Shown here piece by piece: positions 1-64,000 of a stretch of DNA of 64,000 nucleotides. The notes beneath the pieces are model-generated. The model saw nothing but the letters and a program-made list of their open reading frames with translations. It had not been told where the DNA came from and made no database searches. Position numbers and translations under genes: made by a program. The DNA is from Moheibacter lacus (GTDB taxonomy: Bacteria; Bacteroidota; Bacteroidia; Flavobacteriales; Weeksellaceae): positions 186,001 to 250,000 of the forward strand of contig NZ_JACDZE010000001.1 in assembly GCF_014042165.1 (NCBI RefSeq), read 5' to 3'. The stretch's first letter is position 1. Each line of letters opens with the position of its first letter.

Positions 1-549
1 ACCGGAAAAACTTTGATTGCGCTTGCTGCTGCCATTGCGCAGAAAAAAGACTACAAACAGATTTATTTGGCGCGACCGATTGTACCGTTGAGCAATAAGG
101 ACATCGGCTATTTACCGGGCGATATCAAATCGAAAATCGATCCTTATATGCAACCGCTTTGGGACAATTTGAAATTTATCCAATATCAGTTTGACGAACA
201 AGACAAAGAATACAAACAAATCAATCTGATGGTGGAACAAGAAAAGCTGATGATCACACCACTTGCTTATATAAGAGGACGAAGTTTGTCAGACGTGATA
301 TTTATCGTGGACGAAGCCCAGAACTTAACGCCCCACGAAATCAAAACCATCATCACACGCGCCGGAGAAAACACCAAATTCATTTTTACAGGCGACATCA
401 AACAAATCGATACGCCTTATCTGGATGAACAATCCAATGGTTTGTCGTATTTAGTGGATCGCGTTCAGGGGCAGAAATTGTTTTCTCACATTCAGTTGGT
501 AAAAGGCGAACGAAGTGAATTAGCGAATTTAGCCAATGAATTGTTGTAA
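1..549 (+). CDS. phoH: PhoH family ATPase, C-terminal part (5' end outside window)
   Basis: This is the C-terminal 182 residues of a PhoH-like P-loop ATPase; the reading frame is open from base 1, so the start lies outside the window. The visible part begins inside the Walker A motif (TGKT) and contains the Walker B-like run [11 protein letters not shown] near residue 103, followed by the conserved segment [12 protein letters not shown]. In Bacteroidota the full protein usually carries an N-terminal PIN RNase domain, which would lie upstream. The family is linked to RNA metabolism and stress, but its precise role here is not shown. It stops at 549, and secDF follows after a 201-bp gap with its own promoter, so the two are probably not cotranscribed. 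Confidence 0.93.
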
Positions 550-598
550 ATAGACTTTAATTTCTTGTTAAAAAAATCGAATTATCCGGCTGCAATAT

Positions 599-630
599 TT
601 TGGTTAAGTGTTCAGATACTTCTATATTTG
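599..630 (+). promoter_or_regulatory. Bacteroidota-type promoter for secDF
   Basis: TTTG at 599-602 and TATATTTG at 623-630 are separated by 20 bp, which is the canonical spacing of the Bacteroidota sigma-ABfr promoter (TTTG, 19-21 bp, TAnnTTTG). Transcription would start near 636, leaving a leader of about 115 nt before the secDF ATG at 751. Confidence 0.75.
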
Positions 631-750
631 CCCGTTAAAAAATTCTTAATAAGACACCAATTAGGGATTGTCCATCAAAGTTTTGAGGTGGAACATTCCT
701 CCTGAGATTCAGGTAGACAATTGAAAAACTAAAAAAAAAAAAACGAACAG

Positions 751-3648
751 ATGAAAGGAAAATGGCTTATAGCGGGTATTGCAATTATTCTGGGGATTCT
801 CTCCATCCGACAATTGAGTTATACCTGGTACACCAACAAAGTTGAGTGTGAGGCATATGAAAATTCGACAGACGAAGCACATGAGCAGATTGTATTGGAC
901 AGTTTGGCTAACGACACCCTGGATTTAGGGATCATCAGCTATAATTACCGCGATGCAAAAAACAAGGAAATGAAATTAGGTTTGGACCTACGTGGAGGTA
1001 TCTCTGTGATCCTTCAGGTTCAGGTTCGTGACCTTTTAGAAGATTTAGCGGATCATAGCGAAAATCCCATCTTTGTTGAAGCATTGAATTCTGCTGACAT
1101 CAAACAAAGATCTCAAGGTAACCGTGCGTATGTGGATATTTTCTTTGACGAATTTGAAAGAATCAGATCTGAAAAAGGACAGCAAAACTTGAAATATGCT
1201 TCTGCAGACCTTTTCGGAAATCGTCAAAATGCATCTTTCATCGAGTTCAACGAAACAGACGAATCCATTAAAGAAAAAATAAAAGACGATATCGATGCAA
1301 AAATCGGTACGGCTTATCAAGTAATTTCTTCCCGTATCAACCGATTTGGTGTGGTAGAACCTGTGATCCAACGTTTAGGTGGAGCTGGTGACGGACGCAT
1401 TTTGGTCGAAATGCCGGGTGAGAAAAACAAAGAAAGAATTAAAAATTTGCTACAAAGTACTGCGAAATTGGAGTTCTGGAAAGTTGAAGCCAACAACCCA
1501 CAGGTTACTTCTTATTTCAGTTCTGTTAACCCACAGAGTTTAGGTGTAAAAACTGATGCGCAGAGTTTGGCAGGAATCATTCAACCAGCTTTGGAAGGAA
1601 ATTCAATGTTTTCTGTAGCAACAAAAGATACTGCGGTGATCAATGGAATTTTGAATTCGGAGAATTTAAAAGCCAACATGCCATCCAGCATCCGAAACTT
1701 TAAATATTTCTGGGGACAAAAACCGGTTCAAACCAAAGATGCGAACACCAACGGAAAATTCCTTTCTTTATATGCTTTGAGCGGAGATGCTCAAAATGCT
1801 CCATTGCTTTTAGGTGATGTAATCGACCAAGCTTCTGGTGAAAGAAATTCAGGTTCTATCTCAAACGAACCGATTGTTTCGATGAAAATGAATGCAGAAG
1901 GTGCACAGAAATGGGGAAGAATCACGGAAGAAAACGTAGGGAATTCCATTGCAATTGTATTGGATAACACGGTATATTCTGCACCGAACATCAACGAACC
2001 GATCAAAGGAGGAAGCTCTCAGATTTCAGGAAACTTCACACTGGATGAAGCAAGAGATTTAGCTAACATCTTACAAGCAGGAAGTTTACCGGCTTCGTCA
2101 AAAATCGTACAATTGGAAGAAGTTGGGCCTTCATTAGGTCAAGAAGCGATCAATAGTTCATTGATTGCCTTTGTCGCGGTATTTGTATTGATTTTGTTTT
2201 GGATGGTATTTTACTACAGCCGTGCGGGAATCTATGCTGACATTGCCGTAACGGTCAATACTTTGTTCCTTTTAGGATTGATGGTTGGACTATTTGGTGC
2301 AACGCTTTCATTACCGGGTATTGCGGGTATTATTTTGACATTGGCGATTGCGATTGATGCGAACATCATCATCAACGAACGTGTGAAAGATGAAATGTTG
2401 CATCATGGAAAATCATTGAAAGAATCCATTTCCATTGCATATTCATGGAAAGGAGCGATTTCAGCGATTTTTGACTCCCACTTGACTTCCATTATTACAG
2501 CAGCTATCTTATTGATCTTCGGTAAAGGTCCAGTTCAAGGATTTGCAATTACATTATTGATCGGTTTATTCTGTTCCTTATTTACTGCAATTTTCTTAAC
2601 CAAATTGTTCATCGACAGAAGATTGGATCAAGGAAAAGATGTGGCATTCTTTACTTCGATTACTAAAAATTGGTTCCAAGGAATGAACATCGATTTTATG
2701 GCGAAACGTAAAATGTTCTACATCATTTCGATTGTAGTTTCTATCGCTTGTTTAGCCATTATTGCAGTTCGTGGATTTGATATGGGTGTAGATTTTGAAG
2801 GAGGTCGTACCTATACCATCCGATTTGAACAACCGGTAAGTGCAAACGATGTTAGAGTGAATTTGGAAAAAACATTGACAGACGATGATGGAACGACTAC
2901 TGCTCCGACTGTGAAGATATTTGGTCCATCCAATCAAGTTAAAGTTACGACGAAATTAAAAGCAGATCAGGAATCTACTGCCATCGATAACGAAATCAAA
3001 CAAAAGATTTATGAAGGTGTAAAATCCTTTTTACCTGCTAATTATACTTACGAACAATTCTCAAAAGACGATACAGCTATCGGAATCATGTCTGTTGTAA
3101 AAGTAGGACCTACCATTGCAGATGATACGACCAGAGCTTCCATTTTAGCGGTAATTCTAGCATTAATCGGTGTAGGTGTTTATATTTTATTCCGATTCAA
3201 ATGGCAATTTGGTGTAGGAATCGTTGCAGGTGCTCTGCATGATGTCATCGTAATTTTGGGATTATTTGCAGCTTTACATGGTATTTTGCCATTTAACTTG
3301 GAAATCGACCAGGCCTTTATCGCTGCGATTTTGACCGTAATTGGTTATTCCATCAATGACTCGGTAATTATCTTTGACCGAATCCGTGAATACATGGGCA
3401 TGTATCCAAAAATGCCTTTTGATGAATTGATCAATAAATCCACGAACAATACGCTTTCCAGAACGATGAATACTTCCATCAGTATGATTTTGGTGGTCTT
3501 GATCATCTTCATCTTCGGTGGTGAAACCATCAAAGGATTTATGTTTGCGATGTTGATCGGGGTGATTGTAGGTACTTATTCGTCAATTTATATCTCATCA
3601 CAAGTGATGTATGATTTGACCAAAAATAAAATCAAAAAGTCAAATTAA
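751..3648 (+). CDS. secDF: Protein translocase subunit SecDF (fused SecD-SecF)
   Basis: A fused SecD-SecF protein of 965 residues, the usual form in Flavobacteriia. It uses the proton motive force to drive late steps of Sec-dependent protein export across the inner membrane. The first transmembrane segment is at residues 5-22. The SecD half has the DLRGG motif near residue 79, a large periplasmic P1 domain and a membrane domain with AIAIDANIIINERVKDE. The SecF half begins near residue 645, has DFEGG near 680 and ends with the paired motifs HDVIVILG (about 830) and GYSINDSVIIFDRIRE (about 865), which carry the conserved Asp residues of the RND-type membrane core. The start ATG at 751 follows an A-rich tract. 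A bidirectional terminator sits just after the stop. Confidence 0.98.
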   Translation: MKGKWLIAGIAIILGILSIRQLSYTWYTNKVECEAYENSTDEAHEQIVLDSLANDTLDLGIISYNYRDAKNKEMKLGLDLRGGISVILQVQVRDLLEDLADHSENPIFVEALNSADIKQRSQGNRAYVDIFFDEFERIRSEKGQQNLKYASADLFGNRQNASFIEFNETDESIKEKIKDDIDAKIGTAYQVISSRINRFGVVEPVIQRLGGAGDGRILVEMPGEKNKERIKNLLQSTAKLEFWKVEANNPQVTSYFSSVNPQSLGVKTDAQSLAGIIQPALEGNSMFSVATKDTAVINGILNSENLKANMPSSIRNFKYFWGQKPVQTKDANTNGKFLSLYALSGDAQNAPLLLGDVIDQASGERNSGSISNEPIVSMKMNAEGAQKWGRITEENVGNSIAIVLDNTVYSAPNINEPIKGGSSQISGNFTLDEARDLANILQAGSLPASSKIVQLEEVGPSLGQEAINSSLIAFVAVFVLILFWMVFYYSRAGIYADIAVTVNTLFLLGLMVGLFGATLSLPGIAGIILTLAIAIDANIIINERVKDEMLHHGKSLKESISIAYSWKGAISAIFDSHLTSIITAAILLIFGKGPVQGFAITLLIGLFCSLFTAIFLTKLFIDRRLDQGKDVAFFTSITKNWFQGMNIDFMAKRKMFYIISIVVSIACLAIIAVRGFDMGVDFEGGRTYTIRFEQPVSANDVRVNLEKTLTDDDGTTTAPTVKIFGPSNQVKVTTKLKADQESTAIDNEIKQKIYEGVKSFLPANYTYEQFSKDDTAIGIMSVVKVGPTIADDTTRASILAVILALIGVGVYILFRFKWQFGVGIVAGALHDVIVILGLFAALHGILPFNLEIDQAFIAAILTVIGYSINDSVIIFDRIREYMGMYPKMPFDELINKSTNNTLSRTMNTSISMILVVLIIFIFGGETIKGFMFAMLIGVIVGTYSSIYISSQVMYDLTKNKIKKSN

Positions 3649-3670
3649 TCTTTTAGATTAACTCAATATA

Positions 3671-3706
3671 AAAAGCACATGGATTGATTTTCATGTGCTT
3701 TTTTTT
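3671..3706. terminator. Bidirectional terminator between secDF and the phosphatase gene
   Basis: AAAAGCACATG at 3671-3681 pairs with CATGTGCTTTT at 3692-3702 around a 10-nt loop. There is an A run on the left and a T run on the right, so it can end transcription from both sides of this convergent pair. Confidence 0.85.
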
Positions 3707-3709
3707 ATT

Positions 3710-4336
3710 TCAATTGGCTTTGTCTTTATCGTGAACTTCTATTGTAAATAAGCCGTTTACATTTCCATCAGCATCTACTTTTGCAGCTGATAATTTTTTC
3801 CCAAATCCTGCTCCGGTATCCAAATACCAAGCATCTGAAACTTCATCATAAGCTGGTTCATCTGTTACGATATGTCCGATGAATTGTCGTTTACCGATGT
3901 TTTTTAAAGGTTTTCGATTAAACAATTCTTCCAAATTATCTTCCATCATAGGAAAATCTGCATCTTCCGGAATTCCAGCGTGAGAAGTATATACGACACC
4001 ATTTTGCCAATGATGTGGCAGTTTCCCCATCCAATTCAAAGTTTGGATGTAATCCAAATTATAATTTTCAAATTTCTGCTTGCTGATCAAATTGATGGAA
4101 TCCCGGTAATATTCTTCAAAAAGATATTCGTTGTTTCCTTTTAAAATTACCATATTTTTTCTGTGAAGACTTTGGAGATTCATCAGAAATTCGATGACCG
4201 CAAACGTATGTTTTCCTTTGTTGACAAAGTCTCCGAGGATGATCAATTTTTCCTTTTCCGTGTCCCAATGTTTGTCCAATAGTTCCCGAAAGGTAAAATA
4301 ACAACCGTGTATATCGCCCACTATGAAATAATTCAC
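3710..4336 (-). CDS. PPP-family metallophosphoesterase with altered catalytic dyad
   Basis: A 208-residue calcineurin-like phosphoesterase of the PPP (bacterial Ser/Thr phosphatase, ApaH/PrpA-like) type. The start is GTG (4334-4336), directly before the motif region MNYFIVGDIHG. Motif I (GDIHG) is normal. Motif II reads GDFVNKG where the family has GDxxDRG, and motif III reads GNNE where the family has GNHE. The later metal-binding histidines are present in YTSHAGIP and FIGHIVTDE. So the residues expected to bind both metals are kept, but the Asp and His that form the general-acid dyad in PPP phosphatases are both Asn. It could be a much slower enzyme, one with another chemistry, or a binding protein. 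A box CAAATTTA (TAAATTTG on the coding strand) lies 15 bp upstream. Confidence 0.85.
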   Translation of the reverse strand: MNYFIVGDIHGCYFTFRELLDKHWDTEKEKLIILGDFVNKGKHTFAVIEFLMNLQSLHRKNMVILKGNNEYLFEEYYRDSINLISKQKFENYNLDYIQTLNWMGKLPHHWQNGVVYTSHAGIPEDADFPMMEDNLEELFNRKPLKNIGKRQFIGHIVTDEPAYDEVSDAWYLDTGAGFGKKLSAAKVDADGNVNGLFTIEVHDKDKAN

Positions 4337-4350
4337 AACTTGAGTTTTCT

Positions 4351-4358
4351 CAAATTTA
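4351..4358 (-). promoter_or_regulatory. Possible -7 box of the phosphatase gene
   Basis: TAAATTTG on the minus strand, matching TAnnTTTG, 14 bp ahead of the GTG start at 4336. No clear TTTG partner was seen at the expected distance. Confidence 0.4.
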
Positions 4359-4421
4359 TCGAATTAAAAAATTGGAGGCTTTAAGTTTGGGTAAAATTTG
4401 GGTTGTTTCTAGGGAAATTCT

Positions 4422-5804
4422 TTATTTTCTCTTGGCTCGCTTACGGCCTCCAATTTGAAATCGGTTTTCCAGAATCGGGTATTTTTTAAACATTTCGACT
4501 TGAAGAGATTCGTTCATTTCTGAAGCTTTTTTAAAGGCCGCTTCCCCGTTTTCTTCCTCTCCTAACAAATAGAAACAATTACTCAATTGATAATACAATT
4601 CAGCGCGATTAAAATGTTTCAAACTTCTGTAAACCGCCTCTATTGCTTTATGGTAATCCCCAATCGTAATCAATGTTTCGGTTAGTCCCAACCAATTGTA
4701 AAAATTATTGGGTTCCAATTCTACCAATCGGTAATAATCCAGCGTCGACTCTTCAAAACGAACCAATTGAATATGTAGATACGCTCTGCGTTTCCAATAA
4801 TCGATGTTCAAATTGTCCAAATCCAAAGCACGATTCAAATAATAAAGTGCCTCATCATAATTCCCGATGCTCTCATACAAATCTGAAGTCGCCACCCAAG
4901 CCTGATCCAATTGCGGATCTTCATGGATCGACTGATGGAAAGATTTTAAAGCCTTAAAAGGTTTGCCCAATTTCACATAACAACTCCCGACTTTCAAATA
5001 AGTATAAGCTGCAGAATCATCCAATTCAAGTGTTTCTTCATACACCTCAATTGCCTTTTCATAATCTTCTAACTTTTCCAAACAAGCTGCCTTTTGGGTG
5101 TAGGCCATGATGCTTTTGGGATTGATGATCGTAGCATAATCAAAAGCACGATGCGCCTCTTCATAATCTTTCATGATCACATATTGTTGCCCCAATTGCG
5201 CCCAAGCGATATCTGAATAGGGCCGTAAATCGATGTACTGCAAAAGGAATTCGATGCATTCTTTGTTCAAATGCAAATCTTCAAAACACTGGACACAAGA
5301 AAAAAAAGCAAAATCATCATCCAAATCCAATTCCAGTGCCTTTTTGAAACAATAAAGCGCTTGGCTGATTTCGTTGAGATTCAGGTATTCATTTCCCATG
5401 CAATTGTAAATATATTCGCGATCATCGCCTTGCTCCAAAGCTTTTTCATAAAATTGAATTGCTTTCTTCGGGTTATCTTTCAACGACCAAAATCGGGCTA
5501 CACAAATCAAATAATCCACATCATTTGCGCCGACTTCTTTTAAATCTTGGATCAATCCGGCCGCAGCTCTCAATTTTTCAATCGAAAGCAAGTATTCCAG
5601 TTTTTTTATTTGGATTTCAGAACTCGTCGGGTGCATATCCAGCGCATAGTCTAGCGCCTTTTTGGCATACGGCAAATCACCTACATCGAGATAATAGGCA
5701 ATAATTTCATAGAAATCTTCCGTATCAAAATAGAAGTTCTCCCGGTTATCGAGCATTTGCTCAAATCGCTCAATCAAATCATTATTTAAAAATCCATCTT
5801 CCAC
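4422..5804 (-). CDS. Tetratricopeptide repeat protein
   Basis: A cytoplasmic protein of 460 residues made almost wholly of TPR helices. Typical repeat lines such as AIQFYEKALEQGDDREYIYNCMG, ALYCFKKALELDLDDDFAF and AIEVYEETLELDDSAAYTYLK recur about every 34 residues from residue 40 to about 435, and the C-terminus ends in a basic tail (GGRKRAKRK). No signal peptide is present. TPR arrays are protein-binding scaffolds; the partner is unknown. The start is GTG at 5802-5804; the next Met (residue 17) would cut an acidic first helix (FLNNDLIERFEQML) that is typical of flavobacterial homologues, so GTG is preferred. It is followed downstream by the phosphatase gene on the same strand after 85 bp. 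Confidence 0.88.
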   Translation of the reverse strand: MEDGFLNNDLIERFEQMLDNRENFYFDTEDFYEIIAYYLDVGDLPYAKKALDYALDMHPTSSEIQIKKLEYLLSIEKLRAAAGLIQDLKEVGANDVDYLICVARFWSLKDNPKKAIQFYEKALEQGDDREYIYNCMGNEYLNLNEISQALYCFKKALELDLDDDFAFFSCVQCFEDLHLNKECIEFLLQYIDLRPYSDIAWAQLGQQYVIMKDYEEAHRAFDYATIINPKSIMAYTQKAACLEKLEDYEKAIEVYEETLELDDSAAYTYLKVGSCYVKLGKPFKALKSFHQSIHEDPQLDQAWVATSDLYESIGNYDEALYYLNRALDLDNLNIDYWKRRAYLHIQLVRFEESTLDYYRLVELEPNNFYNWLGLTETLITIGDYHKAIEAVYRSLKHFNRAELYYQLSNCFYLLGEEENGEAAFKKASEMNESLQVEMFKKYPILENRFQIGGRKRAKRK

Positions 5805-5897
5805 ACTACGAATTTAAGGAATTATTTAGGGTTTTCAGGCTTGAGAAATATCAGTTTTACACAGTTAATGAACAAGGGAAATTTGAAACTAATTATC

Positions 5898-7313
5898 CTA
5901 ACTCAAACTTTTCAACTCCTCTATAAACCTATCACCTAAATCATCTGCTTTTTCTTGTGTAGGTGCTTCGGTATAAATTCTGATGATCGGTTCTGTATTG
6001 GATTTCCGTAAATGTACCCATTGGTCAGCAAAATCGATTTTCACTCCGTCAACCGTTGAGATTCCTGTCACATTGAACGAAGTCGAAATATTTTGATTTT
6101 CATATTTCGATTGAATTTTATTTAACAATTCATCTACATTGATTTCCGGTGTCAATTCAATTTTCTTTTTGCCCATAAAATACGCAGGATAAGAAGCCCT
6201 CAATTCACTTACTTTCAATTCTTTTTCTGCCAAATGACTCAAAAACAAAGCAATCCCTACCAAAGAATCACGACCATAATGTAACTCCGGATAAATGATT
6301 CCGCCGTTTCCTTCGCCTCCTATTTTCGCACCGATTGCTTTCATTTTGGTTACAACATTGACTTCACCGACGGCAGAAGCTTCATATTTCTGTCCATGTT
6401 TTTCTGTAACATCACGCAAAGCTCTGGAAGATGATAAATTGGAAACTGTTGCCGAAGGAGTTTTCCCCAACACATAATCTGCAACTGCGACCAAAGTATA
6501 TTCCTCGCCAAACATTTCGCCGTCTTCGGAAATGATCGCTAATCGATCTACATCGGGATCGACCACAATTCCAAAATCAGCTTTTTCTTCTACCACTTTC
6601 TTCGAAATGTCCGTCAAATGTTCTTTTAAAGGTTCCGGATTATGCGGAAAATCACCTGTCGGGTCGCAATACATTTTCACATATTCCACACCCAATTTGT
6701 CCAAAAGTGGCGGAATGGAAATTCCTCCGGTAGAATTTACCGCATCGATTACGACTTTGAATTTCTTTTCAGCAATGGCTTTTGCATTGACCAACGGTAA
6801 ATTTAAAATTTGGTCGATGTGCAATTGAATCGCATTTTCAAAGGTTTCGTATTTTCCCAAATCATCGACTTCTGCAAACTTAAATTCATCTGCTTCTGCA
6901 ATTCTCAAGATTTCAGCACCATCATCTCCTGAAACGAATTCGCCTTTGGCGTTCAATAATTTCAAAGCATTCCATTGTTTCGGATTATGGCTTGCCGTTA
7001 AAATAATTCCACCATCAGCCTTGAAGTGCGGTACCATCACCTCAACCGTCGGTGTAGTAGACAACCCCAAATCAACCACATCTATTCCCAACCCGATCAG
7101 AGTTGAACTCACCAAACTGGAGATCATTTCGCCTGAAATTCGGGCATCACGACCGATGATGACTTTCAATTTTTTATCGGTTGTGGAGATTGTTGAAGCA
7201 AGCCAAGTGCCATAAGCAGCTGCAAATTTTACAGTATCGATGGGAGTAAGGTTATTGTTGATGGCTCCGCCGATGGTTCCGCGGATGCCGGAAATGGATT
7301 TGATTAAAGACAT
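5898..7313 (-). CDS. glmM: Phosphoglucosamine mutase GlmM
   Basis: A 471-residue alpha-D-phosphohexomutase. It most likely converts glucosamine-6-phosphate to glucosamine-1-phosphate for UDP-GlcNAc and cell-wall synthesis. The active-site phosphoserine loop TASHN is at residues 106-110 (Ser108), the Mg-binding loop DPDVDR at 252-257, the sugar-binding loop GEGNGG at 333-338, and the phosphate-binding segment near NTEPIIRIYTE towards the end. Length and the GEGNGG loop fit the flavobacterial GlmM group better than phosphoglucomutase; a phosphomannomutase role cannot be excluded from sequence alone. Start ATG at 7313 gives the conserved MSLIKSISGIRGTIGG opening. A second, larger mutase of the superfamily lies at 18566-20272. 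Confidence 0.93.
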   Translation of the reverse strand: MSLIKSISGIRGTIGGAINNNLTPIDTVKFAAAYGTWLASTISTTDKKLKVIIGRDARISGEMISSLVSSTLIGLGIDVVDLGLSTTPTVEVMVPHFKADGGIILTASHNPKQWNALKLLNAKGEFVSGDDGAEILRIAEADEFKFAEVDDLGKYETFENAIQLHIDQILNLPLVNAKAIAEKKFKVVIDAVNSTGGISIPPLLDKLGVEYVKMYCDPTGDFPHNPEPLKEHLTDISKKVVEEKADFGIVVDPDVDRLAIISEDGEMFGEEYTLVAVADYVLGKTPSATVSNLSSSRALRDVTEKHGQKYEASAVGEVNVVTKMKAIGAKIGGEGNGGIIYPELHYGRDSLVGIALFLSHLAEKELKVSELRASYPAYFMGKKKIELTPEINVDELLNKIQSKYENQNISTSFNVTGISTVDGVKIDFADQWVHLRKSNTEPIIRIYTEAPTQEKADDLGDRFIEELKSLS

Positions 7314-7400
7314 ATCGTATTTAAATTTGGATGCTAAAGTACATCATTTGGTGGAATTCCTTAAAGTCTTGAATTAACAGTTGGATTAAATTTTAATTAC

Positions 7401-7408
7401 TAAATTTG
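7401..7408 (+). promoter_or_regulatory. Possible -7 box of the GlsB-like gene
   Basis: TAAATTTG at 7401-7408 matches TAnnTTTG, 22 bp before the ATG at 7431. A TTGG at 7381-7384 could be the upstream element, but the 17-bp spacing is short. Confidence 0.45.
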
Positions 7409-7430
7409 ATAAAATCAAAATCTTAAAATT

Positions 7431-7748
7431 ATGGAAACAACATCTGTACTCATTTTCGGCGCCATCGAAGGCGTTTGGAGTTTTCTGGTTTATTTGGTAT
7501 TCGGTTTGATTGCAGCCGGAATCGCAAAGGCGATTACTCCCGGTAAAGATCCCGGAGGCTTTATCATTTCTTCTATCATCGGTATCGTTGGTGCTTATCT
7601 TGGTCATAGCATGAGAGCATGGTTGGGGTTGGATACGGACAATGAATTGAATTTCCTGAGTATTTCTGACTGGATTTTTACGGTTGGTGGTGCTTTAATT
7701 TTATTGTTTGTTTGGAAATTGATTTCAAAAATGTTTTCTAGATCCTAA
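7431..7748 (+). CDS. GlsB/YeaQ/YmgE family membrane stress protein
   Basis: A 105-residue membrane protein of the GlsB/YeaQ/YmgE family (formerly called transglycosylase-associated protein). Three hydrophobic segments are seen at about residues 18-36, 46-64 and 82-99, with the family's Gly-rich signature GLIAAGIAKAITPGKDPGGF between the first two. Family members are small inner-membrane proteins often induced by stress; no enzymatic activity is established. The gene stands alone between the divergent glmM and the convergent lpdA, with a likely promoter at 7401 and a terminator at 7766, so it is a monocistronic unit. Confidence 0.88.
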   Translation: METTSVLIFGAIEGVWSFLVYLVFGLIAAGIAKAITPGKDPGGFIISSIIGIVGAYLGHSMRAWLGLDTDNELNFLSISDWIFTVGGALILLFVWKLISKMFSRS

Positions 7749-7765
7749 TCAGATTTCATCTATAT

Positions 7766-7801
7766 AAAAAATCCGGAAACCTAAAGTCTCCGGATTTTTT
7801 T
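7766..7801. terminator. Bidirectional terminator between the GlsB-like gene and lpdA
   Basis: AAAAAATCCGGA pairs with TCCGGATTTTTT around an 11-nt loop; A and T runs on either side serve both convergent genes. Confidence 0.88.
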
Positions 7802-7818
7802 ATGTTTTAATTGTTCAT

Positions 7819-9222
7819 CTAAACATGCAATGGGCGTTTTTCTGTCGCATCAAGTGCGGCTTCTTTAACGGCCTCAGCGTACGAAGGATGTGCATGTGAC
7901 ATTCTTGCAAGATCTTCAGCACTTGCGCGGAATTCCATGGCTGTAACGCCTTCGTGAATCAAATCGGCAGCTCGGGCTCCTATCATGTGGAAACCAAGGA
8001 TTTCATCGGTTTTTGCGTCTGAAATGATTTTTACCAAACCGTCGATATCTCCTGAAGCACGGCTTCTACCTAGAGCACGCATCGGGAAACTTCCGACTTT
8101 GATCGCCACTCCTGCTTCTTTTAATTCTTCTTCCGTTTTCCCAACTCCGGCAACTTCCGGCCAAGTATACACAACTCCCGGAATCAAATTATAATTGATA
8201 TGTGGTTTTTGTCCGGCCAATTGTTCTGCAACCAAAACACCTTCTTCAGATGCTTTATGCGCTAACATTGCTCCTTGAACCACATCACCAATCGCATAAA
8301 TATTGGTCACATTGGTTTGTAGATGATCATTGACTTTTACTCTTCCGCGTTCGTCTAATTCTACGCCGGCATTTTCAAGTCCCAATCCTTCTGTATATGG
8401 TTTTCTTCCTACTGAAACCAAAACATAATCACCTTCGAAACTTAATTCTTCGCCTTTTTTATTTTTTGCGGTAACTTTTACATTGTCACCATTTCTTTCT
8501 ACTGCAGAAACACCTGTAGAAAGTTGGAATTTCATTCCTTGTTTTTTCAATACTTTTTGCAATTCTTTGGACATCGTTCCATCCATTCCCGGAATGATTT
8601 TGTCCATATACTCCACTACGGTAACTTCTGATCCTAATCGCAAATAAACGGAACCTAATTCTAAACCGATGACTCCTCCACCGATTACGATAAGGTGTTT
8701 CGGGATTTCTTTCAATTTTAAGGCTTCTGTTGAAGTAATGATTCTTTCTTTATCCAAATTGATAAATGGTAAACTGGAAGGTTTAGAACCGGTAGCGATG
8801 ATGGTATATTTGGATTCGATGACTTCAGCCGAACCATCATTTTTTGTCACTTTCACTTTTGTAGCACTTTCAAAACTTCCAACACCTTCAAAAACGGTGA
8901 TTTTGTTTTTGTCCATCAAATACTTAATTCCACCTGTAGTTTGGTCTACCACTTCTTGTTTTCTTTCTATCATTCTTGCCAAATTGGCTTTGGGTGGATT
9001 GATTTCGATACCATGGTTTTCAAAATTATGCGCAGCATTATGGAAATGTTCTGAACTGTCCAAAAGGGCTTTTGAAGGAATACAACCAACATTTAAGCAG
9101 GTCCCGCCTAGTGTTGGATACTTTTCTATGATGGCTGTTTTAAATCCCAATTGTGCGGCACGAATAGCAGCAACATAACCTCCCGGGCCAGAACCGATTA
9201 CCGTTATATCAAATGAACTCAT
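7819..9222 (-). CDS. lpdA: Dihydrolipoyl dehydrogenase (E3)
   Basis: A 467-residue flavoprotein that reoxidises lipoamide on 2-oxoacid dehydrogenase complexes and on the glycine cleavage H protein, passing electrons to NAD+. FAD-binding GSGPGG is at residues 10-15, the redox disulfide GGTCLNVGCIPSK has Cys42 and Cys47, an NAD-binding GGGVIGLELG lies near residue 180, and the C-terminal HAHPSYAE holds the catalytic His (about 445) and Glu of the partner subunit. Full length. No E1 or E2 genes are next to it; gcvP, which needs the same E3, is elsewhere in the window. A TAAATTTG box lies about 31 bp upstream. Confidence 0.97.
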   Translation of the reverse strand: MSSFDITVIGSGPGGYVAAIRAAQLGFKTAIIEKYPTLGGTCLNVGCIPSKALLDSSEHFHNAAHNFENHGIEINPPKANLARMIERKQEVVDQTTGGIKYLMDKNKITVFEGVGSFESATKVKVTKNDGSAEVIESKYTIIATGSKPSSLPFINLDKERIITSTEALKLKEIPKHLIVIGGGVIGLELGSVYLRLGSEVTVVEYMDKIIPGMDGTMSKELQKVLKKQGMKFQLSTGVSAVERNGDNVKVTAKNKKGEELSFEGDYVLVSVGRKPYTEGLGLENAGVELDERGRVKVNDHLQTNVTNIYAIGDVVQGAMLAHKASEEGVLVAEQLAGQKPHINYNLIPGVVYTWPEVAGVGKTEEELKEAGVAIKVGSFPMRALGRSRASGDIDGLVKIISDAKTDEILGFHMIGARAADLIHEGVTAMEFRASAEDLARMSHAHPSYAEAVKEAALDATEKRPLHV

Positions 9223-9252
9223 AAATGATTTTTGTTTGAATTTTTAAAAGCC

Positions 9253-9260
9253 CAAATTTA
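9253..9260 (-). promoter_or_regulatory. Possible -7 box of lpdA
   Basis: TAAATTTG on the minus strand, 30 bp before the lpdA ATG at 9222. No good upstream element was identified. Confidence 0.45.
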
Positions 9261-9361
9261 ACTATTATCTCCGAGTTTGTCGGAATGATATTAATAAAAA
9301 ATCCAATTTACACGCAACCTTTTAAGCGATTTCACGTCATTACAACAGAAAATTAAAAAAA

Positions 9362-10072
9362 ATGAAGAGAGCAATTCAATCAATTAAAATGTTTGGAAAA
9401 TTGGGTGTCGGGATTTTGGCAGGTTTATCGGTTACTTCCTGTTTGAATAATGATGATAGTGGCGACATCCCTATGGAAGATTCAGGTTATGTTTTATTTT
9501 CCAACATTTCTCCCGGTTCAACAGGTTTAAAGTTATTTGACGATGGTGAGCAGTTTAACAATGTAGCATTAAATTACAACGAATTCATTCCATTTACTAG
9601 AATGGGCATTGGGAATAATGTTTTGACCCTACAAGGAAATTCGTCCACTACGGATTTAGACACCATTAATTTAAGTGTGGAATTAAACAAACTTTACAGT
9701 GTTTTTGCAGTTAATTCTGCTGAGAATGTAGAATTATTGGCGTATTTGGATAGTCCGGTTCAGGCTTCACATCCAAGCAAATCAGTAATTCGATTTATAC
9801 AACTTTCCCATAATTGTCCTACCGTAAAAGTAGCAATTGAAGGAATGGAAGGTGATTTGGGTACTTATAATTTCCGAAATGCCTCCTCCTTTTTTGAAAT
9901 TGATCAAGTTTTCAATAAAAATTTATACCTGATCAATGCTGAAAGCAATGATACGATTTTCTCCAAAGCTGTTACGCTAAATGGAAATTCGACTTATTCG
10001 ATTTTCTCTCAAGGAGATATCGAATCTGAAAATGAAAATTTGGACTTGGATGTTCAATATTTTTTATACTAA
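9362..10072 (+). CDS. DUF4397 domain lipoprotein
   Basis: A 236-residue exported lipoprotein. A hydrophobic stretch (residues 12-25) ends in a lipobox-like LSVTSC with Cys27, followed by the acidic NNDDSGD linker often seen on surface-exposed Bacteroidota lipoproteins. Two halves resemble the DUF4397 beta domain: YVLFSNISPGSTGLKLF near residue 43 and VIRFIQLSHNCPTVKVAIEG near residue 142. The family is common in Bacteroidota and its function is unknown; it is thought to be extracytoplasmic. The gene is divergent from lpdA and is closed by a strong terminator, so it forms its own unit. Confidence 0.8.
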   Translation: MKRAIQSIKMFGKLGVGILAGLSVTSCLNNDDSGDIPMEDSGYVLFSNISPGSTGLKLFDDGEQFNNVALNYNEFIPFTRMGIGNNVLTLQGNSSTTDLDTINLSVELNKLYSVFAVNSAENVELLAYLDSPVQASHPSKSVIRFIQLSHNCPTVKVAIEGMEGDLGTYNFRNASSFFEIDQVFNKNLYLINAESNDTIFSKAVTLNGNSTYSIFSQGDIESENENLDLDVQYFLY

Positions 10073-10095
10073 ATTCCATCATTACATTTATTTAC

Positions 10096-10134
10096 AAAAA
10101 ATCCCTGTAGAACTGAGGTCTACAGGGATTTTAT
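10096..10134. terminator. Bidirectional terminator after the DUF4397 gene
   Basis: A long stem, AAAATCCCTGTAGA (10098-10111) with TCTACAGGGATTTT (10119-10132), between convergent genes. Confidence 0.88.
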
Positions 10135-10156
10135 TTATGCTTTAATCTATTTCAAA

Positions 10157-11416
10157 TCAATACTGAACGTAATCTACATCCATTTGCTCTGCTGCTTTTT
10201 TATAATAACCGGAATCCAGTTTTTCACGAATCGCATCAAATGCATTTAAAGTAAATTCGATGTCTTCATCTGTATGTGCTGCAGTGGGGATGATTCGGAA
10301 GATGATCGTTCCTTTTGGAATCACCGGATACACCACTACCGATACAAATACGCCGTGGTTCTCGCGTAAATCTTTGGCCATGATGGTGGCTTCAATCGGA
10401 CTTCCTTCTAAAATAATCGGTGTAACCGGCGTATTGGTCAAACCTAAATTATAATTTCTGGCTTTCAATCCGGATTGGATTTTATTAACGTTTTCCCAAA
10501 GTTTGTCTTTCAACTCAGGTTTGGTTTTCAACAATTCCAATCGTTTCAAACCGCCTAAAGTCATCGGCATACAAAGTGATTTGGCAAAGATCTGCGAACG
10601 CAAATTGTATTGTAAATAACGGATTACTGTTTTATCTCCAGCAAAAAAACCTCCGAATCCGGCCATTGATTTTGCAAAAGTAGAGAAATAAACGTCGATT
10701 TGGTCTTGACAACCTTGCTCCTCACCTGCTCCGGCTCCTGTTTTTCCTAAAGTTCCAAATCCATGAGCATCATCCACTAAAATTCGAAAATCAAATTCTT
10801 TTTTCAAATCACAGATCTCCTTCAACTTTCCTTGCTCAGCCATCATTCCAAAAACTCCTTCCGTGATCACCAAAATACCACCTCCGGTTTGTTCGGTAAT
10901 TTTTGTAGCACGGGCCAAATTTTTTCTCAAACTATCGATATCGTTGTGCTGGTAAGTAAATCTCTTCCCAAAATGCAACCGCACACCATCTACGATACAG
11001 GCATGACACTCTTGATCATAAACGATCACATCATTTTTTGAAACCAAAGCATCTATGGCAGAAACCATTCCTTGGTAACCGAAATTCAACAAATACGCTG
11101 ATTCTTTTCCTACAAATTCAGCCAATTCTTGTTCCAATTGGTAATGGTATTTGGTTTGACCTGTCATAGCGCGAGCACCCATCGGATAAGCCATACCATA
11201 TTTTTCAGCTGCTTCTGCATCCGTTTTTCTTACTTCAGGATGATTGGCCAGCCCCAAATAATTGTTTAAAGACCAGACCACAACGTCCTTTCCTTTAAAT
11301 TTCATTCTTGGTCCTAATTCTCCTTCTAATTCCGGGAAAATGAAGTAACCTTCTCCATAGTCCGCAAATTGCCCCAAAGGCCCCGGATTTTTCTTAATTC
11401 TTTCAAATATATCCAT
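10157..11416 (-). CDS. Alpha-oxoamine synthase-family PLP acyltransferase (candidate cysteate acyltransferase)
   Basis: A 419-residue fold-type I PLP enzyme of the alpha-oxoamine synthase family (KBL, 8-amino-7-oxononanoate synthase, serine palmitoyltransferase). The PLP lysine is Lys249 in STFAKSMAGFGG; His138 (ECHAC) stacks on the cofactor; VDDAHGFG at 214-221 supplies Asp215 and His218. The N-terminus has the family's SLNNYLGLANHP. It condenses an amino acid with an acyl thioester. The next gene upstream on the same strand is a divergent cysteine-synthase homologue, which suggests (inference) cysteate as the amino acid and 3-ketocapnine as product, the first steps of sulfonolipid synthesis in Flavobacteriia. 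Serine palmitoyltransferase or glycine C-acetyltransferase are the alternatives. A 132-bp gap with a hairpin separates the two genes. Confidence 0.8.
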   Translation of the reverse strand: MDIFERIKKNPGPLGQFADYGEGYFIFPELEGELGPRMKFKGKDVVVWSLNNYLGLANHPEVRKTDAEAAEKYGMAYPMGARAMTGQTKYHYQLEQELAEFVGKESAYLLNFGYQGMVSAIDALVSKNDVIVYDQECHACIVDGVRLHFGKRFTYQHNDIDSLRKNLARATKITEQTGGGILVITEGVFGMMAEQGKLKEICDLKKEFDFRILVDDAHGFGTLGKTGAGAGEEQGCQDQIDVYFSTFAKSMAGFGGFFAGDKTVIRYLQYNLRSQIFAKSLCMPMTLGGLKRLELLKTKPELKDKLWENVNKIQSGLKARNYNLGLTNTPVTPIILEGSPIEATIMAKDLRENHGVFVSVVVYPVIPKGTIIFRIIPTAAHTDEDIEFTLNAFDAIREKLDSGYYKKAAEQMDVDYVQY

Positions 11417-11451
11417 GATAATTCTTAATTCTAATTAGGTTTATGTATGCA

Positions 11452-11481
11452 AAATGCTCCACAATTTCATTGGGAGCATTT
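11452..11481 (-). terminator. Hairpin between the cysteine synthase-like gene and the acyltransferase gene
   Basis: AAATGCTCC and GGAGCATTT pair around a loop of about 12 nt. Only four Ts follow on the minus strand, so it may be a weak terminator or attenuator rather than a full stop. Confidence 0.5.
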
Positions 11482-11518
11482 ATAAAATATAAATTATTCA
11501 GATTTTGTATTCATTTCG

Positions 11519-12550
11519 TTATTTAACGTACTGAATTGTTGCATTGGATTCCAAACCGTTTAAACGGCTATTTGTAAATCCTTGTTCAGCCATCCAATCA
11601 TCACTAAATACTTTGGTAATATAGCGAGATCCATGATCAGGAAAAATCAATACTACACAATCATCTTCCTTAAACTGATTGGCCAATTGACGATAGGCTT
11701 GAACTACCGCACCACAGGTATAACCTCCCATAATTCCTTCTTTCAAAGCAATTTCTCTCGTTCTATAAGCACTTTCCTCGTCAGAAACCTTTTCAAAATG
11801 ATCGATGATTCCGAAATCCGTTGCTTCAGGCACCAAATTCTTTCCTAAACCTTCAATTCTATAAGGATAAATTTCATTTTTATCCAATTCTCCGGTTTCG
11901 TGGTATTTTTTCAAAATAGATCCATAAGCATCAACACCGATTATCTTAATATCTGGATTTTGTTCTTTCAAATATTTCGCAGAACCCGACAAAGTCCCTC
12001 CTGTTCCACAACAAGCAATCAAATGGGTGATTTTACCTTCAGTTTGTTTCCAAATCTCAGGCCCTGTGGTTAGATAATGGGCTTCAATATTTTTCAAATT
12101 AAAATACTGATTGATATAAATGGAGTTTGGAGTTTCCTCCGCAATTCTTTTGGCTACTTCATAATAAGATCTAGGGTCGTCAGCAGCTACATTTGCAGGA
12201 CAAATAAACACTTTGGCTCCGAGTGCTTTTAAATAAGCGATTTTCTCGTGCTTTGTTTTATCTGATACTGCTAAAATGCATTTATAACCCTTTACGATAC
12301 TCACCATGGCAACACTGAAACCCGTATTTCCAGACGTGGTTTCGACGATGGTTGCACCAGGCTTTAAAAGCCCTTGTCTTTCCGCTTCTTCTATGATGTG
12401 AAGCGCAATTCTATCTTTGGTTGAGTGTCCCGGGTTGTAACTTTCCAACTTAGCGTAAACCTCACCTGGAATTTCTTGGCCAACTTTGTTTAATCGAACT
12501 AATGGCGAATCACCAATTAATTCTAAAACGTTATTATAAGTTCCAGTCAT
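11519..12550 (-). CDS. Cysteine synthase-family PLP lyase (candidate cysteate synthase)
   Basis: A 343-residue fold-type II PLP enzyme related to CysK and cystathionine beta-synthase. The PLP lysine is Lys45 in NPGHSTKDR, and the phosphate/substrate loops are TSGNTG (72-77) and CCGTGGT (about 168). The loop that in typical CysK reads MSxERRxLL is [16 protein letters not shown] here, so the substrate pocket differs from O-acetylserine sulfhydrylase. Next to an alpha-oxoamine synthase, a sulfite-using cysteate synthase is the most interesting reading; ordinary cysteine synthase remains possible. I start at ATG 12550 (MTGTYNN): a TTG ten codons upstream overlaps the promoter box at 12578-12585. 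The protein end is longer than in CysK by about 25 residues. Confidence 0.82.
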
Positions 12551-12577
12551 TACATTTAGTTCTTTACTTACAATCGG

Positions 12578-12585
12578 CAAATTTA
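12578..12585 (-). promoter_or_regulatory. -7 box of the cysteine synthase-like gene
   Basis: TAAATTTG on the minus strand, 27 bp ahead of the ATG at 12550. It overlaps an in-frame TTG, which argues against a longer protein. Confidence 0.5.
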
Positions 12586-12681
12586 AGAATTTTTATGAAT
12601 TTACCCATTTTTCATCTGAGTATTATCAACAGTTATTTTTTCAAACTTATAAAAATTCTTTTATCTCACGATCGTAATTGG

Positions 12682-13848
12682 TTAATATTCCGTCACTTCG
12701 AAATAAATATGTTTTAAAATTTTTTTATCTTCTTCGGTTAATATCTTTTTCCTCCTTTCCATCATTTTTTGGGCTGCTTCATAACTTCGATCCAAATCAA
12801 ATTTTGGTGAATTTTCATTTCCTCCCCAACTAAAAGAAGGGATAAATTTAGGCGGAAAACCCACCTCAAACAGGTTGGAAGACACTCCGACAACTGTTCC
12901 AGTATTAAATTGAGCATTAATTGCCGATTTTGAAAAATCTCCCATCATCAATCCACAAAACTGCAATCCTGTATCCTGAAAGGATTTCGATGGATAATTC
13001 CAAAGATTTACATTCGAATAATTATTTTTCAAATTAGAATTATTGGTATCTGCACCTAAATTGCACCATTCGCCCAATACTGAATTTCCTAAAAATCCAT
13101 CATGACCTTTGTTGGAGTAGCCCATCAAAATAGAATTGTTCACCTCTCCTCCTACTTTACAATGTGGCCCAATAGTCGTTCCTGAATAAATTTTTGCACC
13201 CATATTCAGTTTGGCATTTTCACATAAAGCCAAACTTCCTCTGACCAAACTTCCTTCCATGATTTCAGCATTTTTCCCGACGTATATGGGACCAGAATTA
13301 GCATTCAAAATAGAGAATTCGACAATTGCTCCTTCTTCCAAAAAAATATTTTCAGCATTTCTAACTCCATTTGTATCTGAAATCGGCTGAGATTCACGTC
13401 CTTTTGTCATCAATTCAAAATCAAAATGAATCGCTTGATCATTGACCGAAAATAAATCCCATAATTTTTGAATATGGAGAAGTTCGCCGTTATAACGTAT
13501 GGAATTGCTTAATTTTTCTAAGTTTTGAAAATCCTCCAAACTGATTTTACCGGCGATGAGTTCTTCATCTCGCTTCAAAACATGACCTACTTCTAAATTT
13601 AGAATTAAATCAACTAGCTCTGAATTAGGGAAATAAGCAGGATTTATAAATAAATTAACCTCATCAACTTTCAATAGGAATTTCTCTGATAAATAATCTT
13701 GAGTCAAATAACTATAATTCCCTTCAATTAATTTCTCCCATCGCTCTTTAAATGTTAAAATCCCAATCCGCAACTCCCCAAAAGGTTTTGTCAGCGTCAG
13801 AGGATGTAGATTATCCCATTCTTTATGGTCAAATAAGACGATGTTCAT
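12682..13848 (-). CDS. GlmU-like sugar nucleotidyltransferase/left-handed beta-helix protein
   Basis: A 388-residue protein of the flavobacterial 'GlmU family' or 'putative sugar nucleotidyl transferase' group. The N-terminal part has HPLTLTKPFGELRIGILTFKERW (residues 15-37), the family's replacement for a normal pyrophosphorylase signature; the classic LAAGxGTRM loop of GlmU is absent. From about residue 160 to 320 there are hexapeptide-like repeats (EGAIVEFSILNANSGPIYVG, NAKLNMGAKIYSGTTIGPHCKVGG) forming a left-handed beta-helix, usual for acyl- or nucleotidyltransferases. The exact substrate is unknown. It is divergent from aroB with a shared intergenic region of 86 bp to the aroB ATG. Confidence 0.8.
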   Translation of the reverse strand: MNIVLFDHKEWDNLHPLTLTKPFGELRIGILTFKERWEKLIEGNYSYLTQDYLSEKFLLKVDEVNLFINPAYFPNSELVDLILNLEVGHVLKRDEELIAGKISLEDFQNLEKLSNSIRYNGELLHIQKLWDLFSVNDQAIHFDFELMTKGRESQPISDTNGVRNAENIFLEEGAIVEFSILNANSGPIYVGKNAEIMEGSLVRGSLALCENAKLNMGAKIYSGTTIGPHCKVGGEVNNSILMGYSNKGHDGFLGNSVLGEWCNLGADTNNSNLKNNYSNVNLWNYPSKSFQDTGLQFCGLMMGDFSKSAINAQFNTGTVVGVSSNLFEVGFPPKFIPSFSWGGNENSPKFDLDRSYEAAQKMMERRKKILTEEDKKILKHIYFEVTEY

Positions 13849-13865
13849 TCAAGAATTATTTGGAA

Positions 13866-13873
13866 CAAATTTA
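13866..13873 (-). promoter_or_regulatory. -7 box of the GlmU-like gene
   Basis: TAAATTTG on the minus strand, 17 bp before the ATG at 13848, within the divergent region shared with aroB. Confidence 0.5.
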
Positions 13874-13922
13874 ATATTATTTTGATGTGAATTTATTCAA
13901 TTCTAAATTAAAAACGAAATCC

Positions 13923-13930
13923 TACATTTG
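13923..13930 (+). promoter_or_regulatory. -7 box of aroB, abutting the start codon
   Basis: TACATTTG ends 4 bp before the aroB ATG at 13935. Transcription would start at or next to the ATG, giving a leaderless message. No obvious TTTG element is seen 20 bp upstream. Confidence 0.5.
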
Positions 13931-13934
13931 GAAT

Positions 13935-14993
13935 ATGAAACAAACACCCATATTTTTCAGTCAAATTTTCAACCATTTTAACCAAAAATTAGAAGAGAAA
14001 AATTATCCGCTCATTTTCATTTTGGTAGATGAAAATACGCACGAACATTGTTTGCCCCAATTTCTATCCGAAATGGAGGGAGCGCATACAATTGAAATCA
14101 TAGAAATTCCGGCTGGCGAAGAAAACAAAACCATCGACATCGCAATTCAAGTTTGGGAGACGATGACCGAAATGAATGCTACTAGAAAATCTTTGATGAT
14201 CAATTTGGGAGGTGGAATGGTTACAGATTTGGGAGGATTCATTGCCTCCACTTTTAAAAGAGGCATTGATTTCATCAATTTCCCGACTTCCATTCTCTCA
14301 ATGGTAGATGCTGCTGTGGGAGGAAAAACCGGAATTGATCATAATGGAATCAAAAACATCATCGGGACTTTTGCACTTCCGGTGGGTACATTTATCCATC
14401 CTGAATTTTTACAAACGCTTCCCAAACGTGAATTTTGGTCAGGTTTGGCAGAGATGCTGAAACATGGTTTGATTTACGATAAAAATCATTGGGAGAATTT
14501 GATCAATTTGGAAAACCTAAATCCGGAAAGTGTTTCAGTTCTCATCTCCGATTCAGTTCAGATCAAAACCGAAATTATCGATAATGATCCTTTTGAATCC
14601 GGTATAAGGAAAATTTTAAATTTTGGACATACGATTGGACATGCGATAGAAAGCGAGTTCCTGGAGACTGAAAATCATTTATTACATGGAGAAGCAATTG
14701 CGATAGGCATGATGGTCGAATCCATTTTGAGTTTTGAAAATGAATTGATTTCAAAGGAGGAATTGGATGAAATCTTTACTCATTTGGTGCGAATTTTCGG
14801 GAAATTTTCAATTCCTGAAGACCTCATCCCCAATTTATTTCACTGGATGAAACATGATAAGAAAAATCAAAACGATCAGATCAGTTTCAGTTTATTGGAT
14901 GGAATTGGTAAATGCAAATATGATATTTTACTCAACGAAAATCAGATTTCGGAAGGAATTTTGATGTACAATAGGAAATTGGCAAACTCATGA
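13935..14993 (+). CDS. aroB: 3-Dehydroquinate synthase
   Basis: A 352-residue AroB that turns DAHP into 3-dehydroquinate in the shikimate pathway, using NAD+ and a divalent metal. NAD-binding [18 protein letters not shown] is near residues 89-106, [16 protein letters not shown] near 132-147, and the metal-binding histidines are in [11 protein letters not shown] and [13 protein letters not shown] use ATG 13935 (MKQTPIFF); an in-frame GTG 48 bp earlier would place the promoter box inside the gene and adds a stretch not typical of AroB. The stop overlaps the start of msrB by 4 bp (ATGA), so they are translationally coupled. Confidence 0.95.
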
Positions 14994-15481
14994 AATTTTT
15001 TATTTTTAGCGCAATGCTATTATTTTCAATAGGTTGCTCCCAACATAAATTAAAAGACACTACAATGGAAAAATCAAAATCACCCAATTTCCATGTTCAA
15101 AAATCAGATGAACAATGGAAAAAAGAACTAACGCCTGAACAGTTTTATGTCATGCGAGAAGCAGGTACTGAAAGACCATTTTCCGGTAAATACAATATGC
15201 ATTTCGAAAAAGGAACTTACACTTGCGGGGCTTGTGACACACCACTTTTCACTTCAGATTCTAAATTTGACGGACACTGTGGCTGGCCGAGTTTTGACAA
15301 GGAAATTTCAGAAGGAAAAATACTCGAAAGAGAAGACCATTCTCATGGAATGACCAGAACCGAAATTCTTTGCGCCAATTGCGGAAGCCATCTGGGACAT
15401 GTTTTTGATGATGGGCCTACAGAAACTGGATTGCGCTATTGTGTGAATTCGCTTTCTTTAGATTTCGAAGAAAAAAATTAA
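14990..15481 (+). CDS. msrB: Peptide-methionine (R)-S-oxide reductase MsrB, lipoprotein form
   Basis: A 163-residue MsrB that reduces methionine-R-sulfoxide in proteins. The N-terminus is a lipoprotein signal (hydrophobic 2-15, lipobox SIGC with Cys16), so the enzyme probably acts in the envelope. Zinc ligands are the pairs Cys79/Cys82 (CGAC) and Cys128/Cys131 (CANC); the catalytic cysteine is Cys151 in RYCVNS, and Cys97 (GHCGWPSF) may be the resolving cysteine. Its start overlaps the aroB stop by 4 bp. A functional link between aroB and msrB is not obvious; cotranscription is likely from the overlap. Confidence 0.95.
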
Positions 15482-15492
15482 GGATGAAGTAT

Positions 15493-16173
15493 TTATAGCG
15501 TATTGATGTAATCCGCTACTTTTTTCAAATCCTTTTCTTTTGATAAATTGATTTTATTATCTTTTAAAAACTTCTCAATTTCTTTGTTTTTTTCTTTAAA
15601 AAGTTGAAGGAATTTGTTTTTAGAACTAGGAATTAATATAATGGCACCTTCCGGAGTCCCCAGGAAAAACTCATCTTTAAGTGGCTTATATTCAGCTGTA
15701 GTATCTATCCCAAATCCACTTGCAGATTTTTTCCCTTCTACAAAACCTATTTTTTCTCTTTTATAAAGTGAAACTTTTTCGCCAGAAGTTAACTCTATCA
15801 AAAAACCTCTTTTCACATCATTCCCATCTTGATAATCTACAATTACATATTTCTTTTTTAAATCATCAAAATTCACCAAATTATATTGGCCTTTATCCAA
15901 ATCATACGTCACACCATCTTTCTCAAATTCCATTTCATCAAAGAAAGCATTGTACCTCATTTTGAATGGCTTTTCTAAATCGTCGACAAAAGCGTACATG
16001 AAATTTTCTTGAAAATATTGTGATCCTTTTGCTTCTTTAGGTTGATTAACTTCTTTGTTCATGGATGAAGTTCCATATAAAGTATTGTACGAATTTCTAT
16101 TTTGGAAAATGGTTTGTTGACCAAATCCAACTCCAAATCCAAACAATAACAATAAACCCATTATTTTTTTCAT
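15493..16173 (-). CDS. Hypothetical secreted protein
   Basis: A 226-residue protein with a clear Sec signal peptide (MKKIMGLLLLFGFGVGFGQ, cleavage likely before QTIF). The mature part is rich in Lys, Asp and aromatic residues and has no motif I recognise. It includes a run of beta-strand-like lines such as YNLVNFDDLKKKYVIVDYQD and a Lys-rich helical C-terminus (KNKEIEKFLKDNKINLSKEKDLKKVADYINTL). I start at ATG 16173; a TTG 9 bp earlier is also in frame but less likely. It is convergent with msrB, 11 bp away, and no strong terminator separates them. Confidence 0.72.
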   Translation of the reverse strand: MKKIMGLLLLFGFGVGFGQQTIFQNRNSYNTLYGTSSMNKEVNQPKEAKGSQYFQENFMYAFVDDLEKPFKMRYNAFFDEMEFEKDGVTYDLDKGQYNLVNFDDLKKKYVIVDYQDGNDVKRGFLIELTSGEKVSLYKREKIGFVEGKKSASGFGIDTTAEYKPLKDEFFLGTPEGAIILIPSSKNKFLQLFKEKNKEIEKFLKDNKINLSKEKDLKKVADYINTL

Positions 16174-16286
16174 AATCCTCAACTATATAATTATTCAATA
16201 CTACTAAATTAACCGCTTAAAATCAAAATTTTTTCAATAAAAAATCAATAAGACTTAAAACCAATCAAAAAATTTCACAATTCCAC

Positions 16287-16294
16287 TACCTTTG
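16287..16294 (+). promoter_or_regulatory. -7 box of the DUF4199 operon, abutting the start codon
   Basis: TACCTTTG ends 6 bp before the ATG at 16301, so the message would be leaderless or nearly so. The TTG inside the box should not be read as a start codon. Confidence 0.5.
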
Positions 16295-16300
16295 CAAGCT

Positions 16301-16840
16301 ATGAATGCAAACAAACAAATCCTCCGTTTAGGCATCGGTTTATTTATCATGACAATGCTTTTGTTTTTTTTGTTGATCTTTTTATTTTCAACCCAAGGAA
16401 GCATTACTGAAGCCCAACTTTTCAACTATTCGGCTTTAATCAATTGTTTTGCTTTGCCGGGGATTTATGCAGGAATGGGTTTTTATAGCGCCTTTAGGGT
16501 AGCAAAACAACGCCCGATTTCCTTCAGACAAGCTTGGCAATTGAGTTTTGTACCGATGTTCATCGGTGGATTTTTAAGTTTGGCTGCGATTTTTATCTTT
16601 TTCAACACATCAGGCGCTTGGGTAGAAGATAGCCTACAGCGTGGCTGGCATGATTTGGTCATGTCCGGACCCAATGAAGAATTCATGGAAAAAAATGGAG
16701 ATTTTGTAAAAAATATGACTGATTTGAAAATCAATATGTTTACTTGGAAAACCTTCTTCCTTTCATTTTCCGTCATTCTCTTTTTTTACTTTTTGATTTC
16801 GAGTATCTTCGCAGTATTCTTTAAAAACAGACACATCTGA
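16301..16840 (+). CDS. DUF4199 family membrane protein
   Basis: A 179-residue membrane protein of the DUF4199 family. Four hydrophobic segments are seen at about residues 10-30, 40-60, 78-98 and 150-172, with the soluble loop rich in charged residues between the third and fourth. The family has no known function and in Flavobacteriia often precedes a family 2 glycosyltransferase, as here; the two genes overlap by one base (stop TGA 16838-16840, next ATG at 16840), which suggests coupled translation and possibly a joint role at the membrane. Confidence 0.85.
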   Translation: MNANKQILRLGIGLFIMTMLLFFLLIFLFSTQGSITEAQLFNYSALINCFALPGIYAGMGFYSAFRVAKQRPISFRQAWQLSFVPMFIGGFLSLAAIFIFFNTSGAWVEDSLQRGWHDLVMSGPNEEFMEKNGDFVKNMTDLKINMFTWKTFFLSFSVILFFYFLISSIFAVFFKNRHI

Positions 16841-17820
16841 TGCATATTTCGGTCGTCATCCCATTATTAAATGAACAAGATTCTCTCGAAGAATTGTTCC
16901 AAAGGATCAAATCGGTTTGTCTGGAAAATGAATTCAAATTCGAAGTCATTTTTATCGACGACGGCAGCAGTGATAATAGCTGGAAAGTAATCGAATTCCT
17001 ATCAGAAGTTAACCCTGAAATCAAAGGCATTCGCTTTCGTAAAAACTATGGAAAATCCCAAGCGCTCATGGCTGCTTTCAAACAAGCTCAAGGTGAAGTT
17101 TTCATCACGATGGACGCTGATTTACAAGATTTTCCGGAAGAAATTCCTGAACTTTATGGGGAATTAAAGACAAAAAATGCCGATATCATTTCAGGTTGGA
17201 AACAAAACCGACAAGACCCGAAATTGACCAAAAATCTTCCATCCAAAATTTTCAATTCCGTGGCGAGAAAAGTTTCAGGACTAGAATTGCATGATTTCAA
17301 TTGTGGACTGAAAGCTTATCGAAATGAAGTTGCAAAAGAACTGGAATTGCATGGTGATATGCACAGGTACATCCCAGTTTTGGCAAAAAATTTAGGATTT
17401 GGCCGGATTTATGAAAAAAGAGTCCGTCATCAGGCGCGGAAATATGGAAAATCAAAATTTGGGAAACGTCGATTTGTAAATGGTTTTCTGGATTTGATCA
17501 CGCTTTCCTTTCTGAATAAATTTGGTACCAAACCCATGCATCTTTTTGGTGCTATTGGAACTTTGATGTTTATCATCGGCTTTCTAGCAGCTGTTTATTT
17601 AGGTTTAGACAAATTGTTTAAAGTCTACATCCTCGAAAAAAATGCAAGATTGATTACAGACAATCCATTTTTTTACATTTCACTGGTTGCCATGGTTTTG
17701 GGAACCCAATTGTTTCTCGCCGGATTTCTGGGCGAAATTCTGGTTCGCTTCACAAAAAACAAACAAGAATTTGAAATACGGGAAACGCTAAATCTGAATT
17801 CTAAAAAACAATTTTCTTAA
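16840..17820 (+). CDS. Family 2 glycosyltransferase (DPM1/GtrB-like) with two C-terminal membrane helices
   Basis: A 326-residue GT2 enzyme. The GT-A domain opens with VVIPLLNEQDSLEELF, has IDDGSSDNSW near residue 39 and the metal-binding-region MDADLQDFPEE near residue 88. Two transmembrane segments follow at about residues 232-254 and 272-302. This layout matches polyisoprenyl-phosphate hexosyltransferases such as dolichol-phosphate mannose synthase or GtrB, which load a sugar onto a lipid carrier at the inner face of the membrane; the sugar is unknown. It is the second gene of a four-gene unit with a DUF4199 protein, a DUF2807 lipoprotein and a phosphosugar mutase. Confidence 0.9.
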   Translation: MHISVVIPLLNEQDSLEELFQRIKSVCLENEFKFEVIFIDDGSSDNSWKVIEFLSEVNPEIKGIRFRKNYGKSQALMAAFKQAQGEVFITMDADLQDFPEEIPELYGELKTKNADIISGWKQNRQDPKLTKNLPSKIFNSVARKVSGLELHDFNCGLKAYRNEVAKELELHGDMHRYIPVLAKNLGFGRIYEKRVRHQARKYGKSKFGKRRFVNGFLDLITLSFLNKFGTKPMHLFGAIGTLMFIIGFLAAVYLGLDKLFKVYILEKNARLITDNPFFYISLVAMVLGTQLFLAGFLGEILVRFTKNKQEFEIRETLNLNSKKQFS

Positions 17821-17853
17821 ATTGTAACCAATTCTAATTCCAAATATAACCAC

Positions 17854-18558
17854 ATGAAAAATATTATCTTACTCTTTTCAATCGCAACGCTCGCAGTTTC
17901 CTGTAGTTCAGGAATTGAAGGCGAAGGAGCTGCTACAGCAAAAAAAGAATTCGCAGTGGATCATTTCACTTCATTGGAAACCCATTGTAATTGCGAAATA
18001 ACTTTAATTCCTTCTGATATTTCAAAAGTGGTGGTAGAATCGCATCAGAATTTAATTGATAATATGGACATCAAAACAAAAGGAAATGACTTGGTTATCA
18101 AAGAATTAAAAACTGTTGACAATTATGATTTGTACAATGTCAATGTGTATTTCAATCCAAATCTTAGCGAAGTTGAATTGAACAACCAATCCAAATTAAA
18201 AACATCAGGAACGCTAAAAGCAGATCAATTTTCATTTGAAATAAACGACCAATCTTCCATAACCGAAACCTTTTTGGACATCAAAAATTTAGATCTTGAT
18301 GTTTCGGATCAAACCCAAATCAAGATGACCGGAACTGCGATCAATGTTGAAATAAATGCCTACGATGAATCTCGCACAGATTTAACTGAATTACAAGCAG
18401 TGGAAATCGATTTTCATGCAAAAGACAATGCTTCACTTTCCATCTATGCGATGAAAGATTTAAAAGGAACTGCCAAAGATAATGCGCAAGTTTCCTACAA
18501 AGGCGATCCCAATAAAAATACAACTGAAAAAGACAGAGCTATCATTCAAAAAAAATAA
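17854..18558 (+). CDS. DUF2807 (head GIN domain) lipoprotein
   Basis: A 234-residue exported lipoprotein: signal residues 1-16 with lipobox LAVSC (Cys17). The mature part is a right-handed beta-solenoid-like DUF2807 domain, with the typical opening KEFAVDHFTSLETHCNCEITLIPSD and repeated lines with the pattern 'xVELNNQSKLKTSG', 'FEINDQSSITETF', 'LDVSDQTQIKMTG', 'FHAKDNASLSIYA'. The family is abundant in Bacteroidota ('head GIN domain-containing', 'putative autotransporter adhesin') without a proven role. It lies 33 bp after the glycosyltransferase and 7 bp before the mutase, so it belongs to the same operon. Confidence 0.88.
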   Translation: MKNIILLFSIATLAVSCSSGIEGEGAATAKKEFAVDHFTSLETHCNCEITLIPSDISKVVVESHQNLIDNMDIKTKGNDLVIKELKTVDNYDLYNVNVYFNPNLSEVELNNQSKLKTSGTLKADQFSFEINDQSSITETFLDIKNLDLDVSDQTQIKMTGTAINVEINAYDESRTDLTELQAVEIDFHAKDNASLSIYAMKDLKGTAKDNAQVSYKGDPNKNTTEKDRAIIQKK

Positions 18559-18565
18559 TTCGGAA

Positions 18566-20272
18566 ATGAACAATGCAATGGAAAGAGCCAATCTTTGGCT
18601 CAGCGAACAATATGATGTAGAAACAAGAAAATCCGTTCAAGATTTAATGAATCAAGACCCGGCAGAATTAGAAGATGCTTTTTATAAGGATTTGGAATTT
18701 GGGACCGGTGGAATGCGCGGAATCATGGGTGTAGGAACCAACCGAATCAACAAATATACGCTCGGAGCAGCCACCCAAGGTCTAGCCAATTATCTCAAAC
18801 TAACATTTCCTGAAAAAGAAAAATCAGTTGCCATTGCTTACGACGTTCGAAATAATTCCGAATCATTTGCCCGAATCGTAGCGGATATCCTGACCGGAAA
18901 CGACATTAAAGTTTATTTGTTTGAAGGTTTCAGACCAACTCCTGAATTGTCTTTTGCAGTTCGAAATCTAAATTGCGATGCCGGAATCGTTTTGACAGCT
19001 TCGCATAATCCTCCCGAATACAACGGCTATAAAGTCTATTGGAACGATGGCGGTCAAATCGTCCCTCCACAGGACGAAGCCATCATAAACGAAGTCAACA
19101 ACGTTAAAGCTTCGGAAATTCAATTTCAAGGAAAAGAAGATTTGCTTCAATTTTTAGGCAAAGAAATGGACCAAGCTTTCATTCAAGCTTGTGTCAACCA
19201 AATCGGATTTACACAAAAAGGAAAAGAAGAAATCAAAATCGTTTTTACTTCCATTCACGGAACTTCTATCGCCATCATACCAGACGCTTTAAAAGCAGCC
19301 GGGTTTACAAATGTGCATATCGTAGAGGAACAAGCCATTCCAAATGGCAATTTCCCAACCGTTAAATCTCCCAATCCGGAAGAACCAGCCGCACTGAAAA
19401 TGGCAATGGATTTGGCAGATGAAATCGGGGCGGACATCGTGATCGGGACAGATCCGGACGCAGATCGACTCGGAATTGCCGTAAGAAATTTCGATGGGAA
19501 ATTGGTTTTACTCAATGGAAATCAAACCAATACGGTTTTGGTCGATTATCTTTTACAACAACGACAAAATGACGGAATGGACGGAACAGAATTCATCGGT
19601 TCTACCATCGTTACTTCTGATATTTTCTTTGATTTGGCAGAATATTATAACGTCGAATGTAAAGTTGGACTGACCGGATTCAAATGGATAGCGGACATGA
19701 TCCGAAAAGCAGAAGGAAAACAAACGTTCATAGGCGGAGGAGAAGAAAGTTTCGGATTTATGGTAGGAGATTTCGTTCGGGACAAAGATTCCGTAACCTC
19801 TACCCTTTTGGCGTGTGAAATTGCGGCCAATGCAAAAGCCAATGACAGTAGTTTTTATGAAGAATTGTTACATATTTATTGCAAAACCCAATTCTACAAA
19901 GAAGATTTGATTTCAATTACAAAAAAAGGAAAAGACGGTGCAGCTGAAATCAGTCAAATGATGGCAGAATTCCGCCAAAATCCACCGAAATCTTTTGATG
20001 GTTCGAAAGTCGTCAGACTGGATGATTATCAAATTTCGGTTTCAAAAAATCTATCTTCTGGCGAAGAAAATTCCATTGATATTCCGAAATCCAATGTTTT
20101 GATTTTCTATACGGAAGATGGAAGCAAAATCGCAGCAAGACCTTCCGGAACAGAACCCAAAATCAAATTTTATTTTTCAGTCAAAACCAATTTGGACGAA
20201 ATTTCCGATTTTGAAATAAAAGAAGATGAATTGACTGCAAAGATAGAAAGACTTAAAATCGAATTGAATTAA
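18566..20272 (+). CDS. Phospho-sugar mutase (phosphoglucomutase/phosphomannomutase)
   Basis: A 568-residue alpha-D-phosphohexomutase of the long (PgcA/PGM2-like) type. The phosphoserine loop TASHNPPEYNGYKVYW has Ser146, the Mg loop is DPDADR at 296-301, the sugar loop GGGEESFGF is near residue 392, and the phosphate-binding RPSGTEPKIKFYF is near 528. It interconverts hexose 1- and 6-phosphates, supplying sugar nucleotides. I start at ATG 18566 (MNNAMERANLWL), 7 bp after the DUF2807 stop; a longer frame reaches back into that gene and is rejected. The stop codon TAA is itself one copy of the 3-bp target duplication of the element inserted at 20273. Confidence 0.95.
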   Translation: MNNAMERANLWLSEQYDVETRKSVQDLMNQDPAELEDAFYKDLEFGTGGMRGIMGVGTNRINKYTLGAATQGLANYLKLTFPEKEKSVAIAYDVRNNSESFARIVADILTGNDIKVYLFEGFRPTPELSFAVRNLNCDAGIVLTASHNPPEYNGYKVYWNDGGQIVPPQDEAIINEVNNVKASEIQFQGKEDLLQFLGKEMDQAFIQACVNQIGFTQKGKEEIKIVFTSIHGTSIAIIPDALKAAGFTNVHIVEEQAIPNGNFPTVKSPNPEEPAALKMAMDLADEIGADIVIGTDPDADRLGIAVRNFDGKLVLLNGNQTNTVLVDYLLQQRQNDGMDGTEFIGSTIVTSDIFFDLAEYYNVECKVGLTGFKWIADMIRKAEGKQTFIGGGEESFGFMVGDFVRDKDSVTSTLLACEIAANAKANDSSFYEELLHIYCKTQFYKEDLISITKKGKDGAAEISQMMAEFRQNPPKSFDGSKVVRLDDYQISVSKNLSSGEENSIDIPKSNVLIFYTEDGSKIAARPSGTEPKIKFYFSVKTNLDEISDFEIKEDELTAKIERLKIELN

Positions 20273-20468
20273 GAGCCTGTTTTAAATTTTAACTGAATTA
20301 ATTTCGTATAGTAATATATCTTAACCTTTAAATATCTTTTTATGCTCTTTTTACCGTATTTTATCCTTTTTAATTTTGTTTTAGCCCGCTAAAACTGCAA
20401 TCAAAAAGAAAAAAATCCATCTAAAAACTGCTATAAAAATAATTATTTATAAAATTTTAAACAGGCTC
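20273..20468. mobile_element. MITE-like element with 19-bp terminal inverted repeats and TAA duplication
   Basis: A 196-bp AT-rich non-coding element between the mutase gene and plsC. Its left end begins GAGCCTGTTTTAAATTTTA (20273-20291) and the reverse complement of its right end reads GAGCCTGTTTAAAATTTTA (20450-20468): 18 of 19 bases match. It is bounded by TAA at 20270-20272 and TAA at 20469-20471, a 3-bp target duplication of the TNA type common for IS5-family elements. No transposase fits inside. The insertion fell exactly on the stop codon of the mutase gene and recreated it. It separates what may once have been one operon from the plsC operon. Confidence 0.75.
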
Positions 20469-20521
20469 TAATTGAAATTTAGTTCTTTTAGCCCTATTTT
20501 TTAAAAGAAGGTCTCCAGAAT

Positions 20522-21256
20522 ATGAAAATAATCTCCATTTTTTTATCCGCAATTTATTATGTGTTTTTTGGGCTCACATTGGTCATCATGCATGTAGTTC
20601 AATGGCTTTGCTACAATATAGGCGGCTATTACCCACATCATAAATCAGTTCAGGCGATGAACTGGATATTGGTTGGTTGTACCAAAATCCTCGGTACTTC
20701 GCATCGATTTTCAGGAAAAGAAAAACTGAAAGAAGGCGTTCCTTATATCTTTGTGAGCAACCATCAAAGTATGCTGGATATTTCGCCAATCGAATGGTAT
20801 TTGGCCGATTTTCATCCGAAATTTATCAGTAAAATCGAATTGGGAAAAGGAATCCCGAGCGTTTCCTATAATTTACAAAAAGGTGGTTCAGTTTTGATCG
20901 ATAGAAAAGACCCAAGACAAGCGCTTCCGGAAATCAAAAAATTGTCCCAATACATCGAAAAACACAAACGTTCTGCAGTCATCTTTCCTGAAGGAACCAG
21001 AAGTCGTGATGGGAAATTAAAACCTTTTCGGGACAATGGTTTGAAGATGTTGGTCAAATATGCTCCTTCGGCATTAATCGTTCCGATTACTATAAATAAT
21101 TCGTGGAAAATCGTAAAAAACGGTTCTTTTCCACTAACTTTGGGAACAAGATTTTCCATTCAGGTTCATGATCCGATTTCACCTAAATCGTTTGAAACAG
21201 AAGAATTAATAGTGAAAATCAGAGAAAGTATAGAATCAACATTAGAATCCAAATAA
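20522..21256 (+). CDS. plsC: 1-acyl-sn-glycerol-3-phosphate acyltransferase
   Basis: A 244-residue PlsC-type acyltransferase that makes phosphatidic acid from lysophosphatidic acid at the inner membrane. An N-terminal membrane segment (residues 4-33) is followed by the catalytic HX4D motif NHQSMLD (His81, Asp86), the substrate-binding segment around KIELGKGIP, and block III FPEGTRS at 155-161. Its stop TAA shares its last base with the ATG of the desaturase gene, so the two are coupled: acyl transfer and acyl desaturation in one unit. Confidence 0.95.
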   Translation: MKIISIFLSAIYYVFFGLTLVIMHVVQWLCYNIGGYYPHHKSVQAMNWILVGCTKILGTSHRFSGKEKLKEGVPYIFVSNHQSMLDISPIEWYLADFHPKFISKIELGKGIPSVSYNLQKGGSVLIDRKDPRQALPEIKKLSQYIEKHKRSAVIFPEGTRSRDGKLKPFRDNGLKMLVKYAPSALIVPITINNSWKIVKNGSFPLTLGTRFSIQVHDPISPKSFETEELIVKIRESIESTLESK

Positions 21257-22239
21257 TGAATCCAAAAGAAAATGTGCGGCTTGAAGTAATGGAGTTTATC
21301 GACAAAGATGTCAATCAATATTTGGATAAATTCCTGATCAGCCCTGAGAAAATTTGGCAACCAACAGACTTCCTTCCTGATTCACAGTCAGATACATTCC
21401 TTGATGACATCAAAGAATTACAGGAATTGTCAAAAGATTTGCCTTATGATTTTTGGGTCACTTTAATTGGTGATACGATTACAGAAGAGGCTTTGCCTAC
21501 TTACGAATCTTGGGTAATGGAAATCGAAGGCGTGGACAATGAAGGTCGAAATGGTTGGTCCAAATGGTTCAGAGCTTGGACTGCGGAAGAAAATCGCCAT
21601 GGAGATGTTTTGAATAAATTCATGTATCTGTCCGGAAGGATCAATATGCGGGAAGTGGAAATTTCGACACAATATTTGATTTCAGACGGATTTGACATCG
21701 GAACGAGTCGTGATCCATATAAAAATTTCGTTTATACCAGTTTTCAAGAATTGGCAACTTATATTTCGCATAATCGGGTTTCAGAAATCGCGAAAAAGAA
21801 TGGTGTTTTCAGATTGGCAAAAATGTGTAAAATCATTGCAGGAGATGAAATGCGTCATCATTTGGCTTATGTAGAATTCGTGAAACGCATATTTGAAGTT
21901 GATCCAAACGAAATGATGTTGGCATTCCAACATATGTTGAAATTAAAAATCGTGATGCCTGCTCATTTTTTACGCGAATCAAATGAACCAATTGGAAGAG
22001 CATTTGAAATTTTTTCAGATTCAGCGCAACGAATTGGTGTTTATACTTCCTCAGATTATGTAGACATCATTCGAAAACTAATTAAACTTTGGGGAGTGGA
22101 AACCATGTCCAATTTAAATGAAGAAGGAGAAAAAGCACGTGATTTCATCGTGAATTTACCGGATCGATTGGACAGGATTGCACAAAGAATTGTCATCCCA
22201 AAAGAATCTCCAAAACTGAAATGGATTAACTCAATTTAA
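21256..22239 (+). CDS. Soluble acyl-ACP desaturase
   Basis: A 327-residue ferritin-like di-iron desaturase of the stearoyl-ACP desaturase family, which introduces a cis double bond into acyl-ACP using O2 and ferredoxin. The two iron-binding ExxH motifs are EENRHG (111-116, Glu112/His115) and DEMRHH (197-202, Glu198/His201); additional Glu ligands are likely in TITEEALPT (about 77) and SFQELAT (Glu165). It overlaps plsC by one base. In this setting it would adjust membrane fluidity by feeding unsaturated acyl chains to phospholipid synthesis. Confidence 0.93.
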   Translation: MNPKENVRLEVMEFIDKDVNQYLDKFLISPEKIWQPTDFLPDSQSDTFLDDIKELQELSKDLPYDFWVTLIGDTITEEALPTYESWVMEIEGVDNEGRNGWSKWFRAWTAEENRHGDVLNKFMYLSGRINMREVEISTQYLISDGFDIGTSRDPYKNFVYTSFQELATYISHNRVSEIAKKNGVFRLAKMCKIIAGDEMRHHLAYVEFVKRIFEVDPNEMMLAFQHMLKLKIVMPAHFLRESNEPIGRAFEIFSDSAQRIGVYTSSDYVDIIRKLIKLWGVETMSNLNEEGEKARDFIVNLPDRLDRIAQRIVIPKESPKLKWINSI

Positions 22240-22246
22240 ACGACTT

Positions 22247-22828
22247 ATGGATTTATCGACTTATTTAGAAAAGGGATTTTCTTATGCTGATTATATTAAA
22301 AAAATTGAAGATCAATTATTTGACTTAAATGAAATAGGAGATCCAAATGGTTTCTCTAAATATTATGCGATGAACTTGAAACGCATCGAAAGATTGGACA
22401 AAACATTTGAATTGTCAGCAACCCAAAAATCAAAACTTCAATCTATCCCATCCAATTTTTCCTTATTGGTCATCAGCGAAGGCTGGTGTGGCGATGCTGC
22501 TCAGAGCATGCCTGTGGTCAATGTGATCATGGAAGAATTGGGCGTTGAGCAAAAAATTGTATTTCGGGATGAAAATCCGGAATTGATGAATGCCTATTTA
22601 ACGGATGGAGCCAAATCTATTCCTATGTTTATAGGAGTGGATGAACAAGGAAAAGAGTTGTTTCACTTCGGACCTCGACCGGCTGGCGGCATGGATTTAT
22701 TGGCCAAACACAAAGAAAATCCGGAAGTTTATACAGCGGATGAATTCCATAAAGATTTACAAGTTTGGTACAATCAAGATAAGGGAGAGAGCATTTTCAA
22801 TGAATTAATTGCTGAAATTCCCAACTAA
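22247..22828 (+). CDS. Thioredoxin-fold protein with a single active-site cysteine
   Basis: A 193-residue cytoplasmic protein of the thioredoxin-like family with WCGDAAQ at the active-site position (Trp80, Cys81). The second cysteine of a CxxC motif is replaced by Ala, so it cannot act as a normal dithiol reductase; the WCGDA variant is a known subgroup of the family with unknown role. No signal peptide. It sits 7 bp after the desaturase and 9 bp before the TlpA-like gene, thus within the lipid operon. Confidence 0.85.
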   Translation: MDLSTYLEKGFSYADYIKKIEDQLFDLNEIGDPNGFSKYYAMNLKRIERLDKTFELSATQKSKLQSIPSNFSLLVISEGWCGDAAQSMPVVNVIMEELGVEQKIVFRDENPELMNAYLTDGAKSIPMFIGVDEQGKELFHFGPRPAGGMDLLAKHKENPEVYTADEFHKDLQVWYNQDKGESIFNELIAEIPN

Positions 22829-22837
22829 TTTTTTAAC

Positions 22838-23413
22838 ATGAAATTGGACAAAAGAATTTTATTTGGTGGAATCGGTTTGGTCATATTGGGCTTATTTTTC
22901 TTTACCCCGATTGGAGATTGGGCAACCGATATGTTGAATAAAAAGACCCTTTCCGGTCAAAGTGTTGAGAAAATCGACCGAAATTTCAATCTAAATGACG
23001 AAGCATTGGCCATTTCATTAAAAGGATACAATGGAACTGCTGATACAAATTTAGCTGAGCTCAGAGGAAAAGTGGTTTTCATCAATTTTTGGGGAAGTTG
23101 GTGCCCGCCTTGTGTAGAAGAAATGCCAAGCATCCAGAAATTGTATGCGTCCAAAGGTGATCAAATCGCAATGGTTTTGATTACGATGAAAGACAGACCG
23201 GAAAAATTCGTTCCTTATTTGCAAGAAAACCAATACACGATGCCGGTTTATGAAGCCAATAGTTTGTTACCTAAATCTATGATTCCAGGCTCTTTCCCGA
23301 CTACTTATATTTTAAATAAAAAAGGAGAAATCGTTTTAAAAGAAATCAAATCCAAAGATTGGAATGCGCCTGAAGTTCATGAATTGATCGAAAAATTGAT
23401 TCAAGAAAACTAA
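22838..23413 (+). CDS. TlpA-family thiol-disulfide oxidoreductase
   Basis: A 191-residue membrane-anchored thioredoxin-fold protein of the TlpA/ResA family. One N-terminal membrane segment (residues 8-26) is followed by a periplasmic domain with the active site WGSWCPPC (Cys89, Cys92) and the cis-Pro segment GSFPTTYIL. Such proteins reduce or exchange disulfides in the envelope, for example during cytochrome c maturation. It is the last gene of the plsC-desaturase-thioredoxin unit; the physiological link to lipid synthesis is not clear. Confidence 0.9.
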   Translation: MKLDKRILFGGIGLVILGLFFFTPIGDWATDMLNKKTLSGQSVEKIDRNFNLNDEALAISLKGYNGTADTNLAELRGKVVFINFWGSWCPPCVEEMPSIQKLYASKGDQIAMVLITMKDRPEKFVPYLQENQYTMPVYEANSLLPKSMIPGSFPTTYILNKKGEIVLKEIKSKDWNAPEVHELIEKLIQEN

Positions 23414-23610
23414 ATTCTGTTTCTTTATTTAAAAAATTAATACGCTGATTTGATTATTTTTAACTCAAAATCGCATTCATCTTTTATTTTACTGAAATCT
23501 CTTTTTCATCACCACTGATAAAGTAATTGTACTGATGTGTAGAAAGTTACACCTAGATCATCTTCTATCTTTCTTCCATCTTTCATCTTCCAAATAAAAA
23601 TATCACATAA

Positions 23611-23641
23611 AAAAATGGTCAGGATTTCTCCCGACCATTTA
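23611..23641 (-). terminator. Terminator of the metalloprotease gene
   Basis: AAATGGTC and GACCATTT pair (with a GG/CC extension across one mismatch); on the minus strand the stem is followed by seven Ts. Confidence 0.8.
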
Positions 23642-23662
23642 GTATTTGATTGGATCAAATGA

Positions 23663-25876
23663 TTATTTGATAACCAATTTATGAGTTGATGCACCATTTG
23701 CAGTATCGATCGTTACCATATAAACTCCACTAGGTAGGTTTACTTGGTAAGACTGATCTAGGTTTCCACCGAAATGATTATTGGTTTTGCTGTAAACTAA
23801 TTTTCCAGCAGTGTCAAATATTTTCGTAGTGATATCACCTTTAGCAACGTTGTTTGCTTTCAAATAGAATTGACCATTGTTTGGATTTGGATAAAGACCA
23901 ACCATAGACAAATTCATATCGTTTACGCCCATCGTTCCAACAAGGTTAAATGGTCTAGAAACTGCATAATAGATATTTCCTTCTGCTTCAATCAAGATTC
24001 TGCAATCTTCTCCGGCAACTGTACCGGAAGGAATTGTGATCGTTTCAGAACCATCATTTGGCGTACTTGCAGCAACGACTGTAAAGTTCGCTCCATTATC
24101 AGTAGACAATGAGATTTTCACGTTTTCAGTGTTAATAGGATCAACATTTGTTCCAGCTACATCCCAAGTAACTTCCATAGTATTGGTACCCAAATCTACA
24201 TTCAAGTCTTCAGTTGGGCTTGTTACAACAAAAGGACCTGCGTCTCTTACAAAAACGCGCATATCGTCTTCTTTGGTTTGACCTCCTTCAGCATTATTGT
24301 CTCTTGCAGTAAAAGTAAAATTAAATACACGTGTTACGGTTGTTATGGATTCCCATTTACTTCTCCAATAACCTAAAGTTTCATTTACCGGAGTTTCCAA
24401 TACATATTCAAATTTAGGCATGTACCTTACTGGAACAGTTTCATGTGGGTTGGAACGGAAGTTTGGCCCAATTGTTTTGGTAAAGGAAACTCTACTGTTA
24501 GCACCTGTAGTTGAACTATTTCCCGTGTCATTTTGCTCCCAATTATAAACCAAAGGATCTCCATCTGGGTCACTACCTGTACCTGTTAAAACAAATGCTG
24601 TACCGGTAGGGATGTTATAATCCTCTCCTGCACTTACTTCTGGAGCTAAGTTTGCTAAATCGGTGTTGTTTGCACAAGGCTTGTTTTGTAAATTGTTTTG
24701 TACTTGCTGGATACTTCTATACGTAAAATAATCATCAGAATGCGCCTGAACATTTTGTGCTGTAATTCCAGCATACCCCATGATGGTTGATCCACTTCCA
24801 GGTTCTACATTTACACCTGTTCCTTCTACAGCATGTGAAAAAGTATGGTTGGCTCCTAATTGATGCCCAAATTCATGCGCTACATAGTCAATATCAAACC
24901 AATCCCCTTCAGGCCCTCCACTTCCTGGTGAAGTATAACCTCTTCCTTTAGTTCCATTGACACAAATACAACCGATACAACCAGCACTTCCTCCTCCTCC
25001 AGAACGGTGAAAGATATGACCAATATCATAATTGGCAGCACCAATTACAGCATCAAGATTACTTTGCAATTGACTCTGTGTTGTCCCAATACTTCCAGGG
25101 TTAGTGTATGGATCTGTTGCAGCATTTAAATAAACTATTTCGTCGTTGTTATCTATCAAAATGAGTTGAAGTGCAAAATCTTTTTCATAAACACCATTTA
25201 CTCGAGTCATGGTTGCATTAATTCCTCCCATCGCACCAACTAAAGTACCTCCAAAATACTGAGAATACTCACCTGTTACAGACTGCGCCAAACGGAAAGT
25301 TTTAAATACACCAGCATCAGATTTGTTAGCATTTACAATTTCATCAGAATCTCCCATCAAAGCTGCAGTTTCTTCAGTTGAACACTCAAAAGGAATGTCT
25401 CCTTGATTTCTATGGGTCTTTGAATCAAAAACAACATATTTATTACCATCCTCACTATATTGCTCTATAAATTCAGATTTCCCTGCTCTTAAAGTCATGG
25501 ATTGAAAACCTGCAGGAGAAGTACTGAAACGCAAATAAGCATTTGGATCGTCGATTCCTATTCCGACATAAGCCCTGATTTCAGGAAATTTTGCTTGCAA
25601 GGCAGGTGTAAAATTGGATGCTTCCCAAACTTCATATTTCTCCAATTCTCCATTAGCATTTGGGATAGAAATAATAGTTCCCGCAGAGTTTGTAAAACGT
25701 GAGTTTACATTAACCAACTGCTGGTCAAGTGCTTGTCTGTTTAAAGTATAAAGTCCACTTCCCTCTATCCTTTCTTTTCCTTCTTTAACTTTTGCATCAC
25801 CCAGCTTAGTCGCTGACCATTGTGAAAACCCAACAAATGGTGATACAAACGCTAAAGCCAATAAAATTTTTTTCAT
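23663..25876 (-). CDS. Secreted reprolysin-like zinc metalloprotease with T9SS sorting domain
   Basis: A 737-residue exported protease. Signal peptide: residues 1-18 (ALAFVSPFVGFSQ). The metzincin zinc site HEFGHQLGANH is at about residues 331-341, followed by a likely Met-turn in STIMGYAG (about 364). After the catalytic domain come Ig-like/PKD-like regions (DLANLAPEVSAGEDYNIP, GSDPDGDPLVYNWEQND) and the C-terminal type IX secretion signal from about residue 655 (LYPNPNNGQFYLKAN ... GVYMVTIDTANGASTHKLVIK). The protein is thus predicted to cross the outer membrane through the T9SS and be secreted or attached to the surface. Substrates are unknown. Confidence 0.94.
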   Translation of the reverse strand: MKKILLALAFVSPFVGFSQWSATKLGDAKVKEGKERIEGSGLYTLNRQALDQQLVNVNSRFTNSAGTIISIPNANGELEKYEVWEASNFTPALQAKFPEIRAYVGIGIDDPNAYLRFSTSPAGFQSMTLRAGKSEFIEQYSEDGNKYVVFDSKTHRNQGDIPFECSTEETAALMGDSDEIVNANKSDAGVFKTFRLAQSVTGEYSQYFGGTLVGAMGGINATMTRVNGVYEKDFALQLILIDNNDEIVYLNAATDPYTNPGSIGTTQSQLQSNLDAVIGAANYDIGHIFHRSGGGGSAGCIGCICVNGTKGRGYTSPGSGGPEGDWFDIDYVAHEFGHQLGANHTFSHAVEGTGVNVEPGSGSTIMGYAGITAQNVQAHSDDYFTYRSIQQVQNNLQNKPCANNTDLANLAPEVSAGEDYNIPTGTAFVLTGTGSDPDGDPLVYNWEQNDTGNSSTTGANSRVSFTKTIGPNFRSNPHETVPVRYMPKFEYVLETPVNETLGYWRSKWESITTVTRVFNFTFTARDNNAEGGQTKEDDMRVFVRDAGPFVVTSPTEDLNVDLGTNTMEVTWDVAGTNVDPINTENVKISLSTDNGANFTVVAASTPNDGSETITIPSGTVAGEDCRILIEAEGNIYYAVSRPFNLVGTMGVNDMNLSMVGLYPNPNNGQFYLKANNVAKGDITTKIFDTAGKLVYSKTNNHFGGNLDQSYQVNLPSGVYMVTIDTANGASTHKLVIK

Positions 25877-25935
25877 GTGTAAGCGTTTTTTTAATTGAAT
25901 TAATTTATTTTCGTAAATATATTAAATTTTTAAAA

Positions 25936-26406
25936 ATGAGAACACTTCCCATCCGTATTGTTTTTTTTACTTTTATCGTTTTTTTTACGCTGTCTTCTTT
26001 TTCCTGTGAGTCATCAAAATTGACCTCAGAATCGGCAACTACAATTTCGATGAACCAAATTTCCATTTCCTATACCGGAATGAGTGGATTTGAACAACAT
26101 CAAATCAACCAAAACGAAGTGATTACCTCTACAAAAGGAAGAGGTGAAACAACAGCTGACGCTAAAAAAGAAATTTCCAATAAAAATTGGAAACAATTAA
26201 ATCAATTGGTTTCTCAATTGGATCTTACAAAATTTGAGACTTGGGAAAGCCCAACGCAAGAAAGATTTCATGACGGTGCACGTGCCACTATTATAACCAT
26301 TGATGCTAATGGCCAAACTTATACATCCCAAGCCTTTGATGAAGGAAATCCACCTGCAGCGTTAAATGATATTTATAAGTATCTAGAATCTATAACCAAG
26401 TCATAA
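25936..26406 (+). CDS. Hypothetical lipoprotein
   Basis: A 156-residue lipoprotein: signal with hydrophobic residues 6-21 and lipobox SSFSC (Cys24?), then SSKLTSESATT. The mature domain reads as a small alpha/beta fold (ISYTGMSGFEQHQINQNE, NWKQLNQLVSQLDLTKFETW, ARATIITIDANGQTYTSQAFDEG). I do not recognise a named family with certainty. I start at ATG 25936; earlier in-frame starts run through the promoter region and into the divergent protease gene. The YkvA-like gene follows after 82 bp on the same strand. Confidence 0.7.
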   Translation: MRTLPIRIVFFTFIVFFTLSSFSCESSKLTSESATTISMNQISISYTGMSGFEQHQINQNEVITSTKGRGETTADAKKEISNKNWKQLNQLVSQLDLTKFETWESPTQERFHDGARATIITIDANGQTYTSQAFDEGNPPAALNDIYKYLESITKS

Positions 26407-26488
26407 CAAGAGAATAGATTTCTTTTTGTTCAAATTATTGGAATGCTTTTTGATTTTTATCGTTTGTTGTATACTTAAACTCTAGACA

Positions 26489-26833
26489 ATGAACAAATTA
26501 AAATTATTCAAACTCGCAGGAATCATAGGCCTTCAAGCCAAAACTTCCGAAATGTCTGCTACAGAAAGTGCCAAAGCTTTTGCCCGCATGATGATCGATA
26601 CCGTTTCCGGAAAATACAAACCAAAAAAACGAAACCTACTGATTGGAACTGCAGTAATCGCTTATGTCCTTTCTCCGATAGACATCATCCCCGGTTTTAT
26701 CCTCGATGATGCCGCCATCGTACTTTTTGCTTTAAAATATTTCGGGAGAGAAATCAACAATTATCTCGAATGGGAAAAAACACAAAAATTCAAAACCATC
26801 GTTACCGACGCAGAAATTCTGAATGAACCCTAA
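26489..26833 (+). CDS. YkvA family (DUF1232) membrane protein
   Basis: A 114-residue protein of the YkvA/DUF1232 family, recognised by the core NLLIGTAVIAYVLSPIDIIPGFILDDAAIVLFALKYF split over residues 50-86, with the conserved SPIDIIP...DD pattern. One or two membrane segments are predicted in that region. The function of the family is unknown. Its last 11 bp overlap the start of miaA, so it is translated from the same message; in flavobacteria such overlap with miaA may be incidental. Confidence 0.85.
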   Translation: MNKLKLFKLAGIIGLQAKTSEMSATESAKAFARMMIDTVSGKYKPKKRNLLIGTAVIAYVLSPIDIIPGFILDDAAIVLFALKYFGREINNYLEWEKTQKFKTIVTDAEILNEP

Positions 26834-27734
26834 AAAAAATACACTTATCGTCATCACAGGCCCCACTGCCATCGGCAAGACGGGGCTTGCTGTTTTTATC
26901 GCCAAACAACTCAAAACCGAAATTATTTCTTTTGATTCCCGTCAATTTTACAAAGAAATGAACATCGGAACTGCCGTTCCAACAAAAGATGAATTGGCAG
27001 AAGTTCCCCATCATTTTATCCATAATTTAAGTATTCACGAGGATTATACCGTTGGAGATTTTGAACAAGATGCATTGAAAAAACTGGAAGAATTGTTTCA
27101 AAAATACGATTCTTTGGTCATGGTAGGGGGTTCGGGAATGTTTGAAAAAGCCGTGACCGAAGGTTTGGATGAATTCCCGAATGTCGATCCCAAAATAAGA
27201 GAAGAATTAAACCAAGAATTTGAAATATTCGGCATCGAGAAATTACAGGAAGAAGTAAAAAATTCTGATCCTGATTATTACCAACAAGTTGATCTGAACA
27301 ACCATCACCGACTCATTCGTGCGCTGGAAATCATTCGCGAAACCGGAAAACCTTTTTCTTCTTTTCGGATAAATAAATCGGCTGAACGGAATTTCAACAT
27401 AATAAAAATTGGTCTGGAATTACCGCGTGAAGAAATTTATGAACGAATCAATCGTAGAGTGGATTTGATGATGGAAAACGGATTGCTCGAAGAAGTCAAA
27501 TCTCTTTACGAATTCAAACATTTAAACAGTTTACAAACCGTTGGTTACAGAGAATTATTTGATTATTTGGATGGGAAAATCGATTTTGATTTTGCGGTTT
27601 CAGAAATCAAAAAAAATTCACGTCGTTATGCCAAACGACAACTCACTTGGTACAGAAAAGATGAAAACATCCATTGGTTTTCGCCTGATAAAAAAGATGA
27701 AATCTTGAATCTAATTTTGAATTTAAAGTCTTAG
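26823..27734 (+). CDS. miaA: tRNA dimethylallyltransferase MiaA
   Basis: A 303-residue MiaA that adds dimethylallyl to A37 of tRNAs reading UNN codons. The P-loop GPTAIGKTGLA is at residues 12-22, the tRNA/substrate motif SFDSRQFYKEM at about 37-47, the VGGSGMF loop near 100, and the typical NNHHRLIRALEI near 160. It ends with the family's KRQLTWYRKDENIHWF. The gene overlaps the YkvA-like gene by 11 bp and is convergent with csaA across palindromic repeat copy A. Confidence 0.95.
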   Translation: MNPKKNTLIVITGPTAIGKTGLAVFIAKQLKTEIISFDSRQFYKEMNIGTAVPTKDELAEVPHHFIHNLSIHEDYTVGDFEQDALKKLEELFQKYDSLVMVGGSGMFEKAVTEGLDEFPNVDPKIREELNQEFEIFGIEKLQEEVKNSDPDYYQQVDLNNHHRLIRALEIIRETGKPFSSFRINKSAERNFNIIKIGLELPREEIYERINRRVDLMMENGLLEEVKSLYEFKHLNSLQTVGYRELFDYLDGKIDFDFAVSEIKKNSRRYAKRQLTWYRKDENIHWFSPDKKDEILNLILNLKS

Positions 27735-27737
27735 CGA

Positions 27738-27812
27738 ACTTTGTGTCTTCTTTGTTAACTTGGTGGTTAATTTTACCACAAAGAACACAATGTCTTTTCA
27801 CAAAGATCACTA
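27738..27812. repeat. Palindromic intergenic repeat, copy A
   Basis: An imperfect inverted repeat built on CTTTGTG/CACAAAG words between the convergent genes miaA and csaA. Its right arm ends CACAAAGATCACTA, shared with copies B and C apart from one base. It can form a long hairpin on either strand. Confidence 0.65.
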
Positions 27813-27820
27813 TTCTACTT

Positions 27821-28156
27821 TTACCCTAATCTACAACCATTCTCCGTTCCTCTTTCCGGCGAAATCAACACTACATCTTTATTTTCATTGTAAACACCAA
27901 GCACCAAACATTCCGACATAAAATCGGCGATTTGTTTTTTCGGAAAATTGACAACAGCCAATATTTGTTTTCCGATCAATTCTTCTTTAGTGTACAATTT
28001 CACAATTTGTGCGCTGGATTTTTTGATACCCAACTCACCAAAATCCAATTTCAACTGATAAGAAGGATTTCTCGCTTTCGGAAAATCATTCACTTCCAAT
28101 ATGGTTCCCACTCGAATGTCTATTTTTTCAAAATCTGCCCAAGTAATTTCGTTCAT
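27821..28156 (-). CDS. csaA: tRNA-binding domain protein, CsaA-like
   Basis: A 111-residue protein consisting of a single OB-fold tRNA-binding domain (EMAP/Trbp111 type): DFEKIDIRVGTILEVNDFPKARNPSYQLKLDFG at the start, then the conserved SSAQIVKLY and VVNFPKKQIADFMSECLVLG. Length matches CsaA, a dimeric protein described as an export-related chaperone in Bacillus; in practice it binds tRNA or related nucleic acids. Single gene, minus strand, facing miaA. Confidence 0.93.
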   Translation of the reverse strand: MNEITWADFEKIDIRVGTILEVNDFPKARNPSYQLKLDFGELGIKKSSAQIVKLYTKEELIGKQILAVVNFPKKQIADFMSECLVLGVYNENKDVVLISPERGTENGCRLG

Positions 28157-28228
28157 TTTTGTTACTTTTTTACAAATAAAAGATATTAAAGAGTTATAAA
28201 CGAAAGATTTTTATATAGATTCAAATGT

Positions 28229-28236
28229 TAAATTTG
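28229..28236 (+). promoter_or_regulatory. Possible -7 box of the OLD-like gene
   Basis: TAAATTTG at 28229-28236, 22 bp before the ATG at 28259. No clear upstream element. Confidence 0.4.
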
Positions 28237-28258
28237 AAAAATATCTAACTTATTTACT

Positions 28259-30250
28259 ATGACTTCATACGATCTTGTCTTAGACAGTCCTGAAAATAAA
28301 GAACTTTTCAAAGATTATCTTTTAAATAGTTCTGATCAACCATTGGTTTGTTTACCAAACTTTAATAAAATCAACATTTTCATTGGGTCAAATAATAGTG
28401 GCAAAAGTCGTTTCATTAGGAACTTAATGAAAGTAAAAGAATTTGAAGGAATTAATGACTACATAGAAACAATGAAAAAAATTGATAGTTATAATGAGGA
28501 AATTTCTAATTTAAAATCAATAGCAATAAGAAATAAAAATGAAATTCATCAAGGATATGGAGTTATGGGAAGTCAAACTAGAAGACATATTATTAATTCA
28601 GATTCTAGTTTAATAGAATTAACAAAAGATTCAAAATTTTTAGATTCATTAGAAATAAACAACAGTAAATTTAATGATGAACACCTTGTTAACTATGTAT
28701 ATAAAGCCAAATTAAAACTTGATATTGTTAAAAATCCTATTAAAGAATACTTACGAGCAAAAACTTACTACATTCCAACACTACGAACAGCACATTCTTT
28801 ATTTTATTTAGAAGAAAAGGAAGAAAATCAAATCATTCAAGATTCCGATTATCAAAAAATGGAGGAAGATATTTTCTACCATACATTATCCAAAAATTAC
28901 AAAATAGATAAAGAAATAGAAGTTTTTACGGGGTTGCATCTGTACCGAGAAATTTTAAATGCAAGAAACTCAGAAAGATCAATTAGAAAAAGATTTGAAA
29001 AATTTGAATCTTTTATAAGTAAAAACTTTTTTGATGGGAAACCAATAGATATCATTGCGAGATTTCAGAAAGAAGAAAATTTATCGGGAAAGAATTATAG
29101 CGAATTGATAAGTATAGATATTGAGGATGACAAACAAACTCGTTATTTATATGATCTAGGTGATGGAATCCAAGCATTAATTATTTTAATGTACAAAATA
29201 TTTATGGCCGAAGAAAATTCATTTATTTTTATTGATGAGCCGGAAATCAATCTCCATCCCGGAATGCAACGATTATTTTTAGAACAAATAACTACAAATG
29301 CAGATTTAAAAAAGAAAAATCTCACCTATTTCATAACCACACATTCCAATCATTTTCTTGATTTGACAATAGAAAAAGAGAATGTTTCAATCTATTCTTT
29401 CACTCCAAAAATTAGTGAAGAAAAAACCAAACAGTTTATTGTTAAAAATGTGAATGTTGGCGATAATGAAATATTGCAATCTTTAGGAGTAAATAATTCT
29501 TCAGTATTTATGGCCAATTCTAGTATTTGGGTGGAAGGAATTTCAGATAGAAACTATATTAAAGGTTTTTTAAAATCATATTGTAATTTTATTAATGAAA
29601 CTCCGCCCAAAGAAGACATCGATTTCGCATTTTTTGAATATGCCGGTTCAAACATTGACCATTATTTATTTGAAAAAGAATTTTCAATAGAAGAAAGTAA
29701 AATAATAATTAAAGATATCAATGCTTTAGCCTTAAGTAATAAAATATTTCTTTTGGCAGATTCTGACAATGAAAAGAAATCAACTAAAAAAGGAAAACGA
29801 TTAATAAAACTAGAAGAACAAAAATCGAAAAATTTCATTCCGAAAATTCTTTGGGAAATTCGAGAAATTGAAAATATTCTTCCCAATCAAGTCTGGAAAA
29901 AAATTCTGATAAATTTTTGCAATAAATCTTTGGTAAAAAATCACAAAGAAAAGGTTTTGGATAGAATTAATGATGCATTGATAAATATTAATAGTTTAAA
30001 ATATCAAAAGAAATATATCGGTGAATTTCTAAATGATATAAATAATCAATTAGGGAAAATTAGTAACTCTAATATTTTGAACACTTCAATCTATGAAAAA
30101 CAAAAAGATGGAAGTTTTGGAACTTTCATAAATAAAAGACAATTAAGCGAATACATTCTTGAGGAAAACATTTCTTGGGAAATCTTTTCTGAAAGTAAAT
30201 TGATTGAAGAACTTACAATTAGTATTTATGACTTTATTAAAAAGAAATGA
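28259..30250 (+). CDS. OLD-like AAA ATPase with TOPRIM nuclease domain
   Basis: A 663-residue protein with an ABC/AAA-type ATPase head followed by a TOPRIM domain, the layout of OLD-family nucleases. Walker A is GSNNSGKS (43-50). Walker B FIFIDEPEINLHP is near 321-333, after the signature-like region ending YDLGDGIQALI, and a sensor/H-loop line TYFITTHSNHFLD follows near 360. The TOPRIM glutamate is in WVEGISDRNY (about 424) and the DxD in FLLADSDNEKK (about 502). All key acidic residues look intact. The gene is clearly richer in A+T than its neighbours miaA and fabG and has no UvrD-like helicase or other partner, so a class 1 (stand-alone) OLD-like anti-phage nuclease is the best guess. Defence activity is inference. 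Confidence 0.82.
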   Translation: MTSYDLVLDSPENKELFKDYLLNSSDQPLVCLPNFNKINIFIGSNNSGKSRFIRNLMKVKEFEGINDYIETMKKIDSYNEEISNLKSIAIRNKNEIHQGYGVMGSQTRRHIINSDSSLIELTKDSKFLDSLEINNSKFNDEHLVNYVYKAKLKLDIVKNPIKEYLRAKTYYIPTLRTAHSLFYLEEKEENQIIQDSDYQKMEEDIFYHTLSKNYKIDKEIEVFTGLHLYREILNARNSERSIRKRFEKFESFISKNFFDGKPIDIIARFQKEENLSGKNYSELISIDIEDDKQTRYLYDLGDGIQALIILMYKIFMAEENSFIFIDEPEINLHPGMQRLFLEQITTNADLKKKNLTYFITTHSNHFLDLTIEKENVSIYSFTPKISEEKTKQFIVKNVNVGDNEILQSLGVNNSSVFMANSSIWVEGISDRNYIKGFLKSYCNFINETPPKEDIDFAFFEYAGSNIDHYLFEKEFSIEESKIIIKDINALALSNKIFLLADSDNEKKSTKKGKRLIKLEEQKSKNFIPKILWEIREIENILPNQVWKKILINFCNKSLVKNHKEKVLDRINDALININSLKYQKKYIGEFLNDINNQLGKISNSNILNTSIYEKQKDGSFGTFINKRQLSEYILEENISWEIFSESKLIEELTISIYDFIKKK

Positions 30251-30302
30251 TTATCTATCTATTAACGCGAAATGCTTAATTTAGCCAAACCAAAAAATCA
30301 CT

Positions 30303-31049
30303 ATGGAATTACTCAAAGGAAAAACGGCCATCATCACAGGTGCCACGCGCGGAATCGGAAAAGGAATCGCTGAAGTTTTTGCCAAAAACGGTTGCAATGT
30401 CGCTTTTACATTTGCTTCTTCAGTCGAAAAAGCCAAAATTCTCGAAAATGAATTGGCAGAATTCGGCGTGAAAGCAAAAGGTTATCAGTCCGATGCTTCG
30501 GATTTTGATGCTGCGCAAAAATTGGTGGATGATGTGTTAGAAGAATTTGGGCAAATCGACATCGTCGTGAACAATGCCGGAATTACGCGTGACAATTTGT
30601 TGATGCGTATGAGTTTGGAAGATTATGAAGAAGTAATCCGTGTGAATTTGAATTCGGCTTTCAACTTAACCAAAGCCGTGACCAAACCGATGATGAAAAA
30701 CCGTGCCGGTTCCATCATCAATATGAGTTCTGTAGTCGGTCGTAAAGGAAATGCCGGACAAGCCAATTACGCCGCTTCCAAAGCGGGATTGATCGGGTTT
30801 TCAAAATCCGTAGCGCTCGAATTGGGTTCTCGAAACATTCGTTGCAACGTGATTGCGCCTGGCTTCATCGAAACCGAAATGACGGAAAAATTGGATCCAA
30901 AAGCAGTAGAAGCTTGGAGAGCCGGAATTCCTCTTAAACGCGGTGGAACACCGGAAGACATTGCAAACGCTTGTTTGTTTCTCGCTTCCGATTTATCCAA
31001 TTACATCACCGGACAAGTGCTTAGCGTGGATGGTGGGATGTATACTTGA
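30303..31049 (+). CDS. fabG: 3-oxoacyl-ACP reductase FabG
   Basis: A 248-residue short-chain dehydrogenase. The NADP-binding TGATRGIGKG is at residues 12-21, NNAGITRDNLLMRM near 90, and the catalytic Ser-Tyr-Lys are in NMSSVVG and NYAASKAG. The NAGITRDNLLMRM segment and the ending GQVLSVDGGMYT are typical for FabG of type II fatty acid synthesis, which reduces 3-oxoacyl-ACP to 3-hydroxyacyl-ACP. Its codon use is housekeeping-like and unlike the genes on both sides. A 3-ketocapnine reductase role is conceivable but not supported by position. Confidence 0.93.
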   Translation: MELLKGKTAIITGATRGIGKGIAEVFAKNGCNVAFTFASSVEKAKILENELAEFGVKAKGYQSDASDFDAAQKLVDDVLEEFGQIDIVVNNAGITRDNLLMRMSLEDYEEVIRVNLNSAFNLTKAVTKPMMKNRAGSIINMSSVVGRKGNAGQANYAASKAGLIGFSKSVALELGSRNIRCNVIAPGFIETEMTEKLDPKAVEAWRAGIPLKRGGTPEDIANACLFLASDLSNYITGQVLSVDGGMYT

Positions 31050-31052
31050 TTT

Positions 31053-31077
31053 ACGAAGTACGAGTAACGAAGTACGA
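31053..31077 (+). repeat. Short direct repeat ACGAAGTACGA x2
   Basis: Two exact copies of ACGAAGTACGA (31053-31063 and 31067-31077) separated by 3 bp, directly after the fabG stop and followed by a T run. Origin unclear; it may be part of a dispersed intergenic repeat. Confidence 0.6.
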
Positions 31078-31106
31078 TTTTTTTAATTTGAAAATATAAG
31101 ATTTAG

Positions 31107-31613
31107 ATGGAGAAATATATCGTAGTCTATGATTTTTTGTCTTTTGATATTTTCCCAAAAATCTTATCCTTTTTTTTTCCGTTAATTTTCTATTTCATCT
31201 CGACCTATGTTTTAAAAAAAACAGAGCAAGGGATAGAAGTATTTGGCAGGTTGCATGATGGAGAAATGGAATATGCTATTTTAAAATTAATGCAATACTT
31301 AGGGATTTTTAGTTTTTGTGCATTAATAATCTCTTATTCCTATAAATATTACAATTCTTACCAAATTTTTCATAGCAAGGAATTAATCATAATAGAAGGC
31401 AAAATCACAGATTTTAAAGAACCTTATGAAGACGGAAAAAAGTCTGAAAGATTTAATTTGAAGGGTTTCCATTTTGATTATCTAAGTGGTTTGATGCAAG
31501 ATTGGGGATATAATTCTGAAGGAAATATTAAATCTGACGATTACTTAAAAGTATATTTTTATCAAAAAGAAGATAAAAATGTAATTCTGAAATTAGAGAA
31601 GAAGAAAAAATAA
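31107..31613 (+). CDS. Unknown membrane protein
   Basis: A 168-residue protein with two membrane segments at about residues 11-32 and 68-88 and a soluble C-terminal domain that begins with KELIIIEGKITDFKEPYEDGKKSERFNLKGFHFDYL. The second half resembles proteins that carry a small beta-barrel after two helices, but I cannot name a family. The gene is A+T-rich like the OLD-like gene and the cassette genes on either side, which marks 28259-32950 (apart from fabG) as an accessory region. It faces the tex locus across repeat copy B. Confidence 0.65.
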   Translation: MEKYIVVYDFLSFDIFPKILSFFFPLIFYFISTYVLKKTEQGIEVFGRLHDGEMEYAILKLMQYLGIFSFCALIISYSYKYYNSYQIFHSKELIIIEGKITDFKEPYEDGKKSERFNLKGFHFDYLSGLMQDWGYNSEGNIKSDDYLKVYFYQKEDKNVILKLEKKKK

Positions 31614-31624
31614 TTTAATAGAAA

Positions 31625-31708
31625 TCTTTGTGTTCCTTGTGAAATCCTAGTGTCCCTTGTGGTAAAATTCAACCACAAAGTGCACAAAGGGAATCACAAA
31701 GGTCACTA
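31625..31708. repeat. Palindromic intergenic repeat, copy B
   Basis: Same family as copies A and C: CTTTGTG words on the left arm, ACCACAAAG and CACAAAGGTCACTA on the right. It lies between the membrane-protein gene and the outermost tex tail copy, probably the original convergent intergenic region of tex. Confidence 0.65.
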
Positions 31709-31719
31709 AACTAAAAACT

Positions 31720-31839
31720 ACTCCAACATCGACAACTGAATTCGCTTTCGTTCCAAATCCACATCTGTTACGGTCACTTCCACGATTTGGTTCAGGTGAA
31801 CGACTTGGTTGACATCCGAAATAAATGCTTTGGTGATTT
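31720..31839 (-). pseudogene. Detached tex 3' end, copy 1
   Basis: A 120-bp copy of the last 38-39 codons of tex. Read on the minus strand it still encodes the tex ending from ITKAFISDVNQVVHL to RIQLSMLE and a stop, in frame, with one residue changed (Leu for Val before the final Glu). It has no start of its own. By eye it differs from the intact tex end at 7 of 120 bases, nearly all synonymous. It breaks off at the same base as copy 2. Confidence 0.88.
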
Positions 31840-31967
31840 AAGAATATAAAATTGCATATACAACACATTCCGAAACGGTATTGGCGATATTTGACAGAGA
31901 AGCAACTCTAAGATTTAGTAATATAAAACAAATTAAAGTTTAATTTTATAAAATATAATTTCAATAA

Positions 31968-32330
31968 ATGAATTGGGAAGGTTTTGTAAAAACTGAAAGA
32001 CTTGAAATTCAGTCAAAATATGAAAGTGAAATAAGGTTCGGTCCAGCTTATTTTAAACTTAAGTCTATTCCTGAAATTAAGCTTTTAGAATTTGATATTT
32101 ATGGAGATTGGTTTTATAGACACAAATCATTCCTATTTCTACAACAATGGAATTCAACAAAAACACCAAATACAAATTTGATTTGTATAAACCTTAACTC
32201 TTTTGAATATAAAATTGTCTTAGATCGAATTCAGTCTGTATTTTGGCTAATGGAATTCAAAAACGAAAAACTTTATTTCATTGATGATTATAACAAAAAA
32301 AAATATTTGATTGATTTGAGTAAATTATAA
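31968..32330 (+). CDS. Unknown 120-residue cassette protein, copy 1
   Basis: A small cytoplasmic protein (120 residues, no signal peptide or membrane segment) rich in aromatic and charged residues: it opens MNWEGFVKTERLEIQSKYES and contains LLEFDIYGDWFYRHKSFLFLQQW and FWLMEFKNEKLYFIDDYNKKKYLIDL. The alternation looks like a small beta-rich protein; size and look recall immunity proteins of polymorphic toxins, but I cannot assign a family. It is nearly identical to the copy at 32586 (Lys38 here, Arg38 there). It has its own AT-rich leader and sits between two detached tex ends. Confidence 0.72.
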   Translation: MNWEGFVKTERLEIQSKYESEIRFGPAYFKLKSIPEIKLLEFDIYGDWFYRHKSFLFLQQWNSTKTPNTNLICINLNSFEYKIVLDRIQSVFWLMEFKNEKLYFIDDYNKKKYLIDLSKL

Positions 32331-32335
32331 TAATC

Positions 32336-32455
32336 ACTCCACCATCGACAACTGAATTCTTTTTCGTTCCAAATCTACATCTGTAACGGTAACTTCTACA
32401 ATTTGATTCAAATGAACGACTTGGTTAACATCCGAAATAAATGCTTTGGTGATTT
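32336..32455 (-). pseudogene. Detached tex 3' end, copy 2
   Basis: A second 120-bp copy of the end of tex on the minus strand, in frame and ending RIQLSMVE plus stop, the same protein ending as intact tex. By eye it differs from copy 1 at about 12 bases and from intact tex at about 7, almost all synonymous. It breaks off after the codons for ITK, as copy 1 does. Confidence 0.88.
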
Positions 32456-32585
32456 AAGAATATAAAATTGCATATACAACACATTCCGAAACGGTATTGG
32501 CGATATTTGACAGAGAAGCAACTCTATAAGATTTAGTAATATAAAACAAATTAAAGTTTAATTTTATAAAATATAATTTCAATAA

Positions 32586-32948
32586 ATGAATTGGGAAGGT
32601 TTTGTAAAAACTGAAAGACTTGAAATTCAGTCAAAATATGAAAGTGAAATAAGGTTCGGTCCAGCTTATTTTAAACTTAAGTCTATTCCTGAAATTAGGC
32701 TTTTAGAATTTGATATTTATGGAGATTGGTTTTATAGACACAAATCATTCCTATTTCTACAACAATGGAATTCAACAAAAACACCAAATACAAATTTGAT
32801 TTGTATAAACCTTAACTCTTTTGAATATAAAATTGTCTTAGATCGAATTCAGTCTGTATTTTGGCTAATGGAATTTAAAAACGAAAAACTTTATTTCATT
32901 GATGATTATAACAAAAAAAAATATTTGATTGATTTGAGTAAATTATAA
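32586..32948 (+). CDS. Unknown 120-residue cassette protein, copy 2
   Basis: The second copy of the gene at 31968, with only two base differences in 363: one gives Arg38 instead of Lys38, the other is silent. The stop codon lies 3 bp from the stop of the intact, convergent tex gene. The near-identity of the genes contrasts with the clear divergence of the tex ends beside them. Both copies keep open frames, which suggests that the product is still selected or that the duplication is recent. Confidence 0.72.
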   Translation: MNWEGFVKTERLEIQSKYESEIRFGPAYFKLKSIPEIRLLEFDIYGDWFYRHKSFLFLQQWNSTKTPNTNLICINLNSFEYKIVLDRIQSVFWLMEFKNEKLYFIDDYNKKKYLIDLSKL

Positions 32949-32951
32949 TAA

Positions 32952-35081
32952 TCACTCCACCATCGACAACTGAATTCTCTTTCGTTCCAAATCTACATCT
33001 GTAACGGTAACTTCTACGATTTGGTTCAGGTGAACGACTTGGTTGACATCCGATATAAATGCTTTGGTGATTTTTGAAATATGAACGAGTCCGCTTTGTT
33101 TGATGCCGATGTCCACAAAACATCCGAAATTCGTAATGTTGTTGATGATGCCCTGAACTTTCATTCCGATTTTTAAATCTTCGATCGATTTGAGGTTTTT
33201 ATCAAATTGAACCATCACCGCTTTCTGTCTCGGATCCAGTCCCGGTTTCTTCAATTCTTCCAAAATATCTTTCAAAGTCGGCAATCCCACTTTATCTGAA
33301 ACATATTTTTCTACATTAATTTGAGCAATTAACCCTTCATTTCCAATCAATTCTTCAGTTGAAACTTTTAAATCTTTTGCCATTTTCTCCACCAATTTGT
33401 AGGATTCCGGATGTACAGCCGAATTGTCCAAAGGATTTTTACCATTTGGAATTCGGAGGAAAGCAGAGGCTTGTTGAAAAGCTTTTTCGCCCAATCTCGG
33501 AACATTTTTCAAACTTTCCCTCGAATCAAATTGTCCATTTTCTGACCGATAATTCACGATGTTTTCCGCCATTTTCTCACCGATTCCCGATACATAATTC
33601 AGCAAATGTTTACTCGCTGTATTCAGATTTACTCCGACTTTGTTCACGCAAAGCATCACAGTTTCATCCAATTCTTCTTTTAAAAGTTTCTGATCGACAT
33701 CGTGCTGGTATTGTCCCACACCGATGGATTTCGGCTCGATTTTCACCAATTCCGAAAGTGGATCAGCCAGTCGACGACCGATGGAAACCGCTCCACGAAC
33801 CGTTACATCAAATTGCGGGAATTCATCTCGGGCAATTTTTGATGCCGAATAAATCGAAGCGCCTGCTTCATTGACCACAAAAACTTTTAGGTTTCGATCA
33901 AATGGAATCGACTGAATCCAGTTTTCAGTTTCTCTTGAAGCCGTTCCGTTACCTATGGAAATCGCTTCGATTTGATAAGCATTCACCAAAGATTTGATCT
34001 TTTTGGAAGCATCATTTTTCTGGTTTTGAGGTGCATGCGGATAAACCGTTTCGTTGTGAATCAAATCTCCTTTTTCATCCAAACAAACGATTTTACAACC
34101 GGAACGATAGCCCGGATCAATCGCTAAAATCCGTTTTTCACCGAGTGGAGCTGCGAGTAAAAGTTGTTTCAAATTATTGGAAAAAACCTGAATCGAACTT
34201 TTATCAGCCTGTAATTTCGCTTCGTTCAGTCTTTCGTTGGAAAGTGAAGGTTCGAGCAATCTTTTGAAAGCATCAGCAATCGCATCTTCTATGATTTCGA
34301 CCAAATCAGTTTGATTGGTTTTAAGAATGATATTTTCAATAGTTTCCAAAGCCAATTTCTTTTCAATTCCGACAGAAACTTTAAGAAATCCTTCATTCTC
34401 TCCACGTAAAATCGCCAATAAACGATGTGGCGCACAGCGTTTCAAAGGCTCTGAAAAATCAAAATATTGGGAAAATTTCTGGGCATTTTCTTCTTCTTTT
34501 TTTGATTTGACCACTTTTGATTCAATTATCGTTTCATAATTGAATTTCCGGCGAAGTTGATTTCTGACGCGCTCATTTTCGTTGATCCATTCGGCCATGA
34601 TGTACTTTGCGCCTTGAATCGCATCTTCGATTGAATCTATTTCATCCGTTAAATATCGTGATGCCAATTCGTCCAAATCCCGAATCGGATTTTGTTTCAT
34701 GATAATTTTGGCCAAAGGTTCCAAACCCTTTTCTTTTGCGATCGCGGCTTTGGTTTTTTTCTGTTTTTTGAAGGGCAAATAATAATCTTCCAACAGAATT
34801 TCATCATAACAATTTTCAATTTTCTGTTTCAATTCTGAAGTCAAAGCATTTTGTTCTTCGATGGATTTTAAAATGGATGTTTTTCTTTTTTCCAATGCTT
34901 CAAAATTCACCTTTAATTTTGCAATCATGGAAATTTGAACCTCATCCAAATCCCCTGTCATTTCTTTTCTGTAACGGGAAATAAAAGGAATCGTACAATC
35001 CTCATTTAAGAGTTGAATGGTATTTTCAATCTGTTTTGTGGCAACTTGAATTTGATTTTGAATAAATTGAATGATGGTCAT
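32952..35081 (-). CDS. tex: Tex family RNA-binding transcription accessory protein
   Basis: A 709-residue Tex/YhgF protein. It has an N-terminal helical region, a YqgF/RNase H-like domain around IDPGYRSGCKIVCLDEKGDLIHNETVYPH (about residue 320-350), tandem helix-hairpin-helix motifs (TASKHLLNYVSGIGEKMAENIVNYR, VPRLGEKAFQQASAFLRI) and a C-terminal S1 RNA-binding domain (GMKVQGIINNITNFGCFVDIG to the end). Tex binds RNA and influences transcription and gene expression broadly. The gene is complete; its last 120 bp exist in two further detached copies to the left, so its present 3' end was probably brought in together with the cassette. Confidence 0.95.
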   Translation of the reverse strand: MTIIQFIQNQIQVATKQIENTIQLLNEDCTIPFISRYRKEMTGDLDEVQISMIAKLKVNFEALEKRKTSILKSIEEQNALTSELKQKIENCYDEILLEDYYLPFKKQKKTKAAIAKEKGLEPLAKIIMKQNPIRDLDELASRYLTDEIDSIEDAIQGAKYIMAEWINENERVRNQLRRKFNYETIIESKVVKSKKEEENAQKFSQYFDFSEPLKRCAPHRLLAILRGENEGFLKVSVGIEKKLALETIENIILKTNQTDLVEIIEDAIADAFKRLLEPSLSNERLNEAKLQADKSSIQVFSNNLKQLLLAAPLGEKRILAIDPGYRSGCKIVCLDEKGDLIHNETVYPHAPQNQKNDASKKIKSLVNAYQIEAISIGNGTASRETENWIQSIPFDRNLKVFVVNEAGASIYSASKIARDEFPQFDVTVRGAVSIGRRLADPLSELVKIEPKSIGVGQYQHDVDQKLLKEELDETVMLCVNKVGVNLNTASKHLLNYVSGIGEKMAENIVNYRSENGQFDSRESLKNVPRLGEKAFQQASAFLRIPNGKNPLDNSAVHPESYKLVEKMAKDLKVSTEELIGNEGLIAQINVEKYVSDKVGLPTLKDILEELKKPGLDPRQKAVMVQFDKNLKSIEDLKIGMKVQGIINNITNFGCFVDIGIKQSGLVHISKITKAFISDVNQVVHLNQIVEVTVTDVDLERKRIQLSMVE

Positions 35082-35101
35082 AATTGAATTTGAAAAGGGT
35101 T

Positions 35102-35109
35102 CAAAAATA
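35102..35109 (-). promoter_or_regulatory. Possible -7 box of tex
   Basis: TATTTTTG on the minus strand, matching TAnnTTTG, 20 bp upstream of the ATG at 35081. Confidence 0.4.
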
Positions 35110-35194
35110 CATTTAAGAAATTAATTTATCGAAGTCATTATAATAATCACCTCAAAAAACCTGATTTCAAACTCTTAATATCTAATTTCTATCT

Positions 35195-35202
35195 TACCTT
35201 TG
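35195..35202 (+). promoter_or_regulatory. -7 box of lysS
   Basis: TACCTTTG, 21 bp before the ATG at 35224. It contains a TTG in frame with lysS that should not be taken as the start. Confidence 0.5.
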
Positions 35203-35223
35203 CAGCTTGAAAATTTTCAAAAA

Positions 35224-36912
35224 ATGCAATTATCCGAACAAGAAATCATCCGACGAGAAAAATTAGCAGAACTCCAGAAAATGGGAATTGAGCCCTATCC
35301 TGCTGCCGAATTTGAAATCAATTCATCTGCCCAAGACATAAAACAGAATTATGAAGAAGGCAAACAGGTGAAGCTCGCCGGACGTTTGATGTCGGTTCGG
35401 GTGATGGGTAAAGCTTCTTTTGCCGAATTACAAGACAGTTCAGGAAGGATTCAACTCTATGTTCAGCGGGACGATATTTCGACAGATGAAGAAGGAACTG
35501 CTTACAACGTTTTGTTTAAAAAACTATTGGATATCGGTGATTTCATCGGGATTGAAGGATATGAATTCAAAACCAAAGTAGGTGAAATTTCCGTTCACGT
35601 CACCAAATTGACTTTGTTGTCCAAAACTTTGCGTCCGCTTCCGATCGTGAAAACTGATGACGAAGGAAATGTACACGATGCGTTTACCGATCCGGAATTG
35701 CGTTACAGAATGCGTTATGTAGATTTGGTGGTAAATCCGCACATCAAAGAAATCTTTGTAAAAAGAACAAAATTGTTCAATGCGATGCGTGATTTCTTTA
35801 ATGAAAAAGGCTATTTCGAAGTAGAAACGCCGATTTTACAAGCGATTCCAGGTGGTGCTGCGGCTCGTCCGTTTATGACGCATCATAACGCTTTGGACAT
35901 TCCGTTATACATGAGAATTGCCAACGAATTGTATTTAAAACGGTTGATTGTCGGTGGGTTTGACGGTGTGTATGAATTCTCTAAAAACTTCCGAAACGAA
36001 GGAATGGACCGAACACATAATCCGGAATTTACGGCAATGGAAATTTATGTTGCGTACAAGGATTACAACTGGATGATGGATTTCACCGAAAAGTTGTTGG
36101 AGCACTGTGCCGTTCAAGTTAATGGAACGACGAAATCGACTTTTGGCGAACATGAAATCGACTGGAAAGCGCCTTATCCGAGAGTTTCGATGCGGGACGC
36201 GATTTTGAAATTCACCGATTTCGACATCAAAGGAAAATCGGAAGAAGATATCAGACAAGCGGCTGTTTCTATGGGAATTGACGTCAACGATACGATGGGA
36301 AAAGGAAAACTCATCGACGAAATATTTGGGGAGAAATGCGAAGGAAATTTCATCCAACCGACATTCATCACAGATTATCCGGTGGAAATGTCGCCACTTA
36401 CCAAAAAACACAGAAGCGAAGAAGGTTTGACGGAACGTTTTGAATTGATGGTTTGTGGAAAAGAAATTGCCAATGCTTATTCGGAGTTGAATGACCCAAT
36501 CGACCAACGTGAACGTTTTGAAGACCAATTGAAATTGTCCGAAAAGGGTGATGACGAAGCGATGTTCATCGACCAGGATTTCTTGCGTGCGCTGGAATAC
36601 GGAATGCCACCGACTTCAGGACTGGGAATTGGGATGGACAGATTGATCATGTTTTTGACCAATAACCCTTCGATACAGGAAGTGTTATTTTTCCCTCAAA
36701 TGAAACCGGAAAAAAAACAAGTTCAGGTAAGTGAAGAAGCGAAATCGGTTTTAGAATTGTTGAATAAAATTGGCAAAACAGATTTAAACGAATTGAAAAA
36801 CCAATCCGGACTTTCGGGAAAAAAATGGGACAAAGCCATCAAAGAACTGACTGCCAATAAATTGGCGAAAGTTGAAAAAACAGATGATGGGCTTTTTGTG
36901 GAAGTCGTTTAA
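35224..36912 (+). CDS. lysS: Lysyl-tRNA synthetase (class II)
   Basis: A 562-residue class II LysRS. The N-terminal OB-fold anticodon domain includes VKLAGRLMSVRVMGKASFAELQD; motif 2 is FRNEGMDRTHNPEFTAMEIY (about 261-280) and motif 3 GLGIGMDRLIMFL (about 468-480). After the catalytic core there is an extra domain of about 60 residues (EEAKSVLELLNKIGKTDLNELKNQSGLSGKKWDKAIKEL) that looks like a winged-helix or helix-turn-helix, a known extension in Bacteroidota LysS. ATG 35224 gives MQLSEQEIIRREK; the TTG 24 bp earlier lies in the promoter box. Confidence 0.96.
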   Translation: MQLSEQEIIRREKLAELQKMGIEPYPAAEFEINSSAQDIKQNYEEGKQVKLAGRLMSVRVMGKASFAELQDSSGRIQLYVQRDDISTDEEGTAYNVLFKKLLDIGDFIGIEGYEFKTKVGEISVHVTKLTLLSKTLRPLPIVKTDDEGNVHDAFTDPELRYRMRYVDLVVNPHIKEIFVKRTKLFNAMRDFFNEKGYFEVETPILQAIPGGAAARPFMTHHNALDIPLYMRIANELYLKRLIVGGFDGVYEFSKNFRNEGMDRTHNPEFTAMEIYVAYKDYNWMMDFTEKLLEHCAVQVNGTTKSTFGEHEIDWKAPYPRVSMRDAILKFTDFDIKGKSEEDIRQAAVSMGIDVNDTMGKGKLIDEIFGEKCEGNFIQPTFITDYPVEMSPLTKKHRSEEGLTERFELMVCGKEIANAYSELNDPIDQRERFEDQLKLSEKGDDEAMFIDQDFLRALEYGMPPTSGLGIGMDRLIMFLTNNPSIQEVLFFPQMKPEKKQVQVSEEAKSVLELLNKIGKTDLNELKNQSGLSGKKWDKAIKELTANKLAKVEKTDDGLFVEVV

Positions 36913-36914
36913 AA

Positions 36915-37004
36915 GACTTGTGTTCTTTGTGAATCCCGAACTATAGGGACTTTGCGGTTAATTTCATTACCACTAAGTTCACAAAGAAGACACAAAGTTC
37001 ACTA
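36915..37004. repeat. Palindromic intergenic repeat, copy C
   Basis: Third copy of the CTTTGTG/CACAAAG palindrome family, between the convergent genes lysS and the EamA transporter. Right arm ends CACAAAGTTCACTA. A separate terminator follows. Confidence 0.65.
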
Positions 37005-37014
37005 TAGAAGATAG

Positions 37015-37047
37015 AAAAAAGAACTGCCGGATGGTAGTTCTTTTTTT
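37015..37047. terminator. Bidirectional terminator between lysS and the EamA gene
   Basis: AAAAAAGAACT(A)CC-type stem: AAAAAAGAACTGCC pairs with GGTAGTTCTTTTTTT around a short GGAT loop, with A and T runs on either side. Confidence 0.85.
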
Positions 37048-37050
37048 GAA

Positions 37051-38013
37051 TTAAATTTTCCGTTTCTTCCCTAAATTCATCAAAATAATCGCAAAAAGGA
37101 TGATCGCGATTCCCAACCATTGAATCCCCAAAACCGGTTCATTTAATAAAACAAATGCCATGGTTACCGAAACCGGAAGTTCTATGGAGGAAATGATACT
37201 TCCCAGTCCCAGTCCCGTTCTAGGAAAACCCAAATTGAATAAAATCGGCGGTAAAATCGTTCCGAAAATGGCTAAAAACAAACCATATTTCCAAAAGATA
37301 GAAAAATCAAATGACCGCGTTTGGTAAAAGGTAAAGCCGATTTGGTGGTAAAAGTTAACCAATCCTTCTGATAAAGAAGGTACAAACTGAGTGAAAGTAG
37401 CAAAGGTCAAAATAACTATGGTTCCACCGCTCAACATCAAAAAACTCTTTCTGAAAACGGGAAGATAATTCCCTAATTTATTGGAAGTAAACATAGTAGT
37501 CGAGAAAGAGCAAGCAGCCAGCATCCCAAACAAAATCCCGCGCCAGTCCAATTCGATTTTAGAATGAACCAAATTGGTAGCCAAAACAGTTCCTAATAAA
37601 ATAATAATCGTAGCAATGATTTTCCGAATTGTTGGCAGTTGTCTATGTAAAATACTCTCTACAACTACGCTAATCCAAACAGATTGCATCAGTAAAACGA
37701 TGGCGATGGAAACATTGATAAATTGAACCGATAAATAGTAGAATAAGCTCGTGAAACCTAGTGAAGTCCCGGCCAGCATTAATTTGATAACATCTGATCG
37801 AGAAGGTTGAGGCAATGCTTTTTCTGAACGTTGAGTTTGAATGATATTTAACAATAATAAACCGATGAACCCAAGTGTAAATTGGGAAGTTGTGACCTCT
37901 GCCGTTGTAAATCCTTCTTGATAAGCGATTTTTACAATCGTAGCCAGCATTCCATAAATACTCGCCCCAAAACCCACCAATAAAACCCCCTTTAAAACCT
38001 CTCTGCTTGACAT
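37051..38013 (-). CDS. EamA/DMT-family transporter
   Basis: A 320-residue integral membrane protein with ten predicted transmembrane helices arranged as two EamA repeats (first about residues 5-145, second about 155-315). Typical lines are VSIAIVLLMQSVWISVVVESIL and IISSIELPVSVTMAFVLLNEPVLGIQWLGIAIIL. DMT transporters of this type usually export amino acids or other metabolites; the substrate cannot be told from sequence. A bidirectional terminator is just beyond its 3' end. No operon partner. Confidence 0.9.
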   Translation of the reverse strand: MSSREVLKGVLLVGFGASIYGMLATIVKIAYQEGFTTAEVTTSQFTLGFIGLLLLNIIQTQRSEKALPQPSRSDVIKLMLAGTSLGFTSLFYYLSVQFINVSIAIVLLMQSVWISVVVESILHRQLPTIRKIIATIIILLGTVLATNLVHSKIELDWRGILFGMLAACSFSTTMFTSNKLGNYLPVFRKSFLMLSGGTIVILTFATFTQFVPSLSEGLVNFYHQIGFTFYQTRSFDFSIFWKYGLFLAIFGTILPPILFNLGFPRTGLGLGSIISSIELPVSVTMAFVLLNEPVLGIQWLGIAIILFAIILMNLGKKRKI

Positions 38014-38071
38014 AATTCAAAAATGACCTGCAAAATTCCAATTATTTTATGCATTGAACAAATCATTTGCA

Positions 38072-38413
38072 TTAATTTAAACCAAAATTCCACCAACAAT
38101 CAATCTGATCGGTCATCATGTGCATCAAAAGTCCGATGGCCATGATTCTGGTTTTGGGAAAAAAAAGCATCAAAAAGTATATCCCAATTGCCCAATAGGT
38201 ATGAAGTGGATGAAAATTGATGCTGCAACGATTGGGATCAAAAATGGGCGAAGCCAATAAATGATCCAAGTCTACCAACATGGTCAACAATAAAATGACG
38301 TAGACTTTTTTCCAATCCTTTCTAAAAAAAGAAAAAGCAACAATCAATGGAAATCCTAAATGCAAAAAATAATGTACAAAATCTTTCATTTTTTTAAAAA
38401 AGTTCAACGTCAT
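38072..38413 (-). CDS. DUF6122 family membrane protein
   Basis: A 113-residue membrane protein (105 if it starts at the internal ATG 38389, MKDFVHYFLHLGFP, where the conserved family sequence begins). It carries the signature MLVDLDHLLASPIFDPNRCSINFHPLH and MHMMTDQIDCWW, with conserved Asp/His that resemble the membrane-bound metal-dependent hydrolase (YdjM-like) family. Three or four membrane segments. Function unknown. A TAGTTTAG box upstream of ATG 38413 slightly favours the longer form. Confidence 0.8.
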   Translation of the reverse strand: MTLNFFKKMKDFVHYFLHLGFPLIVAFSFFRKDWKKVYVILLLTMLVDLDHLLASPIFDPNRCSINFHPLHTYWAIGIYFLMLFFPKTRIMAIGLLMHMMTDQIDCWWNFGLN

Positions 38414-38461
38414 ATTTGGCGCTAAACTAGGAATTTCTACAATTGGTTATAAACGCAGAAT

Positions 38462-38493
38462 AAAAAAACGCAAACCCCAAAAGATTTGCGTTC
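38462..38493 (-). terminator. Terminator of the HugZ-like gene
   Basis: AACGCAAA pairs with TTTGCGTT; on the minus strand the stem is followed by seven Ts. Confidence 0.8.
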
Positions 38494-38515
38494 CTTATAA
38501 ATAATAAAAACAAAA

Positions 38516-39052
38516 TTATTTGCTTTCTTCCACATTATGCTGACCATGAGCTCCTTTTACATGCTCATTTACAGTCAAATCTGGATTTACCGAATAAGCA
38601 CTTCCAAATCCATTTACATAAGAACCGGATTTTGGTCTCAAATCAAACAATACAAAATCATTTAATTCAGCTAGCATTTTTACGATGTTTCCATGTCTTG
38701 CTTCCAAAGCTTTAACGGATTCATTAAAAAATTCGCTTTCGTTATCCACCAAAACCGCTTCACAATCAAGTGTCAAACGATTTCTGGCATAAATTTGTTT
38801 GTGTGCGGTTTCGTCTTCGATCAACATCACCGAAACCTTTTTTTGGTCGCGTAAGTTTTTGGTGTGTTTGGCCATAAAGGAAACCAAAACCTGAAAGCTC
38901 CCATTTAAATTGGCAAACGGTGCATAACTGGAATTGGGATTTCCCTCTGCATCAATTGTTCCTAAAATAACCGATTTAGTATTTTCAATTAATTCACCAA
39001 TTTTTGGTGCTTTTGGCTTTACTTTCTTTTGATCTTCTATTATATTACTCAT
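38516..39052 (-). CDS. HugZ-like pyridoxamine 5'-phosphate oxidase-fold protein
   Basis: A 178-residue split-barrel protein of the HugZ/HutZ group. The barrel has SVILGTIDAEGNPNSSYAPFANLNGSFQVLVS (27-58) and the family's FDLRPKSGSYVNGFGSAYSV (about 136-155). The C-terminus is His-containing (EHVKGAHGQHNVEESK), a region that binds heme in HugZ proteins. Family members degrade or handle heme to release iron. No heme-uptake genes are adjacent, so the heme role rests on the family only. A TAATTTTG box is present 25 bp upstream. Confidence 0.85.
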   Translation of the reverse strand: MSNIIEDQKKVKPKAPKIGELIENTKSVILGTIDAEGNPNSSYAPFANLNGSFQVLVSFMAKHTKNLRDQKKVSVMLIEDETAHKQIYARNRLTLDCEAVLVDNESEFFNESVKALEARHGNIVKMLAELNDFVLFDLRPKSGSYVNGFGSAYSVNPDLTVNEHVKGAHGQHNVEESK

Positions 39053-39077
39053 GTCGAACGTTTTGAATTTATAGCTT

Positions 39078-39085
39078 CAAAATTA
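39078..39085 (-). promoter_or_regulatory. Possible -7 box of the HugZ-like gene
   Basis: TAATTTTG on the minus strand, matching TAnnTTTG, 25 bp ahead of the ATG at 39052. Confidence 0.4.
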
Positions 39086-39143
39086 ATCAATCCAATTGAG
39101 TTGAAATATGATATAAAATAGTTGGAGCAATTTTGTCTAATTA

Positions 39144-39245
39144 TTCAAATTGGAAAATTATTCGGTTACATAACTCTCCACACTCGGAGAAGTACAAATC
39201 AGGTTTCGGTCTCTCGTCCATTCTATCAGTCAAACTGCTTTTTAT
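39144..39245 (-). pseudogene. Detached, decayed gcvP 3' end
   Basis: On the minus strand this segment encodes LIEWTRDRNLICTSPSVESYVTE and a stop, matching the end of intact GcvP (LEWVRDR...DRNLICTCPSVESYVTE) with about 54 bp deleted between two DR codon pairs. An in-frame stop lies just before it. It is 102 bp long including a few downstream bases that also match. It is more degraded than the tex copies, which suggests an older event. Confidence 0.8.
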
Positions 39246-39254
39246 GGAGAATTT

Positions 39255-39545
39255 CTAAAAAAATTTCTGAATATCTCTACTTCCATGTAATACGCGAACT
39301 ATCCTGATGTGATTTTGTAAAATTCTATAAAAAATCACATGAGAAACAAATGGAAAACTAAATAGTCCTTGCTTAATTTCATTTCGATTTTTACCCATTT
39401 CAGGGTTTTCTGAGAGATTTTCAAAACAATTTTTTAATTCAATTAAATATTGAATGGCAACATCTTTTCCAAATCTAAAATTCCCATATTCGTAAATTGA
39501 TTCGATATCTTCTTGGGATTTTTTAGATAAAATGTATTTATCCAT
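39255..39545 (-). CDS. parE: RelE/ParE family toxin
   Basis: A 96-residue toxin of the ParE/RelE superfamily: YILSKKSQEDIESIYEYGNFRFGKDVAIQYLIELKNCFENL at the start, then PEMGKNRNEIKQGLFSFPFVSHVIFYRIL and IRIVRVLHGSRD, the usual family order. ParE toxins inhibit gyrase, RelE toxins cut mRNA; the ParD-type partner favours ParE. Its start overlaps the antitoxin stop by 8 bp. The 3' end lies 10 bp from the detached gcvP end. Confidence 0.92.
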   Translation of the reverse strand: MDKYILSKKSQEDIESIYEYGNFRFGKDVAIQYLIELKNCFENLSENPEMGKNRNEIKQGLFSFPFVSHVIFYRILQNHIRIVRVLHGSRDIQKFF

Positions 39546-39762
39546 TTCTTTTTGATGCTATGATTTGATCCATGGTCACGGAAGCATTTTCCCCTTCCCA
39601 ACCCAATTCAATTTCTTTTCTCAAATCCTGAATTACCTTTTCTCTGTAGATTTTATGAAGTCGCAAAGCATCTCTAACCAATTCGCTGTTGTTTTGATAT
39701 TCGCCAGAAGCAACTTGTTCAGAAATATATTCTTCTTGTTTTTTGGTCAAACTGACATTCAT
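39538..39762 (-). CDS. parD: ParD-like antitoxin
   Basis: A 74-residue antitoxin with a ribbon-helix-helix N-terminus (MNVSLTKKQEEYISEQVASGEYQNNSELVRDALRLHK) and a flexible acidic C-terminus that would wrap the toxin. It comes first in the operon and overlaps the toxin by 8 bp, as is usual for parDE. RHH antitoxins repress their own promoter; the -7 box at 39789 is a plausible target region. The pair lies between the detached and the intact gcvP 3' ends. Confidence 0.93.
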   Translation of the reverse strand: MNVSLTKKQEEYISEQVASGEYQNNSELVRDALRLHKIYREKVIQDLRKEIELGWEGENASVTMDQIIASKRNG

Positions 39763-39788
39763 AAGAAATTAATTTTATCTAAATATAG

Positions 39789-39796
39789 CAAATTTA
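39789..39796 (-). promoter_or_regulatory. -7 box of the parDE operon
   Basis: TAAATTTG on the minus strand, 26 bp before the parD ATG at 39762. Confidence 0.5.
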
Positions 39797-39842
39797 GACA
39801 TGAAATAATGTAAAAGTTGGAGAGATTTTGATTTAAAATATC

Positions 39843-39880
39843 AAAAAACCTCACAGGTTTCGGAAACCTGTGAGGTTTAA
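39843..39880 (-). terminator. Terminator of gcvP (perfect palindrome)
   Basis: AAACCTCACAGGTTTC and GAAACCTGTGAGGTTT pair perfectly around CG (39845-39878); six Ts follow on the minus strand. It ends gcvP before the parDE promoter. Confidence 0.88.
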
Positions 39881-39912
39881 TTATCACATTTTCAAATTAT
39901 CAAATTGGAAAA

Positions 39913-42756
<2,844 letters not shown>

Positions 42757-42786
42757 ATTTGTATTGCGGTGATTTTAATTGAAGCC

Positions 42787-42794
42787 CAAATTTA
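42787..42794 (-). promoter_or_regulatory. Possible -7 box of gcvP
   Basis: TAAATTTG on the minus strand, 30 bp ahead of the ATG at 42756. Confidence 0.45.
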
Positions 42795-42848
42795 CGATTA
42801 TAAATCGGATTAAAAACTAATCTTTATCAACCGTTGTTGATATTCATT

Positions 42849-42856
42849 TATCTTTG
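42849..42856 (+). promoter_or_regulatory. -7 box of the UbiA-like gene, abutting the start codon
   Basis: TATCTTTG ends 6 bp before the ATG at 42863, so transcription would begin at the start codon. Confidence 0.5.
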
Positions 42857-42862
42857 TTTGCG

Positions 42863-43660
42863 ATGATTCAATACTTTGAAAAATACCTCATCAGAACCAA
42901 TCTATGGGTCGCCTTTTGTTTTGGTGGATTATTGGCCTTTTTCCAATTAAACCTTTATGAATTAAACCCTTATGTACTCGGAATCGTCTTCTTCGGTACT
43001 TTGGCCATTTATAACTTCACCCGCATCAAACACATCAAAGAATTTCGGATTTCGTTTCAGGAAAATTCTACTCAAATCATACTAACACTCATCGGTCTCA
43101 TCGGCACACTTATTTGTCTTTTGCTGCGCGGATTTGAACTCAAAACATTCTTATACCTCGGAGTTTTGGCGTTTGTCAGTTTTTGCTATTCCCTACCCTT
43201 CTCCAATTTAGGACTTCGGGGCATCCCTTTTTTGAAGCTATTTCTCATCGCATTCGTTTGGGCGGGAAGTTCTATCGGACTTTTACTGGTGGTTCACCAT
43301 TCACTGATTCAATACGTTTCTTTGTTTTTGGCAGTGTTTTTCTTTGTCATCGGCATCACGATTCCCTTCGACATTCGCGACAAAATCACCGACGAATCTG
43401 AACTCAAAACCATTCCCCAAACCATTGGATTGAATTCCTCAAGAATCCTGTCCCTGCTTTGTTTGCTGTTGAGCGGAATTTTATTTTATGAAGAATTCGG
43501 ACACATGAATGATTCGATTCTCGCTTGGTGGTTTACGCTTATCATTTCCGCAATATTGGTTATGAATTCAAATGAGAAACGAAGTGATTTTTACTTCTCC
43601 TTTTGGGTAGAAAGCTGTTCGGTTTTACCATTGTTGATTTACCTTTTGCTTCAATTTTGA
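42863..43660 (+). CDS. UbiA-like membrane protein
   Basis: A 265-residue protein with eight or nine transmembrane segments that resembles UbiA-type prenyltransferases of flavobacteria. The second Asp-rich loop is recognisable as FDIRDKITDESELKTIPQTIG (about residues 168-188). The first Asp-rich motif, normally NxxxDxxxD after the second helix, reads YNFTRIKHIKEF here and has no Asp, so prenyltransfer activity is doubtful. I start at ATG 42863; a TTG 9 bp earlier is inside the promoter box. The DoxX-like gene converges on it, with overlapping 3' ends (43651-43660). Confidence 0.7.
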   Translation: MIQYFEKYLIRTNLWVAFCFGGLLAFFQLNLYELNPYVLGIVFFGTLAIYNFTRIKHIKEFRISFQENSTQIILTLIGLIGTLICLLLRGFELKTFLYLGVLAFVSFCYSLPFSNLGLRGIPFLKLFLIAFVWAGSSIGLLLVVHHSLIQYVSLFLAVFFFVIGITIPFDIRDKITDESELKTIPQTIGLNSSRILSLLCLLLSGILFYEEFGHMNDSILAWWFTLIISAILVMNSNEKRSDFYFSFWVESCSVLPLLIYLLLQF

Positions 43661-44049
43661 CGCTTCTCGAATACGCCGCAAGCATACAATGCCCAAAGCA
43701 TCAAAACAGGTTGAAAGAACAAACGAATCAGCCTTTTTGTATCCGTATCCAGTCCAAATGCATCAATCCCATTGACGTATTGCGAAATATTTCCCGGAAA
43801 AACAGCCAGAAAAAATAAAGCAACGACCCATCCCACCCATTTTTTGCTTCTACCTAAAATGAGAATTCCTAAGCCTAAAATAATCTCAACCACGCCCGAG
43901 GCAAGTACCACAAAGTCCTTGCTAAACGGTGTCCAGTCCGGCACCTGTGCCTGAAATTCAGTTCTTGCAAAAGTCATGTGTCCGATTCCCGCCATCAAAA
44001 GACTGAACCCCAAAACCCATCTCGCTATATTTCTTAAATCAAATTTCAT
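43651..44049 (-). CDS. DoxX-like membrane protein
   Basis: A 132-residue protein with four transmembrane segments and the DoxX family pattern: IARWVLGFSLLMAGIGHMTFARTEFQAQVPDW, then VVLASGVVEIILGLGILIL and KWVGWVVALFFLAVFPGNISQY. DoxX-type proteins are small membrane subunits linked to quinone or thiosulfate chemistry in some organisms, but most are uncharacterised. Its 3' end overlaps that of the UbiA-like gene by 10 bp on the opposite strand. Confidence 0.85.
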   Translation of the reverse strand: MKFDLRNIARWVLGFSLLMAGIGHMTFARTEFQAQVPDWTPFSKDFVVLASGVVEIILGLGILILGRSKKWVGWVVALFFLAVFPGNISQYVNGIDAFGLDTDTKRLIRLFFQPVLMLWALYACGVFEKRQN

Positions 44050-44148
44050 AACTCATAATTGAATCTTAAAGTTAAATGATTTGATTCAAATCTAAATCAA
44101 TCGCATCTATATTTTATTTAACTTTCCCTTACCAAATAATAATTCGCA

Positions 44149-45132
44149 ATGTACATCCGCAAAAAGCACGGCAAAGGTTTCCGTTATTCAGACCGAAACG
44201 GCAAAACCGTTTCTGACAAAGAACTGAAAGATTACTTCAAATCACTGGTCATCCCCCCTGCTTGGAGCGATGTGGAAATCAATGAAAAGAAGAACGCCAA
44301 GATACTGGTTACAGGTCGCGACGACAAAGGCCGCAAACAATACATCTACAACCCTAAATTCCGAACCAAACAAGACCAGAAAAAGTTTGACCGAATCATT
44401 GCTTTTGCAGAGCAACTCGAACATATGCGCCGCGTGACCGGACAACATCTGCGCAAGAAAAAACTGACTCGAGATAAAGTTCTGGCGTCTATGGTTAGGC
44501 TTTTGGAAACCGCATTTTTCCGCCCCGGAAGCGACAACTACGCTAAAGAAAACGAAAGTTACGGCATCACCACGATGCGCAGCAAACACCTCAGCATAGA
44601 AGGAAACGAACTCATCTTTTCCTATACTGGCAAATCGGGAATCGAACAGGAAAAGCATATTCTCGATGCTAAACTCGCCAAAATCGTCAAAGAAATCGAC
44701 GAACTTCCCGGCTACGAAATCTTTAAATACTACGACGAAGACAACCAAATCCGCGATGTAAAGAGCGATGACCTCAACGCCTACATCCGCGACGTGATGG
44801 GAGAAGAATATTCCGCCAAGGATTTCCGCACCTGGTCAGGAACGATGATTGCCGCAATTGCGCTCGACGAATTAGGAACTGTGGAGCCTAAAGACCAAAA
44901 ACAACTGGACAAGAACATCCGTCAGGCCGTCATTGCCGTAAGCGAAAAACTGGGAAATACGCCCGCAGTAGCGAGAAGTTCCTATATTGATCCAAGGGTT
45001 ATTGACGAATATTTAGACGGAAAAACCTTGAATTATTTCAACAAAGAAGTCGACCGTTTGCTCAAAAAACAACAAAACCTTTCCCGTGCTGAAGTCGGCG
45101 TACTCTGCTTACTCAAAGACCGCTTAAAATAA
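44149..45132 (+). CDS. DNA topoisomerase IB
   Basis: A 327-residue type IB topoisomerase of the bacterial/poxviral kind. The N-terminal domain has FRYSDRNGKTVSDKELKDYFKSLVIPPAWSDVEI; the catalytic domain contains ENESYGITTMRSKH, FSYTGKSGIEQE, the KDFRTWSGT segment with a catalytic Arg, and the active-site Tyr in ARSSYIDPRVIDEYL (about residue 284). It relaxes supercoils through a 3'-phosphotyrosyl link. The DNA is noticeably richer in G+C than most of the window, as is the neighbouring stress set, so the region may have been acquired. A 297-bp gap without a clear signal follows. Confidence 0.95.
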   Translation: MYIRKKHGKGFRYSDRNGKTVSDKELKDYFKSLVIPPAWSDVEINEKKNAKILVTGRDDKGRKQYIYNPKFRTKQDQKKFDRIIAFAEQLEHMRRVTGQHLRKKKLTRDKVLASMVRLLETAFFRPGSDNYAKENESYGITTMRSKHLSIEGNELIFSYTGKSGIEQEKHILDAKLAKIVKEIDELPGYEIFKYYDEDNQIRDVKSDDLNAYIRDVMGEEYSAKDFRTWSGTMIAAIALDELGTVEPKDQKQLDKNIRQAVIAVSEKLGNTPAVARSSYIDPRVIDEYLDGKTLNYFNKEVDRLLKKQQNLSRAEVGVLCLLKDRLK

Positions 45133-45429
45133 AAAACCGAACTTCTCTCAATTTCGGAAGAATTTTCTTGGGGTTTTCTTCGCTTTTTTTTCGGGTCATG
45201 TTAGGGGTAAGTCCATAATAAGTCCATAGTTTATATAGAGATACTATAGTTTAATTATGGGTTAAAATTTGAGATTTTTACTACATAATTCGAAGCAATT
45301 TCGAATAAAATCCCTAATAACCTTCAGATTAAATTATGGTATCAAGTTTGTAATAATTAGGGAGAATAAATTGAAAATTAAAGCTTTCAAAAATTCGGCA
45401 TCAATTTTTTAACTCAAAAACAAATCAAA

Positions 45430-45936
45430 ATGAGCAAAGAAAATTTATACAATCAGGATGCAATCAAAAAGTTGCAGGATATGGTCAACAAGATTGACAT
45501 CGGCATGCTTTGTACGCATACCGACGATTCCAAACACGTTCATGCAGTTCCGATGAGCCGGCAGGAAGTAGACGATCATGGGAATATATGGTTCATCTAT
45601 TCGGCATTGAGCGAAAGTTTCAAACACCTGCAAAAGGACAGCTCGGTTTGTTTGCTTTACTCCGACCCGGGAAGCTATAATTTCCTGAGTATTCACGCGG
45701 AAACTGAGACAACTCAGGACAAAGCACGCATCGACAAGTATTGGAATAAAATGATGGACGGTTGGTTTGAGCAAGGTAAGGATGACGTAAATATCAGAAT
45801 CCTGAAAGTAATGCCGCAGGAAGCTCATTACTGGGACACCAAGTCCAATAAGCTGGTGACCTTTTTCAAAGCTGCAGTCAGTGGTATTTCAGGTGAGGAT
45901 TTGGATGTAGGTCGTGAGGGAGATTTGAATATTTAA
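45430..45936 (+). CDS. Pyridoxamine 5'-phosphate oxidase-fold general stress protein
   Basis: A 168-residue split-barrel flavin-binding protein similar to general stress protein 26. Core lines are MVNKIDIGMLCTHTDDSKHVHAVPMSRQEVDDHGNIWFIYSALSESFKHLQKDSSVCLLYSD and the C-terminal WDTKSNKLVTFFKAAVSGISGED. Members bind FMN/FAD and are induced by stress. It lies 33 bp before the PfpI-like pseudogene, probably in the same unit. Confidence 0.9.
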   Translation: MSKENLYNQDAIKKLQDMVNKIDIGMLCTHTDDSKHVHAVPMSRQEVDDHGNIWFIYSALSESFKHLQKDSSVCLLYSDPGSYNFLSIHAETETTQDKARIDKYWNKMMDGWFEQGKDDVNIRILKVMPQEAHYWDTKSNKLVTFFKAAVSGISGEDLDVGREGDLNI

Positions 45937-45969
45937 AATTAAATGTTTAACTATATAAAATAAATAATT

Positions 45970-46519
45970 ATGTCTAAAAGAATTGCAATATTAGCCACAC
46001 ATGGATTTGAAGAAAGCGAATTAAAATCGCCAAAAGAACACATCGAACAACAAGGATGGACGGCCGAAATCGTAAGCCCCGAGTCAGGAAGCATCAAGGC
46101 CTGGGCTGAGAAAGATTGGGGTCAGGAATATAAAGTGGACAAGGATTTGAGCGCTGCTTCAGCTTCAGATTATGACGCATTGGTTCTACCGGGCGGTGTA
46201 ATCAATCCCGATCAATTAAGAACAAATGACAAAGCTTTGAGTTTCATCAAAGATTTCTTCCAACAAAAGAAACCCGTTGCTGCGATTTGCCACGGGACCG
46301 CAGCTTTTGATTGAAGCAGAAGTAGTGAACGGACGCAAACTGACTTCGGTTAAAAACATCAGCAAAGACCTCAAAAACGCAGGTGCAAACTGGCAGGACG
46401 AAGAAGTAATTGTGGACGAAGGTTTAGTGACAAGTCGTACACCTAAAGACCTTCCCGCCTTCAACGCTAAATTGGTTGAGGAAGTTCGAGAAGGAAAACA
46501 TTCCGGTCAACACGCTTAA
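45970..46519 (+). pseudogene. DJ-1/PfpI family protein, frameshifted
   Basis: A type 1 glutamine amidotransferase-like protein (PfpI/YhbO group) interrupted by one extra base. Frame 1 runs MSKRIAILATHGFEESEL ... VLPGGVINPDQLR ... VAAICHG and then leaves the family at 46294-46296, where GGG appears in place of the expected GG; the rest (PQLLIEAEVVNGRKLTSVKNISKDLKNAG ... SRTPKDLPAFNAKLVEEV) continues in another frame to 46519. The break is right after the nucleophile Cys of AICHG. Without it the protein would be about 182 residues and complete. A sequencing error in a G run is as likely as a real mutation. Confidence 0.85.
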
Positions 46520-46539
46520 ATTTCAGCGGTTTACAAATC

Positions 46540-46567
46540 AAACGTCATCGAGTAGATGGCGTTTTTT
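46540..46567 (+). terminator. Terminator after the PfpI-like gene
   Basis: AAACGTCATC pairs with GATGGCGTTT (one G-T type mismatch) and a run of six Ts follows. Confidence 0.75.
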
Positions 46568-46667
46568 ATCTCCTACAATAAATCATTGCTTTTGAATAAG
46601 ATTAGTGGATTTGAATAAAATGAAAGCATGTTTTTTGTAATTTTAAAAACAATTTGATTCCGATAAT

Positions 46668-49600
46668 ATGAAAAAATCCGTTATACTCCTGCTCACAGCA
46701 CTTTTGTTCTTGGGTTGTAAATCTAAAAAAGACAACCAACTTTTCGAGGTAAATCCTGAATTTGCAGCCTACGTATCGGCCTATACATCAGGATTGGTTT
46801 CGACGGAAAGCAACATCAAAGTCATTCTCCACACTGATATTCCACTGGAATTAAATGAAGATCAATCGCTCAAAAATGAAGTGATGAGTTTTTCGCCATC
46901 CATCAAAGGTAAGACCTATTTGGTGGATAATTCGACTTTGGAATTTCATCCGGAAGAGAAATTGGAACAAGGTGAAATTTATACCGGAAAATTGGATCTA
47001 ACTTCTATTTACACCAAAATACCTGATGAACTCAAAGTTTTTGAATTTCAATTTCAAGCCAAAAAACAGGATTTCACAGTAAGTCTGGATGGTCTTCAAG
47101 ATACCCAAGATGGACAAGGAAATTATCAATTTTCGGGAAATATCTATACCGCTGATTTTGCGAACTCTTCTCAAATCAATGAATTACTCGAAGCAAAATT
47201 GGATGGAAAAAAACTGCCTGTTTCTTGGGAACATTCGGATAATCAAAAAAACCATCGGTTTACAATCAAAGGTTTAGAATCTGATGAAACTGCAAAAAAT
47301 TTGATCTTAAAATGGAATGGAAAACCTTTGGAAATCAAAAAAAACCTAAAACAGGAATTTGAAATTCCGGCAACAAATGATTTTAAAATCACCCAAATCA
47401 AATCCGTTTCGCATCCCGAACAATATATTTCAGTCAATTTTTCTGAATCTTTACGTAGTGATGCCTTTTTAGATGGTTTGATCGAAATCAACCGCACCAA
47501 TAAAAGTGAACAAAACAACAACGATTATTATTACGATTCTCAACCCGACAATTATATCAAATCGACGGTCATCAATGGAAATGAATTAAAAATCTATACC
47601 GCAAAAAAAATCGGTGGCGAATACGAACTTTCCATTCATCCCGGAATTTCAAGTGCTTATGGCAATAAAATCATAGCAACTCAAAAGGAAAAAGTAAATT
47701 TCATCAATTTATTTCCCCAAGTGAAATTCGTAGGAAATGGCAATATCATTCCTTCCTCTGATGGTAAAATCAATCTTCCTTTTCAAGCAGTAGGACTAAA
47801 AGCTGTACGTGTTGAAATCACCAAAATTTATGAAAACAACGTGCATCAATTTTTTCAGTATAATCATTACAATCAATCCAATAACCTAAAACCCGTTGGT
47901 AAAAAAGTCTTAAATAAAATTATACCCATCACAAATTCTGATAATTTTAATATCCATGAGTTGAGTGTCTATCAATTGGAATTGTCAAAATTTATAGAAC
48001 CAGAACCCGGAGCGATTTACAACGTAGAATTTTCATTTCAACAAGATTTTGCTTCCTATCCATGTTCCGGAAATTCAGGTGAATCTGAAATATTGGCGCA
48101 TGTAGAACCCAAAAAAGATGATTATGATACTGATGCTGAAATGTACATTTACGATGATTATGATTATTACTACCCAGATGGCTACAAATGGCAAGACAGG
48201 GACAATCCATGTACGGTTTCCTATTATACTTCGGAAAAAAATGTAAGCAAAAACGTATTGGCCAGTAACATTGGTTTAAACTTCAAAACCGGAAAAAATA
48301 AAACCGGATACGCCACCGTAACCGACATTCTATCTGCCAAACCGATGGAAAACGTCATCATCAAAGCCTATGATTTACAAAATCAATTGGTAGGCGAAGG
48401 AAGCACTGACGGTCAAGGTTTTGCAGAGTTTAAGATGAACAGAAAACCATTTCTGATCGTTGCTGAAAAAAACAAACAAAAAGGTTATGTAAGGGTAGAC
48501 AACGGTTCTTCTCTCTCTCTTTCCAATTTTGATGTGGAAGGCGAATCTTCTGCTTCAGGTATAGGCGGATTCATTTATGGAGAAAGAGGTGTTTGGCGAC
48601 CAGGCGATAAAATGCATCTCACCTTTGTGATGGACCAATCCATGACCCAAATTTCAGATGAACAACCTGCCATCATAGAGCTAAAAAGTCCTGATGGACA
48701 ATTGATGCAAAGAAAAGTCAACAGCAATCCGGTAAACGGTTTTTATACTTTCGAATTGGAAACTGCTCCTGATGCCAAAACAGGAAATTGGACTGCCCAA
48801 GTGAAAATCGGTGGCATGACTTTTTACAAATCACTAAAAGTTGAAACCATCAAACCCAATCGACTGAAAATCAACACCATTTTCCCGGAAGAAATTATCA
48901 CCAAATCAACTACAGGTCAAGGGTTTAAAATCAAAGCCAATTGGTTAAGTGGTGCTGACGCACAAAATCTAAAAGCCAATGTCCAAGCCAATCTTTTCTC
49001 GGAATCAACTCAATTTAAATCTTTTCCTAAATATTCTTTTTCTGACCCTTCCCGAAATTTCCCCATGCAGGAAATGACAGTTTTTGATGGAGCGCTCAAC
49101 TCAAATGGTGAAGCCAATATTCCAACAAACATCAACCTCGACATCACACCTCCGGGAATGCTGAAAATGGGATTGTTCACAAAAGTATTTGAGTCAGGAG
49201 GTGACTTCAGCACTTCTTATGTCACAAAAGAATTTTCACCTTATTCGACTTATGTTGGTCTTCAAATCCCAACAGATAACGAATTCTACGAAATGCTCGA
49301 AACAGGAAAAGAACATACAGTTAACGTCGCAACCGTAGATTTTAAGGGAAATCCTGTTTCGAAAAGCGGCATCAAAGTCTTCATTTACCGCATGAAAAAC
49401 TCTTGGTGGTACAATTCTGATTCAAATGATTTGGCTTATTATGTAAACCGTTCTTATGAATTTTTAACCGAAGAAAAATTGATTTCTACCACAAATGGAA
49501 AAGGATCGTTTAAAATCAATATTCCAAACGATCAATATGGAAATTATTTCATCAGAATTTTAGATCCGGAAAGCGGTCACGCAGCCGGAAAAACGATTTG

Positions 49601-52244
49601 GATCGATTGGCCCAACTGGAGAAGCCGTGGTGACGGAGCTACTGAAAGTGCTGCCATTTTAAACTTTAAAGCGGATAAAACTTCCTATAAAGTAGGTGAA
49701 AAAGCCCAAATTACCATTCCATCTTCTGTCGAAGGAAATGCACTTGTTAGTTTTGAAAATGGCGTAAAAGTCATCGAAAGAAAATGGATCACCACAGAAA
49801 AAGACCAAACCAAATTTGAGGTGGAAATTACGGAAGAAATGGCACCCAATTTTTATGTCAACATCAGTTTACTTCAGCCTCATAATGCGACAATCAACGA
49901 TATGCCCATCCGCATGTATGGCGTAATTCCATTAACCGTTGAAAATCCAAATCGGAAATTGAATCCTATTATAAAATCACCTGAATCCATCCGACCAAAC
50001 AGCAATTATTCTGTTTCTGTTTCTGAAAAATCAGGAAAAGAAATGACCTATACTTTGGCTGTGGTGGACGAAGGTTTACTGGACATTACCAATTTTAAAA
50101 CACCCGATATTTACAATTATTTTAACCAAAAACAAGCGCTTGGTGTCAATACTTGGGATATTTTCAATTATGTACTCGGCGCTTATGGAGGAAGAATTGA
50201 AAGTGTATTCACAATCGGTGGCGACATGGCGCTATCCAATTCAAACAAAGAAAAAATCAACAGATTTAAACCAGTTGTACATTTTCTAGGTCCATTTACA
50301 ATTGGGAAAGGAGAAAGCAAATCGCATCAATTGAAAATGGACAATTACGTCGGATCTGTAAAAGTGATGGTCGTTGCCGGAAATGAATCAGGGTTTGGAA
50401 ATGCAGAAAAAAATATTGCTGTCAAACAACCATTGATGACTTTGACCACTTTGCCGAGGGTTTTGAATCCGGGTGATGAAATCACGCTTCCGATCAATGT
50501 TTTTGCCATGGAGAACAACATCAAAAATGTATCGGTTGCTGTTAAGTCCAATTCATTGATTCAAATAGAAGGTGAAAAAACACAAAATTTGAAATTTGAA
50601 AAAACAGGAGATCAGTTGGCCAACTTCAAATTGAAAATCCCTGAAAAATTAGGCAAAGCAACCTTGACCATATCTGCGGTTTCAGGTGGAGAAAAAACTT
50701 CAGAAAACATCGAAATAGAAGTTCGAAGCCCCAATCCTCCGATGACTTTTACGACCAGTCAAGAAGTCAGTGCCAACCAAAGTTGGACCAGCGTTTATGA
50801 GCCATTTGGCATGACAGGAACTACTGATACAAAGTTGGTTCTCTCCTCAGTTCCCAACCTAAATTTAGATGAAAGGATGCGCTATTTGATCCAATATCCA
50901 CATGGATGCATAGAACAAACCACTTCAAGTGTTTTTCCACAATTGTTTTTAGAGCGTTTGACCAATTTAAGCGATGCACAAAAAAAAGATGTTCAGTATA
51001 ATGTCGAACAAGCATTGAAAAAATTCAAATCTCACCAAACTCCTAGTGGTGGTTTGGCATACTGGCCAGGAATGGGAGATGCAGATAAATGGGGAAGTAC
51101 TTATGCTTTTCACTTTGTATTGAAAGCAGAAGACTTAGGGTATAAAATTCCTGCGGGACTAAAAGATGGATTGATTAGATACCAAAGAAAAATAGCCAAA
51201 GAATGGAATGGCTACAATGACAAATACTATTACAACGACCTAGATCAAGCTTACCGTCTGTACACCCTCGCATTGTCCGGAAATGCAGAATTGGGATTGA
51301 TGAACCGATTGAAAGAAAAGAAAACCAGTGTGGCAACGCTTTGGCGACTTTCTGCCGCTTACCAAATGGCAGGACAACAAAGCATCGCAAAAAAACTGGT
51401 AGGAAATTTAGCTACAAATGTAAAGGAATATAAATTTAACCAATACACCTACGGCTCTTCTTTACGCGATAATGCAATGGTTTTAGAAACTTTAACGCTC
51501 ATTGGTGAGCGAGGCAAAGCACAGAATTTAGTTCGTCAAATCGCAAAAAATTTAAATTCAGAATCCTGGTACAACACCCAGACTACAGCATTTTCACTTT
51601 TGGCAATTTCGGAATTCCTCGGAAAAAATCAATCCGGTAAAAACATTGAAGCCACGGTTTTCATCAATGGAAAATCCACAAAAATTTCAAGTTCCAAACC
51701 GTTTTACAACTTAGATTTACCTGAAAAATCAGGTTCATTTACGGTCAAGGATCAATCCGGCACGCTTTTATTTGTCGATTTGGTACGAACGGGGACTACT
51801 ATGGATGAAAAATTAGAACCATCACAGTCTAATTTAAACATGAAAATTTCGTATTTCACGTTGGACAACAAACCTATCGATCCAAATAAACTCAACCAAG
51901 GAACGGATTTTAAATGTGTCGTCAATATCACAAATCCGGGAATGATGGGGAATTATAAGGAATTGGCTTTGACCCAAATGTTTCCATCCGGTTGGGAAAT
52001 CATCAATACGCGTGTCAATAATCAAGCGACTTCTGTACAAAATTTAGGGTTAAACTATCAAGATTTCAGAGATGACAGGGTTTATTCCTATTTTGATTTA
52101 AGCGCAGCCCAGCAAGTATCGATAACCATTTTACTCAATGCAACTTATAAAGGGAATTTCTATTTACCCGCAACTTATTGTGAAGCCATGTATGACAATT
52201 CCATTCATGCAGTGCTTCCGGGAAAAAGAGTGACGGTAAATTAA
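46668..52244 (+). CDS. Bacterial alpha-2-macroglobulin family lipoprotein
   Basis: A very large lipoprotein (1858 residues). Signal residues 1-16 end in the lipobox LFLGC (Cys17). It has successive macroglobulin (MG) domains, an A2M N-terminal family region including GGFIYGERGVWRPGDKMHLTFVM (about 625-648), the A2M domain near residue 1200 (RFKPVVHFLGPFTIGKGESKSHQLKM), and the thioester motif GCIEQ at residues 1413-1417, followed by the helical thioester domain (GGLAYWPGMGDADKWGSTYAFHFVLKA). The intact Cys-Gln thioester suggests protease trapping in the envelope, like E. coli YfhM. The usual partner, penicillin-binding protein 1C, is not in the adjacent genes. Confidence 0.96.
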   Translation: MKKSVILLLTALLFLGCKSKKDNQLFEVNPEFAAYVSAYTSGLVSTESNIKVILHTDIPLELNEDQSLKNEVMSFSPSIKGKTYLVDNSTLEFHPEEKLEQGEIYTGKLDLTSIYTKIPDELKVFEFQFQAKKQDFTVSLDGLQDTQDGQGNYQFSGNIYTADFANSSQINELLEAKLDGKKLPVSWEHSDNQKNHRFTIKGLESDETAKNLILKWNGKPLEIKKNLKQEFEIPATNDFKITQIKSVSHPEQYISVNFSESLRSDAFLDGLIEINRTNKSEQNNNDYYYDSQPDNYIKSTVINGNELKIYTAKKIGGEYELSIHPGISSAYGNKIIATQKEKVNFINLFPQVKFVGNGNIIPSSDGKINLPFQAVGLKAVRVEITKIYENNVHQFFQYNHYNQSNNLKPVGKKVLNKIIPITNSDNFNIHELSVYQLELSKFIEPEPGAIYNVEFSFQQDFASYPCSGNSGESEILAHVEPKKDDYDTDAEMYIYDDYDYYYPDGYKWQDRDNPCTVSYYTSEKNVSKNVLASNIGLNFKTGKNKTGYATVTDILSAKPMENVIIKAYDLQNQLVGEGSTDGQGFAEFKMNRKPFLIVAEKNKQKGYVRVDNGSSLSLSNFDVEGESSASGIGGFIYGERGVWRPGDKMHLTFVMDQSMTQISDEQPAIIELKSPDGQLMQRKVNSNPVNGFYTFELETAPDAKTGNWTAQVKIGGMTFYKSLKVETIKPNRLKINTIFPEEIITKSTTGQGFKIKANWLSGADAQNLKANVQANLFSESTQFKSFPKYSFSDPSRNFPMQEMTVFDGALNSNGEANIPTNINLDITPPGMLKMGLFTKVFESGGDFSTSYVTKEFSPYSTYVGLQIPTDNEFYEMLETGKEHTVNVATVDFKGNPVSKSGIKVFIYRMKNSWWYNSDSNDLAYYVNRSYEFLTEEKLISTTNGKGSFKINIPNDQYGNYFIRILDPESGHAAGKTIWIDWPNWRSRGDGATESAAILNFKADKTSYKVGEKAQITIPSSVEGNALVSFENGVKVIERKWITTEKDQTKFEVEITEEMAPNFYVNISLLQPHNATINDMPIRMYGVIPLTVENPNRKLNPIIKSPESIRPNSNYSVSVSEKSGKEMTYTLAVVDEGLLDITNFKTPDIYNYFNQKQALGVNTWDIFNYVLGAYGGRIESVFTIGGDMALSNSNKEKINRFKPVVHFLGPFTIGKGESKSHQLKMDNYVGSVKVMVVAGNESGFGNAEKNIAVKQPLMTLTTLPRVLNPGDEITLPINVFAMENNIKNVSVAVKSNSLIQIEGEKTQNLKFEKTGDQLANFKLKIPEKLGKATLTISAVSGGEKTSENIEIEVRSPNPPMTFTTSQEVSANQSWTSVYEPFGMTGTTDTKLVLSSVPNLNLDERMRYLIQYPHGCIEQTTSSVFPQLFLERLTNLSDAQKKDVQYNVEQALKKFKSHQTPSGGLAYWPGMGDADKWGSTYAFHFVLKAEDLGYKIPAGLKDGLIRYQRKIAKEWNGYNDKYYYNDLDQAYRLYTLALSGNAELGLMNRLKEKKTSVATLWRLSAAYQMAGQQSIAKKLVGNLATNVKEYKFNQYTYGSSLRDNAMVLETLTLIGERGKAQNLVRQIAKNLNSESWYNTQTTAFSLLAISEFLGKNQSGKNIEATVFINGKSTKISSSKPFYNLDLPEKSGSFTVKDQSGTLLFVDLVRTGTTMDEKLEPSQSNLNMKISYFTLDNKPIDPNKLNQGTDFKCVVNITNPGMMGNYKELALTQMFPSGWEIINTRVNNQATSVQNLGLNYQDFRDDRVYSYFDLSAAQQVSITILLNATYKGNFYLPATYCEAMYDNSIHAVLPGKRVTVN

Positions 52245-52260
52245 AAGATTTTCAGGAACA

Positions 52261-52290
52261 AAAAAACCGGTGAATTTCACCGGTTTTTTT
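52261..52290. terminator. Bidirectional terminator after the alpha-2-macroglobulin gene
   Basis: AAAAAACCGGTGAA pairs with TTCACCGGTTTTTTT; it serves this gene and the convergent small gene. Confidence 0.88.
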
Positions 52291-52305
52291 ATGATTAGCT
52301 AAAAT

Positions 52306-52566
52306 TTATTTAGCCTTTTCTTCTCTTACAGCATTCATTTTTTCAGATTCAGCAGTTGTTCTAGCTGCAGCTTTAACAGAAGTACCTTTTGCAGCAGTAG
52401 CTGTATTTTGTCTTGTTTTTGCAGTAGAAACATTGGCATCAGCTTTTTTCTCCACTTTTGAAGCTTCAATTTTCTGAGCATCAGAAACTTTGTTTACTGC
52501 TGCTTTTTCTTGTGCAAATAAAGCAGGCGCAACTGCAATAGCAAATAAAGCGATAAATTTTTTCAT
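52306..52566 (-). CDS. Small secreted Ala/Lys-rich protein
   Basis: An 86-residue protein with a signal peptide (MKKFIALFAIAVAPALFAQ, cleavage likely after AQ). The mature 68 residues are highly basic-acidic and Ala-rich (KAAVNKVSDAQKIEASKVEKKADANVSTAKTRQNTATAAKG), of low complexity and probably disordered or helical. I recognise no family; similar short Ala/Lys-rich exported proteins occur in flavobacteria. It lies between the alpha-2-macroglobulin gene and RNase P RNA, convergent with the former. Confidence 0.65.
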   Translation of the reverse strand: MKKFIALFAIAVAPALFAQEKAAVNKVSDAQKIEASKVEKKADANVSTAKTRQNTATAAKGTSVKAAARTTAESEKMNAVREEKAK

Positions 52567-52671
52567 AATTTTTTGATTTTACGGATTAACATTATAACCA
52601 AAGCTAAAAAAATTTTCGATACCTTTTGAAAAAATCTTCAATAAATCCTTTCAAAAATCTGATGAATAGAA

Positions 52672-52998
52672 AAATAGCAAGCCATAAGCCGGATTCTGTT
52701 TCCAATTCATTGGAACTTTGTCATTTATCTGGTTTCGCCGTTACCGACGAAATCTATCTGCCTACCCCTTGGCGTTGGACGAGCAGCCCTCACCCGACTG
52801 AGTCGGGAACCAATATACATGGCATTGCACCGCATAGAGTTTACCTGGTTTCACTACAGCCTTACTGTACTTGCTTTCTGTTGCACTTGTCCTCTCTCGG
52901 CTGAGCCGAGAGGACGGGTGTTACCCGTTATGCTGCTCTTTGGTGTCCGGACTTTCCTCCCTCCGCCGTGACGGAGAGCGACAAAGTGGCTTGCTGCT
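52672..52998 (-). ncRNA. rnpB: RNase P RNA
   Basis: Class A bacterial RNase P RNA on the minus strand. The 5' region reads AGCAAGCCAC and pairs with GGCTTGCT near the 3' end (helix P1: 52988-52995 with 52676-52683 on the plus strand). Conserved core sequence GGAGGAAAGTCCGGACACC follows the 5' helix, and the 3' part has AGAATCCGGCTTATGGCTTG. The molecule processes tRNA 5' ends. Ends are approximate to a few bases. A TATCTTTG promoter box is placed immediately upstream. Confidence 0.95.
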
Positions 52999-52999
52999 A

Positions 53000-53007
53000 C
53001 AAAGATA
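53000..53007 (-). promoter_or_regulatory. -7 box of rnpB
   Basis: TATCTTTG on the minus strand. Transcription would begin about 6 bases further on, right at the 5' end of the RNase P RNA, which supports both calls. Confidence 0.6.
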
Positions 53008-53218
53008 GAGATTTAGGAATTAAATTTAGAACACGACAAAAATTGTATATGGTTGATAAAAATATCTTTATGATATTTAAGAATTCATAGAATCTGCCTT
53101 TGGCGGTATAGGGGTATATAATTATTTTGATCATTCTATGTTCCACGAAATGTGGAAACTATTTTAACTAATGAGCACTGATAAAATAGAAAAAAAACTA
53201 TGCGCCTATGTGGTTAAA

Positions 53219-54280
53219 TTACAGTTTATTATATTTTTTATCGTGTGTTGAAGCAATAAATATTTTCTTATCAGAAATCCAATCCTGTAAAATATCTTTA
53301 ATTTTTTCTGATTCAACTAAAAAACCATCGTGACCATAAGCTGAATCTATTTCCCGATATACCGAATTGGGTAAATGATTTGCCAGATAAATTTGCTCTT
53401 CCTTTGGACATAAAATATCACTGCTGATTCCTACCACCAATACATTTTGTTCAATGCTTTCCAAAACAACTTCCAATGATGCCCTATTTCTTGCCAATTG
53501 ATGCGTATCCATCGCTTCTGAAAGTTTAAAATAGGTCAAAGCGTCGAAACGACCGGCTAATTTTTCTGCCTGATATTGAACATAAGTTGCTGCTCTATGA
53601 TTTTGAAAGGTGGACAAATTTGTATCAGACTGTTGTGATTTGAATAATTCATAATTTCGATAAGTCAACATCCCAAATGCCCGAGCCGCTTTTAAACCAT
53701 GATCACCTAAGCCAATTTCTCCTTTTGCCCAATTTGGATCTGCAGTAATCGCCATCCTTTGTGCGGCATGTATCGCTTTTCCCCAAGCACTTTCTTCTGC
53801 CGAAGTAGCTATCAAAAACAAATTTTCAATTGAAATAGCATCCATAATCGCCCATTCCAATGCCTGATAACCACCCATACTTCCTCCAGCCAGAATTTGA
53901 ATTCGTTCAATTCCCAAATGTTTTTGTAACAATTGATGCGCTTTTACCATATCCCGAATCGTAAAAAAAGGAAAGTCGATTCCATATTTCTGCGCAGTTT
54001 TCGGATTTAAACTTGTAGGACCTGTCGTTCCATAGCAACTTCCCAAAATATTGGCACATACTATAAAATATTTTTCAGGATCAAATATTTTTCCTTTTCC
54101 AACCAAACCACTCCACCAATCCTCAACATCTGCCGAAGCCGTAAGTGCATGACATATCCAAATGACATTGTCTTTGTTTGCATTTAAATTTCCATAAGTA
54201 TAATATGCAATTTCAATTTCAGGAAGTTTATCTCCCAATTCTAATTCAAATGAATTTGGATATTTGAAGGTTTCTTTCAT
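53219..54280 (-). CDS. metX: Homoserine O-acetyltransferase
   Basis: A 353-residue alpha/beta-hydrolase of the MetX family. It acetylates homoserine with acetyl-CoA as the first committed step of methionine synthesis. The nucleophile elbow GGSMGGYQALEW is near residue 132, NILGSCYGTTGP near 79-90, the catalytic Asp is in SSDILCPKEEQ (about 304) and the His in YGHDGFLVE (about 333). It is divergent from osmC-metZ, so the two methionine genes share one intergenic region of 161 bp; no SAM riboswitch is visible there. Confidence 0.95.
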   Translation of the reverse strand: MKETFKYPNSFELELGDKLPEIEIAYYTYGNLNANKDNVIWICHALTASADVEDWWSGLVGKGKIFDPEKYFIVCANILGSCYGTTGPTSLNPKTAQKYGIDFPFFTIRDMVKAHQLLQKHLGIERIQILAGGSMGGYQALEWAIMDAISIENLFLIATSAEESAWGKAIHAAQRMAITADPNWAKGEIGLGDHGLKAARAFGMLTYRNYELFKSQQSDTNLSTFQNHRAATYVQYQAEKLAGRFDALTYFKLSEAMDTHQLARNRASLEVVLESIEQNVLVVGISSDILCPKEEQIYLANHLPNSVYREIDSAYGHDGFLVESEKIKDILQDWISDKKIFIASTHDKKYNKL

Positions 54281-54441
54281 CTTTTCTAATTAATTGCTCC
54301 GAAATTTGTCCAATAGAAACTCCATTTTTAATGGAAATTTTAAAATACCGAAGCTATTTGCTTAATTTTTAATACGATTAATATTGAGTCAAAATAAGAT
54401 CAAATATAATTGAATTCTTAAATTGCACTGAAAATACACCA

Positions 54442-54882
54442 ATGACAAACATTCAAATTAACTATCATAATGACAGCAATTCTTTCATAGCGGAAGATGA
54501 ATTTGGCAATATCATTACGTTCAGATCCGATCGGGAAACACATGAAAATTCTCCGACATCAACCGGAAAAAATTTAGGACCGATGCTTAGCCTTTTGATG
54601 GCGGTTGGTGCGTGTAGCGGAATCGACATCGTCATGATTTTGGACAAACAACGACAAGAATTTGACCAATTATCCATAAAAGTATCGGGCGAAAGAGAAA
54701 AAGACAAAACTCCTGCGCTATGGGAAACCATCCATGTTGCTTATTATTTAGAAGGTGATTTGGATAAGGATAAGGCAAATCGCGCAGCCGAATTGTCCAT
54801 TACCAAATATTGTTCGGTGCTGGAAACGCTTCGCAGAGCCGGAGCTGAAGTATCATATGAAGTTTTTGTAAATACTAAATAA
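54442..54882 (+). CDS. OsmC family protein
   Basis: A 146-residue OsmC/Ohr-fold protein: ITFRSDRETHENSPTSTGKNLGPMLSLLMAVGACSGIDIVMIL contains the first redox cysteine (GAC) and LSITKYCSVLETLRRAGAEVSYE the second. Members are thiol peroxidases acting on organic hydroperoxides. It is 12 bp upstream of metZ, which places a thiol-dependent peroxidase in the methionine/cysteine sulfur unit. Confidence 0.93.
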   Translation: MTNIQINYHNDSNSFIAEDEFGNIITFRSDRETHENSPTSTGKNLGPMLSLLMAVGACSGIDIVMILDKQRQEFDQLSIKVSGEREKDKTPALWETIHVAYYLEGDLDKDKANRAAELSITKYCSVLETLRRAGAEVSYEVFVNTK

Positions 54883-54894
54883 TTAGTTAAAAAA

Positions 54895-56061
54895 ATGGAC
54901 AAAATCACGCAAGCCATCCGCACCCAAATCAATCAAACTGGAGAAAAAGAACATTCAAATCCACTCTTTATGACCAGTAGCTTCTGTTACGATAATGCAG
55001 AAGAAATGCGTGCTGTTTTTGCAGACGAGAAAGAAGGTAATATTTACAGTCGGTTCATCAATCCCAATACCCAAGAATTACAAGAAAAAATGGCCATTTT
55101 GGAAGGTACTGAATCGGCGTATGCCGTCGCTTCCGGTATGGCTGCCATGTTTGCGACTTTTATGGCTTTACTGAAACAAGGCGATACCTTAGTTTCTTGC
55201 AATGCCATTTTTGGGAGTACACATACTGTTCTCACCAAATATTTACCGAAATACGGCATCAACCAACATTATGTTCCGGTTGATGCAACCGAAGCTGAAT
55301 GGGAAGCTGCAATTGATGAAAATACCAAAATGCTTTTTCTGGAAACACCGACAAATCCTGCTTTGGACATTTTGGATTTGGAAATGGTGGGAAGAATTGC
55401 AAAAAAATACCATTTGCTTTTTGTGGTGGACAATTGTTTTGCGACACCATTGATCCAACAACCTCAGAAATTTGGAGCCGATTTGATCATTCACTCCGGT
55501 ACAAAATGGTTGGATGGTCAAGGACGCGTTTTGGGTGGAATCATTTGTGGAAAAAAAGAATTAATACATGAAATATATTTGTTCAGTAGGAGTTCCGGAC
55601 CGGCGCTTTCGCCATTCAACGCATGGATTTTGAGTAAAAGCCTTGAAACACTGGATGTCCGTATGGAACGTCATGCTTCCAATGCACTTTATTTGGCAGA
55701 AAAATTGGCGCATCATGAAAAAATTGAATGGTTGAAATATCCACAACTTCTCTCGCATCCGCAATATGCAATTGCCAAAAAACAGATGAAAAATGGTGGT
55801 GGATTATTTGCCTTTAATTTAAAAGGTGGACTGGAAGCAGGTCGCCAATTTCTAAACAATCTGAAAATGTTGTCCTTGACCGCTAATTTAGGTGATACAA
55901 GAAGTATCGCTTCGCATCCGGCGAGTACTACGCATGCAAAGCTGACGGACGAAGAACGCATGAAAGTAAACATCACGCCGGGACTGATCCGTATTTCAGT
56001 TGGTTTGGAGCATAGAGATGATATTTTGGCCGATATTTTACAGGCTTTGGAGAATGTTTAA
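54895..56061 (+). CDS. metZ: O-acetylhomoserine sulfhydrylase/trans-sulfuration PLP enzyme
   Basis: A 388-residue Cys/Met metabolism PLP enzyme. YSRFINPNTQELQEKMAILEGTESAYAVASGMAAMF is the N-terminal cofactor region, and the PLP lysine is in LIIHSGTKWLDGQGRVLGG (about residue 203). Together with the divergent metX it should use O-acetylhomoserine and sulfide to make homocysteine (MetZ); a cystathionine gamma-synthase activity is the alternative. The GPALSPFNAWILSKSLETLDVRMERH segment is typical for the group. It follows osmC by 12 bp. Confidence 0.92.
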   Translation: MDKITQAIRTQINQTGEKEHSNPLFMTSSFCYDNAEEMRAVFADEKEGNIYSRFINPNTQELQEKMAILEGTESAYAVASGMAAMFATFMALLKQGDTLVSCNAIFGSTHTVLTKYLPKYGINQHYVPVDATEAEWEAAIDENTKMLFLETPTNPALDILDLEMVGRIAKKYHLLFVVDNCFATPLIQQPQKFGADLIIHSGTKWLDGQGRVLGGIICGKKELIHEIYLFSRSSGPALSPFNAWILSKSLETLDVRMERHASNALYLAEKLAHHEKIEWLKYPQLLSHPQYAIAKKQMKNGGGLFAFNLKGGLEAGRQFLNNLKMLSLTANLGDTRSIASHPASTTHAKLTDEERMKVNITPGLIRISVGLEHRDDILADILQALENV

Positions 56062-56085
56062 ATGGATTGCAAAATATATTAAAAC

Positions 56086-56117
56086 AAAAAACCATACCCG
56101 AATTGAGTATGGTTTTC
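56086..56117. terminator. Bidirectional terminator between metZ and clpC
   Basis: AAACCATAC (56089-56097) pairs with GTATGGTTT (56107-56115) between these convergent genes. Confidence 0.85.
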
Positions 56118-56138
56118 AATTGATTTTATTTTAACTTT

Positions 56139-58670
56139 CTACGATTCCTGCTGAGCCGACTTTCCTTTTACAGAAATCTGAACGCCATCTTTGGCTTCAT
56201 TTAGTCCGATTAATAATTTATCGCCTTCCGAAATCTCCGAATTGATGATTTCTTCTGCCATCGGATCTTCGATGTACTTTTGAAGGGCACGACGTAGTGG
56301 ACGAGCTCCATAATCTTTATCAAATCCTTTGTCGGCAATAAAATTTTTAGCTTCTTCGGTCAGTTCGACTTCGTAACCCAAATCGGCAAGTCGTTTGTAC
56401 AATTTTTCCAATTCGATGTCGATGATGTTGTAAATATCCTCTTTAGAAAGCGGATTGAACACGATGATATCATCGATTCGGTTTAAAAATTCAGGCGCAA
56501 AAGTCTTTTTCAAAGCACTTTCGATTGTACTTTTCGCACGATCGTCCGCTGTATCTTTTTTGGCTGTAGTTCCAAATCCAACTCCATCTCCAAATTCTTT
56601 CAATTGACGTGTTCCAATGTTAGAAGTCAAAATGATGATTGTATTTCGGAAGTCAACTTTTCGACCCAAACTATCGGTGATATGACCATCATCTAGAATT
56701 TGCAATAAAATATTGTAAACATCCGGATGGGCTTTTTCGATTTCGTCGAGCAAAATAACCGAATACGGTTTTCTACGAACTGCTTCTGTCAACTGACCTC
56801 CTTCTTCATAACCGACATAACCCGGAGGTGCTCCGATCAATCGAGAAATCGCAAATTTCTCCATGTATTCACTCATATCAATTCGGATGAGTGCATCTGG
56901 CGAATCAAATAATTCTGTCGCCAGGACTTTGGCCAATTGGGTTTTACCAACTCCCGTCGTTCCTAAGAAAATAAAGGATCCAATCGGTCTTCCCGGATCT
57001 TTCAATCCTGCACGGTTTCGCTGGATGGCTTTTACCACTTTTCCAACTGCTTCGTCCTGACCGATGACTTTTCCTTTCATCAAAGCACTCATCTGAGAAA
57101 GTTTTTTCAATTCTTTCTCGGCTACACGATGCACCGGAATGCCGCTCATCATGGAAACCACTTCTGCTACATTTTCTTCCGTTACCGTTTCACGATTTTC
57201 TTTTGAATCCTGCATCCAGTCTGACTGGGCTTTTTTCAATTGGGCTTCAATTTGTTTTTCGGTATCACGTAAACGTGCAGCTTCTTCGTATTTCTGGCTT
57301 TTTACAACTTTGGTTTTTTCTTCCCGAACTTCTTCGAGTTTCTTTTCTAAATCCAAAATTTCCTGTGGAACTTTGATATTTTTAATGTGAACTCTGGAAC
57401 CGGCTTCATCCATCGCGTCGATGGCTTTGTCTGGCAAATAACGGTCGGTGATGTATCGATTGGTCAAATTCACACAAGCTGCAATCGCTTCGTCTGTATA
57501 ATTGACGTTGTGATGTGTTTCATATTTGTCTTTGATTTGATTCAGAATTTGAACCGTTTCTTCCGGAGAAGTCGGATCTACCATAATCGTTTGGAATCGT
57601 CTTACCAATGCGCCGTCTTTCTCGATGTACTGACGGTATTCGTCCAAAGTCGTGGCACCGATACATTGTAATTCACCTCTTGCTAAAGCAGGTTTGAACA
57701 TATTGGACGCATCCAGCGAACCGGTTGCTCCACCAGCTCCTACGATGGTATGCAATTCATCAATGAAAAGAATGATGTCATCATTTTTTTCCAATTCATT
57801 CATGATGGCTTTCATTCTTTCTTCAAACTGTCCACGATATTTAGTCCCGGCTACTAAACTCGCTAAATCCAACGTTACCACTCGTTTGTTGTACAAAACT
57901 CTGGAAACTTTTCGTTGGATAATTCGAAGTGCCAAACCTTCTGCAATCGCAGATTTTCCCACTCCCGGCTCACCGATGAGCAATGGATTGTTTTTCTTAC
58001 GGCGACTTAAGATTTGGGAAACACGTTCGATTTCCTTCTCACGTCCTACCACCGGATCCAGTTTCCCTTCGATAGCAACTTGGGTTAAATCTCTCCCGAA
58101 ATTATCCAAAACCGGAGTTTTGGTTTTGGTATTTCCCTTTGGAGCTTGTCTTTCAAATTCACCTGTTCCGCCTGCTCTTTCATCATCATCATCGTAGTTG
58201 GACTCCGCTTTAGGTGATTCGTCGATTTCGTCTTCCATAAATTGAAAATTAAATTCTCCTTTAATGATGGCATAATCCACTTCCATTTTTTTCAGAAGTT
58301 TGGTTACCGGATCATTTTCATTTCGAAGTATACACAACAATAGGTGAACAGTGTTGACAGTCGAATTTTTAAACAATTTGGCTTCTAGGAACGTCGTTTT
58401 TAAAGCGCGTTCTGCTTGTTTGGTCAATTGGAGATTTTGATTTTGGTTGGAGAAACTTTCTTTTGGAGGTGCCAATAACTCAATCTTTTCTCTAACCTCC
58501 TTCAAATCCACATTTAAACTTTCCAAAATAGAAACGGCTTTACTATCACCATCGCGTAAAATACCCAACAGCAAGTGCTCCGTCCCTATCTGATCATGCC
58601 CCAATCGCAAAGCTTCTTCCTTGCTGTAAGCAATCACATCTTTTACTTTCTGTGAAAAATTATCGTTCAT
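56139..58670 (-). CDS. clpC: ATP-dependent Clp protease ATP-binding subunit ClpC
   Basis: An 843-residue Clp/Hsp100 unfoldase. Two Clp N repeats (about 1-145), AAA-1 with Walker A GEPGVGKSAIAEG (about 236), a short middle domain with a UVR-like line EEKTKVVKSQKYEEAARLRDTEKQIEAQL, and AAA-2 with Walker A GTTGVGKTQLAK (about 570) followed by IRIDMSEYMEKFAISRLIGAPPGYVGYEEGG. The short middle domain and UVR motif point to ClpC rather than ClpB. It unfolds proteins for ClpP. A TATATTTG box lies 17 bp upstream of the ATG. Confidence 0.95.
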   Translation of the reverse strand: MNDNFSQKVKDVIAYSKEEALRLGHDQIGTEHLLLGILRDGDSKAVSILESLNVDLKEVREKIELLAPPKESFSNQNQNLQLTKQAERALKTTFLEAKLFKNSTVNTVHLLLCILRNENDPVTKLLKKMEVDYAIIKGEFNFQFMEDEIDESPKAESNYDDDDERAGGTGEFERQAPKGNTKTKTPVLDNFGRDLTQVAIEGKLDPVVGREKEIERVSQILSRRKKNNPLLIGEPGVGKSAIAEGLALRIIQRKVSRVLYNKRVVTLDLASLVAGTKYRGQFEERMKAIMNELEKNDDIILFIDELHTIVGAGGATGSLDASNMFKPALARGELQCIGATTLDEYRQYIEKDGALVRRFQTIMVDPTSPEETVQILNQIKDKYETHHNVNYTDEAIAACVNLTNRYITDRYLPDKAIDAMDEAGSRVHIKNIKVPQEILDLEKKLEEVREEKTKVVKSQKYEEAARLRDTEKQIEAQLKKAQSDWMQDSKENRETVTEENVAEVVSMMSGIPVHRVAEKELKKLSQMSALMKGKVIGQDEAVGKVVKAIQRNRAGLKDPGRPIGSFIFLGTTGVGKTQLAKVLATELFDSPDALIRIDMSEYMEKFAISRLIGAPPGYVGYEEGGQLTEAVRRKPYSVILLDEIEKAHPDVYNILLQILDDGHITDSLGRKVDFRNTIIILTSNIGTRQLKEFGDGVGFGTTAKKDTADDRAKSTIESALKKTFAPEFLNRIDDIIVFNPLSKEDIYNIIDIELEKLYKRLADLGYEVELTEEAKNFIADKGFDKDYGARPLRRALQKYIEDPMAEEIINSEISEGDKLLIGLNEAKDGVQISVKGKSAQQES

Positions 58671-59007
58671 TTTTTATCTCTTGCTAACAAATATAAATTA
58701 TTCTCTGTCTAATTCGCACAAATAATGCCATAGTTATTAACGATTTATTGATAGGCAATATCTGCCAAATCTGGTGAAATCCATAATTTAATCGGACAAA
58801 ATTTCAGTTTATTATATAAAATTCTAATTTAAATTAGACCAATGCGAGAATTCTTTTTCAAATTTAATCAGCTCAATTCCAACGCCATTCACCTCAACTA
58901 AAAATCAATTTTATTTATCAGATTCAATAAATAATATATGATTGTATGAAAACACAACGCCAAAGCGTAATTCTTTTTACTTTTACTGTTCCAATGTTAA
59001 AAATTCC
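58671..59007. other. Intergenic region with the clpC promoter
   Basis: A 337-bp AT-rich region between the divergent clpC and the lipoprotein gene. Apart from the clpC -7 box near 58688 I see no RNA gene, repeat or convincing small gene. A CIRCE operator was looked for and not found. Confidence 0.6.
58688..58695 (-). promoter_or_regulatory. -7 box of clpC
   Basis: TATATTTG on the minus strand, 17 bp before the clpC ATG at 58670. A possible TTTG lies at 58719-58722, but the 23-bp spacing is long. Confidence 0.55.
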
Positions 59008-59586
59008 ATGTTTAAAAAATTTACCATAACTGCTTTTTTGCTTTTTTTGATTTTGGGTTGCAAGAAAATTGAAAATACCATGGGTTTCTCATCTCATTCT
59101 TCATCTGAAATAGAATTGTTTGAACTTTCGTTTGAAAATGTTTTTTTGTCTAATTTTTCTGCAAAATTCACTGATTCAGATACCATTTTTATGCAATACA
59201 ATTCGGTCGAAACCAAATTAAAAGACAGCATTCAGCCCAATAAGTTTTATTATAGTTTGGTTCCTAAAAAACAAAGAAATGACTTGTACGACTTTATAAA
59301 AAAGATTGATTTCTCTAAATCCAATCAGGAATTTGATGAAGAAAAAATACCGAGAGGAATTGAATATCGACTTTATTTCACAAAAGATGGAGAAGAATAT
59401 TTCTATGTTCTAAACCAATTGGACAAAGCACCTGAAAACCTGGACAGTTTGGTACATAAAGCATTGCGGATCATCCCAAAAACTAAAGATTTAAAAGTCT
59501 ACTCTAAATCCGTTTCATTTAAAAGTAAAATCACCACACCTCCTGAAACACCTGAGTTTGAAGTGGATTCTTTAAATTTCGAATAA
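59008..59586 (+). CDS. Hypothetical lipoprotein
   Basis: A 192-residue lipoprotein with a clear signal (MFKKFTITAFLLFLILGC, lipobox LILGC, Cys18). The mature domain (LFELSFENVFLSNFSAKFTDSDTIFMQYNS, KFYYSLVPKKQRNDLYDFIKKIDFSKSNQ, IEYRLYFTKDGEEYFYVLNQ) looks like a small alpha/beta fold, with a proline-rich acidic tail at the end (TPPETPEFEVDSLNFE). I cannot name the family. I start at ATG 59008; in-frame TTG upstream would add a stretch before the signal. The ATP-grasp gene follows after 14 bp. Confidence 0.7.
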   Translation: MFKKFTITAFLLFLILGCKKIENTMGFSSHSSSEIELFELSFENVFLSNFSAKFTDSDTIFMQYNSVETKLKDSIQPNKFYYSLVPKKQRNDLYDFIKKIDFSKSNQEFDEEKIPRGIEYRLYFTKDGEEYFYVLNQLDKAPENLDSLVHKALRIIPKTKDLKVYSKSVSFKSKITTPPETPEFEVDSLNFE

Positions 59587-59600
59587 ACATTTCAAATTCA

Positions 59601-60557
59601 ATGTCTCCAAAACGAAAACTTTTTGAACATGAATATTGGCCTTACTGGTTATTTTATGCGCCATTTGTTCCATATTGGATTTGGAATTCCGTAAAATCCG
59701 GTTCTTTTAGTTATTTCTGCAAAGTCAATCCGGGAATCAAATTTGGCGGATTTCTCGATTATTCTAAATTTAAAATTCTCCAACAAATTCCGGATGACTT
59801 CAAACCCAAAACCCAATTTCTAAAATCAAAATCTGATTTAACTTTTGATTTCCCATTTGTAATAAAACCGGATTTGGGGGAGCGTGGTAGATTTGTTGAA
59901 GTCATCAAAACAATTGAAGATTGGGAAAAATACCCCATCCAGAACCATTTAATCGCGCAGGAATTTGTGGATTTACCGTTTGAATTCGGGATTTTCTACG
60001 CCAAACTACCCTATGAAAATCAAGGTCAAATTTTATCCATCACCGGAAAAGAATTTTTGGTTTACACAGCCGATGGAAATTCGACTTTAAAAGCATTTGT
60101 AGAGAATCATCCGCGAACGGTTTCGAGAATAAACTATTTAAAAGAGAAGTTTAAAGACGTTTGGGAAATTATGCTTCCTGAAAGAACTGAAATTTTATTG
60201 GAACCAATCGGGAACCACAATCGTGGAACGAGATTTCATGATACTTCCAATTTGATTTCCAAAGAATTGGAAAATAAAATTGATGAAATCGCAAAAGGAA
60301 TCGATGGATTTCATTATGGTCGATTTGATGTAAAAACTCATTCGGAAGAAGATTTAAAAAAGGGAAAAATTATCATTTTGGAAATCAATGGTGCCAATTC
60401 TGAACCGACGCATATTTACGATTCCAAATTCACTTTGATTCAAGCCTACAAAGAAGTGAAACAGCATTTGGACATCCAATTTGAAATTTCCAAAAAGAAC
60501 CCGAAAACCTATTCGTCTTTTGATTTTTATAAAGCAGTTCTGAAACGGATTTTCTAA
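59601..60557 (+). CDS. ATP-grasp family protein
   Basis: A 318-residue protein with an ATP-grasp fold: DFPFVIKPDLGERGRFVEVIKT (about 92-113) carries the ATP-binding Lys and the mobile loop, LIAQEFVDLPFEFGIFYAK follows, and the Mg-binding end is FHYGRFDVKTHSEEDLKKGKIIILEINGANSEPTHIYD. An N-terminal hydrophobic piece (HEYWPYWLFYAPFVPYWIW) suggests membrane association. Members of this group are often annotated as D-alanine-D-alanine ligase-like; the true substrates are unknown, and the length and opening do not match Ddl. Confidence 0.82.
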   Translation: MSPKRKLFEHEYWPYWLFYAPFVPYWIWNSVKSGSFSYFCKVNPGIKFGGFLDYSKFKILQQIPDDFKPKTQFLKSKSDLTFDFPFVIKPDLGERGRFVEVIKTIEDWEKYPIQNHLIAQEFVDLPFEFGIFYAKLPYENQGQILSITGKEFLVYTADGNSTLKAFVENHPRTVSRINYLKEKFKDVWEIMLPERTEILLEPIGNHNRGTRFHDTSNLISKELENKIDEIAKGIDGFHYGRFDVKTHSEEDLKKGKIIILEINGANSEPTHIYDSKFTLIQAYKEVKQHLDIQFEISKKNPKTYSSFDFYKAVLKRIF

Positions 60558-60624
60558 TTTCAGCAAATTTGTCAGTTGAAATCAAGTCGGAATGGTTTGT
60601 GAAATTTTTCTCTAAATTCAACTG

Positions 60625-61410
60625 ATGAAATATCCTTTCCCAAAAAACACCTTATATGTCCCCATCATCCTTCTATTTTTGATTTGGATCACTTTTTTGT
60701 TTCAAAATTTAGGATTGGGGAGGTTCAATTGCTATGGAATCGTACCGAGAAATGGGTTGGGATTAAGAGGTATTTTATTGAGTCCATTGTTTCATGGCGG
60801 TTGGAAGCACATCATCAATAATTCTATTCCACTTGCGGTTTTGAGCTTTTTTGCGGTTTTATTTTACCAGAGAACTGCTTATTATGTCATCGCGCTTGGA
60901 TGGATTTTTTCCGGACTATTAGTATGGTTGTTTGGGAATTTATTGCCTGGTGATGGAATCGGATGCCACATAGGCGCAAGTGGATTGGTTTATTTATTGG
61001 CTTCCTATGTATTTTTTAGTGGTATTTTCAAGCATTCTAGAAATTTAATCGCAGTTTCACTCATCGTTGTTTTTCTTTATGGAAGTATGATTTGGGGTGT
61101 GTTTCCGGAAGAATTCTTACCTAAATTTTATAGAGAAGATAGTAGCCCGATTTCCTGGGAAGGACATTTAGCAGGTGCAGTTGTTGGATTTATTTTTGCG
61201 GTCATCACCCGAAACCATGGACCAAAGCGCCAAATTTATAGTTGGGAAAATCAATCAGAACCTGATGCCCGCGAAAAATGGTTATGGGAAAAATATAAAG
61301 AATCACTTCCTGAAGAAGAAAGAAAAGCCATAGAAGAAAAATATGGAGAACAAAGGAATGAGGAATCTGAAGATGAAGATTATTGGTATCGAAATGATAC
61401 TTTCAAATAA
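60625..61410 (+). CDS. Rhomboid family intramembrane serine protease
   Basis: A 261-residue membrane protein with six hydrophobic segments. Rhomboid features: LLSPLFHGGWKHIINNSIPLAV (His/Asn region, residues about 51-72), the catalytic serine in CHIGASGLVYLLAS (about residue 119) and the catalytic histidine in WEGHLAGAVVGFIFAV (about 180). It would cleave membrane proteins within the bilayer. The C-terminus is a charged cytoplasmic tail (EEERKAIEEKYGEQRNEESEDED). It lies between the ATP-grasp gene and mce with small gaps. Confidence 0.92.
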   Translation: MKYPFPKNTLYVPIILLFLIWITFLFQNLGLGRFNCYGIVPRNGLGLRGILLSPLFHGGWKHIINNSIPLAVLSFFAVLFYQRTAYYVIALGWIFSGLLVWLFGNLLPGDGIGCHIGASGLVYLLASYVFFSGIFKHSRNLIAVSLIVVFLYGSMIWGVFPEEFLPKFYREDSSPISWEGHLAGAVVGFIFAVITRNHGPKRQIYSWENQSEPDAREKWLWEKYKESLPEEERKAIEEKYGEQRNEESEDEDYWYRNDTFK

Positions 61411-61432
61411 GAATTGAAACGCTTACTTTTGG

Positions 61433-61843
61433 ATGATGATAAAAATCGAACATTTAGGCATAGCGGTTAAAGATTTAGAAACTTCCAATGAATTGTTCAG
61501 AAAATTATTGGGAAAACCTTTGTACAAAGAAGAAACCGTAGATTCTGAAGCGGTCAAAACATCTTTTTTTGAATTGGGTGAAAGCAAATTGGAACTGCTG
61601 GAAGCGATGAATGAAGATAGCGCCATCGCAAAATATTTGGATAAAAACCGAGAAGGAATTCACCATATAGCTTTTGCAGTTGAGGATATGAACGCAGAAA
61701 TCCAACGACTTAAAAATGAAGGATTTCAGTTTATCAATGAAACGCCAAAAGAAGGCGCAGACAACAAATGGGTGGTGTTTTTACATCCCAAAACGACCAA
61801 TGGTGTATTGGTAGAATTATGTTCTGACCGAAAAATTTTGTAG
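61433..61843 (+). CDS. mce: Methylmalonyl-CoA epimerase
   Basis: A 136-residue vicinal-oxygen-chelate protein. KIEHLGIAVKDLETSNELFRKLLGKPLYKEETV and GIHHIAFAVEDMNAEIQRLKNEGFQFINETPKEGADNKWVVFLHPKTTNGVLVELC give the metal ligands (His8, His77-region, Glu at the end) and the family order of methylmalonyl-CoA epimerase, which interconverts the 2R and 2S forms in propionate metabolism. The mutase genes are not in the window. Two ATGs stand side by side at the start. Confidence 0.93.
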   Translation: MMIKIEHLGIAVKDLETSNELFRKLLGKPLYKEETVDSEAVKTSFFELGESKLELLEAMNEDSAIAKYLDKNREGIHHIAFAVEDMNAEIQRLKNEGFQFINETPKEGADNKWVVFLHPKTTNGVLVELCSDRKIL

Positions 61844-61930
61844 AATTTATCAGATTGTCTTAATATTGCAGTCCCAAAATGCGATCAAATCGAAATTCAT
61901 TATTGGAAATTCGCACATTGCAATTGGAAA

Positions 61931-62004
61931 GGTCCTATAGCTCAGTTGGTTAGAGCACCTGACTCATAATCAGGTGGTCCTTGGTTCGAGCCCAAGTGGG
62001 ACCA
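61931..62004 (+). tRNA. tRNA with CAT anticodon (Met elongator or Ile2)
   Basis: A complete 74-nt cloverleaf. Acceptor GGTCCTA pairs with TGGGACC, D arm GCTC/GAGC, anticodon stem CCTGA/TCAGG with loop CTCATAA (anticodon CAT), T arm CTTGG/CCAAG with TTCGAGC, discriminator A. No encoded CCA. Elongator methionine is likely, but lysidine-modified isoleucine cannot be excluded by sequence. Confidence 0.95.
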
Positions 62005-62009
62005 CAAGA

Positions 62010-62039
62010 AAGCTTCAACAATCGTTGAGGCTTTTTTTT
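62010..62039 (+). terminator. Terminator after the tRNA
   Basis: AAGCTTCAAC (62010-62019) pairs with GTTGAGGCTT (62024-62033), followed by eight Ts. Confidence 0.85.
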
Positions 62040-62115
62040 CTTCAAACTCCCGAGAAATCAGAAAGTAATTTCGCAGAAAAAGCCGTAATTTCGCAGAAAC
62101 CAATAGCATCAAATT

Positions 62116-62475
62116 TTGGAAACAAATAGACAAAAAAAAGTAGCCACCGTTTTTCAGGAAGAATTATCAGAAATTTTCCGCAAAGAAGCCAAAGAACTAT
62201 TTCCGGGGAAATTATTGACCGTGACTGAAGTTGCTGTTTCACCTGATTTATCTGTAGCCAAAGTCTATGTGAGCGTTTTCCCAACCAATGAAAAGGAACA
62301 AATCATCCAATTGGTCAAAGAAAAAGCACCTTATTACAGATCATTATTGGCCAAAACCGCTGCCAAAACCATGCGGATAACTCCGGAACTTTTGTTCTAT
62401 TTGGATTCTTCTTTGGATGATATTGATAAAATTGACAGAGCATTACGTGGAGAAGGAAACAATCCTGTTTTGTAA
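62116..62475 (+). CDS. rbfA: Ribosome-binding factor A, TTG start
   Basis: A 119-residue RbfA that helps mature the 30S subunit (16S rRNA 5' end). It has the KH-like fold: VATVFQEELSEIFRKEAKELFPGKLLTVTEVAVSPDLSVAKVYVSVFP and ITPELLFYLDSSLDDIDKIDRALRGE. The frame has no ATG near the start; TTG at 62116 gives METNRQKKVA, the conserved N-terminus of flavobacterial RbfA, so I take TTG as the start. It ends directly before the permease ATG at 62476. Confidence 0.93.
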   Translation: METNRQKKVATVFQEELSEIFRKEAKELFPGKLLTVTEVAVSPDLSVAKVYVSVFPTNEKEQIIQLVKEKAPYYRSLLAKTAAKTMRITPELLFYLDSSLDDIDKIDRALRGEGNNPVL

Positions 62476-64000
62476 ATGAAAAACGTATCGCTTTTCATAG
62501 CTCGCCGCTACAATACTTATACCCTGCTGATCAGTATGGCGCTGATCTTGATTTCGTCTTTAATGGTCGGAACCTTGATTTATTCTGGAAATTTATCCCT
62601 AAAAATCATTCGGGATTTACTTTTTCCGGAACAAATACTCAGCAACAACCAACAAATATTGATCGTGGTTTTAATGCTCGGTTATCTTTTGATTCAAACC
62701 ACTGCTATTTACTTATTATTCAATAAATTACTAAAATCAATTCCGAAAAATTATAAATTGGGAATTGCATTTTTGATTGCGTTTATTTCACTTGGGACTG
62801 CCGGATTTTTGATATTTAAAAATCTAAACCAAAGCATCGGGATCAATGCCTTGAACTTGGTTTTGATCTCAACAGGATTGTTGTCAATTATTTTTGGTTT
62901 GCTCAATTATATTTTTTCAAAACGAAAAATTACAGGCGTCAACATCATCACTTCCATCGCTGTTTTTGCCATCACCATAGCCACTTGTGCGCTATTTGTC
63001 ATTCTTTCCGTATTCTCAGGTTTGGAAAAAATGAACATCCAATTTTTCAGCAATGTGAACCCAGATTTAAAAATTTCTCCGTCAAAGGGAAAAACACTAA
63101 CTGATCTTGAGGTAATTACAGCCAAATTGGACAAAAAACCACAGGTTCTTTCTTATTCAAAAGTAATAGAAGAAAAGGTTTCAGTTGAATTTGAAAACAA
63201 ACAAGACATTGCCTACATCAAAGGAATTGATAAAAACTATACGAATGTTGTTAAAGTGGATACCTGTATCGTCCATGGCTCGTTTTTATCATTTGAAAAT
63301 CCAAATGAAATACTGGCTTCTGATGGTATAGCCAGACGCTTGCAGATGTACATAGACCATCAACATGCAAGTCTTCTGCGCATGCCCAAACCCGGAACAG
63401 GCTTGATTTCATCTGAAAATGAAGCATTTAACACAGCACTTGCTAATCCGGTTGGGATTTTTATCATCAATGATCAATATGACAAATACATTTATTCACC
63501 TTTAGAATTGACCCAAAACCTTTTAGAACTACCTCCCAATTCAGCTTACAGCATCGAGATCAAACTGCAACCCGGATTGAATCTTAACACGGCAAAATCT
63601 GCGCTTCAAAATGATTTGGGAAATTCGGTTTTGGTTCAAACCCGACAAGATTTGGATTCGACATTTTTAAAGGTCATGAATGTAGAAAACCTGATTATTT
63701 ATTTGATTTTCACATTGGTAATCATCATCGCTACATTCAATTTGGCTGGAGCAATCATCATCATCATTTTGGATAAAAAAACCCAAATCAAAACCATGTG
63801 GAGTTTCGGGATGCGACTATCTCAAATCAAAAGGATATTTTTCCAAACCGGATTATTGATCACGGTATTTTCCATTTTATTTGGTTTGGGCCTAGGTAGC
63901 GCACTTGGGATTTTACAAAATCAATTCCATCTGGTGATGGCCAATGCTTTTGTTGCATTTCCATTTGAATTCACTTTAACCAATTATTTCACCGTGATTT
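62476..64000 (+). CDS. FtsX/LolE-type ABC permease with N-terminal membrane insertion (3' end outside window)
   Basis: An incomplete permease; 508 residues are visible and the frame is open to base 64000. The familiar LolC/LolE opening LFIARRY is at residues 6-12 and the matching first helix INIITSIAVFAI-like (VNIITSIAVFAITIATCALFVILSVFSGLEKMN) only at about 155-187. Between them is about 135 residues with four hydrophobic segments (about 14-38, 60-82, 96-114, 124-146). A periplasmic domain follows (NPDLKISPSKGKTLTD ... ILASDGIARRLQM) and then the FtsX helices from about residue 400 (ENLIIYLIFTLVIIIATFNLAGAIIIIILDKK). It directly follows rbfA. Family role: lipoprotein release from the inner membrane. 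Confidence 0.88.
   Translation, partial: MKNVSLFIARRYNTYTLLISMALILISSLMVGTLIYSGNLSLKIIRDLLFPEQILSNNQQILIVVLMLGYLLIQTTAIYLLFNKLLKSIPKNYKLGIAFLIAFISLGTAGFLIFKNLNQSIGINALNLVLISTGLLSIIFGLLNYIFSKRKITGVNIITSIAVFAITIATCALFVILSVFSGLEKMNIQFFSNVNPDLKISPSKGKTLTDLEVITAKLDKKPQVLSYSKVIEEKVSVEFENKQDIAYIKGIDKNYTNVVKVDTCIVHGSFLSFENPNEILASDGIARRLQMYIDHQHASLLRMPKPGTGLISSENEAFNTALANPVGIFIINDQYDKYIYSPLELTQNLLELPPNSAYSIEIKLQPGLNLNTAKSALQNDLGNSVLVQTRQDLDSTFLKVMNVENLIIYLIFTLVIIIATFNLAGAIIIIILDKKTQIKTMWSFGMRLSQIKRIFFQTGLLITVFSILFGLGLGSALGILQNQFHLVMANAFVAFPFEFTLTNYFTVI

Follow-up and report, generated by a model that had tools for sequence, protein, structure and literature searches.

The window, a stretch of 64,000 nucleotides of Moheibacter lacus DNA, contains an OLD-like ATPase-TOPRIM gene on the + strand that is uninterrupted over 663 codons (Table 1). 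The genes around it are miaA, csaA, fabG and an ORF starting at 31107. The GC content of the OLD-like gene is 25.9% compared with a window mean of 36.5% (z -3.8, n = 621 stretches of equal length) and only 19.6% at third codon positions. The composition is foreign, in agreement with the A+T-rich patch described in the first-pass annotation. The fabG gene starts 52 bp 3' of the OLD-like gene, has a GC content of 44.6% and lies, as also described there, between the OLD-like gene and the 31107 ORF. The latter (31107-31613) encodes a membrane-like protein of 168 amino acids, has 26.4% GC and matches no family above cut-off (DUF4131 15.3 bits).

Further downstream, 31712-33078 is a tandem duplication that has carried the tail of tex along, and is probably what was first reported as tex cassettes. 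A 133-bp stretch occurs three times, at spacings of 616 and 618 bp, and the third copy enters the 3' end of tex (32952-35081, - strand). Two 300-bp copies, 99% identical, span large parts of two 120-aa ORFs (at 31968 and 32586).

Table 1. The OLD-like gene, its motifs and its flanking genes, with positions in the window.
Feature	Position	Strand	Basis
csaA-like gene (tRNA_bind), left flank of the insert	27821..28156	-	ORF list, Pfam
Candidate promoter TAAATTTG, matching the Bacteroidota -7 promoter consensus TAnnTTTG	28229..28236	+	script pattern match
OLD-like ATPase-TOPRIM gene, 663 aa	28259..30250	+	ORF list, Pfam, predicted models, fold searches
Walker A GSNNSGKS, residues 43-50	28385..28408	+	sequence and conservation
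Walker B / D-loop region IFIDEPEINLH, residues 323-333	29225..29257	+	sequence and conservation
H-loop THS, residues 361-363	29339..29347	+	alignment
TOPRIM domain and C-terminal helices, about residues 417-663	29507..30247	+	predicted model and fold search
TOPRIM motif 1, E426...D430, spacing as TsOLD E377/D381	29534..29548	+	alignment
TOPRIM DxD, D501/D503, spacing as TsOLD D431/D433	29759..29767	+	alignment
E536/E538, candidate second-metal ligands, spacing as BpOLD T506/E508	29864..29872	+	inferred assignment
K626, candidate counterpart of BpOLD K562	30134..30136	+	conserved in 43/43; role inferred
fabG-like gene, right flank of the insert	30303..31049	+	ORF list, Pfam

The Pfam families AAA_15 (E 7.5e-17) and AAA_21 (E 7.1e-13) both match the protein above their curated cut-offs, and no Pfam match was obtained for the TOPRIM domain. 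PADLOC gave no confident system. Its matches are partial, with 62.6 bits for AriA, 54.3 for NsnB, 54.1 for the retron ATPase-Toprim_I-B and at most 45.6 for GajA, and the best of these models, AriA, spans the ATPase only. NF038234, the NCBIfam model of the Eco8 effector, reaches 22.1 bits, its cut-off being 250. The Rfam search of 24000-36000 at the gathering threshold gave zero matches.

The ORF and its strand were correctly called in the first-pass annotation, and the Walker A, Walker B, TOPRIM Glu and DxD motifs listed there are intact. Among 43 aligned relatives, G43, N45, G48 and K49 of Walker A are invariant and S50 is found in 42. Walker B E327, D503, E538 and K626 are present in all 43, and E426, D430 and D501 in 42 each. 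The spacing of E426/D430 and D501/D503 is that of E377/D381 and D431/D433, given as the catalytic residues of the Thermus scotoductus OLD protein, TsOLD (PMC7049728). E536/E538 may be the ligands of a second metal and the invariant C-terminal lysine, K626, may correspond to K562 of BpOLD.

The full-length protein was modelled with moderate confidence (pLDDT 75.4, pTM 0.57), and the TOPRIM piece and the ATPase were judged separately. TM-scores of the whole model are low (about 0.2-0.3) because the domain arrangement is unsure. The top Foldseek match of this model is the Retron-Eco8 effector (E 6.6e-11), followed by GajA (7.7e-10) and TsOLD (1.9e-7). For the ATPase part, VIA-align places AriA (Z 13.4), PtuA and SMC heads in a tie at Z 12-13. 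The C-terminal 264 residues, modelled separately, gave a pLDDT of 83.8 and a pTM of 0.80, and here the top Foldseek matches are the TOPRIM crystal structures of BpOLD and XccOLD (E 7.2e-4 and 9.1e-4). VIA-align scores of the C-terminal model are Z 8.9 for BpOLD, 8.6 for XccOLD, 8.2 for AriB, 7.2 for TsOLD, 6.5 for Eco2 and 6.4 for GajA, with unrelated folds at 5.5 or below except for the hypothetical archaeal protein 2p62 at 6.2; the presence or lack of VIA-align rows for GajA, PtuA and Eco8 is no basis for excluding membership. Sequence search of the PDB gave two matches of the right kind, TsOLD (E 0.0056) and AriA (0.17), both weak by themselves. The OLD superfamily is characterised by an ABC/SMC-like ATPase at the N terminus, with both Walker motifs, and by a TOPRIM at the C terminus that carries the Glu, the Asp at +4, the DxD and additional acidic ligands; both are present here. 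The protein is an ABC-type ATPase fused to an OLD/AriB-like TOPRIM nuclease with intact catalytic residues.

A 2023 review (PMC10568477) defines OLD genes that stand alone as Class 1. The gene is single, with no helicase or reverse-transcriptase partner among the neighbouring ORFs or in 35 mapped loci, and the missing helicase noted in the first reading is thereby confirmed. The map comprises 35 loci with the gene and their clustered neighbours (L039 and L040, duplicates of L045 and L047, were omitted), and no partner gene of any kind recurs across the contexts in it. Like the Class 1 proteins P2 Old and TsOLD, the window protein is stand-alone with an N-terminal ABC ATPase, a C-terminal TOPRIM and matching acidic residues, and some relatives of its gene are found in P2/186-like phages. 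It differs from them in length, with 663 aa versus 586 for P2 Old and 528 for the solved TsOLD chain, and the family HMM gives only 22 bits on P2 Old; its C-terminal helices align through the end of the Class 2 protein BpOLD. Several helices follow the TOPRIM core in the model, and the alignment to BpOLD 391-593 (Z 8.9) differs little from that to TsOLD (Z 7.2). Of the known systems, BpOLD and XccOLD come closest to the TOPRIM model. By context the window gene counts as a stand-alone, Class 1 OLD gene, but its product may have a C-terminal domain of the Class 2 type.

The other related systems differ in gene content. Gabija GajA is accompanied by a UvrD-like helicase, whereas no such gene lies beside the window gene and fabG is downstream; the match to GajA models is partial (45.6 bits over 119 of 663 residues). 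The family HMM scores 25-40 bits on GajA of the same bacterial family, and by these scores the window family is far removed from both Gabija GajA and P2 Old. The Retron-Eco8 effector, a Class 3 OLD protein, is similar in its fold, but no reverse transcriptase is found nearby, no Rfam match in 24000-36000, and NF038234 stays below its cut-off. As for PARIS, the window protein is similar to AriA in its ATPase part (Z 13.4) and to AriB in its TOPRIM part (Z 8.2), but AriA and AriB are two genes while the window protein has both domains in one ORF. IbfA / HEC-04 is alike by description, as a single-gene ATPase-TOPRIM defence with anti-phage effect, found on a plasmid according to PMC12111858. YbjD/OldB is likewise described as a single-gene ATPase-TOPRIM protein with anti-phage effect (PMC13261556). 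In the family-HMM search YbjD was absent at E <= 1, and any homology to it beyond the general OLD fold would be remote.

The gene is patchily distributed. It was found in one of six genomes of the genus (two of the others are 76-81% complete), in 23 of 320 of the family (E <= 1e-30), in 13 of 395 of the phylum (9 of 171 genera) and in 8 of 249 Flavobacterium genomes, the last sample being drawn around G320, a genome picked for carrying the gene; all counts refer to sampled genomes, with few candidates scored per genome at first pass, and distant copies may be missed. The fabG gene was located in five of the six genomes of the genus, and the csaA-fabG site lacks the OLD-like gene in all four congeners where it is readable. 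In G001 a gap of about 90 bp separates csaA from fabG, and in G002 the 517-bp gap contains an unrelated ORF of 142 amino acids; G003 and G004 have the fabG locus without the OLD-like gene and with no csaA match there. Similarity to G001 and G002 stops at 28160 on the left, and similarity to relatives restarts at 30277-30302 on the right. Presence at this locus in all relatives, which would have argued for a housekeeping role in repair, was not the pattern found. The gene is accessory rather than housekeeping, and it is recently acquired.

The genome carries a second OLD-like gene of 608 aa, 38% identical to the first, which lies at a distance of 30 bp from uvrC (G000 C1:1673006-1674613; L002, L066). 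In a tree of 44 rows the window copy clusters with Flavobacteriaceae copies, from Flavobacterium and Myroides, and not with those of its own family; the support, 86/89, does not reach the level that the tool stars. The second copy pairs with a relative on a viral contig outside the clade of the window copy (100/96, both on long branches). Since the two are placed apart they look separately acquired. Four broken copies (L050, L054, L060 and L065) were left out of the family HMM by a limit of 590 aa, and the tree in addition excludes L063, L072 and L114. One gene further on from the second copy and uvrC, a UvrD-like helicase of 1036 aa is encoded; it matches PDDEXK weakly and is probably an AddA-type housekeeping gene.

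A diverged group of eleven loci in another genus (L055-L065) is found at a single site, between ferritin and ychF. The site is without the gene in all 11 genomes of the same genus examined, comprising every gene-free genome with a ferritin match; here ferritin and ychF are adjacent or have a short ORF between them, with a spacing of about 176-208 bp in ten and 599 bp in one. The junction was laid out for seven of the 11 empty and eight of the 11 occupied sites. In the eight intact occupied sites measured, about 2.2 kb separates the terminator-like hairpin of ferritin from a conserved element upstream of ychF, and no integrase or flanking repeats are visible at these eight. Two of the eleven copies are broken (L060 and L065), one with an ORF of 292 aa between its halves. 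The ferritin-ychF copies are an optional insert at a fixed site. Eleven diverged copies at one site in one genus must have been retained for some time, at least there, and the number of broken copies in the family indicates that loss is cheap.

The single-protein search of viral contigs gave five pattern-matching stretches, none of which was confirmed, and a search with alignment A1 then gave seven loci. In L071, a Vibrio phage that has P2/186-like genes, the relative is located between the CI-type repressor, or lysogeny genes near it, and the integrase, and four IMG/VR contigs (L076-L079) have a similar layout. Three of the phage relatives show 29-30% identity. The family HMM scores 320-347 bits on L071, L076, L077 and L078, and 211-420 bits on phage-borne or viral-contig relatives overall. 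The L079 copy, apparently broken, lies beside a restriction-modification pair of an XhoI-type endonuclease and a methylase. A partial relative adjoins the integrase in a 14.5-kb Vinavirales phage record, and two annotated phage relatives bear the depositors' label 'Retron_I_B ATPase_TOPRIM COG3593'. Partial relatives, each covering 44% of the query or less, were also found in 14 plasmid records, of which only L073 was taken further. In L071 a 458-aa gene (7761-9137; DUF3427 and NOV_C) overlaps the OLD-like gene by 4 bp, a possible two-gene form in phages.

All nine Flavobacterium loci (L031-L035, L037, L038, L041 and L042) are in or beside an RNA-repair neighbourhood which, by Pfam and the maps, contains RtcB, Hen1, an Rnl-like ligase, a Pnkp1-like kinase-phosphatase, TatD and RlaP (PF10127). 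The same set of loci also holds one each from Myroides, Chryseobacterium and Epilithonimonas. The OLD-like gene is flanked by two RlaP genes in five of the nine and is next to one in L037; with L115 there are seven RlaP-adjacent loci (L032-L034, L037, L038, L041 and L115), and the Flavobacterium loci L031, L035 and L042 have no RlaP neighbour. In the slot the gene starts 1-10 bp downstream of RlaP or overlaps it, and in some genomes it also overlaps the second RlaP.

In the 249-genome sample the OLD-like gene is present in eight genomes and a 352-aa RlaP in 24; four have both, adjacent in only two of these. The 22 RlaP-352 loci without an adjacent OLD-like gene were mapped (24 in total), and 16 have an intact tandem RlaP pair, the six without one being L122, L129, L130, L205, L206 and L207. 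The 16 OLD-free pairs are directly adjacent in three cases (L198, L203 and L204), enclose a PPIase-like gene only in one (L125) and large cargo in 12. A defence-linked profile matches in 11 of these 12: PDC-S06 together with a PrrC match (L120, L124 and L131), Hachiman (L127 and L200), a HamB-like helicase with an unassigned gene (L199 and L202), Avs4 (L201), SIR2-TPR (L121), TrlF (L128) and a Cap4-nuclease (L126), with one cargo unassigned (L123). In L122 a PDC-M62A/B pair adjoins the RlaP-352 gene. Since the slot otherwise has defence cargo or is empty, the OLD-like gene swaps with known and candidate defence systems. The Flavobacterium RlaP-RlaP gap is a defence hot spot, and no description of it as such was found in the literature searched. 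In the Epilithonimonas locus L047 a TrlF-like PHP-ATPase gene of 995 aa (3716-6703) lies near the OLD-like gene and resembles the TrlF gene of L128.

The relatives borne by phages and the interchange with defence systems in the RlaP slot make a single-gene anti-phage nuclease of the OLD superfamily, acquired by horizontal transfer, the best reading, and this is likely to be correct. Points that speak against it are the lack of a confident PADLOC system, the ferritin-ychF copies retained at one site in one genus, the broken copies in the family, and the OLD proteins Cran1 and YbjD, two studied cases that are not simply defence genes. The first-pass annotation had left two proposals side by side. 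The single-gene phage defence is favoured by the patchy distribution, the precise empty sites, the relatives in phage cargo slots and the interchange with defence systems, while the two-gene system split by fabG did not hold up.

For such a nuclease we infer the following trigger, substrate and phenotype. The SMC/Rad50-like ATPase half would dimerise and recognise that the cell is infected, the cue perhaps being altered DNA ends or the inhibition of a repair complex of the host. The latter would be comparable to P2 Old, which blocks lambda and is said to cleave host tRNA upon sensing RecBC inhibition (as told in PMC13261556). Binding or turnover of ATP would license the TOPRIM half, which would cut nucleic acid by two-metal catalysis with E426, D430, D501, D503, E536/E538 and K626. 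The phage would fail, and the cell may die too. Phage DNA and host tRNA are about equally probable as the substrate; AriB is described as a two-metal tRNA nuclease (PMC12409363).

A more specific version is that members of the family respond to infection by cutting host tRNA (or RNA of another kind), and that the Flavobacterium protein is the damaging half of a damage-and-repair pair, the RlaP slot being a hot spot with built-in RNA repair. The RtcB and Pnkp1-Rnl-Hen1 ligation genes nearby could then mend the OLD cuts after the phage has been cleared. This version is improbable, and a functional tie of the OLD-like gene to RNA repair is rated low for several reasons. The overlap with RlaP-352 is small in the sample, the slot also hosts other modes of action (SIR2, Hachiman and Avs4) and three Flavobacterium loci have no RlaP neighbour. 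Moreover, 3'-OH/5'-PO4 ends need neither RtcB nor Pnkp. Ends of this kind are reported for cuts by AriB-type TOPRIM (PMC12409363), and AriB-type cuts would accordingly not call for these genes.

It is unlikely that the gene serves to keep out plasmids or rival mobile elements, or is a selfish toxin-like cassette, instead of being a phage defence. Such functions would give an equally patchy and mobile pattern and the plasmid-borne partial relatives are consistent with them, but the temperate-phage relatives and the anti-phage slots suit phage defence better. A chromosomal repair or cell-cycle ATPase-nuclease would be comparable to the archaeal OLD protein Cran1, described as acting in the cell cycle (PMC12796447), or perhaps to E. 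coli YbjD, for which a knockout without phage phenotype is reported (PMC13261556). The housekeeping neighbours, the ferritin-ychF copy in eleven genomes of one genus and the uvrC gene adjoining the second copy agree with this, but a gene missing in five of six genomes of the genus and 297 of 320 of the family, with clean empty sites and with phage and defence-slot contexts, is very unlikely to have such a role.

An orphan effector of a multi-gene system that now does little, either a GajA that lacks GajB or the effector of a type I-B retron whose reverse transcriptase is missing, would explain why the Eco8 effector and GajA rank ahead of TsOLD for the whole model, and also the depositors' label on the two phage relatives. 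This origin is most unlikely when the family-HMM scores on phage and viral relatives are set against those on GajA and P2 Old and the Eco8 equivalog score against its cut-off; neither partner recurs in the mapped loci, and the catalytic residues are retained. Finally, that the gene is half of a two-gene system with the 31107 membrane protein is extremely unlikely, since the two share an A+T-rich stretch (25.9% and 26.4% GC) but no partner gene recurs and the co-occurrence looked for from the first-pass annotation fails, the 31107 protein, essentially an orphan, having a weak match in one other genome out of 316 (E 8.5e-4, broken by four internal stops) and its cluster being found in none of the other 38 loci.

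The single-gene anti-phage nuclease is thus most likely a further member of an already known sort of one-gene defence. In the 2023 review P2 Old is given as the sole stand-alone OLD protein then known to defend, and the question is put whether a lone OLD protein can confer broad protection (PMC10568477); IbfA (PMC12111858) and YbjD (PMC13261556) were reported after it. The window family is a compact, intact, chromosomal example of a stand-alone OLD protein with phage-borne relatives. Because many natural presence/absence pairs exist in culturable Flavobacteriales, together with the phage relatives, the lone-OLD question is directly testable here. The RNA-repair locus of Flavobacterium, with interchangeable defence systems in its RlaP-RlaP gap, is in addition a place to search for new defence genes.
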